Positions 1-64,000 of a stretch of 64,000 nt of DNA are shown here, piece by piece. The notes under the pieces were generated by a model. It ran no database searches. It was given only the letters and a program-made list of their open reading frames with translations, and was not told where the DNA came from. The translations under genes and the position numbers were made by a program. Each line of letters starts with the position of its first letter. Position 1 is the first letter of the stretch. The DNA is from Heliocidaris erythrogramma (taxonomy: Eukaryota; Echinodermata; Echinoidea; Camarodonta; Echinometridae), in the NCBI GenBank assembly GCA_025617745.1, contig CM046854.1, forward strand, positions 63,445,606 through 63,509,605, in the 5' to 3' direction.

Positions 1-1241
1 AACCTAATACAAACATAAAATATGAGATATTTCTGCAAGCCTTTGTGAAATTGTATAATGAATGCTTTCCTTTGAAGAAATTTTGTCTGAAAAATGATAC
101 TTGTATTAGGCCTTGGTTAACTAATTATCTTAGGAAGAGATGTAAAGAGAAAAATAAGCTGTATAAAAAATTTATTCTGAAACCATCTCCTTCTCGTGAG
201 AGTAATTATAAACATGTTAGAAATTCATTAAATAATGACAGTAGGCATGCAAAACAAGAATATTTTTTATTAAAAATTTAACACTGTCAAAAATGATATC
301 AAAAAGACCTGGAAATACTTGAATGAAGTTATAGAGCAAAGACGCCAAAATAACAGTCCCGAATATGTTATCAAAGATAACCTAAAGATAACTAGTAAAC
401 TCAAAATGTCAGAGGCATTTAATGAGTATTTCAGTAGAGTTGGAAGTTCTCTTGTAAATCATTCGACACCCGTATTGAGACAAGATTTTATACAGTACCT
501 GACGGGTAATTACATGAATTCTCTATTTTTGAAATCTGTTACTGAAACAGAAATAATTAACCATGCTAAAGAATTGAAAGTGGGTAAAAGTGCTGGATAT
601 GATGGGGTTGATCGAACGTTTGTTAAAAAGACCATATTTTTGTATGCAAAGCATTTGTGTTGTCTTTTTAATGAATCCTTTATCGCTGCACAAATACCGG
701 ATCAATTAAAGATTGCTGAAGTAGTTCCTATATATAAAAGCAAGGGTAAAGAGTGTTTAGATAACTATCGCCCAATATCTATCCTGCCAGTATTTTACAA
801 GACTTTAGAAAAACTTGTTTACAGACGACTCATTGATTACATTGATAAAGATATTTTTTACTCTAAACAATTTGGATTCAGACAGAAATACTCAACCTCC
901 ATGGCTTTAATTGAATTCATGAATTATGTATCTTGTGCAATAGAAAAAAACTGGTTTCAATTGGTATTTTTCTTGATCTTTCAAAGGCTTTTGATAGTGT
1001 GAATCATTCAAATCATTCAAAACTCTCATTTTAGAGCCATTTCTCTGAATTGGTTTGATAATTATCTAAATAATCGTAAACAATTTGTTGTTATTGATCA
1101 ACAATCTTCACATTTATGTAATATTACAACCAGAATTCCTCAAGGGAGTATCCTTGGTCCCCCATTGTTTTTATTATTCATCAGTGATTTTCATTATGTT
1201 TCCAGTAATCATTTATCTTATTTGCCGATGACACAAATGTG
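1..1241 (+). mobile_element. CR1/Jockey-like LINE reverse transcriptase fragment
   Basis: Three consecutive open stretches (45-281, 319-1002, about 1030-1241) encode parts of one LINE polymerase in order: the linker before the RT domain, the RT fingers (AGYDGV, YRPISILPVFYKTLEKL, FGFRQKYSTSMAL), then PQGSILGP of the palm. The LDLSKAFDSVNH motif lies out of frame after position 960, and FADDTN near 1223-1240 is also out of frame, so at least two frameshifts interrupt it. The endonuclease is missing at the window edge, and the thumb and 3' UTR are missing downstream, so the copy is dead. The motif set fits the CR1/Jockey group; the exact clade is inference. Confidence 0.85.
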
Positions 1242-1684
1242 ACCCGTCACGTCAAAATGAAACAGATGTCGTATTTCTCAAATTGATTTCATATAAGCTT
1301 TAATTTTAGATAAAGGTCAACTCTGGAGAATGTGTATTAGTGAAGATAATAGATTTTGAAACTCGAGAATAGTAGGGCTCTGGAAAAGTATTTGTGAGAG
1401 AAAAACGCTTTCGAAGTTGACTTCCGTTTTGTCTTCATGCACCATTTTTTCATCTTTAATGCCAACTAGAAAATGGTCCTACAATTTCCTGGTTGAATGA
1501 AAGTAGACTTTATATGGAAAAAGTTTGAGCACAAAGGAATGTCAACCTCACACAAACGTAGTCCTTTCCTAGGAGGACACTTTGAACATTTCATCGTGAC
1601 AGTTAGATTTGCTATAATACAAGTGAGTTCAATGTAATTCAGCACACTAATACACTGAGATAGTATATCTCACCCAGTATGTTC

Positions 1685-1757
1685 TCACCCAGAAAATGTA
1701 TTACATTACTTGTTCTTTACTCACCTATCAGGACTTTTAAAGGCCAGTTCTTAAATG
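1685..1757 (+). repeat. 73-bp direct repeat, copy 1
   Basis: This stretch, from TCACCCAGAAAATG to GTTCTTAAATG, recurs almost unchanged at 3142-3214. I saw one difference (CTCACC against CTTACC). Neither copy has an obvious gene, so it may be a recent local duplication or the end of a longer repeat. Confidence 0.8.
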
Positions 1758-1921
1758 ACAAACTGACACACTGAGATAGTATAGATACAGCAACACGAAA
1801 ATGGATGTATGGGGCTGCACTGTGTTCTCAAAATGGACAGCATGTAGATGACAAAGTTGTTCATAGTTCATCACATGAAATAATGTATTATCTGTCCTGT
1901 CAAACCAGGTGCAACAGAATT

Positions 1922-2015
1922 CGAGAAGCTGCCGAGACCCAAAAAATACGGGCCTATCTTTTGACAAACTTTCATTTTCGTGCCCCCTCTTTTACTCAAT
2001 CCTGGATCCGCCCCT
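1922..2015 (-). mobile_element. Partial GGCGGATCC-family MITE
   Basis: One arm of the family described at 16259-16502: CGAGAAGCTG, then GTGCCCCCTCTTTTACTCAA, then the terminal CCTGGATCCGCCCCTG. The other end is absent. Confidence 0.75.
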
Positions 2016-2520
2016 GCATGTACATTTCAATCCCCCCCCCCCCCCCGGCACCACCAGTACATAGTGTCCTTTGAAATGTCACACCCTTGGTTAGATTAGA
2101 AATGCTCACTGCGTTCCCTACTTTTATTGTACAGCAATTTACAATGTAGTTGAGTCCCATCCCCCCCCCCCCCCCCCCCAAGGCATTTTCACGAGTAGAT
2201 ATGGAACAATGGTCCTCAATATCGAGGCCCTGCTGCTGTGTTCTGTGGCTTGAAATTTCGTAGCACGGGGCATCGATAACGATTATAACTAGTATGGTCG
2301 TGAAACAGGCCCATTTGGGCACTGTAGGACATGCAGCGGGGCCTGGATCACGAGTATAACTAGTGAGCTGGCTGAAGTTAGAACCCTAATACAAAGGTAT
2401 GATCGATTACACTTGCAAACTAGCGGGGCCTGTATCACGAGTATGCCCAGAAGTTAACCACAATAAAATTGCCACTCCTTCAAAATAAAACAAAAACAAC
2501 ATTTATATTTATATGGTAAC

Positions 2521-2778
2521 CACTGATCTCTATGTAAGAATCTGGATAGAGCATTGGCTTGTTGAGGTGAAGCCGCTAGGCCGCCATGCTACCACTCCCA
2601 TTTCTATAGCTGGAGATTGGAAAGGCCAATCACGTCGAAGCTGGTTCAATGGCTGTGCAGTGATGCGCAGCGTGCGCATTGTATTGGGAGTGGTTTAAAT
2701 GGCCGCACTGTGGCTTCAGATGTTTGCACAGTGCGTATGGACCAATGCTCTATCCAGATTTTTACATAGAGATCAGTG
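2521..2778. mobile_element. hAT-type MITE with 8-bp target duplication
   Basis: A 258-bp element whose ends are inverted repeats of about 37 bp, starting CACTGATCTCTATGTAAG and ending with the complement. It is flanked on both sides by ATGGTAAC (2513-2520 and 2779-2786). The 8-bp duplication and CA...TG ends fit the hAT superfamily. There is no coding capacity. The intact duplication suggests a fairly recent insertion. Confidence 0.9.
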
Positions 2779-2786
2779 ATGGTAAC

Positions 2787-3902
2787 TTACAGGATTAATG
2801 GTTGAGATCTTTTTACTTCAATATATATGCAAATTCAACCTCTACTACAATAATAATACTAACAATAGAAATACAGTGTTCAGGTATTCAGGCTTGTGTA
2901 AAAATAATAAAATAATAAGAATAAGGCAATAATGATCTCCGTTTTTATGAAACAAACACTTCATATGTTTGTTGCTTGATGCAAAAGGTTATTCTTGATA
3001 ATTTTTGTGTTTTTGTTTGTTTATTGTTAAGTTTGTTTCTTTTCAATCGTTTTTATTCCATGCCCCATAAGGGGCCGTTTAAGAAATAAAAATCATTGTT
3101 ATTGTCATGGTTATTGATACCCTGATGCTATATGCTCGGGGTCACCCAGAAAATGTATTACATTACTTGTTCTTTACTTACCTATCAGGACTTTTAAAGG
3201 CCAGTTCTTAAATGTATTTATGGATTTTGGAGCTCAAAGCACTGTTGAAGGAAAATGTGAAATAAGGATGACCTCATATTGAGCAGCTTTCTAATATTAA
3301 CCTTCCCCATTATATATTTAAGGAGGTAAAAAGAAATTTTTAGTAGCGGTATCATATAGCATTTCATCGAATGCCAAAATACCCGGGGGGGGGGGGGTAC
3401 TCAGATTTGGGTTGGACGGAGGTATGCACCTGAAACCTCGAGAAGCATGCCCATTTTGAAGGATAATTTTCGCAGAAAAGGATACCCATTATTAGGGGCG
3501 TCCATTCAAACGCAACCCATGTTGGAATTATTTTTGCCTAGCTTTGCACTTTAGCAAGATTATGGGGAGGTATTATTCTCCAACTCAAAATCATACACCA
3601 TCTTCATGGAATTTCTACAAAAAAGCGACCCATATAAAAGCAACACGATACAATATAAGATGAGTACCCTTGCAACACCCCTCCCCCTCCCCCGGATGTT
3701 ATACTAATGAATAAATTCGAACGCAGTTGAGTGACACAGGAACTGGTAACAGTTCCCTGGTATGACAGTGAGTGACAGGGTGTACTCATGTAATAGACAT
3801 AATGGAATGGGGATTTCCCCCAACAGTACATCATGTCTATTAACATGATGAAGGAAGGGCAATTCCCCAAACATATCTGTGAACGCGTGATATGACAAAT
3901 GT
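2787..3902. other. AT-rich stretch without a gene
   Basis: I see no gene. It contains poly(G) at about 3385-3397 and the second copy of the 73-bp repeat. A sequence near 3050-3110 resembles a LINE or retroposed 3' end (TTTAAGAAATAAAAATCA) but is too weak to call. Confidence 0.4.
3142..3214 (+). repeat. 73-bp direct repeat, copy 2
   Basis: Near-identical partner of 1685-1757 in the same orientation, about 1.4 kb away. Confidence 0.8.
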
Positions 3903-4565
3903 CTTTAAAGGTTCCCTTGCAACCGAAGTGCAAGTAGATTCCTGCTGATGTGCAGGGATGTATATACAACTTATATTTTGTTATTCGAACATCTAAATAT
4001 GTTTCATAAGTTTTTAAAATATTTTTGAAATCATTTTCTCAAACATGCTAAGCTCCACCCTAAAAACATGCTCCAGATCTCATTCCTGCAATGACATCAT
4101 CTGTCAATCATTAGTGAGCTAAGGAGAGACAGTGGTATGTAGCATTGCCAGAGATGATCATCTGTTTTACTATACCATACAATGCCTACATAGGAGTTGC
4201 TATGCCAGACATGCTGAATCATCACCAGGAAAAGAATGGCAATGAGGAGGTATTGTTTGAAAGCATGCAATTATATTGTGAGCATGTGATGAGTTGGGGG
4301 AAGTTGCATTCAACTGTATATTGTAGAATGTTAGTGTACAGCTGGCTGATGATTGACAGATGATGTCACTGCAGGAATAGGATCTGGAGCCTTTTTTTGG
4401 GGGGGGGGTGGAGCTTAGGAGGTTGGGAAAAATACTTCATACAACATTTAAAAATCTATGAAACATATCAAGATGTTTGAATAACAGAATATTAGTTTGC
4501 ATCCCTGCACATCAACAGCCATAAACTTGCATTTGGGTTGCGTTTGGTTGCAGGGGCCTTTAAAG
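3903..4565. repeat. Foldback element with about 230-bp arms
   Basis: The two ends are imperfect inverted repeats: TTTAAAGGTTCCCTTGCAAC on the left matches the complement of the right end (GGTTGCAGGGGCCTTTAAA). Further inside, ATGTGCAGGGATG pairs with CATCCCTGCACAT, and GACATCATCTGTCAATCAT pairs with ATGATTGACAGATGATGTC. No protein is encoded. Confidence 0.75.
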
Positions 4566-4789
4566 GGGAATCATCCCTTTAGAGGTCGTTGCGTTTGATT
4601 ATAATATTATAAGCAATCAAACTATTCCCAAACAAACATGTGACATTTAAAACGAACACGCAAACAAACAAACAAAACAACACCAAAGAATACGGAAAAT
4701 TTATGAATGTTTGAATCTTGAGATCAGTGAGATATGAAGAATATATGTCAATGCCCATACCACGGGCGTAGACACGCATAATTATCCAT

Positions 4790-4851
4790 ACGAACACACT
4801 TTCTATTGTTAGTGGGGGTCATCCCCCACTAACAATAGAAAGTGTGTTCGT
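4790..4851. repeat. Perfect 29-bp hairpin
   Basis: Arms 4790-4818 and 4823-4851 are exact complements (ACGAACACACTTTCTATT...) around the loop TCAT. Weaker pairing continues outside through GGCGTAGA/TCTACGCC. It is probably the core of a foldback repeat. Confidence 0.85.
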
Positions 4852-5534
4852 AATCTACGCCACTGGCCCATACGCTTATTAATTTGTATTAATTTGTGAT
4901 ACTTGTCATACTTGGAAAATTCTCTCATTTGAAACGTTCGTTGACATAAGGAAGATTATCCAAAGTACCCTCCACCCCCCCCCCCCCCCCTCCTCCCATC
5001 CATTTTTTCATATTGATTATATCAAAGACTATATTCGTCCATGGTATAAGGTAACATCTTATTCCTTGTCTTCTGGCAAAACTATTTAATCCACAATTAA
5101 AAACTATGAGAATTTCGTCAAGTACAAACAAATGGGGAAGGGTTTTGCTAATGGGAAAATCTTCATATCATAAGTGATCTCGAAAATTTAAAATTCCTAG
5201 TTGTTTTTATCGATTTATCTCATACTCTCACTAATATATTACACTTTACCCAAGTATAGTATATAAGATGGTCTAACGTCACTTTTAATCTAATAATAAG
5301 GACGGTTCGAAATGTATGTCTTCTGGGGAAATGCCCAACTCAAAGACCCCAAATGACAGTATTGAACTTAATCATATACAAATACAAAGGCTTTCTCCCG
5401 TTCACTTCTTGTTCATGAAGACTGGAAAGGGTAGGCCTATCTATATGGGCAAGTTCAAGCTATTTTGCCAGTTACGTTACCGACCACATCTGCGATTTTA
5501 GCGTACCTAATAATTGTAGGCCTATAAATTTGAT
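4852..5534. other. No gene seen
   Basis: AT-rich sequence with one poly(C) tract near 4975-4990. The short open frame around 5316-5501 has no recognisable motif. Confidence 0.4.
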
Positions 5535-5768
5535 TGGGTCCGCTCGTTATTCATAAGGACCGCTATTCATAGAAAAATGCTGATCATTTAACACGCGTCA
5601 TGAATAGCGGTCCTCATGAATGGAGGTCCTTATAAATAGCGAGGTAACTTGTATGGTTTGCTCGCTAGTTAGAAGGACCGCTATTCATACAAAACCGCTA
5701 TTCAAGTTAGTCATGCGTTTTGGATAGCAGTCCTTATGAATAGCGGTCCTTATGACTAGTGAGGTTAC
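5535..5768. repeat. GGACCGCTATTCATAA-word repeat, copy 1
   Basis: About 230 bp built from repeated and inverted forms of GGACCGCTATTCATAA and AATAGCGAG, with an ACGCGTCATGAATAG core. Related copies lie at 9884-10094 and 28661-28900. The outer ends are roughly inverted (GGTCCGCTCG.. and ..TAGTGAGGTTACC), so it is probably a foldback transposable element. Confidence 0.75.
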
Positions 5769-6059
5769 CCCAGTTTGATAGCCTTACCAGAGCTTAGATC
5801 AGATGAAATATGAAGAGAAACGAAAGATGAACACATTCAATGTCTATTTATGGACTCCGCAGCAAAAGTGTTGGTAACGTAGGTATGGGAAACCAAATTA
5901 GCAAATACCCATATGTTCACAAACGGGCGCGCGCGCAAATATCCACACCAACACTAATTGTAATGTTTTACTCGTGTGTCAGGGGGCACTAAATAAGGCT
6001 AGTTCGGTTCTAAATCCGTGGTAGATCGGGAGGTTCTGATCCCGGGTTATGACTCAGTC

Positions 6060-6230
6060 ACAATAGGCTCCGATGCTATGTACGGGCCCCGTCCGATGAG
6101 TTTTTCGTCTAAAATCAGGCGGTCATCGGAGCATTCGTGCGGTGACCGGCAGACAACCGGACGCTAATCAGGGTCATCGCTGTGTTTTGGGGGCATCGTT
6201 GGGCCAGGGCTAAACCAAGGTGCGCCAAAA
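6060..6230. repeat. GC-rich CGGTGACC-type repeat, left part
   Basis: GC-rich words (GGCGGTCATCGGAGC, GCGGTGACCGGCAGAC) resemble those at 7660-8060. GTGCGCCAAAA at about 6220 is inverted relative to TTTTGGCGCAC at about 7655, suggesting the two blocks are parts of one interrupted element or two family members. Confidence 0.5.
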
Positions 6231-7654
6231 GTAATTTTGGGCATTTTTTTTTTTTTTTTTTGGTCATGCCCTGTTGAAAGACAATTCTTCAGCAGTAAAA
6301 CATTGCACTCCAGTATGTACATTAAGGGTGTATATTTCCTACTTCAAGCCGCAAAATTCAACATATTGCGAGTTTCAGTGCAAATTGTGACAAATTCATT
6401 AAATAAGTTATTTCAACATGTAGTTTTTAAGTTATCGATCTATAATTGCTCTCACATATTCCCGAGAGTTCATTTCACTGTATGAATGTCATAAAAATGG
6501 AAAGAAACGCAATCTTCGTGAGTATAATAGCGTAATTATCCTAGAGAATAGGCTGATTATTCGTGTTTTTTTATATATATCCATATAAAACGTTTAGATT
6601 TCCAGGTATTTCCAATTCAATTTTATTACCACCATGTTCCCTGATGTCTCAGCTTTAAGCCGATACCATATTTGGCTGCCACCTTCTGCCCCTTTTTATG
6701 TTAGAGCCGATTATCCTTTACACATTACCCAGAAAATATGTTATTTTGGACCGCGTAGCTGCTGAAGATTCTCTGTCATCATACGGCGCCGCATGGGGGC
6801 GCGCATGACTTTGTTTTTACACGGCAAGGTCCCATTTTTTGAGTAACACTGATAATAAGTAAACAAGATAATAAATTATAGGGCTTTGGAGAAAGCATAA
6901 TTTGTATCATAATTTGTCCAACACCAAAACCAAGCTCTCAAAATGTTTTTTACAGACCCTACATTCTGAGTAATTCACAGTGGCTTCAGTGAATATTGCA
7001 AGGCGAAGGCTTTTCGAAATAATTCATTCTTCTGACAGTATATAAACAATATGGCAAAAGGACTTAAAATATACATGGACTTTATCAGTTAGTATTATGA
7101 TTTTGATAACTCGATAGTATCTACAGAATTACTTCTTAGTGATATAGGTACGTTTCTCTATAGCAAAATTATCAAGGCTACGATGGCGCTCTTTCATTAA
7201 AAAAACCCCCTTATTTAATAACTCATTTTTCAGCTAGCTGAATATTATTATTTTATTAGTATATGCATTATTAAAGTTCAATTTCAAGTAATGGCATCAT
7301 ACATTACAAGACATTGCAAATTTCTCATTATTACAAATATTTTCCACTACGGCGCCCCACCCCCCTTTAAGTCACTCTTACGTACCATATGCCTGAGCTT
7401 TAAGTTAACACCATTTTCACATTTTGATATAAAGGCATAGAGATTGCATGCATTATCAATTTTCTGAGATATGAAAATCATTGTAATGCGAGAAATATGT
7501 TATTTTCCATTGGATTTTGGCAGCCAATCAGAAATCGGTATTTTAATGACGTCATAGGTATTTGAAAATATTTTCATTAGATTCTACGGGTCTGAATACC
7601 CATATACCCATCATCTAAGTTTAAATTCTAAGTAAAACTAAGTGAATATGAATT
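6231..7654. other. AT-rich filler between GC-rich blocks
   Basis: I see no gene. One poly(T) tract lies at 6245-6260. The open frame at 6237-6485 has no motif. Confidence 0.4.
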
Positions 7655-8060
7655 TTGGCGCACTTTGGAGCCTTTCTGGCCCACTGTGCGCCGCCCGGTC
7701 TGCCAGACACCCGTCAGATACGGTTACCCCCCGGAGACCGCAGGGCCACCTCCAGATGATCGCACGATGACCTACTATCGGCAGATGGCCGCAAGGTGAC
7801 CGTCCTGCTTCCCTGCGGTCTCCTGCCGGCGCCCGGAAGATATCCTGCCGATCTCCGTCTGATGTCCGTCAGTTTTTCTCTCATAAGTGTCGGCCGGCAT
7901 GCGTCCGGTGACTGCACGGGGAGCAATTTCTTGTGACTGCTAGACCGACGTCTTCCAAACATCGGCAAAACTCGCCGGTGACCCAACGATTTTGAAAATC
8001 GGGCGGTGACCTCCAGAGGCCATTATCGGACGGCCGCCGCGCCGCCGGCCCCAATTGTGA
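7655..8060. repeat. GC-rich repeat block upstream of the Ig/GTPase gene
   Basis: About 400 bp, strongly GC- and CpG-rich, with recurring CCGGTGACC, GGTGACC, GCGGTCTCC and CCGTC words in both orientations, like 6060-6230. It lies about 270 bp before the first coding exon. It could act as a CpG-rich promoter region, but its word structure looks more like a repeat. Confidence 0.5.
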
Positions 8061-8330
8061 CTGAGGCATTATCAAAATATTAATCACAAGAGATGTAGAC
8101 AGGTGGCCATCGCTCATCATGTGATATCCGTCACCTTAGTCAAACCAACGTGGGGACGATCCATCCGGAGAAAAAAAAAATGCCTTGGTCACGTGTCGCC
8201 TGTTCCCTTCTTCTTCTTCTTACATGTCTTAGTTTGGTTGTATTTGGCAATTAGTAATAATTGACTATTTTTGCCACAAAATTGGCTTTATTTATTATTA
8301 GATTATTATTATAAGAAATACAAAAATGAG

Positions 8331-8706
8331 ATGGCCGCCCCAGCCCTTTTTCATCCTCTTTTATTATTTCTCACAGCAATCGATGTTTTTACTGAGAAGT
8401 CGGTAACAGCAGTGAGAGGCAAAAACATCTCGTTACCATGCAATTTCTCAGGAGACACCGTTCCTGCAGCAGTCTACTGGTACAGACATAACTACACAGA
8501 TGCTCCCGACAACACAGCAACACTCGTTGCCCAAGAGTTTCAGGGAAGGGACCTTAGACCGGGAGGGGAGAGGTACAACATCACTAACGACTACAGGCTT
8601 GTCGTAATCAATGTCTCCGTCCCAGATGAGACGACCTACTCGTGCCAAGTCGTGACAGGTCGTGACATAGCCTATGACAGGGGCTACACGAAGTTGAGAG
8701 TTATAG
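8331..8706 (+). CDS. Exon 1: signal peptide and V-type Ig domain
   Basis: ATG 8331 sits in GAGATGG and begins MAAPALFHPLLLFLTA, a good signal peptide. In-frame open sequence extends further upstream, but without a secretory leader. The Ig fold shows C37 (SLPC), W50 (VYWYRH) and DETTYSC at 99-105, the usual disulfide pair plus core tryptophan. NIS, NFS, NYT, NIT and NVS are possible N-glycosylation sites. The donor after ...LRVI is G|GTAAGA, phase 1. A preceding AG at about 8300 could end a 5'-UTR intron. Confidence 0.85.
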
Positions 8707-11700
8707 GTAAGACTGAATGAACTGTACTACGTTTTTTTCTTTTCTGCTGGGTAAATATTACTGGCGTTAATATATTGTATTTTTTATCAGTTGAATGTAA
8801 TCTTATCTGTCAGTTTTTATGCTTTAATACCATTTTTAGCTCACCTGAGCCTAAGGCTCGAGTGAGCTATTGCGATGGAAATTTGTCCGTCGTCCGTCGT
8901 GCGTCGTCCGTTAACTTTTTACATTTTCATCTTCTTCTCCAAAACCCATGATCGGAATTCAACCAAACTTGGTAGGAATCATCCTTAGGGGTGGGGGACC
9001 CAAAGGTGTTAAAATGGTACATGTGGCCCCCAGGGGGCCCAGGGGGAGGGCCCCCAATTGTAAGAGCTATGTAAATTTCAAACATCTTCTCCAGAACCAG
9101 GCATAGCTCAGACTTGGTATTGTGTATGGAGATACCTCTATAGATGAAGAATGAATGTTGTTCATGAAATTTCTCTGAGTGGCCCTATAGGGGCCCTGTG
9201 GGGGTAACATACTGGAGGGGGGGGGGGCGCTGCCAGGCAAAATGTACATTCTAATCTTCTCCAAAACACATGATCGGAATTCAACCAAACTTGGTAGGAA
9301 TCATCCTTAGGGGTAGGGGATCCAAAGTTGCTAAAATGGTACATGTGGCCCCCCAGGGGGGCCCAGGGGAGGGGCCCAGGGGAGGGCCCCCAAGTGTAAA
9401 AGCTATGTAAATTTCAAACATCTTCTTCTCCAGAACCAGGAATAGCTCAGACTTGGTAATGTGTATGGAGATACCTCTATAGACGAAAAATTAAAGTTGT
9501 TCATTATTTTTTTCTGGGTGGCCCTATAGGGGTCTGTGGGGGTAACATACTGGGGGGGGGGGGGGGGGGGGGCAAGTTGTCCGCCATCCAGAAACTTTTT
9601 ACATTTTCAGCTTCTTCTCCAAAACCCATGATTGGAATTTAACCGAACTTGGTAGGAAGCTTAGACTTGGTATTGTGTATAGAGATACCTCTATAGATGA
9701 AGAATGAAAGTTGTTCATGTGCTAGAGAGAACATGCACCAGATGTGATTTGATCCACCTCAGGTGAGCGTCGTGCCCCCTGGGGCTCTTGTTATGAAGGC
9801 TATACTTTGTGTATCTTAATGTATAACACACACCCTCTTTGATCTGGTCTGTTTTGTTTTACTTAAATATCAATATCGTCTACCTCGCTAGTCATAAAGA
9901 CCGTTATCCATAAGGACAACTTATTCATAAGGACCGCTATCCATAACGCGTGACTAAATGAATAGCGAGCAAATCATAGCATTACCTCGCTATTCATAAG
10001 GACCTCCGTTCATTAGGATCGCTTTTCATAACGCGCGTTAAGTGAATAGCGGTTTTCTAGGAATAGCAGTCCTTATGAATAGCGAGCGGACCTGGTCTAT
10101 TAGCGGTAGCTAGCTTAGGTCTAGGGGCCAATTATCATGATAGAAAAACGGGTATTACTAATTTCGCGGATAAAATTGGTGAAATGCGTGATAAAGGCTA
10201 ATGAATTATGGGGAAAGTGACGTTGGAGGGCCGTTTCCTCTTATTTTCATATCCCCCTCTCTCTTTCTCTGTTTATTCTTCCTTTCTTTTATTTTCTTCG
10301 GCATTCTATAGGGGGGGGGGGAGGGCAGGGACGTACCCCATAGAATAATATAGCTACGCCACTATATCTATGAATTTGGTTCTCCATAGTCTCTTCCTAT
10401 TCCTTTTCTAACCATCTCAAACATCACTATATCGATAGCCTTGGCAGAGCCATTGGAACCAATCATAGTGTCCTGCAAAGTCACGAAGCCAGGGCGATGC
10501 ACATATACCATTGCCAAGGAACCCCCAGAACAAGTGACTCTAGTTTGTGAACTTCACGATGTCCGACCTCCAGTCAACCTTACATGGACAAGAAGTGATG
10601 GAAGATTACAGACTACAGCTCAACAAATTTACGTGAATAATGGGCTACATACTATCTCATCTCAACTTCAAGTAATTAAAGTTTCTCTATTTTTGTATAC
10701 TGGACGATTGTGTTCAAATTTGTGTTCAAATTCAGAAGTGAAAATATCCACAAAATTATTACCTCATGAACTCATATTAATGAAAATAGAGCAACGTAAA
10801 CTATCGTCATATAAATAGAATGTATCTCATTCAGATTTAAAGTAACGGTTCTCCATTTTATTGATTCGAGAAGACATATTTGATGTTTTGTATTTTATTG
10901 CCCTAATCAAAAATTGGCATCGTCCGCGGAACCCGCTACTATTATGGAGTAGACATGTTTCATATTTGCTATCATAATTACATATAGCATCTTGAAGACG
11001 AAATTACAATTCAAAGACAGCAAAGTGTCAATTTATTCCCTGTAGAAAGCTGACAGCTCACCAAAACCCTATGTTTAGTATTCATATTACTTTTTCAGAA
11101 TCTAAATAGGGTAAATTTCATTTGCTAAAATGCCAATATTTAATGCCATGGCGATTTATTTAAAAAATCGGATCGCAGACCGATCCTATATGTCGTAAGG
11201 TCTGGCCTTAACGTAAACAAAGAAAAAAAATAAGGGTGGTTTCGGGCAGCGAACAACTTCAAATTCCTGTAGAAAGATGCCCGAACATCCTCATATTTGG
11301 ACAGTGAGATATCCGGCTATCATTATTGTCGGGCAGGAAGCTACAATACAATACAACAATAAGCATTTAGTACGCCCTTCCCATAAGGCTCGGAGCGTCT
11401 ACTGAAATATGTTATAAGTGTTATGATTTTCTAGTGTATTTTGATGAATAAATGATATCTTCAAGACAATAAAGTGTCTTTTTTGGATTACTCTCGCCCA
11501 AGATTTAGAAAAGGAATAGTTTTGGGCAGCAAACTAAATTGACTTTGAACTCTTCCTGAAACTGTCTCCATGCCTATTTTCAGTTATATGACTTTGAAGT
11601 TCATAGTACACATCGATTTATTTACAGAATATTTCAGTCCAATCAGGATCTACAGCCCCTTTGTCTGCGATACCCCAGTCATACCAACCAGACCGACAAC

Positions 11701-14700
11701 AGACCGAACACAATTTTACATTACCTGGAATCAGTCGCTTTTGGAATCGGTGTAGAGTCGGTTTTGCGGTGTGACTCAGGTATCAAATCTGTATCTGAAT
11801 CCAATGAAATGTGATCATTACACTTTCTTCATTCCGAACCCAAGCACATGCTTATGAGACGTACGACCAATGGTATAAAAGCCTACGCATAAATACCATG
11901 CCCTGTTATGTATATTATTTGGTTATCTGGGTTTAAGCTGAGAATTGTCCCCGGTTTGATAAAGATATATCTTCCCGAAACAAGAGAATATTTGTTGAAC
12001 AAGGATTTATTCTTGTCTTGCAAAAGGAATAATTTTCTTATTTGCATCTGCAGGTATCCAATTACGATTTTGACTATAAGTACAAATGTGAGGCGAAGGG
12101 GGAAGCAGTAAGCGGCATCTCATCTATGACAGCTGAATTTGGAGTAGAACAAACAAGTGGCAAAGGTACAGGGGGAGTGGGGTACCTAGGAGGTGCCCCT
12201 CAATTAAATGGAAAATAACAGAAAAATGAGGGGTGGGTGGGGGGGGGGGGGCAGGGGAATGGGGAGGGAGGGGAGGGAGACATCCCCTAACTAACCGATT
12301 CGCTCCCACTTCTGTCACTTTATGAAAGGCTTAAATCGTCATATAAATAGGATGATTTGAAGCCCTTTTTAGCAAACTTAATTGAATTTAGAAAAATAAT
12401 TCAGACCCTTGTATCATTTAGAATTTAGTGGTAAATTACTTTTTTAGCCTTCAAATATTCTATAAAATGGAACATCACGTGAATATGTATATTTCTAATC
12501 TCACAAATGCAAAAATGGAACCCTCAACTGGGCAATGTAGTAAATATTCTGAAGTTTAGGCCTACGCGCGTTGTCCCTTTTCCTCCAAAATACGCATGTT
12601 CGTTGTAATTATAGATTATGTGTGATTCTCTCATATATATACTTCGGTAATTAGTGTGTTCAAATTCTTATACTTCATGCTTTCTTATATTTTTCTTTCT
12701 CTAGGGCTACATGGAGGTTTTATTTTTCTGATAATACTAGCAGTCATCCTAGCAGTTTTAGCAGCCGCAGCTATCTATCACCGGAGAATCGGATTACCCT
12801 GTTTAAAAAGTGGTGAACATTATTTTCTTTACTTCATTTTAGTCATCTTTTACGATTATGATATTTTATTGAAAATAGAAAGCTAAAACTCAGTCATCAA
12901 GTCCAGTGTTCTAAATTCTTGTGCATCTATAATAAGGAAGTTATTTTTTTAATCAAATTAAACTTGCATACATATACATGTCATGACAAAACATAACAAA
13001 TACATTAATTTCAAAACATTACAAACAGAAGTTCGTTTTACATAATATTCAGTATTTAAGTTCCTTTAAGTCATTTTCTTTTCACATTTTTTCCAGAACA
13101 CTACCATTTGATCTCCATTTTAATTCTTTTATAATTTATTTTTTTTCCTTTAAATATTAGATGTGTGCCTAAATTAATGAATACATTGTAAAAAGCAAAA
13201 TACTTACATTCACTTCCCCCTTGTCTACCTATAACTATATCTTCATAATTTATTTCAAAATTTTTAACAATTACTTCGATAACAACACCAAATTTACTAA
13301 ATTTACTCCAAAAAAGTCTTGAAAAATAACAAATTTTAAAAAGATAATGATTTTCAATAGTATTACAATTATATCAAAGTGGGATTCAGACAATCTAAAA
13401 CGAAACAAATATTCATTAGACATCAATAACTTAATCTTTTCTTTTCAAATCTTGTTCCAGTTCAGGTTCTTTTTGAAATATAATGACCAATATTGTTTAA
13501 CATTAGGGGTAATGAATTTTTTGTCTACTAAAATATTATAGATTTTGAAATTCTTGTTCGTACTTTGTTTCATACGTAAAAAAGGATTTTGGTTATTTTA
13601 ATGAAAATAGCTTACAGTGGAATCATTATTTTAAATTTTTTCTTGAAGCAAAAATGTTTTTTCTATTTTTCAGGTATAAAACTCCAAATTAACTTCGATT
13701 CACATAAGTAATTTCCTCTCTTCTTTAATTTTGATTGAATACATGATGAATCAATTAGTCCGTCTTTATTTACAATATCTCTAATAACGAGAATGCCAGC
13801 ACATACCCAGTGTGTGCAATAAAAACATTTATTTTTATTTTTAATATGTGTATTACCCCATAATAACTGCTGCCTTATATCTTCAGCCGTGTTACAGAAA
13901 AAGGAGCATGGGAAATACTGACATAATTTAGGTTATGTTTGAAAGAACTAAAGATTTTAACATTGTAACTTTCCCAAAAAAAAGTAATTTTCGACATATC
14001 CATAGCAACACTTCGCTTTTTCGTTCCAAGTTTTTTTATATGCATCATACATATTTTTTCTGAACTACATCCCTAGCGTTTTTATAAATGCACTGGTCCA
14101 ATCTATCTCTTTGAAAAGATTGCAATTAAAATTTCCAAAACTAAAACCTTTAGTTTATAAATATCTTTTTCATTACGTTTACTAAAGACTGTTCATCAGC
14201 TACAAAGACTGTTGTGTCATCAGCAAATTGGCTAATCCTAACCTCAACGACTTCATTTGCTTTGCTAGGTAGCTTTATACCTTTCACATCAATGCTTTTA
14301 TATAAATCAATCGCCATAAACTCCACTACTACACTGTAAAAACTGAAGTGATGTATAGGGACTGCTATTGTAATGCACACAGCGTGCTATTTCAGCACTT
14401 TCACGGGAGCTGGACCGGCTCCTTAAACTGCTAAACATTCATTAAAAAAAAACGTGATTTTGGCGAGCCTCGAACCAGGGTCCGCTGATCGAGAATCGCT
14501 GGCATTACCGCTAGACTAACTCCCATCGTACGATTTAGAGCAGATCATATTGTTACATAGTGAATTTACGACTCCACATAGACTCCCATGACTAAACTGG
14601 ATGGCAAGAAGCATTCGTTAGTCTATCGGTAACGTCAGCGCCTCTCAATCAGCGGAACCTGGTTCGAGGCTCGCAACGGTCACATTTTTTTTTTGCTGGT

Positions 14701-17700
14701 AATTTAGCACACTACAAGTGCTAAAACAGCACTTCAGGTGCAGTCACTATACATGCCCCTAAAAGTACCACTTTAGTTTTTGCAGTGTACTAAAAATGAA
14801 AGGGCAGACACTGGACAAACTTGTCGTACCCCCTCTCTTTAGAGGGAAATAAACCGACTGCCAATTTAAATTCATTATACAACTTTCTGCATCAGCATAT
14901 AAAGATTTTATATATCCTATAAACTTCTCACCAAAATTAAACTTCTCAAGAGCTTTATAAAGAAATTCTCTATTAACCTTATCGAAGGTCTTTTCTAGGT
15001 CTAAAAATAACATCGCCCCAGACCTTTCACGTTGTTGCATAGAATTAATCAAATCATCCGTATATTGTTACCTATAAAACGACCTTTTAAATAAGCATTT
15101 TGATCTAAGGAAAAAAATGAAGGACTGATTTTAACCTATCTGCCAAAACTGATATTTTGTAGTCAGTATTTAACAGACTTACAGGCCTCCAATGGGTTAA
15201 TAAATGTTTTTGACCTTTTTTTATGCAAGAGTGTTATAACGGCCCTACTCTGGCTAACCGATAACTTCTCATCAGATAGGGAATATTTGAATAGATTTAA
15301 CATAATGTCTTTCAAATTGTTCAAAAAACATTTATAAAATTAAAAAGTTAAACCATCTTGACCTGGGCTTTTACCAAGTTTTGAATTCTGAATAGCATTT
15401 TTACATTCAAAGAGCGACAGTGCGCTATGGCACCATTACTTTTTGTTTTTCATTTAGGACATTTTCTATATGAATATTGTTTAATTTATAAACAAATCTT
15501 TAGGCATTTTTACTCCCAGTGTTAAAGATCGTATGCTCGATCTGTAATGAAATCTGTAATTAAAAATGAATATTAATGAGTCAGAAAGAAGAGGATCTTG
15601 GGTATTTGATTCTAGTTTCATCGTGACTTGGCCGTGAACCAGAATAGCCTGGTGGTTAAGTTGCTGCCCGGCAAGCAGTAGATGACAGGTTCGAATCCCG
15701 CTGGTTCCAATTTTTTCTGACTTGTGTTTTTCATTACAGATCAAGCATACGATCTTTAACACTGGGAGTAAAATGCCTAAAGATTTGTTTACAAATTAAA
15801 AATTCCTCCCCAGTCAAGCTTCTTCGTGTATATGAATATTGTTTAAATTATAAAGTCGTTTACATTATTATTATCATTGTCGTGTTGTGAATAAAGCTCA
15901 GTAAAATAATTCACTTCAGCTGTCAAAATATCAGTTTGACTTCTGTATACTTTATGTGTTCAACTTTAAACAAACTCTTCTGTTGATAATTTCTTTTTTC
16001 GAGACCCAGAAAAAAATTATTGTAACGGTCTCCTTCTTCATACCATTTTATCCTTGCCTGATCTAACCTATTCTCCATGAACCTGATAATCATCCAGGCT
16101 ATTCAACTCTCTCCTTATATCTTTTATTTCTTGTTTCTGCTCACCGGATAAAACTTTCACTTTCTTAAGATAGTCTAGTCTCTTTTGTAGATATAATTTT
16201 TTATCTTTTGTTTAACTGGATTTATCTATGCAATATTCTATTGATATTTGCATTGCATCATTGGCGGATCCAGGGGGGGGGGGCACTTCCGGCCCGTGCC
16301 CCCCCCCCCCCCCCCTTTGGAAGAAAGGTATGCATTTTGACCGTAGACGATCGGCCATTTTCTGGACCCCTATAATCCCCCCCCCCCCCCCCCCCCCACA
16401 CTGAGCGACTTTTCGAGAAGCTGGAGAGACAAAAACAAAATACAGGTCTACAAACCTTCATTTATGTGCCCCCTCTTTTACTCAATCCTGGATCCGCCCC
16501 TGCATTGCATACAATTTCGCAATCGTTGTCGTCTGGCTGAGATGAAACATCGATGAATGCAGTGCACCGGAGGTCTCCTCTCTTATGCCCCGGCAGGGAG
16601 AGTCTTATGAATTGACCTTCACGACACTCACGAGCGCAGTGCCCTACTTTCAAGCACTTGTTGCATTTGATGTTTTCTTTGACTTTTTCCTTTTCACGAG
16701 TTTCTTTTTGCTCTCTATGGTAGATTTTTGCACGAAATCCTACAACTTCAAACATATTTGGTAAGGGGGACTGGGAAGTTCGATGAAGATAAACTTCCTC
16801 CCAGTTTTGAAATGGTTAGCTTTAATACCGTCAGATTCTCTTGCACACTCGTACTTCTCTTCAGTAACTGGTTTTAATACCTTTTTGATGAAAGTAGACT
16901 TTATGTCACTGTTGGCAACTGAGAGAGGTACAATGAAAACTTTTGTGGTAGGTTTGTCGCAGGTGTGTAGGTGTGAATTAGCATCGATAAGATCTATCTC
17001 CTGGCTTCTCAGTGCTAAACCATTTATGAGGCTCTTCTGCATGCCTTGCCTTTAGATCTAGTGGATAAATGCGCCACAAATTTCGAATTCTCTGTGCGCC
17101 ATCGATAGTAGAATCACCAGAAACTCCAATATCAAAGAAAGCACTGTTTTTGAAGAAAACACGACGACCTCTGGGTGTGGTACCCCCGGTGTTAGTCGAG
17201 CGTTCACACTGGCAATAATTGCTTAAAAACAAAGAGCGGACTGGGGTGTCGTAATGTCCCCTATCGGGAAACTCTCGGGTATGGGTATATGGAAATACCG
17301 TTTAGTGACCAGCTTAAAACTCACTCCAAAGTCATGAACCACATCAACAAGATTTTGGAAATGAACAAAATCACGGAAAGCACACAAGTAAGTCTAAGTT
17401 AAAAGTTCACATATGGTTCAAATATGTCTCTAAGTAAAAAAAAAATCACCAAAATTATGAATTTGGAATACGGCTATGTGAAACTGTGGCGTCTGTCACA
17501 GCCGGCCATCTTTAAGTCAGTTAACCCTAACAGTACTAGGCCGGGTATTTTGGGAGTTCTTATGGCCGGGGGGGGGGGGGGGGGGCGGCGGCCTCCCAGG
17601 CCCCCCCCCCCCCCTAAGATCTCGGCAACGGTGGACTCTGCGCGCATGAAATTTGGCACAGATGTAGATTACCTTATGTAGAACACAATCCCGGTGTAAT

Positions 17701-18770
17701 TTTTTCAATATTCTTGTTCGTGTTTTTTTCTCAAAATGGTAAATTTTGCTATATGAAGATGAAAATGGATTGAATATTGGCTGTAACTGCACCTCTAAGA
17801 CTCAAAAATACATAAAAAGAAAGAAAATTGGGCAAAACGGTGTTTTATTCATTAATATTCATTAATATGCAAATTAGCTGTGTCATGTGTATTGCAAGCA
17901 AATGTATTTCTTTGTTTCTATTCTTATGTATTTCTTTGTTTTTAAACTTATGTATTTTTTTGGTTTTTGAATTTTAATGTATTCTATTGTTTGCCAGCCA
18001 TAAAGCATATTTGTTAAATGAATATTGTGATAATAAACAAGAAATTGTAATGATTACTAGGAATGGTTACTTTTTTGCCATAGGCTAATACACACATGAA
18101 TGGAGAATTTGATCATTTTGCTTGACATAATTGTAATCTGACACCAGAACCGTATGACCGATCCACATAAATGAGGTATCAAAATGTGCATGAAACATCA
18201 GGGAAAAAAGTCATGAAATTTGAGCGCGAAAGAATCAGCCGTCGCGAGGTCACGTACAAAATTCTGGAGGGGGGGGGGGGCCTCCCAGCCCCCCCCCCCC
18301 CCCCCCGGCCTAGTTAGGGTTAAGAAGTTATTTATTTGTGATTACGTTTTGCTGGTATGAAGGCTGAATTTTGTGTTTTTTCCAAAATATTTTGCCTTTG
18401 TCTATCCAGCTACAGCTGCGGACAATGCGGAAGCCCAACCCTTGAATGAAGTAGAAGGTAAGATAATTTTGAATATTTGTAAACGTATTGTAGAAAACCA
18501 ATCTTTTACATTATAACATAATTTCAGTTTCATTTCATTTCAGTTTCATTTCATTTTGTCTTTATTTCATAAACCAAGAAAAAATTCATTGTCCGAATGC
18601 AACGCACAACTCTGATGCCATGGAATGAATGGAAACGCATGAATCAGAGCAATAGAAGAGTATGATATTGTAATAATAATGTTAATGATGATGAAAGTTA
18701 ACTTGACATTCAGTACGTTCCTAACGGTAAATCATATCACAGCATGTGCAAAATAACAGTAGTCGTAATA

Positions 18771-18819
<49 letters not shown>

Positions 18820-21800
18820 GTTACTGTTCAAACAAGGTGTTAATATACAATATCCAAAATGACACAGGGTTATTAAATTGTAAAAGCAATAAGATTTTTA
18901 AAAATCTATTTAGGATGGAAAGGAGATTCAAGGAGCTGTTTGACTCTGTAGCGTTTGCTGCTTTGATAAAGGAGAAAACATTGTTCCTATAGGTTTCAAT
19001 TACTTTAAAGGGTGCACGCCAAGAAAAAAATAAAAGAGACTAAAAATACACTGTTGGTCATAATGTTAGCATAATACGTATTTTCATAGTCATCCGTTGA
19101 TTTAATCATATTTAAAAGCCTAAATAGATAATATTGACCAGGTTCATTGATTACATAATGATTTTGTATTGTCGAGGTAAAAGTCGGTCAAGTGAAACAT
19201 TCCATAACGTGGCCTATCTTATTGTTTGGTGCTATGAAAGGCAGAGCCTCCTTTCTGCTGTTGTTTTGCTGTCCATTTCGTGCAGAAAGGCTACGTGTGT
19301 TAACAGCCCGTTTTCAGAGTTAGCTTGATCAATTCCTACCAAATTTGGTACACTGATTCCTTACACTATGCCTCGCCCAACGGCACTTGCAATTCGTCAG
19401 AGGGTCCTTGCACTCCGACGGAATGGACGGACACAGGCCCAGATTGCAGATATTCTTGGACTATCGCAGAGTTGTGTGTGCCGCATCCTCAGAAGACATC
19501 GAGAGGCGGGTACTTTGAGTCCAGAGAGATCTACAGGTTTACCACGAAGAACATCCGCACGGGATGACCGTCAACTGCTGAACATGTGCCGTAGGAACCG
19601 GAGAATGCCAGCGAGTCGTCTTTGCCACTTGTGGAGGAGGCACTTCGGAGTGAACGTTTCACGGGAAACCATAAACAGGAGACTTGTCCAACATGGCTAC
19701 AGAGCTCGGCGAATGACCAAGGTTCCACGTCTCACTGTTCGCCACCGGGTTGCTCGACTCGAGATGGCAGCTTGGTTACTGGCGCCATGTAATCTTCACT
19801 GATGAAAGCCGGTACATCCTTGACCGCACCGATGGGAGGCAGAGGGTTCGACGATTGCGGGGCGAGAACCTCTGTAAAGACTATGTCCAGGAAACCAATC
19901 AAGCAGGTGGAGGCTCAGTGATGGTATGGGCCGGAATACATTATGGCGGAAAAACGCCATTGGCTGCACCTGAAGGAAACGTCAACGCCGTCGTGTACCG
20001 CGATATCCGGGAACGCCATTGTCTTCCATACGCGAGAAGAGTATATGGCAATAACTTTCAGCTCCAAGACGACAACGCTCGATCACATAGGGCACGTCTG
20101 GTGAGGGAATTCCTTGACGCAGAGGACGTGCAGCAGATGCCTGGCCTGTTCCACATCATGAGCAGCCTATGCATTGGCCGTGCCATCAAGAGAAATAATC
20201 ATCCTCAAAATGTGCAGGAGTTAGCCCAGGCACTGACCGAAGAGTGGGATGCACTGCCCTTGAACACCATCAACAACCTTGTGGACAGTATGCCACGGCG
20301 TGTGGAGGCACTGGTGCGTGCCAGAGGTGGCCATACCAGGTACTAAGTGACCCAACAAGAATAAAAAGAGGAACACTTTCCTTCAATCATCAAAAGATCG
20401 CAAGATTTTAATTTTCACGATAAACTTATCATCGTTAAACATTTACCAAAAACGATACATTTTATCAAGGAATCCAAGGTCTGGATGATTGTGTTTGTAA
20501 AAAGTTTAAACCAGTGTATAAAGTTTGTATGAATTAATTTTTGTCTTATATTTTTTATTTCATATGTTGAGAACAGATTTATCAATAAAAATCGATGAAG
20601 ATATAAGCTTTATTTTGCAAAAAAAATGACTCGCATTGTTGTCAATAGTGTACGAAAGGTAGAAAAAAAATTATGCTACCATTATGACCAACAGTGTAGA
20701 TAGTTTCAAGTAGGAATATAGGAACTGATCAGCATGTCATACTTGCTCACCTGAAACTCTCGAAGATATGCACACGTGAGCTGGTTCTCATAATGAATTT
20801 CCATTTTGCAAAATTTCAGTCTGATCTAAAAAAAAAGAAGAATATCTACTTTGAAATTCATGGGGAATACCTTTGTTGCATGGTAATTACCACCAAGTCT
20901 ACAATGCCTTGAAGACTTTGCAAAAGGCGATTGCTGGGGACCAGTTGGAATAACGTTTCACTTAGCTATAGTTCAAAGTTTTATAGGTTTATCTTGTGCT
21001 CTTTTCGCTAGCTGGCATTGCAAGGCTCAGAAGAATTATCAGGGACTACACACCTGGTAAACTGACGGATAAGGTGTTGAAGCCAGGCCTTACATGCCCA
21101 GATCATATCCGATTAGCTATAGTTGGAGCAACAGCCGCAGGGAAATCTTCTGTGATCCGATCTCTCAAATACGCTTATTCAGGTTTGTGTATAACTTTCT
21201 TGGATATTATAGAATGTAAGGAGAAACATATTCATCAATTGGTCTTTCATATTGCAATAAATTTGTAGATAGATATTTGACATATCTATTAGAAATGTAT
21301 TGAAATAAATCTAGTCATTCTTAAAGTGGAGCAGATGGTTCAGTTGTTCAATGTATATAGGATTTTAATTTTTAGTTGAGTATATTAATGTTCCTGTGAG
21401 TTCATATTAAGACGTATAAGTGGCTTTCATAATGATCCAATCCTCTAAATAAGTTCATGATTATACTGCTCTTCTAAATCTCTTTTCAGAGAAATAAAAG
21501 AGGAATGATGTTTGTACTCCACAACTAAATATTTTACCGTTATATAGCGTTATATAATTTCATGTTTATATTTTTACGATCGCGAATAAAACCAAACCAA
21601 AGCACCAGATGTTAACAAGTATTCAAAAATATACTACTACTATGCTATTCCTATTAATAATACGAGTGGCGGATTTAGGGGGGGGGGGGGCTCACGTGGC
21701 CCGTGCCCCCCCCCCCCCCTTAGAACGATTTTTTTTTGCCTGTCAGAGAATTATGGAGGGGAATATATATATTTTTTTTGTTCCCCACCCCCTAGCAACT

Positions 21801-21957
21801 TTTTGAGAGCTGGTGAGACCAAAAAAATACGGGTCTCCCTCCAAGCAGTTTCCAAAGGTTGACAAACCTGCATTTGTGTGCCCCCCTTATACAATCATTG
21901 ATCCGCTCCTGGCTAATACTATTACTATTACTACTACTACTGCTGCTGCTGCTGCTC

Positions 21958-21992
<35 letters not shown>

Positions 21993-22129
21993 GCTAATTC
22001 TACAAATTCTACAACAGCAACAAGAACAACAAATATTACTACAACTACCACTACCACCACCTCCACTACTACTACTACTACTACTACTACTATTACTTTT
22101 ACTACTACTACTACTACTGCTGCTACTAC

Positions 22130-22169
<40 letters not shown>

Positions 22170-25100
22170 GCCTACTGCCCGGACACGGGTATAGCACATG
22201 GAAAAAATATCAAGTTTTAGCAATCTTCTTCTGCTCACAATTTTGGCTGCCTATTTTCCTTGAGTGTCTTTTAACTCGCCGCTGACTACTACTACCACTA
22301 CTACTACTAATAATAATACTTATACTACTATTACTATTACCTACAACTATTACACTTCTTTTACTACTACTACTACTGCTGCTGCTGCTACTACTCTACT
22401 ACAACAACAAATACTACTAACGATAATGAATAATGTATTTTTGTAAGGTGTATATAGCAAGGAAATTGAAATCACCAAGGGAACAGGTGCAGGAGCAGTA
22501 ACAATTGAGTCAGCCTTCTATAAAATCACCGACTCCATACATATCCAGGATAACAGAGGTTTGCTAGATTTTGATACACAAAATGTCGGAAAGATAATTC
22601 AAGGAATAGGTAAGGATCAATTTGATTATGATGTGAAATTCTAAAGTGTCATACTGTCATCATTATGTTCTTTTAAGCTTTCAGAATGATGGCGAGTCGC
22701 TAAATGATTATAAAAAATAGGAATGAAAATTTACAATGACAAAATCTTATAAATATTGACAAGAATACTCAACTCTAAGATATCTGTAAAAAGAAAATAT
22801 AAGGGCACATCTCTAGAAATACTTTTATTAATAGGCTTAGTATTACAACATAGATTTTACTGGCCCTGTACGTCTTTTTTATTTTCAGTTTTCACAGATG
22901 TGTTGTCCCAGTATTCCCATTTATTTTATTTTAAAATCCCTTTTTCCCCTTCTTCCTCTTCTACTACTTGTTGCTTTTGTTTTTGTTTTTCTTCTTATTC
23001 CTTTACATCTTCTTTCACAAGGCTGTAGGTACGACTGAGATTTGTACAATTCTGTAAAGTCAATCAATCTATATCTTGGTATTCAGATTCAGATTCAACT
23101 TTTATTGACTGTTTTCAATCATATTAACATAATACTGTAGTGCATAACATAAAATGAATACAATAATAACAAAATATAACAATTATGTTTTTTCCATAGA
23201 TATGGCACAATATCAAATATCAATAAGTAAAAAAATATGATGCATAAATATTAACCTATTAAGTGATGTTGAAAACAGTTGGACATGTTTAAAAGCAAAG
23301 CTTGTATGTTACATGTCCAGAAACTTATATTACTTAATCACGAGTGGGTCGTTCAATAATATTAAAGTCATAAAGCATAAAGCATACATTATTTGACATG
23401 CCCGTAAGGTTTTACTTAACACAACAGTTGGAAACAGCATTAGCGACATGTATCTAATTGAAAATATGTATTTGGTGATGTTACTTTTTCTTTATTCCCC
23501 CTTTCCCTTAACCTCCCTTCAGTTGTCCTTGTCCTTTAACATGGGTGCTTCTATATCTTTTTGGTTTCTCTTTTTCATCAGGAGAGGAAAGAGTTTGCCT
23601 GTTGATACCCATATTTCGGTTAGTAATGATATTAAATGGTTGTTAAGCTATTGATGTATTGTGTATTTTCATGTCATTCGCCCATTGTTGGTATTCTGAA
23701 TTCCTTGTTTGTCGATGATAATGATATGGGACCAAATATGAGGATACAAATTTTGTCATGATTCACTCGATAAATTGTTTTAAATATAATAAATACTTAA
23801 TAATCAGTACTGCATGTCCAGAAATAGCATTATAAAAATGCTAGTGACTGCCCCATCATACAGTGAACGATGTATGCGAGATTTCTATTATGGCAGAGCT
23901 GAATATAGCCTGACAAAATAATTCCTGTATTTTAGAAATAATACTAAAATACACACACACACACACCCACGTTTACATGGCTTTACTTCCGAGGACAATT
24001 ATTGTTCCTCTATTGTTACTCGTCCTCGGACAGTCGACGGAATAAGGCATAAATTCATTGTTCGACGTTCGAGGACTATTGTCCGCCTTCCGAGGACCAT
24101 TGTTGTCATGATTTTTTTTTTGTTCTCTGTCCGAAAATGTCCTCGGACATAATGCTAAACAAACGCACACCCACACACCCCACTCCGTACACATTGATTG
24201 TGGGGAACGGTATGTTTTCTCCTATTGTATTTTGTACCCAACAAGCATGACTAAATAAAGGCCATCAGTGAACTCTTTTATTATCTGTGCCCCAACTGCA
24301 TGCATATACGATCACCCCCCCCCCCCCCCCCCACACACACACATTATATCTGACCAATCCACTAACAATTTTGATATTGCTGATCTTTTTATTTATTTTT
24401 TATTTGTGTTTTATTAGAAATCAATAGAAAATTAGAAATCACAATATTTACAACTGTTGATCTTGTTATTGAATTATTGAATTATACGACTATTTAGCCT
24501 ATGAGGTGCAGAAGTAGTGGAAGACGACAGCAGCCACAAGTGCCTTGATCACAGATCAGTCTATTGGTAGAGCAAAGAGCGGGTCAGACCTCATCGATAA
24601 CCATAACGATTTTCAATTAAAGGTACACCCAACTATGTTGTATATTAAGAATAGGGCAGCTGATGGGTGTACCCTTATTAAAAATATCGTTATTGTTATC
24701 GTTACCGCTGAGGTCTGACCAGCACTCAATACGATGATATGCACTGTTCTTTTTGCCGTGATATTTTACATATAATTATTTGCATTTCTTTCCGTGAGAA
24801 TCGAATAAACACAGTAACTTTAAAGTAGAAATTCATTCATTTTCTTCATATAGTACATTTATAGATCATCAGAAAGCTTAAACCCCAAGAATAAAATGAT
24901 TCTATTTTCAAGCATTGACACAAAAGTGGAAAGGTGAATTAAGCACAGTGAAGATAGTACTTTGGGAAAGAAGCAGTGGGGAAGGACCGCCGATGAAAAT
25001 GGTCTGTCGAGTATGACGTATGCGGATGGACGCACATGATCTCTACTGCATATTCATTAGCATTCACGCAGTAGTTTTGAACGTCAAGATACGACATAAA

Positions 25101-27470
25101 TACGACAAAATACATTGCTCGTAAACTTCGCATTTACACTGTTTTATGCGTTTTTCACCACTTCTGCAATTTAGCTTGCATAAAATAAAGCCTAGACATG
25201 CTAGACGACGGGTTTCTGGGCCTCTTTTCTTCTGTATCGCCCGCAGTTATCTAAATTTTAACATTTTTATGATGAGTTTGGATCGCAATGCCCCGCGCAA
25301 TGCACGTTTCGGGCATGATATAGGGCTAAAGTCACTATCATAGCAAATAAAACATTTTTTTTCTTTCATTTAAGCAATGTATGAAGGACAGGTTTTTGAG
25401 ATATTTTTCTTCTTTATCGGACGTAATTATCTAAATGTTATCATTTTCGTGACGCATTTCATTCGCAATGCAGCGGTTTTCGGACAAGCTGTATACGTAA
25501 GAGTTGCATAGCCAGCCTTGTGTGAATTCTAAGTGAGTGGTCGAGTAGGAAGCATATAAGGCATATTGCCTAATATCACGATCATAGCGAATAATAATTA
25601 TAATAATAATAATAATAATAATTTCTTATGTCTATATGCCCGAAACAACCACGAAAATATTACCAGTGCCATGCAGCTTGCTACTCGATCACTTATGTGT
25701 TCAACAGGTACAGCATGTTCAACATCGCTGTGCATTGCGATCCAAACTCATCAAAAAAAAAAAAATTTAGATAATTGCGGGCGATACAGAAGAAAAGAAA
25801 CCCAGAAGCTCGTCGTCTAGGCTTTGTTGTATGCCAGCTTAATTGCAGAAGTGGTGAAAAACGCATAAAACAGTGTAAATGCGAAGTTTACGAGCAATGT
25901 ATTTTGTCGTATTTTGTCGTATCTTGACGTTCAGAACTACTGCGTGAATGCTAATGAATATGCAGTAGAGATCAGTGCGTCCATCACCGACCTCTACGAC
26001 CTGGACGTTTCATTGGCTCAGAAAAGTGAAGTCGTGGTCCGCCATGTTGCACTTCTGAACAATCAACGCGCGAGAAAGCTGGAATACAGATTTGTGTACA
26101 ATCATGCGGACGCCCATGGTCAAAACGCGCAGACAAGTACAGATGTTCAGTGCGTAACGTGTAATAAACCACATCGCTCTCGGAAGAGTAACATGGCCGC
26201 GCCCACTTCAAGTGCTCGCACGAGCGGGAATGGGCGATGATCCGTCCAGGTCGTAGAGGTCGGTGGCGTCCATCCGCATACGTCATACTCGACAGACCAT
26301 TTTCATCGGCGGTCCTTCCCCATTGCTTCTTTCCAAAAGTACTATCTTCACTGTGCTTATTTCACCTTTCCACTTTTGTGTTAATGCTTGAAAATAGAAT
26401 CATTTTATTCTTGGGGTTTAAAGCTTTCTGATGATCTATAAATCTACTATAAGTAACTATATGAAGAAAATGAATGAATTTCTGCTTTAAAGAAAATTAA
26501 AGTATTTCCATTTATGACAATTGCTTCTTGAAATATGCCACTGTCCTTTCTAACTTTTTTTTTTAATGAAAACTTTATTTTCAGTCCACAGCATGTTCAA
26601 CAGAATACTATAAATCCCTTTCTTGTGGACCTCTCTAAAGCTGTCAGAAACAAGTTTGGTATGAATATTCTTATTTTTATGCCATTGCAGTGTTTCAATG
26701 TATAAAAGGCTTTTAAATGTTAATTTTCTTTCAATTGATTTATTTTATTCCATTAGTTTTATGCCCGTCAGTGACACACCTTTTGCTCCATATTATTTCC
26801 TTCATCAAATTACACTAAACCAGAAATATAAGCCACCAGACACTTTTAACCCGTTGACTACTGAATTCTTTAACTCTCATAGGTTTAATACAGGAGCCAC
26901 CCGGTTCCCGTAGTCTATGGGTTAACTCGACAAATATTTTATGAGACTTGTTCATTCAAATAGCAAAATATGCAGATATTTTTTACTCATATTTTAATTG
27001 ATTATACATGAACAATTCATTATGTTTCATTTTTGGGGGGAACATTGCGTTTCATAATGCAATGCAGGATGTACATGCACGTACTCAGTTCATTTTTTTA
27101 AATCGTGCTTTTTAATGCACGATTTAAAAAAATACCAATTAGGCGTCTGTAAATAAGCAAACTATGACTGGCAGATTTGAAAAAAAAATAGTATATAAAA
27201 AATTAAAAAGTCTGTATACTTTGCCTTTTGAATAAACGAATTCAGTCAAAACTCGAGTTATATAAAAAAGCGGTTTAGGAGGGAACTGACCTTTTTAGTT
27301 AAGTAACTTGTGGTAGTGTGCAGAATTGTTGGATTTAAAGAGTTGTAAACTTTAATTGTGATTGTGTGCTTTAGAGAGTAAATTGATACCCAGGAATATT
27401 TTCAGGGTATTTTTTCCCCTCATACTAAGTGGGCCCTGAAAATATTTGGGCATAGGGGGGTGTATTTTTG

Positions 27471-27506
<36 letters not shown>

Positions 27507-28032
27507 GGGGAATGTTCTCCCTTTCGAAAATCCATTCTGGTTTATATCTTAAGTGCACACAAAACTGTAAACCCTTTAGTGATCTTGATCTCCCCCCCCC
27601 CCCCCCCCCCCTCCTGTTGCAAATATTAAACCCCGGAGCCATCTAAACAGCGTAATTTTCATGTAGATTTTTTTTCTACTTGAGGTAAATAGATAAGATT
27701 TTAGATAAGATTTTATATTCACTCTATCGACCCCCTCTCGGGGTAAGAGAGCACAACATATTTACAATAACATAAATGGTATATTGAATACATGTACATG
27801 TTTTGGGTATATAGTTTAGATATTAAATACTAAACAACATTTCTCAACAAAATCCCGGTCGGAGCATTGTAATTTTCTCACATTTACTTTCTTTATGATA
27901 TATTCAACTTACTTCAATCCTATCAATTATGATATTTAATTACGAATACAAATTGTCCTCTATGGAAATTCGTTGGCATGGATTTGCCCGACTTTATATA
28001 TACATGTATATATATATTTTTGTGTATTTTTG

Positions 28033-28074
<42 letters not shown>

Positions 28075-29554
28075 GTGTATGATCACTTCACCTAATACCG
28101 GCCATGTCATAATACCGACCATTAAGCGTATCATGGCATCTAGCGCGCGTCTTGCAAATCAACCCATGGGACTACGCGTAGAATGCCTAGCAACGTTGAG
28201 AACAGCCAAAGTAGAGCAAGATGAGGAATAAAAACGTAATTATTATCAATTTTTTGTTAATTTTTCATATTTTCATTAATAATCTCTTTTCATAAATTGC
28301 CATTGACTATGTGCAGGGGTCGGTAATTAAAACGCACTTCTCCCTCTATGCGTAAACTGAGATGACCATATTGCAACGTCATTTCTCAAGAACGCGCAAG
28401 TGTTATCGCTCGTTAGTACCTGGATCTTGTTCCCCAGTATTTGGGTAATAGTCTGATGAATTTTCATTACGTTTCATGAAGAATCTTTGCCGTAGTCGTT
28501 GGAAACATCGTTAAGAGGCCGGTATTAGGTAAAGGCATCATAAATACAACTAAATTACTAAATGTCTAGGATTTTTAACTATTCTACCACTCCGTGTAAC
28601 TACCTGACTTTGATCGTCACCTACAACATCAGATCGTGATAGAGTTTATTGTGGCTGGGTAACCTCGCTACTCATAAAGACCGCTATTTTTATTATGGAC
28701 CGCTGTCCATAACGCGTGACTAAGTGCATAGCGGTTTTGAATAAATAACGGTCCTAAATAGCGAGCAAACCATAGACAATTTGCCTCGCTATTCGTAAGG
28801 ACCTCCATTCATAAGGACCACTATTCAGAACTATTCATAAGGACCGCTATTCATAACGTGTGTTAAATGAATATCGGTTTCTAAGAATAGCGAGAGGACC
28901 CCATTGTGCCTCCACCTTTACAGAATACTTCCCTGCGTGAAAATGGCATTATATCTTAATCCTTTTCGTTCAAATCTTTTTTTTAAAAGAGTCATGACTA
29001 AGGATTTCTTACCTCACTTGTATTCTTATCAAGAATACAAGTCCTCACTTGTATTCTTATCAAGAATACAAGTGATGTTGAAAATACTGACAGATTTCAT
29101 AAAAAAATAAACCGTTTAAAAGAGTTTAAAAGTATAGCATATCTCTTCTCGATACTCTTAAAAAATATATCATTGTTTTTGTTTTCTTTTTTCCATTCTT
29201 ATTACAGGGTCCTATCCGCTCGTGTTTGTGACACATCGGGACAAGATTACCGATGAAGGCGAGAAGAAGCGGATACCAAGGATAGTTGCTAACATGGACA
29301 TTCTCATTGATAATGTCAAATTTGTGGAGAATTTCACGAAAGAGCCTGAAAACGAGTCCGTATGCCAAGACCTGATCAAAGAATTCTTGGAGGTATTACA
29401 TTCAATTCTGATTATCGCCGATAGCAACCTTGTACAGCAGTTGAATAAAGGAGTCAACGTGGGTGAAAAGAGTGGAGGTTCTTCGCGGTCTTTACAGAAC
29501 AACACAAACCGCAACAGAATAAGGCTTCCAAAATTACCGACGTTATTTAAATAA
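8331..29554 (+). CDS. Ig-domain transmembrane receptor with cytosolic IFI44-like GTPase domain (10 exons)
   Basis: Joining exons 8331-8706, 10439-10671, 12054-12165, 12705-12812, 18410-18457, 21012-21182, 22448-22609, 23582-23618, 26585-26658 and 29208-29554 gives 1668 nt, or 555 residues plus stop. Every junction is GT/AG and in phase. Predicted layout: signal peptide 1-21; V-type Ig 24-125 (C37, W50, DETTYSC 99-105); second Ig 130-235 (C162, W175, YKYKC 211-215); membrane helix 246-264; RR stop-transfer; linker 277-292; GTPase domain 293-520 with P-loop GATAAGKSS (331-339), DNRG (384-387) and THRD (449-452). The GTPase matches remembered IFI44L features: RSV-like helix after the P-loop, CD(S)LGL-like switch, LTHVD-like G4, and a VxNF...E...D...AD tail. 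I infer that ligand binding outside is coupled to nucleotide-dependent assembly inside. The exon model is mine and untested. A 5' non-coding exon, extra exons or alternative splicing cannot be excluded. Confidence 0.8.
8842..9791. repeat. CTCACCTGAG-type invertebrate repeat with internal tandem units
   Basis: It starts AGCTCACCTGAGCC, runs through GTCCGTCGTCCGTCG and TCTTCTCCAAAACCCATGA, and ends near CCTCAGGTGAGCGTCGTG, so its ends are inverted. An internal unit (AACCAAACTTGGTAGGAA, GGGCCC-rich stretch, GATACCTCTATAGA) is repeated about two and a half times. From memory, repeats of this style are widespread in marine invertebrates. It lies in intron 1. Confidence 0.75.
9884..10094. repeat. 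GGACCGCTATTCATAA-word repeat, copy 2
   Basis: Same family as 5535-5768. It begins TACCTCGCTAGTCATAA and ends AATAGCGAGCGGACC, with repeated TTCATAAGGACC words in both orientations and ACGCG cores. It lies in intron 1. Confidence 0.75.
10439..10671 (+). CDS. Exon 2: first half of second Ig domain
   Basis: The acceptor is ATCGATAG|CC (phase 1) and the donor CTTCAA|GTAATT (phase 0). It encodes residues 126-203: VTLVCEL (C162), NLTWTRSDG (W175), then GLHTISSQLQ, the strand before the second cysteine. Two extra cysteines (C138, C146) lie ahead of the core. Splitting an Ig domain by a phase 0 intron is common in this superfamily. Confidence 0.85.
10672..12053. other. Intron 2
   Basis: I see nothing coding that fits. 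An open stretch at 11620-11755 (PTTDRTQFYITWNQSLLESV) has no phase-compatible place between exons 2 and 3 and no Ig motif. Confidence 0.6.
12054..12165 (+). CDS. Exon 3: second half of second Ig domain
   Basis: The acceptor follows TTATTTGCATCTGCAG (phase 0) and the donor is AAAG|GTACAG (phase 1). It encodes residues 204-240 with DYKYKCEAKGEA, the YxC strand whose C215 pairs with C162 of exon 2, then the G strand and a short stalk. Exon 2 plus exon 3 form one phase 1-1 Ig module. Confidence 0.85.
12166..12704. other. Intron 3
   Basis: Contains a G-rich tract (12230-12280) and otherwise AT-rich sequence. No other feature was seen. Confidence 0.5.
12705..12812 (+). CDS. Exon 4: transmembrane segment
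   Basis: The acceptor follows a long pyrimidine tract (TTTTTCTTTCTCTAG) and the donor is AGTG|GTGAAC. Both borders are phase 1. It encodes residues 241-276: GFIFLIILAVILAVLAAAA is a clear membrane helix, followed by YHRR, which places this end in the cytosol. A juxtamembrane cysteine (LPCLKS) could be lipid-modified; that is speculation. Confidence 0.85.
14332..14787. mobile_element. MITE with two opposed tRNA-like segments, copy A
   Basis: A 456-bp element with ends CACTGTAAAAACTGAAGTG and its complement (CACTTTAGTTTTTGCAGTG), flanked by TACTA on both sides (14327-14331, 14788-14792). Inside, 14462-14524 on the minus strand and about 14616-14676 on the plus strand each carry A-box-like (TTAGTCTAGCGG) and B-box-like (GGTTCGAGGCT) words. 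It interrupts the LINE. Confidence 0.85.
15488..15797. mobile_element. Foldback repeat with an embedded tRNA-like gene, copy 1
   Basis: Inverted ends pair TAAACAAATCTTTAGGCAT with ATGCCTAAAGATTTGTTTA, and AAGATCGTATGCTCGATCTG with its near complement. The interior contains a 72-nt tRNA-like sequence (15636-15707). Relatives form a cluster at 61996-62726. Confidence 0.85.
15636..15707 (+). tRNA. tRNA-like sequence inside a repeat (probably not a functional gene)
   Basis: It is 72 nt long with a 7-bp acceptor stem (GAACCAG / CTGGTTC) followed by CA, an A-box-like TAGCCTGGTGG, an anticodon stem GCTGC/GCAGT and B box GGTTCGAATCC. The 7-nt loop CCGGCAA would give anticodon GGC, but it lacks the usual U33, so I assign no identity. 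Because it sits in a multi-copy foldback, I read it as a tRNA-derived module. Confidence 0.5.
16259..16502. mobile_element. GGCGGATCC-family hAT-like MITE, complete copy
   Basis: The ends are CATTGGCGGATCC and GGATCCGCCCCTG, flanked by CATTGCAT on both sides (16251-16258, 16503-16510). The 8-bp duplication fits hAT. The interior has long poly(G)/poly(C) tracts and conserved words (GTATGCATTTTGACC, CGAGAAGCTG, GTGCCCCCTCTTTTACTC). Other copies: about 1922-2015, 21668-21912, 33905-34142, 41296-41531, 58588-58680 and 60833-61080. Confidence 0.9.
17521..18322. mobile_element. TTAACCCTAAC/GGCCGG-ended repeat
   Basis: About 800 bp. The left end TTAACCCTAACAGTACTAGG and the right end CCGGCCTAGTTAGGGTTAA are inverted, and each is followed inward by paired poly(G) and poly(C) blocks with GGCCTCCCAG. 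The interior is AT-rich with repeated ATGTATTTCTTTG words. No protein was seen. It lies in intron 4. Confidence 0.75.
18410..18457 (+). CDS. Exon 5: short acidic cytosolic linker
   Basis: The acceptor is GTCTATCCAG|CT and the donor GAAG|GTAAGA, phase 1 on both sides, 48 nt. It encodes residues 277-292 (ATAADNAEAQPLNEVE), an unstructured acidic spacer between membrane helix and GTPase. It fits exactly between exons 4 and 6, but so short an exon is easy to mis-call. Confidence 0.65.
18773..18815. repeat. (TA)n microsatellite
   Basis: Uninterrupted TA dinucleotides over about 40 bp. Confidence 0.95.
19049..20696 (+). mobile_element. Tc1-family DNA transposon, inactive
   Basis: A 1648-bp element in intron 5. 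Its inverted ends are CACTGTTGGTCATAATG... and the complement (29 bp, one mismatch), with TA duplicated at 19047-19048 and 20697-20698. It carries one broken Tc1-type transposase. Confidence 0.95.
19368..20346 (+). pseudogene. Tc1-like transposase, frameshifted
   Basis: The frame from ATG 19368 encodes paired-like helix-turn-helix domains (RQRVLALRRNGRTQAQIADI, GLSQSCVCRILRRH, VSRETINRRL). Around 19750-19800 the frame switches and a short segment is missing before WRHVIFTDES, the first catalytic aspartate. DDNARSHRA supplies the second. The third acidic site (normally NPIEHIWD) has been replaced by out-of-frame sequence near 20140-20180, before GRAIKRNN. The protein ends at the stop at 20344-20346. 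With the third catalytic residue lost, it should be inactive. Confidence 0.9.
21012..21182 (+). CDS. Exon 6: GTPase P-loop
   Basis: The acceptor is TCTTTTCGCTAG|CT and the donor TCAG|GTTTGT, both phase 1. It encodes residues 293-349: a lead-in helix (GIARLRRIIRDY), then a beta strand and Walker A motif HIRLAIVGATAAGKSSVIRSL. GxxxAGKSS followed by a hydrophobic helix matches the IFI44 pattern (GPIGAGKSSFFNSV in human IFI44L, from memory), although alanine replaces the usual glycine in the motif. Confidence 0.85.
21668..21912. mobile_element. GGCGGATCC-family MITE, copy in intron 6
   Basis: Starts GTGGCGGATTTAGGGG and ends TTGATCCGCTCCTGG, with poly(G)/poly(C) blocks and the AGAGCTGGTGAGACC word. 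The ends have diverged and I could not fix a target duplication. Confidence 0.75.
21920..22165. repeat. (CTA)n and (TA)n microsatellites
   Basis: Imperfect CTA/CTG trinucleotides followed by about 40 bp of TA. A second CTA-rich patch is at 22286-22425. The long Ser/Thr/Leu open frames across here are artefacts of the repeat. Confidence 0.9.
22448..22609 (+). CDS. Exon 7: GTPase switch region
   Basis: The acceptor is TTTTTGTAAG|GT and the donor ATAG|GTAAGG, both phase 1. It encodes residues 350-403. EITKGTGAGAVTIESAFYKI corresponds to the G2/switch I area, and IHIQDNRGLLDFD carries the G3 DxxG (384-387), where IFI44L has CDSLGL. QNVGKIIQGI matches the helix that follows (DDIFYILNG in IFI44L). 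The CTA microsatellite just upstream replaces a normal pyrimidine tract. Confidence 0.8.
22610..23581. other. Intron 7
   Basis: AT-rich. GATTCAGATTCAACTTTTAT near 23086-23105 looks like the reverse of a LINE 3' tail, but no coding part is present. Confidence 0.4.
23582..23618 (+). CDS. Exon 8: 37-nt microexon of the GTPase domain
   Basis: The acceptor follows GGTTTCTCTTTTTCATCAG and the donor is TTCG|GTTAGT. It enters at phase 1 and leaves at phase 2. It encodes GEERVCLLIPIFR (404-416), a beta strand aligning with DRIHCVAFVFD of IFI44L. It is needed to join exons 7 and 9 in frame: without it, exon 9 enters a frame with a stop. The phase fit and the motif fit were found independently. Confidence 0.7.
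23619..24582. other. Intron 8, 5' part
   Basis: I see no gene. At 23990-24150, CGAGGAC and GTCCTCGG words recur with ATTGTTGT spacers, probably the remains of a foldback. Poly(C) lies at about 24316-24332. Confidence 0.4.
24583..24720. repeat. Small foldback repeat
   Basis: GGTCAGACCTCATCGATAAC pairs with GTTATCGTTACCGCTGAGGT (with gaps), and GGTACACCCAACT pairs with AGCTGATGGGTGTACC. A 138-bp hairpin-like repeat. Confidence 0.65.
24818..26493. repeat. 1.7 kb foldback element in intron 8
   Basis: The left arm (24818 to about 25300) and right arm (about 25720-26493) are long inverted repeats. Paired words include AAATTCATTCATTTTCTTCA / its complement, GTCGAGTATGACGTATGCGG / its complement and GATACAGAAGAAAAG / its complement. 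The right arm is interrupted by a separate MITE (25985-26265). The centre repeats part of the arm (ATTATCTAAAT...GCAATGC). Confidence 0.85.
25985..26265. mobile_element. hAT-type MITE nested in the foldback
   Basis: The ends CACCGACCTCTACGACCTGG and its complement flank 281 bp, with GCGTCCAT duplicated at 25977-25984 and 26266-26273. The opposite foldback arm (about 25031) shows the empty site, GGACGCAC without the insert. Confidence 0.9.
26585..26658 (+). CDS. Exon 9: GTPase helix before G4
   Basis: The acceptor follows ACTTTATTTTCAG and the donor is TTTG|GTATGA. It enters at phase 2 and leaves at phase 1. It encodes residues 416-440: PQHVQQNTINPFLVDLSKAV and the rest of the helix, which leads into the G4 strand. 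It aligns with the segment between VFD and LTHVD in IFI44L. Confidence 0.75.
28661..28900. repeat. GGACCGCTATTCATAA-word repeat, copy 3
   Basis: Starts GTAACCTCGCTACTCATAA and ends AATAGCGAGAGGACCCC. Internal words are shared with 5535-5768 and 9884-10094, including TAACGCGTGACTAAGTG. Confidence 0.75.
29013..29073. repeat. Two tandem identical hairpins
   Basis: ACTTGTATTCTT-ATC-AAGAATACAAGT occurs twice with a 31-bp period, each copy a perfect 12-bp stem. It lies about 135 bp before the last exon. Confidence 0.9.
29208..29554 (+). CDS. Exon 10: G4 motif and C-terminal half of the GTPase domain
   Basis: The acceptor follows TTTTTTCCATTCTTATTACAG (phase 1), and the exon runs to the TAA at 29552-29554. 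PLVFVTHRDK (444-453) is the G4 strand, where THRD stands for the usual NKxD; IFI44L has LTHVD. NVKFVENFTKEPENES and DLIKEFLEVLHSILIIADSN match the family's tail. A GAG|GTATTA donor at 29392 would cut inside this conserved tail, so I prefer read-through. I saw no AATAAA soon after the stop, so a further exon is possible. Confidence 0.75.
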
Positions 29555-29959
29555 TGGAAATAAGGATCATTCCTAATGATAGCGTAATACCGTTCAGTCA
29601 TTGTAGACCAGCTTGATTATTTGTTTAATGGGTAATTTGTTTTATAGGTAATTATTTAACCAGGGTAGCCTCGTCAGTATCAATGCATGTCCTTACCAGG
29701 GCCCTTGTATCAATATCACCCTAGCATGGGCAGGTACACCAGGTGGATGGGGAAATGTGGGTAAAACGCTTTGTCTAAGGATGTAAGCACTGAGCAAGGA
29801 TTGATCCCTCGTGTGAGAGTCAAGAGCCTTCAACAATATTCCATGGTGCTTTCACCTTTAACGTTTTATTGATCTCATGATTGATTGATCTCAATACTTT
29901 TATAATAGTTGCCATTACATGAGACAGATGGTTACATGTCGTTTGGGGTTTATAATTTC

Positions 29960-30118
29960 GAAACTTTTATAATTTCGAAACGTTCGTAATTACAGGCGAA
30001 GGCTCGTTACTCCGAAAATGAAATAGGGTTCATAATTCCCCTAATTCATAATTCCCTGGTATGGAAAGTTGAGTTTCGGAATTATGAACCTTGGAATTAC
30101 GAACCTTCGGAAACACCA
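29960..30118. repeat. TTCGTAATTCCGAAG-word repeat
   Basis: Repeated and inverted forms of TTATAATTTCGAAAC, AATTCATAATTCCC and GGAATTACGAACCTTCGGAA. It is probably a fragment of a palindromic repeat. Confidence 0.6.
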
Positions 30119-30161
30119 TTACCCCCCCAACAGGCAGGTTTTGATCCATATTAGGGGACAT

Positions 30162-30661
30162 NNNNNNNNNNNNNNNNNNNNNNNNNNNNNNNNNNNNNNN
30201 NNNNNNNNNNNNNNNNNNNNNNNNNNNNNNNNNNNNNNNNNNNNNNNNNNNNNNNNNNNNNNNNNNNNNNNNNNNNNNNNNNNNNNNNNNNNNNNNNNNN
30301 NNNNNNNNNNNNNNNNNNNNNNNNNNNNNNNNNNNNNNNNNNNNNNNNNNNNNNNNNNNNNNNNNNNNNNNNNNNNNNNNNNNNNNNNNNNNNNNNNNNN
30401 NNNNNNNNNNNNNNNNNNNNNNNNNNNNNNNNNNNNNNNNNNNNNNNNNNNNNNNNNNNNNNNNNNNNNNNNNNNNNNNNNNNNNNNNNNNNNNNNNNNN
30501 NNNNNNNNNNNNNNNNNNNNNNNNNNNNNNNNNNNNNNNNNNNNNNNNNNNNNNNNNNNNNNNNNNNNNNNNNNNNNNNNNNNNNNNNNNNNNNNNNNNN
30601 NNNNNNNNNNNNNNNNNNNNNNNNNNNNNNNNNNNNNNNNNNNNNNNNNNNNNNNNNNNNN
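30162..30661. other. Assembly gap of 500 N
   Basis: Exactly 500 undetermined bases, probably a placeholder of unknown true size. Missing exons between the two host gene models could lie here. Confidence 1.
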
Positions 30662-30713
30662 CATGATATGAGTAAAAAGCAGAATGATTTAATAAAGAGT
30701 CCTAAAATAAGAA

Positions 30714-31510
30714 CCCTGATAGCAGAAAGTGGTAAAAATTACGTGATATTTACGTCGTGGTTTTCGTCTTTTTTACGTCCTGTAATTACGTCAATAAGAC
30801 GACAACTTGCACCAACGCAAGACGTCAAGAGGACGTCTTATTTTGACGTCATCTGTACACTGCAAAAACTGAAGTGCTGAGCACTTTTTGAGGGCATGCA
30901 TAGGGACTGCACTCAGAGTGCTATTGAATGCACACAGCGTGCTATTTCAGCACTTTCACGGGAGCTGGACAGGCTCCTTAAACTGCTAAACATTCACACA
31001 AAAAAATGATTTGGGCGAGCTTCGAACCAGGGTCCGCTGATCGAGAATTGCTGGCATTACCGCTAGACTAACTCACATTGTACGATTTAGAGCAGATCAT
31101 ATTGTTACATAGTGAATTTACGACACCATAGTTCATGTTATCTATTTGACTCCCATGACTAAACTGGATTGCAAGAAGCATTTGTTAGTCCATCGGTAAC
31201 GTCAGCGCTCCCAATCAGCGGACCTGGTTCGAGGCTCGCCACGGTCACATTTTTTTTTTTTTGCTGGTAAATTAGCACACTACAAGTGCTATAAACAGCA
31301 TTTCAGGTGCAGTCACTATACATGCCCCTAAAAGTAGCACTTTAGTTTTTACGGTGTACAAGACGTAGAGATGACGTCAAAATAAGACGTCCTCTTGACG
31401 TCTTGCGTGGTGTTAAGTTGTCGTCTTATTGACGTAATTACAGGACGTAAAAAAGACGAAAACCACAACGTAAATATCACGTCATTTTTTAACACTTTCT
31501 GCTATCAGGG
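30714..31510. mobile_element. Palindromic element interrupted by a MITE
   Basis: Arms of about 145 bp (CCCTGATAGCAGAAAGTG... and its complement ending GCTATCAGGG) carry inverted ACGTCAATAAGACGAC and AAGACGTCCTCTTGACGTC words. The centre holds the tRNA-like MITE 30858-31356. Confidence 0.85.
30858..31356. mobile_element. MITE with two opposed tRNA-like segments, copy B
   Basis: Same family as 14332-14787. The ends are CACTGCAAAAACTGAAGTGC and CACTTTAGTTTTTACGGTG. tRNA-like segments lie at 31013-31078 (minus) and 31184-31247 (plus), each with A- and B-box-like words. Confidence 0.85.
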
Positions 31511-32605
31511 AAGTGGCCGAAATCCTCTTCTTTTTTTTGGTTACATCTGACAGTTAATGTTCCTCCCCTTCACCCTGTCTCATCGAACATCAGCCCCACA
31601 ATAAATCAAAAACGATTGCAGCACAGAAAGAATACACTAAACGCGTAACCCGCGGGTTATGCGCTTAATGCTGAAAAGGTACCCTTTTTTCGTGTACGTG
31701 GATGATGCCTGATCTACCGGCCTTAGTGAGACATCCCCCCCCCCCCCACCCGCGACCGCCGTGAAACCATAGAGTTACATACACACTATTAGTATTGTAA
31801 ACATGAAGCTACAAATGATGTAACTCTATATGTGTGAAACATCGTACATGTGCAAGTGCGCTATGCGAACAAATAACACGTGTGTTGTTGCGCCGTATAC
31901 ATTGAAGCCATTGAAGCCATTGAAGCGGATATGGCCTTGGAGCTAGTACACGTCATGCTGTTCTTTGGCAATACACCACCTGAGGTTTCTCCCCTTCACA
32001 GGTAAAGGGTATGTGTTGGGCATGAAGCTACAAACCAGTTTCATGGGGTGGCAGAATTATTACTCTCTTCAATGTTTAGAAATGAATTTATGAAATATGG
32101 ACGGCACGTCAGCCCTTTAAAAGTTTGGCCCGTGTGTACCAAAAGGTGGGGACTGAAAAAACCAGGGGAGGCGCCTATTCGAACAAAAAACCAAAGGCCC
32201 CAAATCCTTAGTGTAAAAACAGTCTGGTCTGGCTCATCTCGGGTATTGCAAAGCATAAGCCCAGAATGTGAAAGTGCTTTGTAATACCAAGATGAGCCTG
32301 ACCAGGACTCTGTTTTTGTTGAAAATTATCGTTGATACTTCGCTCATAAACATCCACATTGTTTAAAGTAATTAATAAACTGATGTTAAGAAATTAGGCA
32401 CCTGGATTTTTCAAAGAATATTTTTATTATCCTTTACTAAGTCGTATAATAAAGCCTATTTTTATTTCAAATCTATCATGTAAACTTGAAAAAGAATTGT
32501 AAAACCTTGTTTTTATACTTACAACTTGTTTCTTAACAGCGTGCCTTTTGAGATAAACTACATATAATATATTGTGTTTCATTGTACTGTATAATAGTAT
32601 AACAG
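31511..32605. other. Gene-free stretch with a hairpin
   Basis: Poly(C) lies at about 31735-31747. An imperfect hairpin at 32221-32312 pairs CTGGCTCATCTCGGGTATTG with its complement around an AGCCCAGAATGTG loop. I saw no convincing exon. Confidence 0.5.
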
Positions 32606-32853
32606 CGACACAGAGAAAGAGTGCGCACTTACCTCTGATGGTTTTACTACGCTGTGGCACAATCTTTCCGTTATACCACATCTTCGCCGACTAGATTTAT
32701 ACCTGCCACGAACCACACCCTCTACGTTGAAGCCACTTAAATCAGTGAAAGTGTTTGAAGCCCATTTTGCTTCCGAGAAACCATCTTCAGATAGCTTTCT
32801 AAACGTCTTTGCCAATCTACCAAATATCAATGAATTAATCTTCTGGTACATAT
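32606..32853 (+). CDS. LRR-gene exon A
   Basis: The acceptor is AGTATAACAG|C and the donor TAT|GTAAGT, entering at phase 2 and leaving at phase 1. The product has diverged leucine-rich-repeat spacing: LWHNLSVIPHLRRLDLYLP, STLKPLKSVKVFEAHF, FLNVFANLPNINELIF. It is clearly paralogous to the start of exon B (LTRLQLDLP...LKPLTKIKTF...LPAVEELIV). The next exon in phase was not found, so the model is incomplete. Confidence 0.65.
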
Positions 32854-33904
32854 GTAAGTATTCCTATCGGTTAAAATTTCACAAAGTCATGCACATAGAA
32901 TATATGTATATACAAATTATTACTCTACACTCTTAGAAAAAAAAGTTTGTTTGAGCACCTTTAAAAGGTGCTTATATTTTGCTACACCAGTACCACCTTT
33001 TAGGGTGTCCCTAAGCACCTTTTGAAAAGGTTTTCATCGACACCTTTAAAGGTGCTCATCACGAAAAGAAAAATGAATGAATAGTTAGGTTTTAAGACGT
33101 GTATCAATCAGATATGATTATTTACGTCTGTGTGGACCACAGAACTCCTAAAGACGTAGAAGGCTCGTGCGGCTGCGAAATTGTAGCCATCCTTCGTACG
33201 TGATCACGTGATATCCGCCATTTTGGTTAGTCCTTCGCTCTCCGGATTCATGAAGCTCGTCGCGTCAACTGCATTCATTCAGTACAAATTGTTTGATCAA
33301 CACTAGGGTTATATGAAATCTTACTGAAATTGCTAGATATTGTTAATGCTAGTATCCAAATGAACAAAGAAATAAAGAGAGTGATGTTTCTCTCGAAATA
33401 CATGAAATATATTATTGCCAGTGTTATCAAATGTTGCTTTTGGCATTTTCATGCTTATTTGTTATTATAGAAATGCAGACATTATCCACTCTTGTTGCTC
33501 ATTTGGATAATTTTACTGCACTACATTTACTTACCATTCAAACAACTTTCATCACTGAAATGATTCTCATGGTTCTGGCAAATGAAAGTGGAAATTTATG
33601 TTATTGTATTCATATCCTGATGCAAGACTTCATGCTTGTAAGAGTTCGATATGAGGTGTGCTCATTTCAGTACGTTGTAATATATAGCCCTCAAGAGAAT
33701 TCTTTGTCTTTAAAGATCACTGTTACGATCAAAACATCTGTGTTTTGTTGAAGGTTGTCACTCTAAATAAGAAAATTAAGTCCAACGAAGTGTCACAAGT
33801 CACGACTGCCAAATTGGAAACAAGGTAGCTTTCGGAGAGGACTACAACTTAATCATTAATCATTAAAATTCTAATTTGACAAAAATAAAGTCATTACAAT
33901 TCTA

Positions 33905-34142
33905 ATTCGACCAAAAAAAAAAAAAATCGCCAGACCTCCAAAATTCGCCCAGTGGTGGGGGGGGGGGGGGGGGGGGTGGGGTGTATAGGGGTCCAGTTTC
34001 CCTCCATAATTCTCTGACAAGCAAAAAAAAAAATAATAAAAAAGGGTTTCATTCTAAAAAGGGGGGCACAATCCACAAAAGGGCGGATCCTCTATGGTCA
34101 CGGGCCGGAAGTGCCCCCCCCCCCCCCCCTCGGATCCGCCAA
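33905..34142. mobile_element. GGCGGATCC-family MITE
   Basis: Right end CTCGGATCCGCCAATG, poly(G) and poly(C) blocks, and TTCCCTCCATAATTCTCTGAC. Same family as 16259-16502. Confidence 0.75.
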
Positions 34143-34749
34143 TGCTCTCATGATTATGCTTTTGATGCCTTTGCTGCATGTGCTAATGTCCAGTTTTATG
34201 CCAAAGTTATTTGCACAGTTGCAGATACATCTATCTAAGCTTGCTTATCAAGAATCTCATATTGGACCAGCATCGAAAAAAAGGAACACAAAGAAAGGAG
34301 CATCTTGAGTCTGGTGGGAAAAATATTGTTTATGATAAAACTGTTTTATACATGTAATAGAGTTCTTAAATTTGTAATGAGAGTTTACTGTCTGTAGCAT
34401 TTTGCCGGGCTATGGGGGCTTATGTAGCAATGTGACCACTGGCAATATGCACTTACATGTAGTAATTATTACATTCATTGCTACTGGTACTAATACATGT
34501 ATTTTGTGCGCAAATTTGTAACTTGCCAATGCTTTGTCAGTTTCTGCAATAAAACATTATTATAGTTTTGTTGTTCAAAGATTTTGTGAACTTTGAATTA
34601 TTTTTGGAAAATAAACATTGAACTTAACTATTAAATTTTGTTTTTTTCGAGTCCCATCGAATTTAATATAAGATTTGCCGCTAAGCATTTGTAAAACTGG
34701 GGGGGGGGGGGGGGGGGGGTAGGCGGTACGTGCTCAGCATGTGAACTAC

Positions 34750-35195
34750 ATAGTGCCACTTCTAGCATAATTATGCTTTTAGCATAACTTTGACCCTCTT
34801 AAAATCTAGCATTATTCTTGGCATAATTTGGCCAAATCTAGCATAATTCTAGCATAATTCTGAATTTCGGACTTTAAATAGAGAATTTGCTTTTATTGAA
34901 TAGGCTGATCTAAGAAAGTAAGGCTTTTCAGAGAATTTTGGACTGAAAAGGAGAGACTAAAATGCTCAAGACTTTTTTTTTTTTTTTTTTTTTTTTTTGC
35001 TTGTCAGAGAATTTTGGAGTGAAAAGGAGACACTGAAATGCTAAGAACTCTTTTTTTTTTTTTTTTTTTTTGCTTGTCAGAGAATTTTGGACTAAAAATC
35101 GTTCCCAGGCGCCTGAGTTACGCTTCAAATGGATCTAGCATAATTTTTCTCAATTTAGCATAATTTTGGACGAGACTTGGCATAATTCCGATTTT
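34750..35195. repeat. TAGCATAATT-word repeat interrupted by poly(T) units
   Basis: TAGCATAATT or close variants occur about ten times in two blocks (34757-34860, 35130-35185). Between them are tandem units of about 85 bp with a long T run and GCTTGTCAGAGAATTTTGGA. Confidence 0.75.
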
Positions 35196-35819
35196 TAGCT
35201 GTGGCAACACTGGTGAACTATCATATTATTACAAAGCTGCAGTATTGTGAAATGTATGTACTAAAAAAGAGTTTATATTAAGAATTATCATCAAAGACAG
35301 AGCAGGACATAAACAAACACAGTATGTTGAACAAAAACTAAATCTTTGCAAAAAAGCAAATTAAATCAAAAGGAAAATTGTCCAATGTTTAAAGGCAAAT
35401 AACATACAGTACTTGAAAAAAAAACACTGTCAGGTTGTACAACCATATAGGAAATATCTTTATTTTTAAATGTTTCGTTTTTTGTTTTTTTTTGTATGTG
35501 ATTTGTTTTTGTTTTTTCCAAGGGGGTTGTCAAGGAGGATGATTGCGAACAAATGAAATCGGGCTCCGATGTGTCTTGAAGGAGAAGTACAAATCAACTT
35601 AGTATCTTGGAAAAGAACTGAAATTTAACTCTTGTCTCCTGAAAGAGAACTAAAATTAAACTGTTACATGTGTAATACACATTCAGTTGATGTCATTTGT
35701 GTAAGGAAAATCAGACTTTAAATTTTCAAATGATAGACAGATGGCCCTTTTGAGAAGATCGAATATAATAGGCATTGTGACGTGCACGATCGGTAAGCTC
35801 ACTGAAAAGAACGAGGACT

Positions 35820-36078
35820 AAGCAATATGGCGGCGTGTGCACTCGAGCGAATCTTCCAGCGGGTATTACGGCGATACCGCGATCTGTGCGTTGTGAATGG
35901 GTATGAGCCTTCTACGTCTTTAGGAGTTCTGTGGACCGACCTTTACCGTCACCATCCGAAAGACGTGACCGGGGCTCGAACCCGCACCCCAAGTCAATTT
36001 GTAACTGCCCCATCAGCTTGGTTTACAGGCGCACGCCACAACGCCCAGAGCACTGGCAAAGGGCTAGCCTACTCTTGA
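35820..36078 (-). repeat. Possible tRNA-derived SINE fragment
   Basis: Read on the minus strand, GGTGCGGGTTCGAGCCCC is a good B box, but the A box is not clear. The plus-strand open frame here has no recognised motif, so I favour a retroposed element over a gene. Confidence 0.3.
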
Positions 36079-37581
36079 GCAATATTTTATCGTCCTTCGA
36101 AAAAAATACAATATATCCATAGTAACTGAAATCAATAAATTATAACAAAATGTAATAGAACACATTTATACAATTTGTATCAAACCAAAGTATTTTGAAA
36201 ATGACGAATGTAGATAGATATTATCGTGGACATGTTTAAATAATATCTACAGATTATGATAAAGACTAATACGCATAACAAAATGTGGAGAAATCTAAGC
36301 TCAATGGCTAAGATCCTTTTAATGGAACTTGTAGACACCTTTTCAATCCGGCACCAGTTTGGAGCTAATGAGTACCCCATAAGCACCATTTTTTCTAAGA
36401 GTGTACAGATTTTGATGAAAATATTTATGCATTTATTTATTTGCAATTTTATTTTATATACAAGGTAAGATTTTGAGTTTCAGAACAGCTTTCCATCACG
36501 GCCCTTTGTGAGCCTTCATTATGTACATAATCGGTATAAAATAATAATCCGTTGTAGAAATCACTTACAGAAAAATCCATTAATGTATAAACAAAATAGG
36601 CATGATTTGAAGATGATGTGAAAATAATCTATTGGAATGTAGAGACAATAAAAACTTCTTTGAAATGCAAACAACAAAAAAAAAATAGAAATAATTTGAA
36701 AGGAAACTCAAACTTGCTATTAAAATTTTGTTTCAACCAGTCTCAACATTTCGTTACATTAACGCATGGGACGATTCATGACTGAAAAGGGGAAGGGTGT
36801 ACAATGTTCGAATGGAAACCAATTATTGTATAATCATGACCATCAAAGATGATAGATTTTGCTTGTATTTGGCCAAGTGAAAGTGTTTTCTAGTTTCTCG
36901 TCCGGACTTTTCGAAAATGAGGAGGAGGGGGTTCCATGAAATATTTTCCTGTACACGTAAAAGTGTTAATTGCATCAATTTAACACACATTTCCTTAATT
37001 TGATTTCATGATGCAATATGAAAGCTCAAAACAAGGTGAAACTGAATCATATTAGTGATTTTTGTTACCTCAGTTTATGGTGTCAAGATTTATCTCAGAC
37101 TCTTATTAATTTATTTTAGACAAAATATTGAAAATTAAATACCGTAGGCGGGCCACATAAAAGAAGGATGGGGGACGAGAAACCAGGAAGTAGTTTTATT
37201 AGGCATTAAGCACATTTTTGAGCACGAATTAATTGACGTTAATACCTTAAGTTATCAAACGCACATTAAAGGGAAATCCAACGTTGATTTTTGTCTATTG
37301 ACATTCTATGAAGCGTAACTTGCTGATTAATTTGATACCAAATTTACCAAAATTGTACAGCTATGAAGAAAGTTATAGAATGTTTTAGATCTCACCAAAC
37401 ACTTCTTTCACCCGTCGTCTGCTGCACATGGGGGCCACCATTTTCCACAAATGACGTATCTGTGGACAACTTGCTAGTCTAGATTGTGTCCCTTTTATTT
37501 TATTCTTTTATTTGGTTTATTCCCCTACCCTGGCTTTCTCCACATGCATATCCCACACAGGCCGATCCCCAAAATAGCCCT

Positions 37582-37799
37582 GTTTACTAAGTGATTCAAA
37601 TGTATGGATGTTTCTTTCCTGGGGACCTAGTAACGAGGTATTCCATTAACCTGTTATTAATGAATGAACTACAATACTTGGAATCCAGTTTGCATACATT
37701 ACTTGTTGCTATGTCTGACAAGCCTCTGGCAAGCTTTCAGGTTGTCAAGAACAACCTTTGTTTCAAAAGTATGCATAAAATTTGAATCACTTAGTAAAC
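37582..37799 (+). mobile_element. 218-bp element, copy 1
   Basis: GTTTACTAAGTGATTCAAAT is inverted at the right end, and the flanking AATAG also pairs. Its twin at 38385-38602 is nearly identical and in the same orientation. Confidence 0.85.
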
Positions 37800-37974
37800 A
37801 GGTCTATTGGGTGGAATGGCGAAGGACTCTTATTGTTCGGATCGCGCGATACGGAGACACAAAAAAAATTTGGGGCAAGTTCTATTATGTTTCTCTGAAT
37901 ACTTGTTCTTTAAATATTGCTCTGAATATTTAATTAGATTGTTCACTTTTTGAAAAAGCGAGGCCACAAACCAG

Positions 37975-38136
37975 TAATTAATTCAGAGCACAATTGCCAT
38001 TGTGTGTTGCAGTTGAAATTCCAGAACACCTTTTTAACCCAGAGTCATGAATCATTAATGACACTCAACCGCAAAAGGTTGGGAGAAACGACAGCTGAAA
38101 AACACAATGGCAATTGTTGTGTTCTGAATTAATTAC
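37975..38136. mobile_element. Small foldback at the centre
   Basis: GTAATTAATTCAGAGCACAA pairs with TTGTGTTCTGAATTAATTAC, and TTGCCATTGTGT pairs with ACACAATGGCAA. Confidence 0.8.
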
Positions 38137-38384
38137 TTACACACACAGAGTCCCACTCTTTGTGGGATATGCGTGTAGAGAAAGAGCAGCATAGGGGAAT
38201 AAACCAAATAGTAAAAAAAAAAAAAAAGATGTTAGGCTAGGAAATGTCCACAGATACGTATGTACTAAGTCCACTGCAAACATAGAAAATGGCGGCCCTC
38301 ATGCATGTGCAGCAGACGACGGGCGAAAGACGTGTTTGGGGGATCATCATTCTATAACTTTCTTCATAGCTGTCCAATAGGGCG

Positions 38385-38602
38385 GTTTACATAGTGATTC
38401 AAATTTATGGATGTTTCTTTCCTGGGGACCTAGTAACGAGGTATTCCATTAACCTGTTATTAATGAATGAACTACAATACTTGGAATCTAGTTTGCATAC
38501 ATTACTTGTTGCTATGTCGGGCAAGCCTCGGGCAAGCTTTCAGGTTGTCAAGAACAACCTTTGTTTCAAAAGTATGCATAAAATTTGAATCACTACGTAA
38601 AC
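38385..38602 (+). mobile_element. 218-bp element, copy 2
   Basis: Twin of 37582-37799. Here the inverted ends extend outward through AATAGGGCGG / CCGCCCTATT. It interrupts the right arm of the 1.4 kb foldback; the left arm runs continuously at the matching place. Confidence 0.85.
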
Positions 38603-38980
38603 CGCCCTATTCTGCTAAATTTGGTATCAAATTAACCAGCAGGTTACGCTTCATATAACATCAATAGAAAAAAATAAGGTTGGATTTCCCTTTAATTGGC
38701 TTTCGTCTATATGGGAAAATATATGAAGGATGTTAAAGGCTAATATGGCTTTTATCACACAAAACTTCCTCAAAAACTTGGTGAAAGGAGATCGCACAAC
38801 ACTATTTGAAAACCCGGGTGTTTGGTCATCCGTGACTGCACAGGATGAATCTAAGTGTTTGTTTCAAACATTGAAAAGTAAATTAGATGAAGATTTTCTT
38901 ACATGTTTTATTTTTATAATTATTTATTTGTAAATTCTGAACTTGATCAACCCTTCCTTCCAATTTGTCTGAATTTACAG

Positions 38981-39513
38981 GAAGGTCACAGACTGGGAGC
39001 ATCATTGAAGTCCTTCAGGAAATTTTGGTCGTTGCTTGATTCATGCGATTACTTAACAAGGCTGCAATTAGATCTTCCAGTAAACGTGCCAAGTGGACTC
39101 AAACCACTTACAAAGATAAAGACTTTTCGTACGGAAGTGGCATATGAATGGACAACAAATACCTTCCAGAAAATGCTTCGCCTACTCCCCGCAGTTGAGG
39201 AATTGATAGTGACAAACGGACACTCATATAACCATGATCACAACGCACAGCTCCTTGATAACTCCTTATTAACATTAATAAATACTGTGGAGAGAAGTAA
39301 TTTAAAAGTTATAATTGTAACTTTTCATTTCCATGGGGACCAAGGAGAAAAAATATCAAATGACACAGTTACAAAGTTCATCAACTTATTAAAATCGAGC
39401 CCACAAATCCAGAAGGTGGATATTAGAAACCCAAATGGATGCGTATTCAAGGAATCAGCTTTACTAGATATAGTGAAAGAAGCGAGATCCATTCCGTCGT
39501 TACAAAATTTAAG
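38981..39513 (+). CDS. LRR-gene exon B
   Basis: The acceptor follows TTGTCTGAATTTACAG (phase 0) and the donor is TTAAG|GTTCGT (phase 2). It has 177 complete codons with LRR-like periodicity: LTRLQLDLPVNVPSGLKPL, MLRLLPAVEELIVTN, NLKVIIVTFHFHG, FINLLKSSPQIQKVDIRN, ARSIPSLQNL. Repeats are long and irregular, as in NLR or RNI-type LRRs. The frame is also open back to 38730 (AFITQNFLKNLVKGD), which might be a preceding exon, but no convincing donor was found. Confidence 0.75.
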
Positions 39514-39634
39514 GTTCGTTGCCCTTTTTAATCATTTCATTTGCTGTTGAAAACTAAAATAATAGGGAATCATGAAGAACAAAAAAAAAAGCGAAAAGCA
39601 AATAAAGCCTGTATCCCAGGAGTGGCAGAAGTAA

Positions 39635-39675
<41 letters not shown>

Positions 39676-39732
39676 ATAGTTTCATTTATTCTATTGTATT
39701 TGTCTTATTTACCCAGGGTTACCTAGTCAGTG

Positions 39733-39763
<31 letters not shown>

Positions 39764-40744
39764 CATGGGTGTAAATCCAGGGCCGGGGGGGGGGGGGGAA
39801 TATTCCCCCCCCCCCAAAAAAAATGAGGTGGGGGGAGGGGGCTGTATTATCATCCCCCAATATTTTTAATAAAATGAATACGAATAATGATACATAAACG
39901 TTCGCTCGCATTGTCATTTTCAATTAAGGGCTTCCGTCCATTGGCGTAGATCCGTGCAGTCCTTCTTTTCATTAAAAACCATTTGGGAAGGGGATATCCC
40001 TTCCCACACCCTCCCCCGCTCGGTCGCTTCGCTCAGTGGTGTATCTGGGGGGGGGGGGGGGGGGGGAGTGGGGGCAGGGGGTACAAAATAGCAAAGGAGA
40101 GAAAGAAAAAAAGGGGGATATCCATAGGGAAAAGGCACTAGAAATCTAGTTTTTGAAGGTTTGAAATGCGAACATTTTCCAAAGCTCGGTCTCTTTGCTC
40201 CCTTGCATAATTATTTTCTTTCAGGATCTCGTAATTTCGCTCGCCAGTATAAAATTCAAAATTTGAAAAAAATAAAGATGTAATTGCTTTGTTCGCTATA
40301 TCATGTAAGTTACATATGACTCTGCTTAAATATTGCGCCCCCAATATAGGATAATGTGTATAAAACAGCGTTTGCAAAGGTTCAACTTTTAAAAGAAATC
40401 TCAACTTCATGTAGCCTTGCTGAAATTCTCGACTCTTTATCAAGCCTATAGGGTTTTCGATAGTTTGGCTCTCGATTGCAGAAGTGAGTGAATACAAAAC
40501 CGTTTATTAATGTATAAAATCCAAGCTTCTCTACCGCTCAATTGCAAAATTTCCTGGGTAAAATGCACAGGAAAGTGCGATTTTTTTGGTTAAAAATTGA
40601 AAATTGCCGCTCGGTCGCTTTCCTCCCTCGCTTGTACAATAACGTAGAAAAGTTTGGGCACTCTGTGGGGGGGGGGGGGGGGGGGAGGGGATGGTAACTT
40701 CACTGTTTGCCCAGGGCGCCATAATCCCTAGATACGGCACTCCC
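39514..40744. other. Intron with GTA microsatellites and G-rich tracts
   Basis: GTA repeats lie at 39635-39680 and 39730-39765. Poly(G) or poly(C) lies at 39784-39800, 40045-40068 and 40665-40690. The minus open frame 40138-40497 has no recognised motif. Confidence 0.5.
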
Positions 40745-42207
40745 TTGCCGTCCCTTACTAGAATATTGCACACCAGTCTTTAACGGAGCCCTAACCAAAC
40801 AACAAATCACAGACCTTGAAAGAGTACAAAAAAGGGTCTGCAAAATAATACTTGGACGTAATTACTCGTCATATCAAGAAGCTTGCCAAACTATCAATCT
40901 GGAAACTTTGGAATCTAGAAGGAAAATTCTTGCCCTAAAATTTGCAAAATCTCTGACAACCAACCCAAAGTGCAAAAACTGGCTCCCTTCTCCTAAACGG
41001 CTAGATATTTCTTTAAGGAAAATACCGAGGTTTGACCAATTCAAATGTAAGACCAGCCGATTCCGAAATAGCCCACTACCTTACCTCATAGACTTACTTA
41101 ATGAGAATTAGGTGAACTTCATTTATCAAGTGGTTATTATTAGTTAGAACTGACCTCCTTGAAGTTTTATTAGTTTTACTGGTCAATTTATTTAATCTTT
41201 AAGACATACCTGCTCATTGCTTTATATTGCCTTGTTCCCACTCGGTGTATTAGCTGTTCTATATTTATTATGTAATTTCATTGATTCTATAGGGACAAAA
41301 AAAATCGCCAAACCTTCAAAAATCGCTCAGTAAGGGGTTATGGGGGTCCAGTTTTCCTCCATAATTCCCTGACAAGCAAAAAAAAAAAAAAAAAAAAAAA
41401 AAAACAGTCTTCACTCTAAAAGGGGGGCACAATCGAGAAAATGGCGGATCGTCTATGGTCAAAATTCATACTTCTCTTCCAAGGGGGGGGGGGGGGGCAC
41501 GGGCCGGCTGTGCCCCCCTGGATCCGCCAATGGTATCTTGAGCTACCCATTAATTTGCTATGTTCAAATTCAAATTTCTTGCAAATTACCCATGGAATAT
41601 CTAAGTAGAAATTTCTATGTATGTATAATATAATTTCGAAATATTATTTGTCAATGTATTTTTATCTTCCACTTACACCTTCCCTCTCTCTCTCTACAAT
41701 TACTTCGTTTGTCACCATGCCTCACCTTTCTTCCTTTGTATCCCTCCTTTCACCCCTTCTCTTTCTCTCTCTGTTAGTCTTCCAATGCCAGTGCTCACTA
41801 TCTTTCCTATCTCATCTATTTCCACTCTATCCTTTCCTCTCACCATCTCATTACCTATGTCTCATTGTCATTACCTGGCTCTATACCTCTTTTCATGAAG
41901 ACATTGTTAATCTGTTATTAGATGCATGTAAGTACATGTAAAATATGTGTGACGAATATAAATTGTGTACTTTTCGATTTGTTTAATGTTTAACGTATTT
42001 TAATGATGTATCTTATAATTTGCTTACTTCTTTGATTGACTTTCATTTACTGTATTTATACATTGTATTACCGGTAGCAGTTTTTTCGCTCTTGTTAATC
42101 TTTGTAATTGATAGTTTATATTGTACATATGTTTTATTCAGCTTTTGGCTGCGACATATGTTTCTTTCAATAAACCATTTTTGAAGTGAATTGAATTGAA
42201 TTGAATA
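40745..42207 (+). mobile_element. LINE 3' end with (GAATT)n tail
   Basis: The frame ending at 41111 encodes the C-terminal region of a LINE polymerase: LEYCTPVFNGALTKQQITDL, ERVQKRVCKIIL, and an ILALKFAKSL stretch. The long 3' UTR ends in GAATTGAATTGAATTGAAT at about 42189-42207. A GGCGGATCC-family MITE sits in the UTR (41296-41531). The 5' part is missing, which is normal for truncated LINE insertions. Confidence 0.75.
41296..41531. mobile_element. GGCGGATCC-family MITE in a LINE 3' UTR
   Basis: Contains AAAATCGCCAAACC, an A run of about 30, poly(G), and the right end CTGGATCCGCCAATGG. It is younger than its LINE host. Confidence 0.75.
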
Positions 42208-42285
42208 GTAGTAGTAGTAGTAGTGGTGGTAGTAGTATTAATAGTAGTAGTGGTGGTAGCAGTAGTAATAGTAGTAGTATTAGTA

Positions 42286-42318
<33 letters not shown>

Positions 42319-42510
42319 CAGTAGTAGTAGAAGAACAAGAAGAAGAAGAAAAAGGGGAAAAAAAAGAAGAAGAAAAAGAAAAAGAAAGTAGGAGGAGGAG
42401 GAGGACAAGGATAAGAATAATATACGTAGTAGTAGTAATAATAAAAATAGTAGTGATAGTTGTATAGTAGTAGTAGTAGTCGTCGTCGTCGTAGAAGTAA
42501 TAGATAACAA
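42208..42510. repeat. (AGT)n / (AAG)n microsatellites
   Basis: AGT-type and GAA-type short repeats. The open frames on both strands are artefacts of the repeat. Confidence 0.9.
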
Positions 42511-42654
42511 ATAATTGATTGCAATATAAACATATTTACAGTAATGAAGCAGCTCGATAACCCAATTTCAGCTGTGCCAGGCACAATGATATTGTCAAGG
42601 GAGCATAATAACAAATCGATTGCACAAACATTCTTTAAAATTCATAAGTGCCCC

Positions 42655-42945
42655 CTGTAGAGCCCTGTAGAGCCCACAAATGTAAAAATAACCACAAATG
42701 TTAAAACATTGTACCCGCAAATGTCGAAATAACCACAAATGTCATAAAACGTCAACCACAGGTGTAAAAATAACCACAAATGTAAAAACAAAATAAAAAT
42801 AAAAACCGAAAACCTTCAATTGTGAAAAGTAAAATTGCCCACAAAAATCTGTTTAACCACAGATGTAAAAACATTCCGCCTACAAATGTAAACATTTCCA
42901 TTTTTACCACAAATGTCATACCATGTCGACCGCAAATGTAAAAAC
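42655..42945. repeat. CCACAAATGT-word cluster
   Basis: CCACAAATGTAAAAA and variants (CCGCAAATGT, CCACAGATGT) occur about eleven times at irregular spacing in one orientation. No longer unit is repeated. Confidence 0.8.
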
Positions 42946-43312
42946 TCATTGTTTGCATAATTATGAGATGTACTTGTGTGCGCGTGTGTAAGGTTTTCCT
43001 GACCATTAAAATCCCTAAAATATTGAAACACCCTTTCTCTAGATATTGTTATGCATTCAAATGAAACAAATCTTTGACATGTAAACTTGTTTTCACAATT
43101 ATATTATGCCTTGCATTAAATATATACCTACCTCTTGGGGGTAACTGTGGTATGATAACTTTAAAAGTTTCAGGAAGACATGAAGTTAGTGATGATTTGC
43201 ATTGTCCGTAATAATGAAATGTGGAAACCCATGAACATAAAACAGTGAAATAATGTAAAGTTCATATTTTGAAATGAAATTTTCTTGCTCATATCGCCTT
43301 TTAAATCTGCAG

Positions 43313-43448
43313 AATTTCGTGTGCTATCGATCCAACGGGTGAGCTTGGACTGTTTGTGTCACAAAACAGCAAGCCTAAACAACTTGTTTCTAGTATGGGA
43401 CTGAGTGAGCAGAGAAAAGCGTGCATCATGTTAACATTGCGTTTATTG
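43313..43448 (+). CDS. LRR-gene exon C
   Basis: The acceptor is TTAAATCTGCAG|A and the donor TTATTG|GTAAAT, entering at phase 2 and leaving at phase 0. It joins exon B exactly (R split, then ISCAIDPTGELGLFVSQNSK) and stays open for 45 codons, ending RKACIMLTLRLL. There is no strong motif alone; the support is phase and splice sites. Confidence 0.6.
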
Positions 43449-43845
43449 GTAAATAAATATCAAAGTTATAATTCCTGTTGTTCCTCCTGTGCAACAGTGT
43501 ATTGTTTAAAAGTAGGCCTATAGGAAAACTGTTTTCTCTATTCAGTTATTTTATTCAATAGTTCTCTTTTGTCTGGAACATAATTATGCAACAATGACAT
43601 TCAAGCACGACCAAACTGTGTAAACGAAAACAGGTAAGGTAATACGAATGATTATCATCCCTGTTATCCCCTATAAATCTAACTTGATAAGGAACATTGC
43701 GTTTCTTCTCTTAGAAAATTAGGAACAAACCATTCCTGCGTTTGAAAAGTAGTGCAAACCTCTCAACTCTCTTGATCTTTGTCGTCGTGTAGCCTTCATA
43801 CCTGCGTTTATGTTTAGCTTTATACTCCATGTAAACAATAGGTAC

Positions 43846-45400
43846 GTTCACACGTAGAGCGATAGCATCGATGCTATCGAGGTGTCGATGCTATTTTGGT
43901 GAAGACCAGATAGTGTCGAGACCAAACGCTGTCTGAACGCAGATAGTCACGAGATAGAAGCGAGTTTCCAAACTATTCTTGCAGCGAGTTTAGCAGGAGT
44001 AAATCTCAGGATCCAGCGACAAAGCATCGACGCTTTGCGGTAGACCAGCCACCGCGCGCTTGTGACTATTTGTCGTGTGAGCGCAATCGCTGCTATCTTC
44101 ACTCGCTGCTATTATAATTCTATCTGTTTCATGTGGTGCTATAATATAATGCAATGTATGTATTCATGTGATGTACCCTCTTCCCTACTTTTTTTTCTAT
44201 TATCATTCTGTCTGTTTCATCTGGTACTGTAATGTAATGTATGTATTCATGTGATGTTTATAGGGGTATAGTAGGGTAATGTGTATACTGTGTGGTAAGG
44301 AAGGGTTTTTTTTTTTGGGGGGGGGGGGCGTTCCTTCTTTTTATCTTTTTCTTTTTTATATATGTGACCAGGCACCACAAAACCACCCAAAAGTCGCACT
44401 GTGTGATTTTCAGTTAGAGATCAATCAATGTGTTTTGGTTGGCATGCATGGTCAAATTTTAGTTTTGGGTATTTCCTGAAAGAGTATACTTTTTTCTAAG
44501 TAATCTAAAATGTGGATGCACCAAACAATCTAGAAGTGGTATTTTTGCCAGCTTTTTATCAGACTTATGTGTGTCTTCTCTGGATTTTGTTGTATTACTT
44601 TTCTTTTTCACGACCCTGAATACTTGTCTCATTTTAATCTCCCATAAATCTCCCGGAGTAAGTTCTTGCATTGATACTTGTGCACTATGATAAACAGGAT
44701 ATGTCTATGTAGTATGCCAAGTTTTAGGACAATCTGATAATCCCTTCATAAAAATTTTCATTGAGTTCTAATCCTCCATTTGTCACCTTAGCACAACACT
44801 TTGCAAGTCAGAGTGCTTCAATAGACTGCAAACTTTAAACCCTTAGAAGTAACATTATGAGGGACTGTGCATTCTTCTCTTTGTACATTGAGTTATGAAC
44901 ATCCAATGAGTTATATATCACTTTAAAGCTGAGAATCTGCTCTTTCAGAATCAAACCTTAACTAAAGTATGATGTGGTCTTTAGATATTGATTTACATGT
45001 GCTTACCAGAGAATATAGTGTGCATGCATGTGTTTTATTTTGGCATAAGATTGGAGTTCAGTCAATTTTGACATGTACAAGGTTTATTTAAAATTAAGTA
45101 TTATAACACATGTATTTGCTACTTGATTGTATTATCGATATTACAAATGAATTGTTATTGTGTTATTATGTTGATTTATGAAGACATATAACTTCCGCGC
45201 GTTTGACCATGCATACCAATTATACTCGGGTCACGTGTGGCGCAGTAATTATTGTTTTGGCAGCGAGTGAGCGATGAATAGTCACGAGTGGGTGATAGAA
45301 GCAAGTCGAACATGGCCTGTCTGAACGTACTGGAAATATTTTTGAAACTTACATAGCATCGATGCTAACATAGCATCGATGCTATGCACTACGTGTGAAC
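43846..45400. mobile_element. Harbinger/ISL2EU-like foldback element
   Basis: The ends GTTCACACGTAG...GATAGCATCGATGCTATC and GCTATGCACTACGTGTGAAC are inverted. The subterminal regions are rich in GATAGCATCGATGCTATC, AGTCACGAG and GATAGAAGC words. The middle is AT-rich without a recognised protein. The family name is inferred from the end sequence style. Confidence 0.65.
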
Positions 45401-46890
45401 ATAACTAATGTTATCAATTACTTGTATTCCGTCCGAGAACTATGCCCTTTTAACGTACTAACATGACTCTACAAAATGTCAGAGTTGATTCTTTTATTCA
45501 ACCTTCTTTCTCTCATTTAGGTTGATCCCTTGAAGCCGCGCCCCTCCTTCGAAGAGGTCTGGTTTCTCTCACGTGTGTGAGGACATAACGTGTGGGGTTT
45601 GTTGTGTGTCTGTGTGTGCTTGCATATTCGCTACCTAGTGGAGACAAATTTGAGTTCATCACCGACCTTATGGAGACTGAATTTCTTGTGGAGACATCAA
45701 ATCTTGTTCCATAAGAAAAATAGCGTAGAATTACTTCACACACCTATTTGGTAGTGCCCCCCCCCCCTTTAGAGTGATGTCTCCAGAGAGCATGCCCTAC
45801 GTTAGGATGAAGTGTGTGAGACAAATCTGTGCGAGTGTGAAAAAACTTTCCTGACAGTCACCGGCGAGGGCGCTCGTCGAACGAACACCATATGTAGGAT
45901 AAGTAGAAAAATAGCCCCCGTACAGAAAATATTATTTTTTTCCCCTGACTAGTACTACTACTATTATTATTATCATCATCATCATTATTAATGAATAGAT
46001 ACTATGAATAATAGATACACAAATGCATACACCTTGACTCCATAAGGATGATTCATAAGGATGGTACCGAACTCGTATAGATGTCTCCGTAGAGAAATGT
46101 TGCATAAGGTAGGGAATATGCGTATGTGTGTGTGAGAGAGAGAGAGTGGGGTGGATATGTACGTCACACGGAAAGATGAGGACCAGGGATCAATCCGGAG
46201 TATCAATGCCTTATGGTTCATATTTGTGTCGGGATAATACAAGGATGATATGCTATGGTTGGGCTGGGGGGGGGGGGGGGGGGGGGGGGGGGTTGAGGGC
46301 ACGCGATAACTTTCAAAGAAAATCATTCAGGCATATGCAGTATTGGTCAACTCTTTGCCTGTGTTCTTTGTCAACCACGAATGGCGGCTAGCAAGGGCCT
46401 GAAAAATACGGGGAAAGGTGGGACTTTATAGAACCCCGCCCCCCTTCGCACACACGTACATACACACAGACGCGCGCACCTGATTGTGATCTGCAATAAC
46501 TTGAAATGCCTACTTTAACACGCAAGATTTAAAAGTCTTGCCTTTCGGTGGGAGTGGGGCCTGCCCCTCCCACAGAACCGTTTCCATCAAGTCCCCCCCC
46601 CCTCCTCTCCTCTCCCTACATGTAGCTCCCACTTTTGCCCTTGGAGTGAAATACTCAAAAGAATATTAGCCCCTTCTTTCTTTTTACACATCTATCTTCA
46701 TTAAAACCCAACAATCCTTTTTAGGAATAACCCACATCGTGAAACCGTAAACCAAACTTACCCACATCACAATGCAAACCTCCATCTTTAAGGAACATCT
46801 ATATGAGAGTAATTGTATATAAATCCTCAGTATTTCAATAAATTTATGTCACCGTAATAAGACGTCATCCAGATGGCATTTTATATATTT
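45401..46890. other. Gene-free stretch
   Basis: Poly(C) at 45757-45769, a 30-bp poly(G) at about 46266-46292, short GA and CA runs, and GGAGACA words at 45640-45700. No exon was recognised. Confidence 0.5.
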
Positions 46891-48350
46891 CAGAAAGTAT
46901 GAAATTTGAACGTGATAACAATTCAATTTGGAGGGTCCTTCCTTCGTATCATAGAGGTTCCCTTCGTCGCCTTATGTATCATGCGTATCGTCATTTCAAA
47001 CGCAATAGGTATGGATGCAAATCCTATTTTTGGTCAAATATTCCACAATCTTTCTTTGAAACTGCAATGAACATAGTTTTGATACTATAGGTTTTCCCGT
47101 TCAGTTTCACAATTTGTTCAATCTATTTCACATTTCGAGCATTCGAATTCACAAACGATATGATCGCCATGGTACATGTAAATTCAATTTCGTTTTTGCT
47201 CCTTCAAATTCATGATCTGTGCAACGAATTTTTCAAATGGGTCATCAAGATTCCTATTAAGAGCAAACGATTTAAGGAAAGAGCAATCAATTTCACTTTG
47301 ATTCGTCCAAATTCACTATTCGTGCAACAAATTCTTCAAATGGTTCATTCTCATCTGAAGAAAGAGCAAACGATTTAACCAGTGAGCATCCAAATTCATT
47401 TATACACGTGCAAATTAACTTTTTGTGCAACAGATTCTTAAAATTCTTCATTCAAATTTGACTTACAAGCAAAAGTTTGAAATGGAAACATCCAATTTCA
47501 CCTGCAACCGGCTTCTGTTACTCTTCGGTCATTCAATTTCATCAAAAGGCTGGCAAGTTTTAAATAAGTGCATTCGATTTAATGTGTATTGTAAGTTTTT
47601 GGAAAACTATATACTCCACACTAGTTTTACCATATCTAAATTATGGAATATTAGCCTGGGAAACGGTCCGACATACCTGTTAGAGTTTTTTTTATTACAT
47701 AATAGGGCTATGCGAATTATTAGTAATGTTAATTATCGTCACCCCACTGATGGTCTTTTTCACTCTAATAATGTACTAAAAAATTATGATATTTACCGCC
47801 TCAATCTTGCTGTACTTATGTTTCAGTATCATAATCATGAATTGCCCACTGTCTTCAATAATATATTTACAGCAAATAATGAGATCCATCATTACCCCAC
47901 CAGACAAATCAATCTATATCACTTGCCAAGAACTCGTACGGCATTAACCCAGAATACTTTTTCATATACAGCTCCTAAATTTTGGAATTCCCTCCCTTTA
48001 AATATACGAGATAGTATAAGTTTGAGTACATTAAAAACCACGAAATCCCTGAAAGTTGATCAACGAATCTATGATTTTAAAATGAATTCCTTAAAATGAA
48101 AGTGAATGCCCAAACAGGCCCCTCTGGGGTACTTTCTTAATTTGAATGCATGAACATTGAAATCTAATGCACGAAATTTGAAACATAAATGAATTTCAGT
48201 GTTCATAAATTAATCCGCTTGTCTCGAAAAGAATTTCAATGACTCCATTCAAAATTTGAAAGACCGATATCGATCGTTAGACGATAGTGTTTGAATTTGA
48301 ATGCATCTAAATTAATTTGACTGACAAAAATATGAAATCGAGCGGGAAAA
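46891..48350. repeat. CAAATTC/GAATTTG-word foldback hosting a LINE fragment
   Basis: Left (47130-47620) and right (48110-48350) parts are dense in CAAATTCA, TTTGAATTTG and TTCGTGCAACAAATTC words in both orientations. The LINE piece 47620-48099 lies between them. Confidence 0.55.
47620..48099 (+). mobile_element. LINE polymerase C-terminal fragment
   Basis: The frame to the TGA at 48097-48099 encodes the typical LINE tail: LLHNRAMRIISNVNYRHPTD, YRLNLAVLMFQYHNHELP, YPTRQINLYHLPRTRTALTQ, FWNSLPLNIRD. The fragment lacks the catalytic RT domain. Confidence 0.8.
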
Positions 48351-48977
48351 AATAATATTACTATTATTATGTTATATCTATTATGACTTAAGTATTGTAT
48401 ATTTCTTCCTTCCTATTTTTCATGTAATAATATGAATTATTTTATTGTAAATCATTACATTAGCAATACATTTTCTCGTGTGTCAAATGTTCATAATTAA
48501 ATACGAAAAATAGCCATTCGGCGTTTGTTGTACCCAAAAGACTGGGACAAATCGGGAATTCTTTTTATTTTACAAGACTACGGTTTTGGAACTCTCTAAC
48601 AATTCATTTTTAAAAACTGTCACTAGTTTTTCACATTCTGAATTTGAACTCAAATAATATCTTTAAAAAAAAGCGTTCCTAAAACGGTCTGTTATTACTG
48701 TATATAGTTTTCATTCTTGTTGTGTTGAATAAGCTTGTTCATATTGTATCTTAATAGTCATAGTTTTTAACAGTCTTGTTTTCCTTGCTTTATGATTAGG
48801 TAAATTTCCATAATTGCTCTTTGTACCAAATGAAAATCTGACCTGGAAGTCAACCTCGTAGGGTTCTTATACCTTCGCAGTAAATTCCTGCATAGATTCC
48901 CTCCCTTCATATTGGAACCTACAACGCTTGGGTAAACGTTTAACGGATATACTACAGGGACACGCTATCACATCTTA

Positions 48978-49693
48978 GGCCTGGTCCCACTGGCCGATGG
49001 ACACAAAAGTGTGCAAAGAGGACACAGCGGACGAGCAAAATTTCGGGGGTGGCTCCATCCGTTTTCATCCGCTCCAGAAATGGACAAAATTTGCGAAAAA
49101 AGAACGGAAAAGAACGGACGTTGGTAGTATGTTGCAGGGATGTTAAACGGATGTTCATCGGAAGCCTAGCGGATGAGAGCGGATGGAAGTGGATGACAGC
49201 TAAATAATTATACGAGATACAACCCAGATACAAACGCTTTGTCCGTTTTGAATACTTTATATACGAGATGCATACGCTTACATCCTTTCTATTTCCGTGC
49301 TACTAACGATGTATAGACGTTCCATGTACCTTATCTTTCCTCCCTCTTTCCGTTTTCAGCTGGAGCGGATGTGAGTTGCGAGGATGCCCAGAGGATGCAG
49401 AGAGGATACAGCGGACGTTTAACGGATGATAACGGACATAGAACGTTTGTTGCTCGTATATGTCGCGGATTTACATCGTACACGGCGGAAAGTTCATCCG
49501 TTCTAAAAGTTTTGTGCAGCTCAAAACTTTTTGCGCGGATGAAATCACAGTGGACGGATGCTCGATGGATAGAGCGTATGAAACACGTATGCAATGAGTA
49601 CACAACGGATGCATAGCGTTTTCCAACGGATGGCAAGATTTTTTTTTACGTTTTACATCCTCTTTGCATCCGTAAGTGCAGTGGGACCGGGCC
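48978..49693. mobile_element. Harbinger-like foldback built from CGGATG words
   Basis: A 716-bp element with ends GGCCTGGTCCCACTGG and CAGTGGGACCGGGCC. It is flanked by TTA on the left and TTT on the right, close to the TWA duplication of PIF/Harbinger elements. CGGATG, CATCCG and GCGGACG words fill both halves, so the whole element folds on itself loosely. No protein. Confidence 0.75.
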
Positions 49694-49977
49694 TTTTGCT
49701 TACTGTCCAACTATGCTTGAAAGGCCATAATGAACAATGGGTTAGGAACATTCGCAGTATATTTAGAGGGCTTTTCCATAGCCCTGATTTGGTCATAGTG
49801 TGAGAAGGTATAAAGAAAATCGTGTTAGTAGAAATTTTAAAAGAAATGTAGACGCCGCCCACTGGTACTATTTGGGCATAGGGGTAAAAAATCAACAGCA
49901 CTTACACACAACGCTTAAAGCATATTCTTGATGAAGCAACTGCAATGTGAAATCCAAGGAACTTACACAACAGCTAA

Positions 49978-50812
49978 AGGGGCTTTCACACCGGGATTTG
50001 TGTAGATTTGCGTAGGGAGTACGCCAAAATTCGCTGCGTACTCATGAAAAAAAATGGATCGGCGTAGTCCCTGCGTAGGGTAGCGTAACTTGTCCACGTA
50101 ACTTACGTAGGTCAGGTGTTAAGTCTGTGTAGTGTTGCTTACGGTTGCGTACGGATTCTGTGCGCAAGCGGAGATAAAAAAAAAGAAAAAAGCATTAGGC
50201 CTATAGCATTTCCCGCCCTATTTCCGCCTTATGAACTTCTCAAGCAACTCTTGTCTGCTTTTCGGAACACTGTACTGCTGTGAAGTAGAATCAAAAGACA
50301 ATGAGTTGTTTAAGTCCATTCCAAAAAGCTGCTATCCTTCGGAATTTGGAAGTCCTATAAACACTAATGGCAGAGCACGAACGATTTAATGTCAAATGGG
50401 ACGAATCTGTTCAAACTAGCAGTCAAGTGATGAAAAACAGTAGGATCCAGCATGAGTACGCCAAATTTAAGTAACTATAAGCAACTATACGCAAATGTAC
50501 GCCAGGTCTACGCAAGTCTACGTCGGTCTATACGCCACAGTACGCAACACTACACCATTTCATGCGCAAGTCTCAAAATGTGTTTTGAGAAACAGGGGCA
50601 TTTTGGTAGGCTTGCGTATAAGCTGCGTTCTCTGGCTCTACGCAGACAGTACGCCAAAAAATTAAACATGTTTAATTTTTTGCGTACCTATTTTGCGTTC
50701 CTCGGCGTAGACTTGCGTAGGCACAGCGTATGGCAGCGTAGTGTTGCGTAGTCGCTACGCAACACTACGTAACTCTACGCAACTCTATGCAAATCCCGGT
50801 GTGAAAGCCCCT
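49978..50812. mobile_element. Harbinger-like foldback built from GCGTA/TACGC words
   Basis: An 835-bp element with ends AGGGGCTTTCACACCGGG and CCCGGTGTGAAAGCCCCT, and a TAA duplication at 49975-49977 and 50813-50815. TTGCGTA and TACGCAA words dominate both flanks. The 3-bp TAA site fits PIF/Harbinger. No transposase is present, so it is non-autonomous. Confidence 0.85.
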
Positions 50813-51913
50813 TAAGCAGACAAACACTGATGGCTTCTTTCATATTTTACAGAAGGAACGAACAGGTCTGGGAATGTCCCCGATGCATTGCTTTGTACAG
50901 GTCATGCAGCTTTGTCATACAATCTTGTTTTTCTTTCATCGTATAGGGAAACGATGTACACTCCTTAAATAGTATATTGATAAGTACATAAGATATAGTA
51001 TTGATATACGATTGAAGCCCCTGTATTTAAAAAAACAACAACAATGTTAATCATTGTGTAAATAAAATCTATAAATGAGTATATATATATATGCATATCA
51101 GTCGAAGTTTTAGTTACTACTTGAAAGTAGAAGACATACAATTATATCTCTTTGCTTTGTTTTTGTTTTTATCTTTATATTATAAAAAGCCGATCATGTA
51201 AGATTGCTTCTATTTGTTACCATCCGTTTATGTATATACATTGTTATATCCCTTCTATGAATATTCATGAGTATTTGAAATATAAGGTTGGTCAATTGGT
51301 GATCACGTGATAAAATATAATTTAACTAGGAAAAACAAATCTCTGTCAGAGCTCCGAATATCTTTCACTATTTTTTCCTGGGCAGAACTGCGCATGCTCT
51401 ATTTAATATTTTCTTCCAAGGCGCTACTGCGCATGCTCACTTAGTCACTGTTCATATCATATCATCATTGAAAAAAAAATTGTGTCTAATTCGAACGCTC
51501 AGCTCAGATGACCCGCTAAGCTATAGTGAGTCCTTGACCTTGTGCGGACTGCTCATAACCTTGCCGCCTGCAGTATCGGCGCAAGTCACCGGTAATTTAG
51601 CCCCGCGCCTGGATCCGAATCAGCTGTATTATTATTCGAAGGTCTTCGATCAAACAGCTAAGACAAGTCATGTAGACTCGAGTCTATATGGGGGACCTAA
51701 AGCTAAGCTACGCACTTTGTTTTGTATGTGGAGCGCGTATTCTACCATAGACAACGCGTATTAAAAGTGGTGCGTAGCTTTAGGACCCGCGTAGCTTTAG
51801 GACCCCTGCCATACAACTACAAGTTACATGTAATTGTACGGTACTATTAAGGTTAGTCAAAATATTGCTTTATGTTTTTCTCTTTTTTTAATTAGTTGTA
51901 AAGAAGGGATATA
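50813..51913. other. Gene-free stretch
   Basis: AT-rich. CTAAAGCTAAGCTACGCAC at about 51700 is loosely inverted at 51768-51803. No exon was recognised. Confidence 0.45.
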
Positions 51914-52090
51914 AAACAAATATACCAAGCATTTAGTTCGAAATTATAGTGGAAATTATATATCTTCGGAGGGACTGGCATAACTATTTTTTCCTCGGGG
52001 CTTTGCCCCTCGGAAAAAATAGTATTATGCCAGTCCCTCCTCAGATAAATAATTTCCACTACACTTTCTCACAGCTTGGTATATTTGTAT
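51914..52090. repeat. Long near-perfect palindrome
   Basis: The core pairs GGAGGGACTGGCATAA with TTATGCCAGTCCCTCC, and TATTTTTTCC-TCGGGG with CCCCTCGGAAAAAATA, around CTTTG. Outer pairing continues through GTGGAAATTA / TAATTTCCAC and ACAAATATACCAAGC / its complement. Confidence 0.85.
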
Positions 52091-52504
52091 AATATATGAA
52101 GTACAAATTCATGCAAACCTGCCATCCGCCTTATAAGCGATGGACCTTTCTCACAATTATGTTTATGCTACTACTCTGTCAAATGATTTCTTGTTCTCTT
52201 TTATGTTGCATTTTTATGTTATGTTTAACTTGTATATTGCATGCTACTTTTCTTGAATGAAGAAATGATAACAACATGAATCATACAGAATAGCTTTGAT
52301 TTATCAATATATATTTGTCTTAGGAACCCATTGGAATTAAGCTTATAACAAGTTTTCATGGGTCCTCCTGTTCAAGACAATTTTGTTTTCTTAAATTTAC
52401 AACTTTTTGTCCTGTTATACTTGACAAATAAAATCGCTCACTCAATCATTAGTAGCAAATAAAGCTCTGTAAAGGCATATCAATTTGTTTTATTATGCGC
52501 TAAA

Positions 52505-52635
52505 TAAAGTTACTTAGCTTTTATTATCATTATCATTACCATTATCATTGTTACTATTATTTCATTATTATTATTATTATTATTATCATCATCATCATCA
52601 TCATCATCATTATTATAATCATCGATATTATCATC
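52505..52635. repeat. (ATT)n / (ATC)n microsatellite
   Basis: Imperfect ATT and ATC trinucleotides. Confidence 0.85.
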
Positions 52636-52780
52636 ATGCTTTGGAAATAGGTAACAAGTGTGCGAGAGAAAACAGGTAATTAGATGTACCAAACTATTCG
52701 GAATTATGGACAGGATATTTGAGTGAGTTCTCTCATCTTGGGACTGCCTTAATGTGATTCACTTTATCGTTCGTTCCTTA

Positions 52781-53000
52781 AGCCCGCCTCACACTGTGCG
52801 ATTTCCTGCGATATCGCCTCGCATCGCAGGAAATCGCACGATATCGTGCAGTGTGAGAGGTCTTGCGACGCAACAGCTTGCGATTTTTCCAATATCGCAA
52901 GCAATCGCCTCGCATCGCAGGGTTTTGAACATGTTCAAAAATTTTGTTGCGATGCGATGCGATGCGATGCGATTTCCATCTAGTGGACAGAGGAACAACG
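52781..53000. mobile_element. Harbinger-like end with GCGAT words (left orientation)
   Basis: AGCCCGCCTCACACTGTGCG is preceded by TTA. GCGAT and ATCGC words (TGCGATATCGC, GCGATGCGATGCGAT) fill about 220 bp. The matching opposite end is at 61480-61602, also next to TTA. Confidence 0.7.
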
Positions 53001-54042
53001 GAGAAAGGGCAGGAGGTTCTCCTTCAAATGTGGCAGGATAGCCGGATAGGCCATCATTATTTAACATCAGCCTGCCGGCCTATCACAATCGCGTGACAAA
53101 AGACAGAATGAAGACGGAAACATGCTACGAGATTGGATGTAACCGTAAGTAATTTGATGAAATTGTGCACTATGCATTTTTTATCGCACAAATTTTTTGC
53201 ATATGTAGTCCCGTACATAGGATTTAATTGGAGTGTGATTTCATCGTTTTGCGCAGTGCAGGAATGCAATGCCAATGGGTCGAACTCGAAGATCTGACTT
53301 GAGTATGGCTGTCACTTTGGATGGGAATTTTACCCTGAAAAATTTAACTTTATCGTTTTGGCGAACCTCCTTTGGTCTGGGATTCTCATTGCCAAATCAT
53401 ACCAGAACTTGAAGTCTGATGCACACATTTGTACATTATAAATTATCTAGGCCTAAGATCATGAAGATTAACTAATTGTGGGACGCTTTGAGTTGACTTA
53501 GGCCTACTTTGTAACTCTAATTAAATCTAATTGAAATCCAAAAACGGAATCTAATTAACCTAAAACTATAATAGTAAAGTAAAACAAATTAAAGTAAAAC
53601 AAAGAAAGTTACAATTAAGGCACTAGATTTAAATTACTTAGAGATAAATAAATGTAAAAACCCCATGCATATTACTGACCTCTAACTCTAAGTTACTCTA
53701 AGTCTAACTTTTTTAGGGACTACTATTTGAAGGTCATTATTTGCCCCGAAATTCGGAGTCCTTTCATCTCAATTCTAACCCACAAAGTACACTCAACAGC
53801 GGCAGAAGCAGTGACAAGAGTAACCCTACACATCCCTGTCTCGCCGTCTGGTCGGGCTATGACATGAGTTGTACTAGGCCTACTAGTAGTCTAGGTCTAG
53901 TCTACGTTGTGGGCACAAGAAGAGGAATTATGTTTTTACATAAATAATAAATAAGTAGTTAAAATTGCCTCGTCTAACTCTAAGTTAGAAAAGAGAGAGT
54001 TGCAGCTGGCAGCTGGCCGAAGAAGTACGGTATGTTCGGTTA

Positions 54043-54953
54043 TTAAAGGAGAATTAACCCCTGAGTACAAATTTACTTATATTGAAAGGTGTAGTATATT
54101 CCTACTTATTGGCCTAAATCATTTTCCAATAAGATATCAGAAAAGGGTATAATAAAGATATTCCAACACCCGGTATCGTCTACTACTCATTTACATGGGG
54201 GCTGCCATTTTCTTGCTGATTTGGATTTGTACATGAACCATTGAGAAATGTTCCGGTCAGGAAGATATTTTGAATCCAAGACCTAAATTGATTTTCTTCA
54301 TTACCTAAAATCCCATATGTGACGAAAAATATAAAGTGGGTGTTTACATGATTTATAAAAATTAAATCTTTATAATGATACTTTTAAATTGTCTGGTTTT
54401 GCTTAACAAAAATCTATTTTCTTGGGTTTGCCAAACAGAGCAGAGCATAATATATGCAGCATGCATTCTGACTTTTCAAGTCCCATTATCCGAAAGCAGG
54501 TGAATGCATAGTTTGCCGCTATAGATGCTCAGGGAAGAAGCATCCATAAAATTTGAATTAATTTGCTCCGTCCATTGCGTCACAGTATCTAGAAAATAGA
54601 TTTATATTAAGCGAATATCGATTTTCAACAGAAATATATAAGGAAATCTTCAGTTTAAAAATAAATTGACATATCTATTCTATATTTTAAATCTCAAATG
54701 GGTTTTTAATTTTGAAAAAGGCAATTGGGCATTTGGATTAAGAAAATCTTCTTGTACACATAAAAAAAATGGCAGCCCCATGTATTGCTAGCAGACGATA
54801 CATATTGCTAGCAGATGATAAATTTTGCTCAGAAAATCTTGATTCGTATCGATCTCGTATATTTTGACGCGAAGCCATATAGTCTAACAAGTAGGAATAA
54901 ATAACACCTTTGAACACTATCGTCTTTATTGTTTGAGGTTAATTCTCCTTTAA
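54043..54953. mobile_element. MITE with TTAAAGGAGAATTAACC ends
   Basis: A 911-bp element. TTAAAGGAGAATTAACC is inverted at the right end (GGTTAATTCTCCTTTAA). Subterminal CTACTTATT, ATCGTCTACTACTC and ATGGGGGCTGCCATTTT words recur inverted near 54765-54900. No protein. Confidence 0.75.
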
Positions 54954-56249
54954 TATTATTTGGCCCCCAGGGCGCTGGACCGACGCTTGCCTCGTTTCGG
55001 TACCTCAACTTCCCTGAGATATGGGCTCGGCAGCCATGTCCATCAGTGCTTTATACATGCGTCGTAAACAGCATACAAATTTTAGGTAGCTGCTTTGCTC
55101 AGTATTTTTTTCTCAATATATAGATGTATTAGATCTATAATATTTTTAAAAATTTCCCCTCTCTTCTACTGTAGGATTCTTTGCCATGCTGGATAAATGG
55201 ATTTTATTTATATTAATTAATAGGCCGATATATATTGTGCCTCTCAGTTTTTGCACTCTACTATTCAATTCAATTCAATTCAAGTTTATTTTCATTTCAT
55301 CAGAATCATACAATATTTTATAAAGTATATAACAGAATAAGATACGAGAATGACTTTTAGTTGACATCACGAAATTCATTATGTAGAATTATTGTACAAG
55401 AAATCAAAAGATTGTACCCTATTGAAAATTTTCTGAAGATTTTCTGAAGAAATGGAGGGATCCACTGAAAAGCATTGCTTGTAGATTGTGGAACCCTCTG
55501 AATAATATTACCTTTAATACTAAACATAGTAAAAAAAGACTATTATATATCTAAACTACAACTATCAGTAATTGTATGTATTAATATAAACTACTGATTA
55601 AGGATATTCACCAACAGAAACATGACGCAAGACAATTGACAATGAGATCAGAATTAACAATGAGATCAGAATATTATCCACAGCTCACCCAATACTAAGC
55701 TGAGTTGAGATGACGGGCAAATTTATTTCAGGTTTTTGCTCAAATTTATGATTAAGGATCAAAGAATTCTTCATTATGCAATTTGTAAGGACTGAAAGTG
55801 AGGTTTTGGGTATCATTTACCTTGTTCGCATAACAATAAGTGTTTAAATACTTTTATAGCTGCAATGTATTTTACTTCCCATTATTCAAACATAATCTCT
55901 TTTTCAGTTAACCCATTGCCTTCTTGAATCAGGTGGGTCCTGTATCAAGTTTTGAGCAAACTTTAGGGAATAAGAGAATTCAGCAGTCAACAGCTACATG
56001 TTAATACTTTGAAAGTTATTGTGAGATCTACTTTATATGATCATGATTATGTTGTACTATTTGTTTCAGAATATTCATATTGATAAGTTAAGAATGTATT
56101 TTAAAATGTCACTCATAAATCACAAGTAAGCTGGCTACTGATGTCAAGAATGTAAGAAAGTTTGTAACATGTTTCTGGCTTTTGTTCCCCACTTATTTTT
56201 TTGCATAGCTCATTTTCTAATTGAAACTTATTTTATTATCTTTTCATAG
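54954..56249. other. Gene-free stretch with a reverse LINE tail
   Basis: ATTCAATTCAATTCAATTCA at about 55264-55283, followed by AGTTTATTTTCATTTC, is the reverse form of a LINE 3' tail. No coding part was found. Confidence 0.45.
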
Positions 56250-56386
56250 GATTTTTCAAGCTGTCTCTTGGAAGCTGTTCTGCAAGCAGTATACCATCTC
56301 ATGAGAAACGCAGTGCTATCAACCCTCGATCTTTCCCACAATGCACGCACTGTAATGTCAAAGAAATTGCCTTGGAAAAGTTACTG
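56250..56386 (+). CDS. LRR-gene exon D
   Basis: The acceptor follows TTTTATTATCTTTTCATAG (phase 0) and the donor is TTACTG|GTAAGA (phase 2). It encodes LLEAVLQAVYHLMRNAVLST followed by LDLSHNARTV, a classic LRR LxxLDLSxN segment. It is phase-compatible with exon C, but 12.8 kb of repeats separate them. Confidence 0.65.
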
Positions 56387-57025
56387 GTAAGAATTGTTTT
56401 TGAAAACAGACTTTTAAAGAAAATTATAACTTGTCATGCAGGTTCCTTTTTTTAACTTTTACCTTGTCTTGTTTCTTTTATTTTGATTGAATTTACTTGT
56501 TCAAAAGGATAGTCGTATAATTTGCAGAGAAATGACATGAACACAACAGATATCATAGGGACGACACTTTTCATTCAAATAAAATGCTTAATTTTGATTT
56601 AATCTGTCAAAACATATTTTTATAAATGAATAGATTTTCATTTTAATTGCAATTGCACAAAATTATTTTGAATGATTTGCATTCAGGCTGAGCGAAGCAA
56701 AGAAATCTCTTAATCAGTTTTTATTCTTTGTCAAACATCTATCCAGTAAAGTGTATTGAAGTACAGTATAATGCTGATAATTTGTTTGCTGTTTGATTTA
56801 AGCCGGGAAATGTAATTAACTCTTAGTTACATTTCCCTGATTTAAGCCAATGAGAATGAGTTTGATTGTAGAGTAATCAAGGGTGTTACTAAACTGATGG
56901 ATTTAGTTAATGTACCCTTTGTTTCTTTTTATTATTAGCTCTTTATTACGTATCATTGTACCTCTCATGTTTTATTAATGAAGCTGTAAACATCAGATGA
57001 AATCTACCAGATGACCATCCTATAG

Positions 57026-57138
57026 AAGCTATAAATGCCTCACACAATATCCACCTTGCCAGAGAGTTTCTATGAACTGTCATCCCTATGAACTGTCATC
57101 CCTCAGAATTTTAGATTTGAGTGACAATGAAATCACAG
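57026..57138 (+). pseudogene. LRR-gene exon E, damaged
   Basis: The acceptor CCTATAG and donor CACAG|GTATGT bracket an LRR: ELSSLRILDLSDNEIT is open in one frame, while LPESFYELSSL just before it is in another. A 16-bp tandem duplication (57070-57085 and 57086-57101) causes the shift. Joining exon D in phase creates TGA at the junction. I read this as decay, or as a sequencing or assembly error. Confidence 0.55.
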
Positions 57139-57686
57139 GTATGTTCTCTTATTTCTCACTCATATGTCTGAATAAATATGAAAAGTGAATACATGAATAA
57201 TAAGGATTGAAAACCAGGAGTGAATTCAGACTTTGCTGGATTTCTGTCTTGTATCGAGCAAAACAAAATTCCCTATTTATTCCCGGTAATTATGATTTTT
57301 GGAATCCAGCTGCCAGCCCTTCCAGGTTACATCCAGGGTTATAACATTATTTAGTCCAAAAGGGGGCTGCAGGAAAAAAAAATCCTCAAAAAGCCCTTTT
57401 ATGTCTTTGTTTTTCTCTAAGGGTGGGGGGAGGGGGGGGGGGGGGGTTGGCCTCTTCAGTTTTCACTTCACCCCATGAATCTGCCTGCATGTATGTTTGA
57501 GTAATACTGGCATCCATAATTTCATGATTCACAAATTTAAATCCATATTTGAATATTAATAAGAACAAATGAAATGACAATACATTTGGTTTTTCTATCA
57601 ATGAAAAATTAAATACCGTACATGAATTTCAAGCAAATGTGTTGATAAATAAGAACATCTATTTTGATCCCTCGATTTCCTTGCAG

Positions 57687-57832
57687 ATCTGGATGCAAGC
57701 AACTCTTTGGCATGTCTGTCATTGAAGAAATCAACTTGGAGCACAATCCCATACCTGGTGATACCTACTCAGAACTGTTACAACATCAAACCGTTAATAT
57801 CTGAGCCGTCTCCTTCAGATCATATGGATTGA
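57687..57832 (+). pseudogene. LRR-gene last exon, frame-switched
   Basis: The acceptor follows CGATTTCCTTGCAG. The phase 1 frame reads DLDASNSLACLS and then loses the motif. The adjacent frame from about 57716 reads VIEEINLEHNPIPGDTYSEL, a clear LRR, and ends at TGA near 57803. One indel separates the two. Confidence 0.5.
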
Positions 57833-60832
57833 AGGTGGTATTTTCTTTGGTCAATCCCCCCCCCCCCCATCACCCCCACACTTGGAAATTATGTTGTCTG
57901 CAAACACAGACCCTAATTTGACACTTAATCAGAAATTCATTGTCTTGAGAGAAGCCTAATTCAGCTACCTTCTGGTCATGTCAGGAGCAGCTATAGTACA
58001 TGACATATGGTAGTCTTACAGTGCAGACACTCTTTTACAACTGACCAGGGTTTCTGCATGCAAACTATCATTATAGGGGCATTCACAAACAGGGCAATGT
58101 TGATTTTCGAAAATCGGTACTAGTTTTTGAGACATTATTCAAAGCTTTTTATGTATGTGCACATGAAATCTCTGAAAATAGTGAGATTCTTGTTATTCAA
58201 ATTGTCATTACTAACTTTACAGTTAAATTACTTTGCAGGCACAAAACTTTGTCAATTAGCATAATTCAATATCCAGATTTGACCCCTCATAGTTCATAAG
58301 GCTTTCCTATACTAAAGGTTTTCTTGACAAAGACAGTGACATAGCCAGCATATGGTGAAAGCCTATACCCCTTGGCTCCAACTATTTGGAGACGATTCCA
58401 CTGTCCTGATCAACAGCCTCCAAACCAACTTTGACGTACCCTGGTTTAAAACTGAATCCTGTCTTTCAGATGGCATTTTTATTTCCCCAAAGTAAATAAT
58501 CATGTCTGAACAGTCTGATTAATATGTGTCTGTAAAAACCCACTTGTAAACATTGGTGCAATCATAGCTAACAGAAGCAGTGGCAGATTTAGGGGGGGGG
58601 GGGGGGGGGGGGCACATCCGGCCCGTACCCCCACCCTTTTTGGAAGAAAAATGTGCATTGTGCCTCCCTTTTTAGAACGGAAACCTTTCTATTATATGAT
58701 AATTGTATTGTTTGTTATACAGTATACTATATATTGATGATTTAAGCAAAATTTGCATTTGAAAAATGTAGTTACTTGAAAATTGGGAGATGAAACGTTT
58801 TTATTTTCAACAAATCATGTGAACTACTGAGAATCCATGAAATAAATGTACAATCAGGAACAACATCTAATAGCACAACTCTCTGTCTCAGCTAGTTGTG
58901 ATTCAAATGGAAAAAAAACAACAACACCAAATCCATGCATGAGCAGGGGAAAACAAAATTGCCTCATCAAAATGATTGTCTTTCAATTACATGTATTTTT
59001 CTTTTGTTTGGGGGGGGGGGGGGGTAAACTATGGTTTCATTACATGTTACAGGTTTTTAATAATTACTGAATTTCTTTTCTGTTTGTATTGCTGAAAGAA
59101 GAAAAAAATATTCTAGTGTGCTTGCACTTCCTTCATACAATCTTGTATTATATGACTGGAAGGCATTCTATGCAATGCATTTTGTTTAGCCTCTGCTATA
59201 AAAAGAAAGTGCGAATTGTAATTCTTTAGTTATCAGACAAGTATAATAATGATTAACAATTATTAACAATCTTGTGAAATGAAATTTAAATTTGGGTTTA
59301 TTGGAATACAAAATTTGTATTTCATATTTAATAATAGGTTAACTATTATGTATGTATAAACTGTACTTCAAAAAATCATGTTTATAGATTTGATAAATAT
59401 TTTTTTTCTTCGTTCATAACCAGAATATTTATATAAATAAGGATTCACAACTTCAACAAACTGAATATTTGTATACAACTTGCATCAATTTCCAATTTGG
59501 TTTCTAGCAGAAAGAAAAAACACAAAACCCACTCAGTATTATTCACCCGCTTGTACCTTATTTGGGTTATTTAGAGTTTCGCTCTAATAGAAGACCTCAA
59601 AAAAGTGCTTTGTAAATGTCAACATAAGATATGATTGCTTATATCATGTTTGTGCAGAAATATAATTTGATATTTTCGAATCATTGATAATGAAAAAGGC
59701 GAGAATGAAAAAAGTGAGAGGGGGAAAAGGATACAGAAACATATGAAGGAATTTTATTTAATACTGGATCTACGATTATATATGGTGTGTTCTCATGAAA
59801 GTGAATATACATGTAAATTTTGATCAAGAAATGATATTATATTTGTATAGCTAATTTGTGTTAAGATACTATTTAAGATCATGATGTGCATAAAACAAGT
59901 AAAAAATGGTTGACAATGACAAATATTGAAATGCTCCCCCAGGCCAGATAGACAATTATGTTACTATACATATACATGTAATTTGTATACTATATTATTG
60001 TATATAATATTTGTTATAATATTGGTATTGTTTTTTGAGGTATTGATTTGCTATTAAGCAGATATTCCAATAAATGTAATGCACATGGTTTGTTTGTTAA
60101 AATGAATACATACACAGAGGTGGGGTTGTGTTTTCATTTCAGGAAAATGGACCTTGTGTGTTTACTGGAACTATGCTTGACTCACTGTAAGCACATTCTC
60201 TCTCTCTCTCTCTCTCCCTTCCCTCTTTCTTTTTGTCTTTTCTTTTCTTTTATCAAAATCATTTCATTTGTATTTCCCATAAAATAGAGTAACTTTTCTT
60301 TAACATGCAGCTTTCATCTTGCTATTGTAAGGGACATTCAGCACGTCTCCAATAAAGATGCATGATACCTATGTCACTAACAGCTCGGTGTTTCACTCAG
60401 TCCTATGTGAATATTGTTTACTGAGAGGGATGTGAGAGAGTTCCAGAGAGAATGAGAGAGGGGGAAGGGGTGGAAATAATTATAGTTCTAATAGTCATTG
60501 AGAAATATTAAGAGAGCAATAGCGGGGGACAGGAGAGAGAAAGTGACATGTGGAGATTCGAGAAAAGATAAGAGAAGCAAAGAAAGAATGATATAGATAG
60601 AGAACGGGGGAGGGGCAAAGATCAGGGCACATCTAAACTTTTAAAGGGGCGGGGCACACACAGAAAATACCTGACAATCAAACAGAAGAAAAAATAAAAC
60701 GATGAATGCTCGGAAACCATTACCCTATTAAACCCATACTAATGATGAAATAACGCCCAGAGCAATTGTCACAAGCAAATGCCGGATCACCGCTTAATTA
60801 AAACAATGAACCGATTCTATTATAATTCATAT
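57833..60832. other. Gene-free stretch downstream of the LRR exons
   Basis: AT-rich, with poly(G) tracts at 58592-58611 and 59010-59025, a partial GGCGGATCC-family MITE at 58588-58680 (GTGGCAGATTTAGGGG, GCACATCCGGCCCGTACC), a CT run at 60200-60225 and an AATAAAG at about 60351. No exon was recognised. Confidence 0.5.
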
Positions 60833-61080
60833 CATTGGCGGATCGGGGCGGGGGGCACTTCCTGCCCGTGCCCCCCCCCCCCCCCTTTGGAAGCAAAGTA
60901 TGCATTTTGACCATAGACGATCCGCCATTTTCTTACTGAGCAAATTTTGAAGGTTTGGCGAAAATTTGTCGCGCCCCCCCCCCTTCCACTGAGCAACTTT
61001 TCGAGAAGCTGGCGAGAACCAAAAAAATAGGGTCTACTTTTTGACAAACTTTCTTTTTACTCAATCCTGGATCCGCCCTG
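60833..61080. mobile_element. GGCGGATCC-family hAT-like MITE, complete copy
   Basis: A 248-bp element with ends CATTGGCGGATC and GGATCCGCCCTG and an exact 8-bp duplication ATTCATAT (60825-60832, 61081-61088). Together with 16259-16502, it defines the family. Confidence 0.9.
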
Positions 61081-61479
61081 ATTCATATTATCAATATTTC
61101 ATTCTGCCAATAAAAAACCAACAAATCGGTGAATCCAAAATAAACAGAGTTCAAGAGAAGTCAAATGGATGTCGGGGAAAAATAACTCGATTAACTAAAT
61201 AACTATAACCCGAAGTTCATCTTTTCTTTTCCAATCCATCTAACTTTACGTAGAATAAAAATGTATCTCTCCCCTAAATGTTGGTTACCTCATTTATAAT
61301 TATAAGTCTCTATAATAATTTCAATTACTACATAGGCTACACATTCGTTACACATGCGTTTCATGTCATTTTTATTTAAAAAACATAATTACCTTTCAAG
61401 TTTTAGGAATTTTGTTTACGTGTGTCAGTTAATACAAATCGCGTTATCAGTAATAAAGTACGCATGCGCGAAATGCTAA

Positions 61480-61602
61480 AATCGCACAGTGTGAGACATG
61501 AATCGCAGATCCTGTGGTAGCCTGCGATGGCCTGCGATATCGCTTTGCATCGCATCGCATCGCAAGTGATCGCTTGAAAAATCGCACAGTGTGAGGCGGG
61601 CT
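61480..61602. mobile_element. Harbinger-like end with GCGAT words (right orientation)
   Basis: It ends AAATCGCACAGTGTGAGGCG GGCT followed by TTA, the exact complement of the end at 52781. GCGAT and CATCGCATCGCATCGCA words fill the interior. Confidence 0.7.
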
Positions 61603-62266
61603 TTATGCATGTATGAATCGTTACACTTCCTGAAATATGGTTCTAATGTTTGTGTTTGCTTGGTTGATGTTTTGTTTATCTGTTTGTTCTTTTTAGGGGT
61701 ATGGGCATATGTTCTAGCTGAAACGTTGCTGAAAACAAGTCCAAGCTTTGTGTTGGAAATCAAGTTACTAGATGAACTCGGGATTGGTCGTATTTTAACA
61801 TATGGTACGAATGACACGAAATATCCACAGTGTGGAGAGGTCCCACATTGTGCCTTTTAGATTAATCAAATAATAGTTACATAGCCTTCATGAGCCGACA
61901 TATATTATTTTTCAACTTTACAACTTGGTAAAAGTACCATCTGTCTGCTCATGCCCAGATTATTGCTATTCTGAATTTTTCTGCACTACACAATCGAGGG
62001 ACAATATGTAAACAAATCTTTAGGCATTTTACTCCCAGTGTTAAAGATCGTATGCTCGATCTGTAATGAAAAACACAAGTCAGAAAAAAATGGAACCAGC
62101 GGGATTCGAACCTGTCATCTTTAACACTGGGAGTAAAATGCCTAAAGATTTGTGTACAAATTAAAAATTCCTCCCCAGTCAAGCTTCTTCGTTTACTAAC
62201 CATATTAATGAGTCAGAAAGAAGAAGATCTTGGGTATTTGATTCTAGTTCATCGTGACTTGGCCGT

Positions 62267-62338
62267 GAACCAGAATAGCCTGGTGGTTAAGTCGCTGCCC
62301 GGCAAGCAGTAGATGACAGGTTCGAATCCCGCTGGTTC
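62267..62338 (+). tRNA. tRNA-like sequence inside a repeat
   Basis: 72 nt with acceptor stem GAACCAG/CTGGTTC, then CA. Nearly identical to 15636-15707 (TCGCTGCC where that copy has TTGCTGCC). Probably a repeat module, not an active tRNA gene. Confidence 0.5.
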
Positions 62339-62560
62339 CAATTTTTTCTGACTTGTGTTTTTCATTACAGATCGAGCATACGATCTTTAACACTGGGAGT
62401 AAAATGCCTAAAGATTTGTTTACAAATTAAAAATTCCTCCCCAGTCAAGCTTCTTCGTTTACTAACCATTGTCTACGGCGGACCGTTAAAAATGAATATT
62501 AATGAGTCAGAAAGAAGAAGATCTTGGGTATTTGATTCTAGTTCATCGTGACTTGGCTGT

Positions 62561-62632
62561 GAACCAGAATAGCCTGGTGGTTAAGTCGCTGCCCGGCAAG
62601 CAGTAGATGACAGGTTCGAATCCCGCTGGTTC
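62561..62632 (+). tRNA. tRNA-like sequence inside a repeat
   Basis: Third 72-nt copy with the same stems and B box GGTTCGAATCC. Confidence 0.5.
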
Positions 62633-62727
62633 CAATTTTTTCTGACTTGTGTTTTTCATTACAGATCGAGCATACGATCTTTAACACTGGGAGTAAAATG
62701 CCTAAAGATTTGTTTACAAATTAAAGA

Positions 62728-62900
62728 TAATGATGATTATGATAATTATGATGATGACGATGATGATGATAGTGACGATTATGATGGAGATGATGGTGGT
62801 GATTGCGATGATGTTGATTTTTAAGGTAGATGGTGATAGTGCTGGAGGTTGCGATGATGATGATAACAATGATAATGATGATGACGATGATCATGATCTG
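62728..62900. repeat. (GAT)n microsatellite
   Basis: Imperfect GATGAT/GATAAT repeats on the plus strand. Confidence 0.9.
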
Positions 62901-64000
62901 ATAAAATCATATTTACTGTCGGGCCGACAGTTTCAACAAGAAATGATATTTTGTGTAACCGTTGGCGCCAGTGCTGCTAATTGGTGGTTCATTTATTCGT
63001 AATAAGAACAAAGGAAAAACAAATTGACGCTGTAGTAATAATCTTTTATCATGTTTATCTGTATATGGGGTTTGTGGAAATTAAAGGTTAGTCGAAGAGA
63101 CTTTTTTTTGTTAAGCTGAGGGGCGCTCATAACAATCCGTGACCACCCCCCCCCCTCCCCTATTGTCTAGTTAAACAGGTAGTTATACATTAAATCTTCT
63201 GTTTCAGAGCCCACAAGAGAATGATATTGAGGAAATGGAGAGAGCTAGAGTGGGATAAGAGTTTAGAGTGAAAGATCAAGTGGAGAGCGTGAGGGAGAGA
63301 GAGACACGGGCAGACAGATGGACAGAGAAAGAGAGATAGAGAGAGTAAATAGTGGTGAATGTTTCCGTATTCAACCTGGTGGCAATTAAATAGATAGTAA
63401 GTATATATATATAGAAGTTGTTCAAACAGATCAGGTAATTTCACGATGATGTATAGAGCGCATGGCACTGATCACTGTTGTGTATAGTATGATGACATTA
63501 TGGGTGAGTATACTGCTGCTACAACAATCGTTCATAACCTGGACCGGCAAAGTGCACATTGTTATGAGTGGCTGCACCAGAATAAAGAGTAAATAGGCGT
63601 TCTTTCATAATTGGAGGATATACATTGCGTATCAAAAACAAGTACATTCAACTTTAGTAGCTTCTAATTAAAAGGTTATAACCTCTATGGGCTTAAAATT
63701 TATTTTATAGTAAAGAGCAACTTCTATTCTGTCTAATGATATCTTATGCATAACCTTGCTGCAACGCATGACTAAGCAGCAGGGTTTTACAAAAAGTATT
63801 GAACACGATAAAAACTATTATTTGTCAAAATCCCCTTGTACCAAGTTTGGGCTGTAGCAACGAATGTGGGTCAAAACCAGAAATGCATTTGTTACTTCAG
63901 TTTGAAAACAATTGCTTAGTTATTTCAATTGACTTTGTGTATATGAATAGAGAAGGCTTTATTGTCAACTCAAACTCAAGAATAGGCCTATTACAAGCAT
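62901..64000. other. Gene-free end of window
   Basis: AT-rich, with poly(C) at 63147-63161 and GA-rich simple sequence at 63230-63345. GGCTTTATTGTCAACTCAAA near 63955 resembles a reversed LINE 3' end cut by the window edge. Confidence 0.45.

Follow-up and report, generated by a model that had tools for sequence, protein, structure and literature searches.

A 64,000-nucleotide stretch of the Heliocidaris erythrogramma genome, hereafter called the window, contains a candidate gene for a predicted type I membrane receptor in which two immunoglobulin (Ig) domains are joined through one membrane helix to a P-loop GTPase that appears distantly related to IFI44 and IFI44L. The same domain order (Ig V, Ig C2, membrane helix, linker, P-loop GTPase) is found in P0001, a 555-residue Lytechinus variegatus protein (LOC121420419) whose NCBI model is labelled "uncharacterized protein".

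The candidate gene spans positions 8331-29554 of the + strand, and its ten exons join in phase (Table 1). The joined exons amount to 1668 bases and encode 555 residues and a stop codon, without an internal stop. All nine introns run from GT to AG, and the intron phases, which are 1, 0, 1, 1, 1, 1, 1, 2 and 1 in order, fit at every junction. Exons were placed by tblastn with P0001 together with phase constraints and splice-site scoring. The original prediction had also joined ten exons in phase through GT/AG borders, and the joining of the exons in Table 1 gave the same number of residues.

Judged from splice signals, phase and local resemblance, exons 5 and 8 are the least secure parts of the model. 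Among candidates in 12830-21000 that have phase 1-1 and are no longer than about 120 bases, exon 5 has the top splice score, and its motif PLNEV also occurs in the Lytechinus pictus models P0002 and P0003. Exon 8, whose acceptor is TTTCTCTTTTTCATCAG, ranks third by resemblance to P0001 and first among candidates that end in phase 2, as exon 9 requires; this choice is partly circular. The acceptor of exon 7, TTTTTGTAAG, is weak. Long CTA/TA/ACT microsatellites lie directly upstream of this exon, at 21913-22419, and may affect the acceptor.

Table 1. Exons of the candidate receptor gene, in window positions
Feature	Position	Strand	Content	Residues
Exon 1	8331..8706	+	Start codon, signal peptide, Ig V-set domain	1-126
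Exon 2	10439..10671	+	Second (C2-type) Ig domain, first part	126-203
Exon 3	12054..12165	+	End of second Ig domain with YKC core	204-241
Exon 4	12705..12812	+	Membrane helix, then HRR	241-277
Exon 5	18410..18457	+	Juxtamembrane linker, ends PLNEVE; 48 bases	277-293
Exon 6	21012..21182	+	Pre-GTPase helix (IRDYTPG) and G1 P-loop GATAAGKSS	293-350
Exon 7	22448..22609	+	Switch region and G3 DNRG	350-404
Exon 8	23582..23618	+	37-base mini-exon, predicted beta strand LLIPIF	404-416
Exon 9	26585..26658	+	Helix LSKAVRNKF	416-441
Exon 10	29208..29554	+	G4 THRD, C-terminal helix ADSNLVQQLNK, tail, stop	441-555

Other elements were also seen in the window. A Tc1-type transposase lies in two frames inside intron 5 at 19329-20343 (+), with HTH_Tnp_Tc3_2 at 52.6 bits and DDE_3 at 21.0 bits, the latter below its cut-off of 28.6. 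Reverse-transcriptase fragments are located at 274-999 (+) and 14762-15067 (-), with RVT_1 scores of 29.7 and 29.0 bits, just above and just below the cut-off of 29.6, respectively. Downstream of the gene, the open frames 32598-32933 and 38891-39547 (+) are mutually alike and appear leucine-rich by eye, and are perhaps exons of another receptor gene. Neither had a Pfam match, and for 38891-39547 no PDB match was better than E 0.53.

Searching the window with P0001 by tblastn returned eight matches at E<=1, all of them collinear and in exon order. Strong matches were obtained for exon 1 (E 1.6e-29), exon 2 (E 5.5e-23), exon 3 (E 8.5e-10), exon 6 (E 6.4e-14), exon 7 (E 2.4e-14, with GVYSKEIE common to both) and exon 10 (E 2.4e-22). 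The match of exon 4 (E 0.10) is weak alone but collinear, and that of exon 9 (E 0.057), likewise weak alone, has 42% identity and is collinear and in phase; exons 5 and 8 had no tblastn match with P0001 in the window. Exon 2 is in addition 64% identical to P0002 by tblastn. In the reversed-window control, P0001 gave two scattered matches only, the better at E 0.50. Chance joining of exons is ruled out by the collinear P0001 matches and this control, and a prokaryotic or viral origin of the stretch by its introns and urchin homologs. P0001 shows the same domain order, and P0002 extends from the Ig domains into the P-loop; therefore, the fusion is not a chance join.

At the protein level, 278 of 518 aligned residues are identical between the window protein and P0001 (54%) across all nine junctions, in an alignment that runs through Ig V, Ig C2, the helix, the GTPase and the C-terminal helix. 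P0001 differs in having a shorter C-terminus, a longer N-terminus and a slightly longer linker. By comparison, the GTPase parts of L. variegatus and L. pictus share 87% identity. A word-limited search with the full-length protein (7999 candidates scored) yielded six matches at E<=0.001, all from Lytechinus, in keeping with nuclear sea-urchin DNA as the probable nature of the stretch. Of two further word-limited protein searches, one gave two matches at E<=0.001, including the query itself (2236 candidates scored), and the other gave two matches at E<=10, none IFI44-named (7999 candidates scored). The Lytechinus relatives P0001-P0007 are computed gene models, and no study of P0001 was found in the open-licence literature.

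Pfam searches were performed with an earlier, piecewise version of the ectodomain. V-set scored 47.3 bits against a cut-off of 26 and Ig_3 scored 57.0 bits in two stretches against a cut-off of 30; ig, Ig_2 and I-set also passed their cut-offs, as did C2-set_2 and C1-set for the second domain. The first Ig core comprises Cys 37/105 and Trp 50, and the second comprises Cys 162/215 and Trp 175. With significant profiles, Cys pairs and Trp cores, the two domains belong to the Ig superfamily, as V-set and C2-type, respectively. All six N-glycosylation sequons fall within residues 32-172. A single hydropathy run reaches membrane-helix strength (maximum 3.29 over 19 residues), placing the helix at about 246-265, directly followed by HRR. 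The N-terminus is hydrophobic (hydropathy 1.72), and a borderline run (1.32) occurs in the C-terminal helix. From the hydropathy runs and HRR, the protein is predicted to be a type I membrane receptor. Thus, Pfam, motif positions and hydropathy agree with the earlier description of two Ig domains with Cys/Trp cores and one membrane helix. An ITAM/ITIM receptor was considered and rejected: in a scan for Y..[LIV] only, all four matches lie in the Ig or GTPase parts.

The GTPase motifs reported earlier were found in the window protein: G1 GATAAGKSS at 331, DNRG at 384 and THRD at 449. The G1 lysine and serine, the G3 DxxG and the G4 T-H-x-D are kept in both the window protein and P0001. PF01926 scored 30.8 bits in P0001, above its cut-off of 21.9, and 17.9 bits in the window protein, below it. 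The ATPase profile PF13476 (AAA_23) reached 28.0 bits in P0001, narrowly above its cut-off of 27, and 21.1 bits in the window copy; the THRD motif, which is of G4 type, favours a GTPase. The G1, G3 and G4 motifs, together with the PF01926 pass in P0001, place the domain among the P-loop GTPases. A predicted structure of P0001 had a mean pLDDT of 43 when folded alone and 38 with a five-row alignment; the low-confidence single-sequence model contains strands and helices in G-domain order, which lends weak support.

The family of this GTPase was compared by hhalign with IFI44, IFI44L and control GTPases, all of them represented by provisional reference sequences. The two-sequence IFI44+IFI44L profile gave a probability of 95.3 and a score of 63.3 over 199 columns, IFI44 alone 93.9 and 57.1 over 199 columns, and IFI44L alone 93.2 and 55.2 over 32 columns. 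Among the single-sequence controls, IRGA6 reached 91.0/51.1 over 48 columns and GIMAP7 58.4/37.2 over 117 columns, followed by HRAS (41.9/32.7), ERA (32.0/32.8) and ENGB (28.1/30.8). Across these seven sequences, IFI44/IFI44L ranked highest by hhalign both with and without the P-loop, and they also ranked highest by shuffle Z among five sequences, with IRGA6 and ERA not far behind. For P0007 alone, ERA ranked first by BLASTP. Human IFI44 and IFI44L share with the window GTPase a T-[HK]-x-D type G4, a pre-P-loop segment and a C-terminal ML..AD; the upstream likeness ("RDY.P") and the C-terminal one ("ML..AD") were seen by eye. Unlike the window protein, the human proteins are soluble and without Ig domains or a membrane helix, and their G3-G4 region is longer. 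The N-terminal half of IFI44 and IFI44L is TLDc-like. This non-GTPase half is absent from the window protein, to which the N-terminal halves of the references had no match better than E 1.1. No accepted profile assigned the GTPase to IFI44, and no IFI44 chain was found in the PDB. Of the claimed IFI44 likeness, what stands is the top score in most comparisons with the provisional references; weakening it are the dominance of the P-loop, the closeness of IRGA6 and the missing N-terminal half. The domain is therefore regarded, with moderate support, as distantly IFI44-like, being the best of the tested families in most comparisons, and this is not proven.

A less likely alternative is that the receptor is real but its GTPase is not of IFI44 descent, being instead a divergent, lineage-specific P-loop domain (Era/EngB, IRG, GIMAP or other). 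Such an origin would suit a resemblance to IFI44 that is concentrated mainly around the P-loop, but it fits less well with the leading scores of IFI44/IFI44L, whether the P-loop is included or left out and also after shuffle correction, with an IFI44 alignment of 199 columns that reaches the C-terminal ML..AD segment, or with a G4 of the T-H-x-D form seen in IFI44. A different role for the whole protein, in adhesion or as a developmental surface protein whose GTPase-like domain acts as a nucleotide-independent scaffold, is improbable. Ig pairs are common in adhesion proteins, and the best 60 of 311 PDB matches to the ectodomain, mostly antibody light chains, also include the Lutheran glycoprotein. 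However, conservation of the G1, G3 and G4 residues in both species would be unexpected for a decayed nucleotide site.

Several of the Lytechinus models bear on whether one gene or two is present. P0003, which was assigned to the GTPase branch by its ectodomain and linker alone, diverges near the border between exons 5 and 6, with four residues following NEVQS, and so ends four residues past the linker. P0007, a model of its own that covers the later part of the GTPase, begins in exon 7. Introns 4 and 5 have a combined length of 8.2 kb and carry mobile-element fragments. These points would agree with two adjacent genes, one for an Ig-helix protein that stops after exon 4 or 5 and one for a soluble GTPase that begins at about exon 6, yet such an arrangement is very improbable. 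P0001 and P0002 are each a single model that extends from the Ig domains past the helix to the P-loop; P0002 contains Ig, helix, linker and P-loop and then diverges at the border of exon 6, where AYSG is followed by 16 unrelated residues. Moreover, the exon phases fit across the junctions, the exon 6 frame (open frame 20987-21268) is without an ATG between the upstream stop and the P-loop, and exon 5, with good splice sites, would have no other evident role. The ends of P0002, P0003 and P0007 agree with exon borders placed in the window. These three models are partial and P0001 is complete; either annotation gaps or real short isoforms may be the cause. The single-gene layout put forward in the original prediction is thus supported by an L. 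variegatus relative that matches over its whole length and by a truncated relative from L. pictus, the expected domain order being present in P0001 and, from Ig into the P-loop, in P0002.

The single-gene receptor also has relatives with other cytosolic parts. P0004 (L. pictus LOC129267461) and P0006 (L. variegatus LOC121419662) belong to the same two-Ig ectodomain family as the window protein, but carry P2RX7_C in place of the GTPase (PF20478, cut-off 23.5: 62.2 bits in P0004, 21.6 and thus below it in P0006). In P0005, the ectodomain is present with no recognised tail. The P2RX7_C-tailed relatives suggest a receptor family whose cytosolic modules can be swapped. The combination of an Ig ectodomain with a P2RX7_C cytosolic domain is itself an unusual receptor layout. 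The P2RX7_C domain of mammalian P2X7 is reported to bind guanine nucleotide; thus, both tail types may be nucleotide-related. Ectodomains were further compared between P0001-P0003 and P0004-P0006, with the window as the seventh sequence. In exons 2-3, the window sides with P0001-P0003 at 18 of 21 informative fixed-difference sites (18:3), compared with only 7 of 16 (7:9) in the V-set exon, exon 1 (Fisher p 0.012). With seven sequences, this pattern is only a lead; it would fit either exchange of V exons between branches or faster change of the V domain.

A related plan has been described in another echinoderm. AjNLRC4 of the sea cucumber Apostichopus japonicus is a membrane protein that carries two Ig-type domains outside the cell and a NACHT P-loop domain in the cytosol (PMC8699970). 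It is located at the coelomocyte membrane, binds microbes via its Ig domains and forms oligomers; the NACHT domain binds to beta-actin and stimulates phagocytosis (PMC8699970). Going by this description, AjNLRC4 resembles the window protein as an echinoderm membrane protein with Ig domains outside and a P-loop NTPase inside, and differs from it in its NACHT domain, two membrane helices and length of at least 795 residues (PMC8699970). In the window protein, no NACHT family was found in Pfam at E<=10, and only one run has membrane-helix strength. Thus, the combination of outer Ig domains with an inner P-loop NTPase is not entirely without precedent among echinoderms (PMC8699970), and "new receptor class" was too strong a term, as P0001 is also already in databases as uncharacterised. 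In agreement with the suggestion that the layout is undescribed, no description of an Ig receptor with an IFI44-like GTPase was found in a search of the open-licence PMC literature.

Taken as a whole, the best explanation, held with modest confidence, is a functional gene for a type I Ig receptor whose cytosolic P-loop GTPase is most like IFI44/IFI44L, which acts in immunity through ligand-induced clustering, GTPase pairing and an effector, and which belongs to a small family with different cytosolic modules. Gene anatomy, homology, kept nucleotide-binding motifs and different tails on one ectodomain family are directly supported; from these, we infer surface topology, nucleotide binding, clustering and an immune role. 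Given the combination of an external V-set domain with a conserved internal nucleotide site, clustering, GTPase pairing and effector recruitment would be the simplest reading. The V-set domain would most likely bind a microbial or cell-surface ligand, ligand-driven clustering would bring the cytosolic GTPase domains together, and their nucleotide-dependent pairing would recruit an effector; the probable setting is an immune response of coelomocytes, for instance phagocytosis. Members of the family would join one Ig ectodomain to this GTPase, to P2RX7_C or to no recognised module. For such a scheme of clustering followed by effector action, AjNLRC4 may serve as an echinoderm precedent (PMC8699970).

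More broadly, these findings may point, tentatively, to an urchin family of cell-surface Ig receptors whose cytosolic effectors can be interchanged, with an immune-type GTPase as the effector of one branch. In that branch, extracellular recognition would act on the GTPase directly and need neither tyrosine motifs nor death or TIR domains, and the V-set exon may be exchanged between branches. If the GTPase is the effector, a single polypeptide would link surface recognition directly to an immune-type GTPase, and ligand-controlled clustering would provide a way to test the poorly understood action of IFI44-type domains. The presence of different tails on one ectodomain family would be an example of how immune receptors are assembled by exchanging modules in an animal that lacks adaptive immunity.
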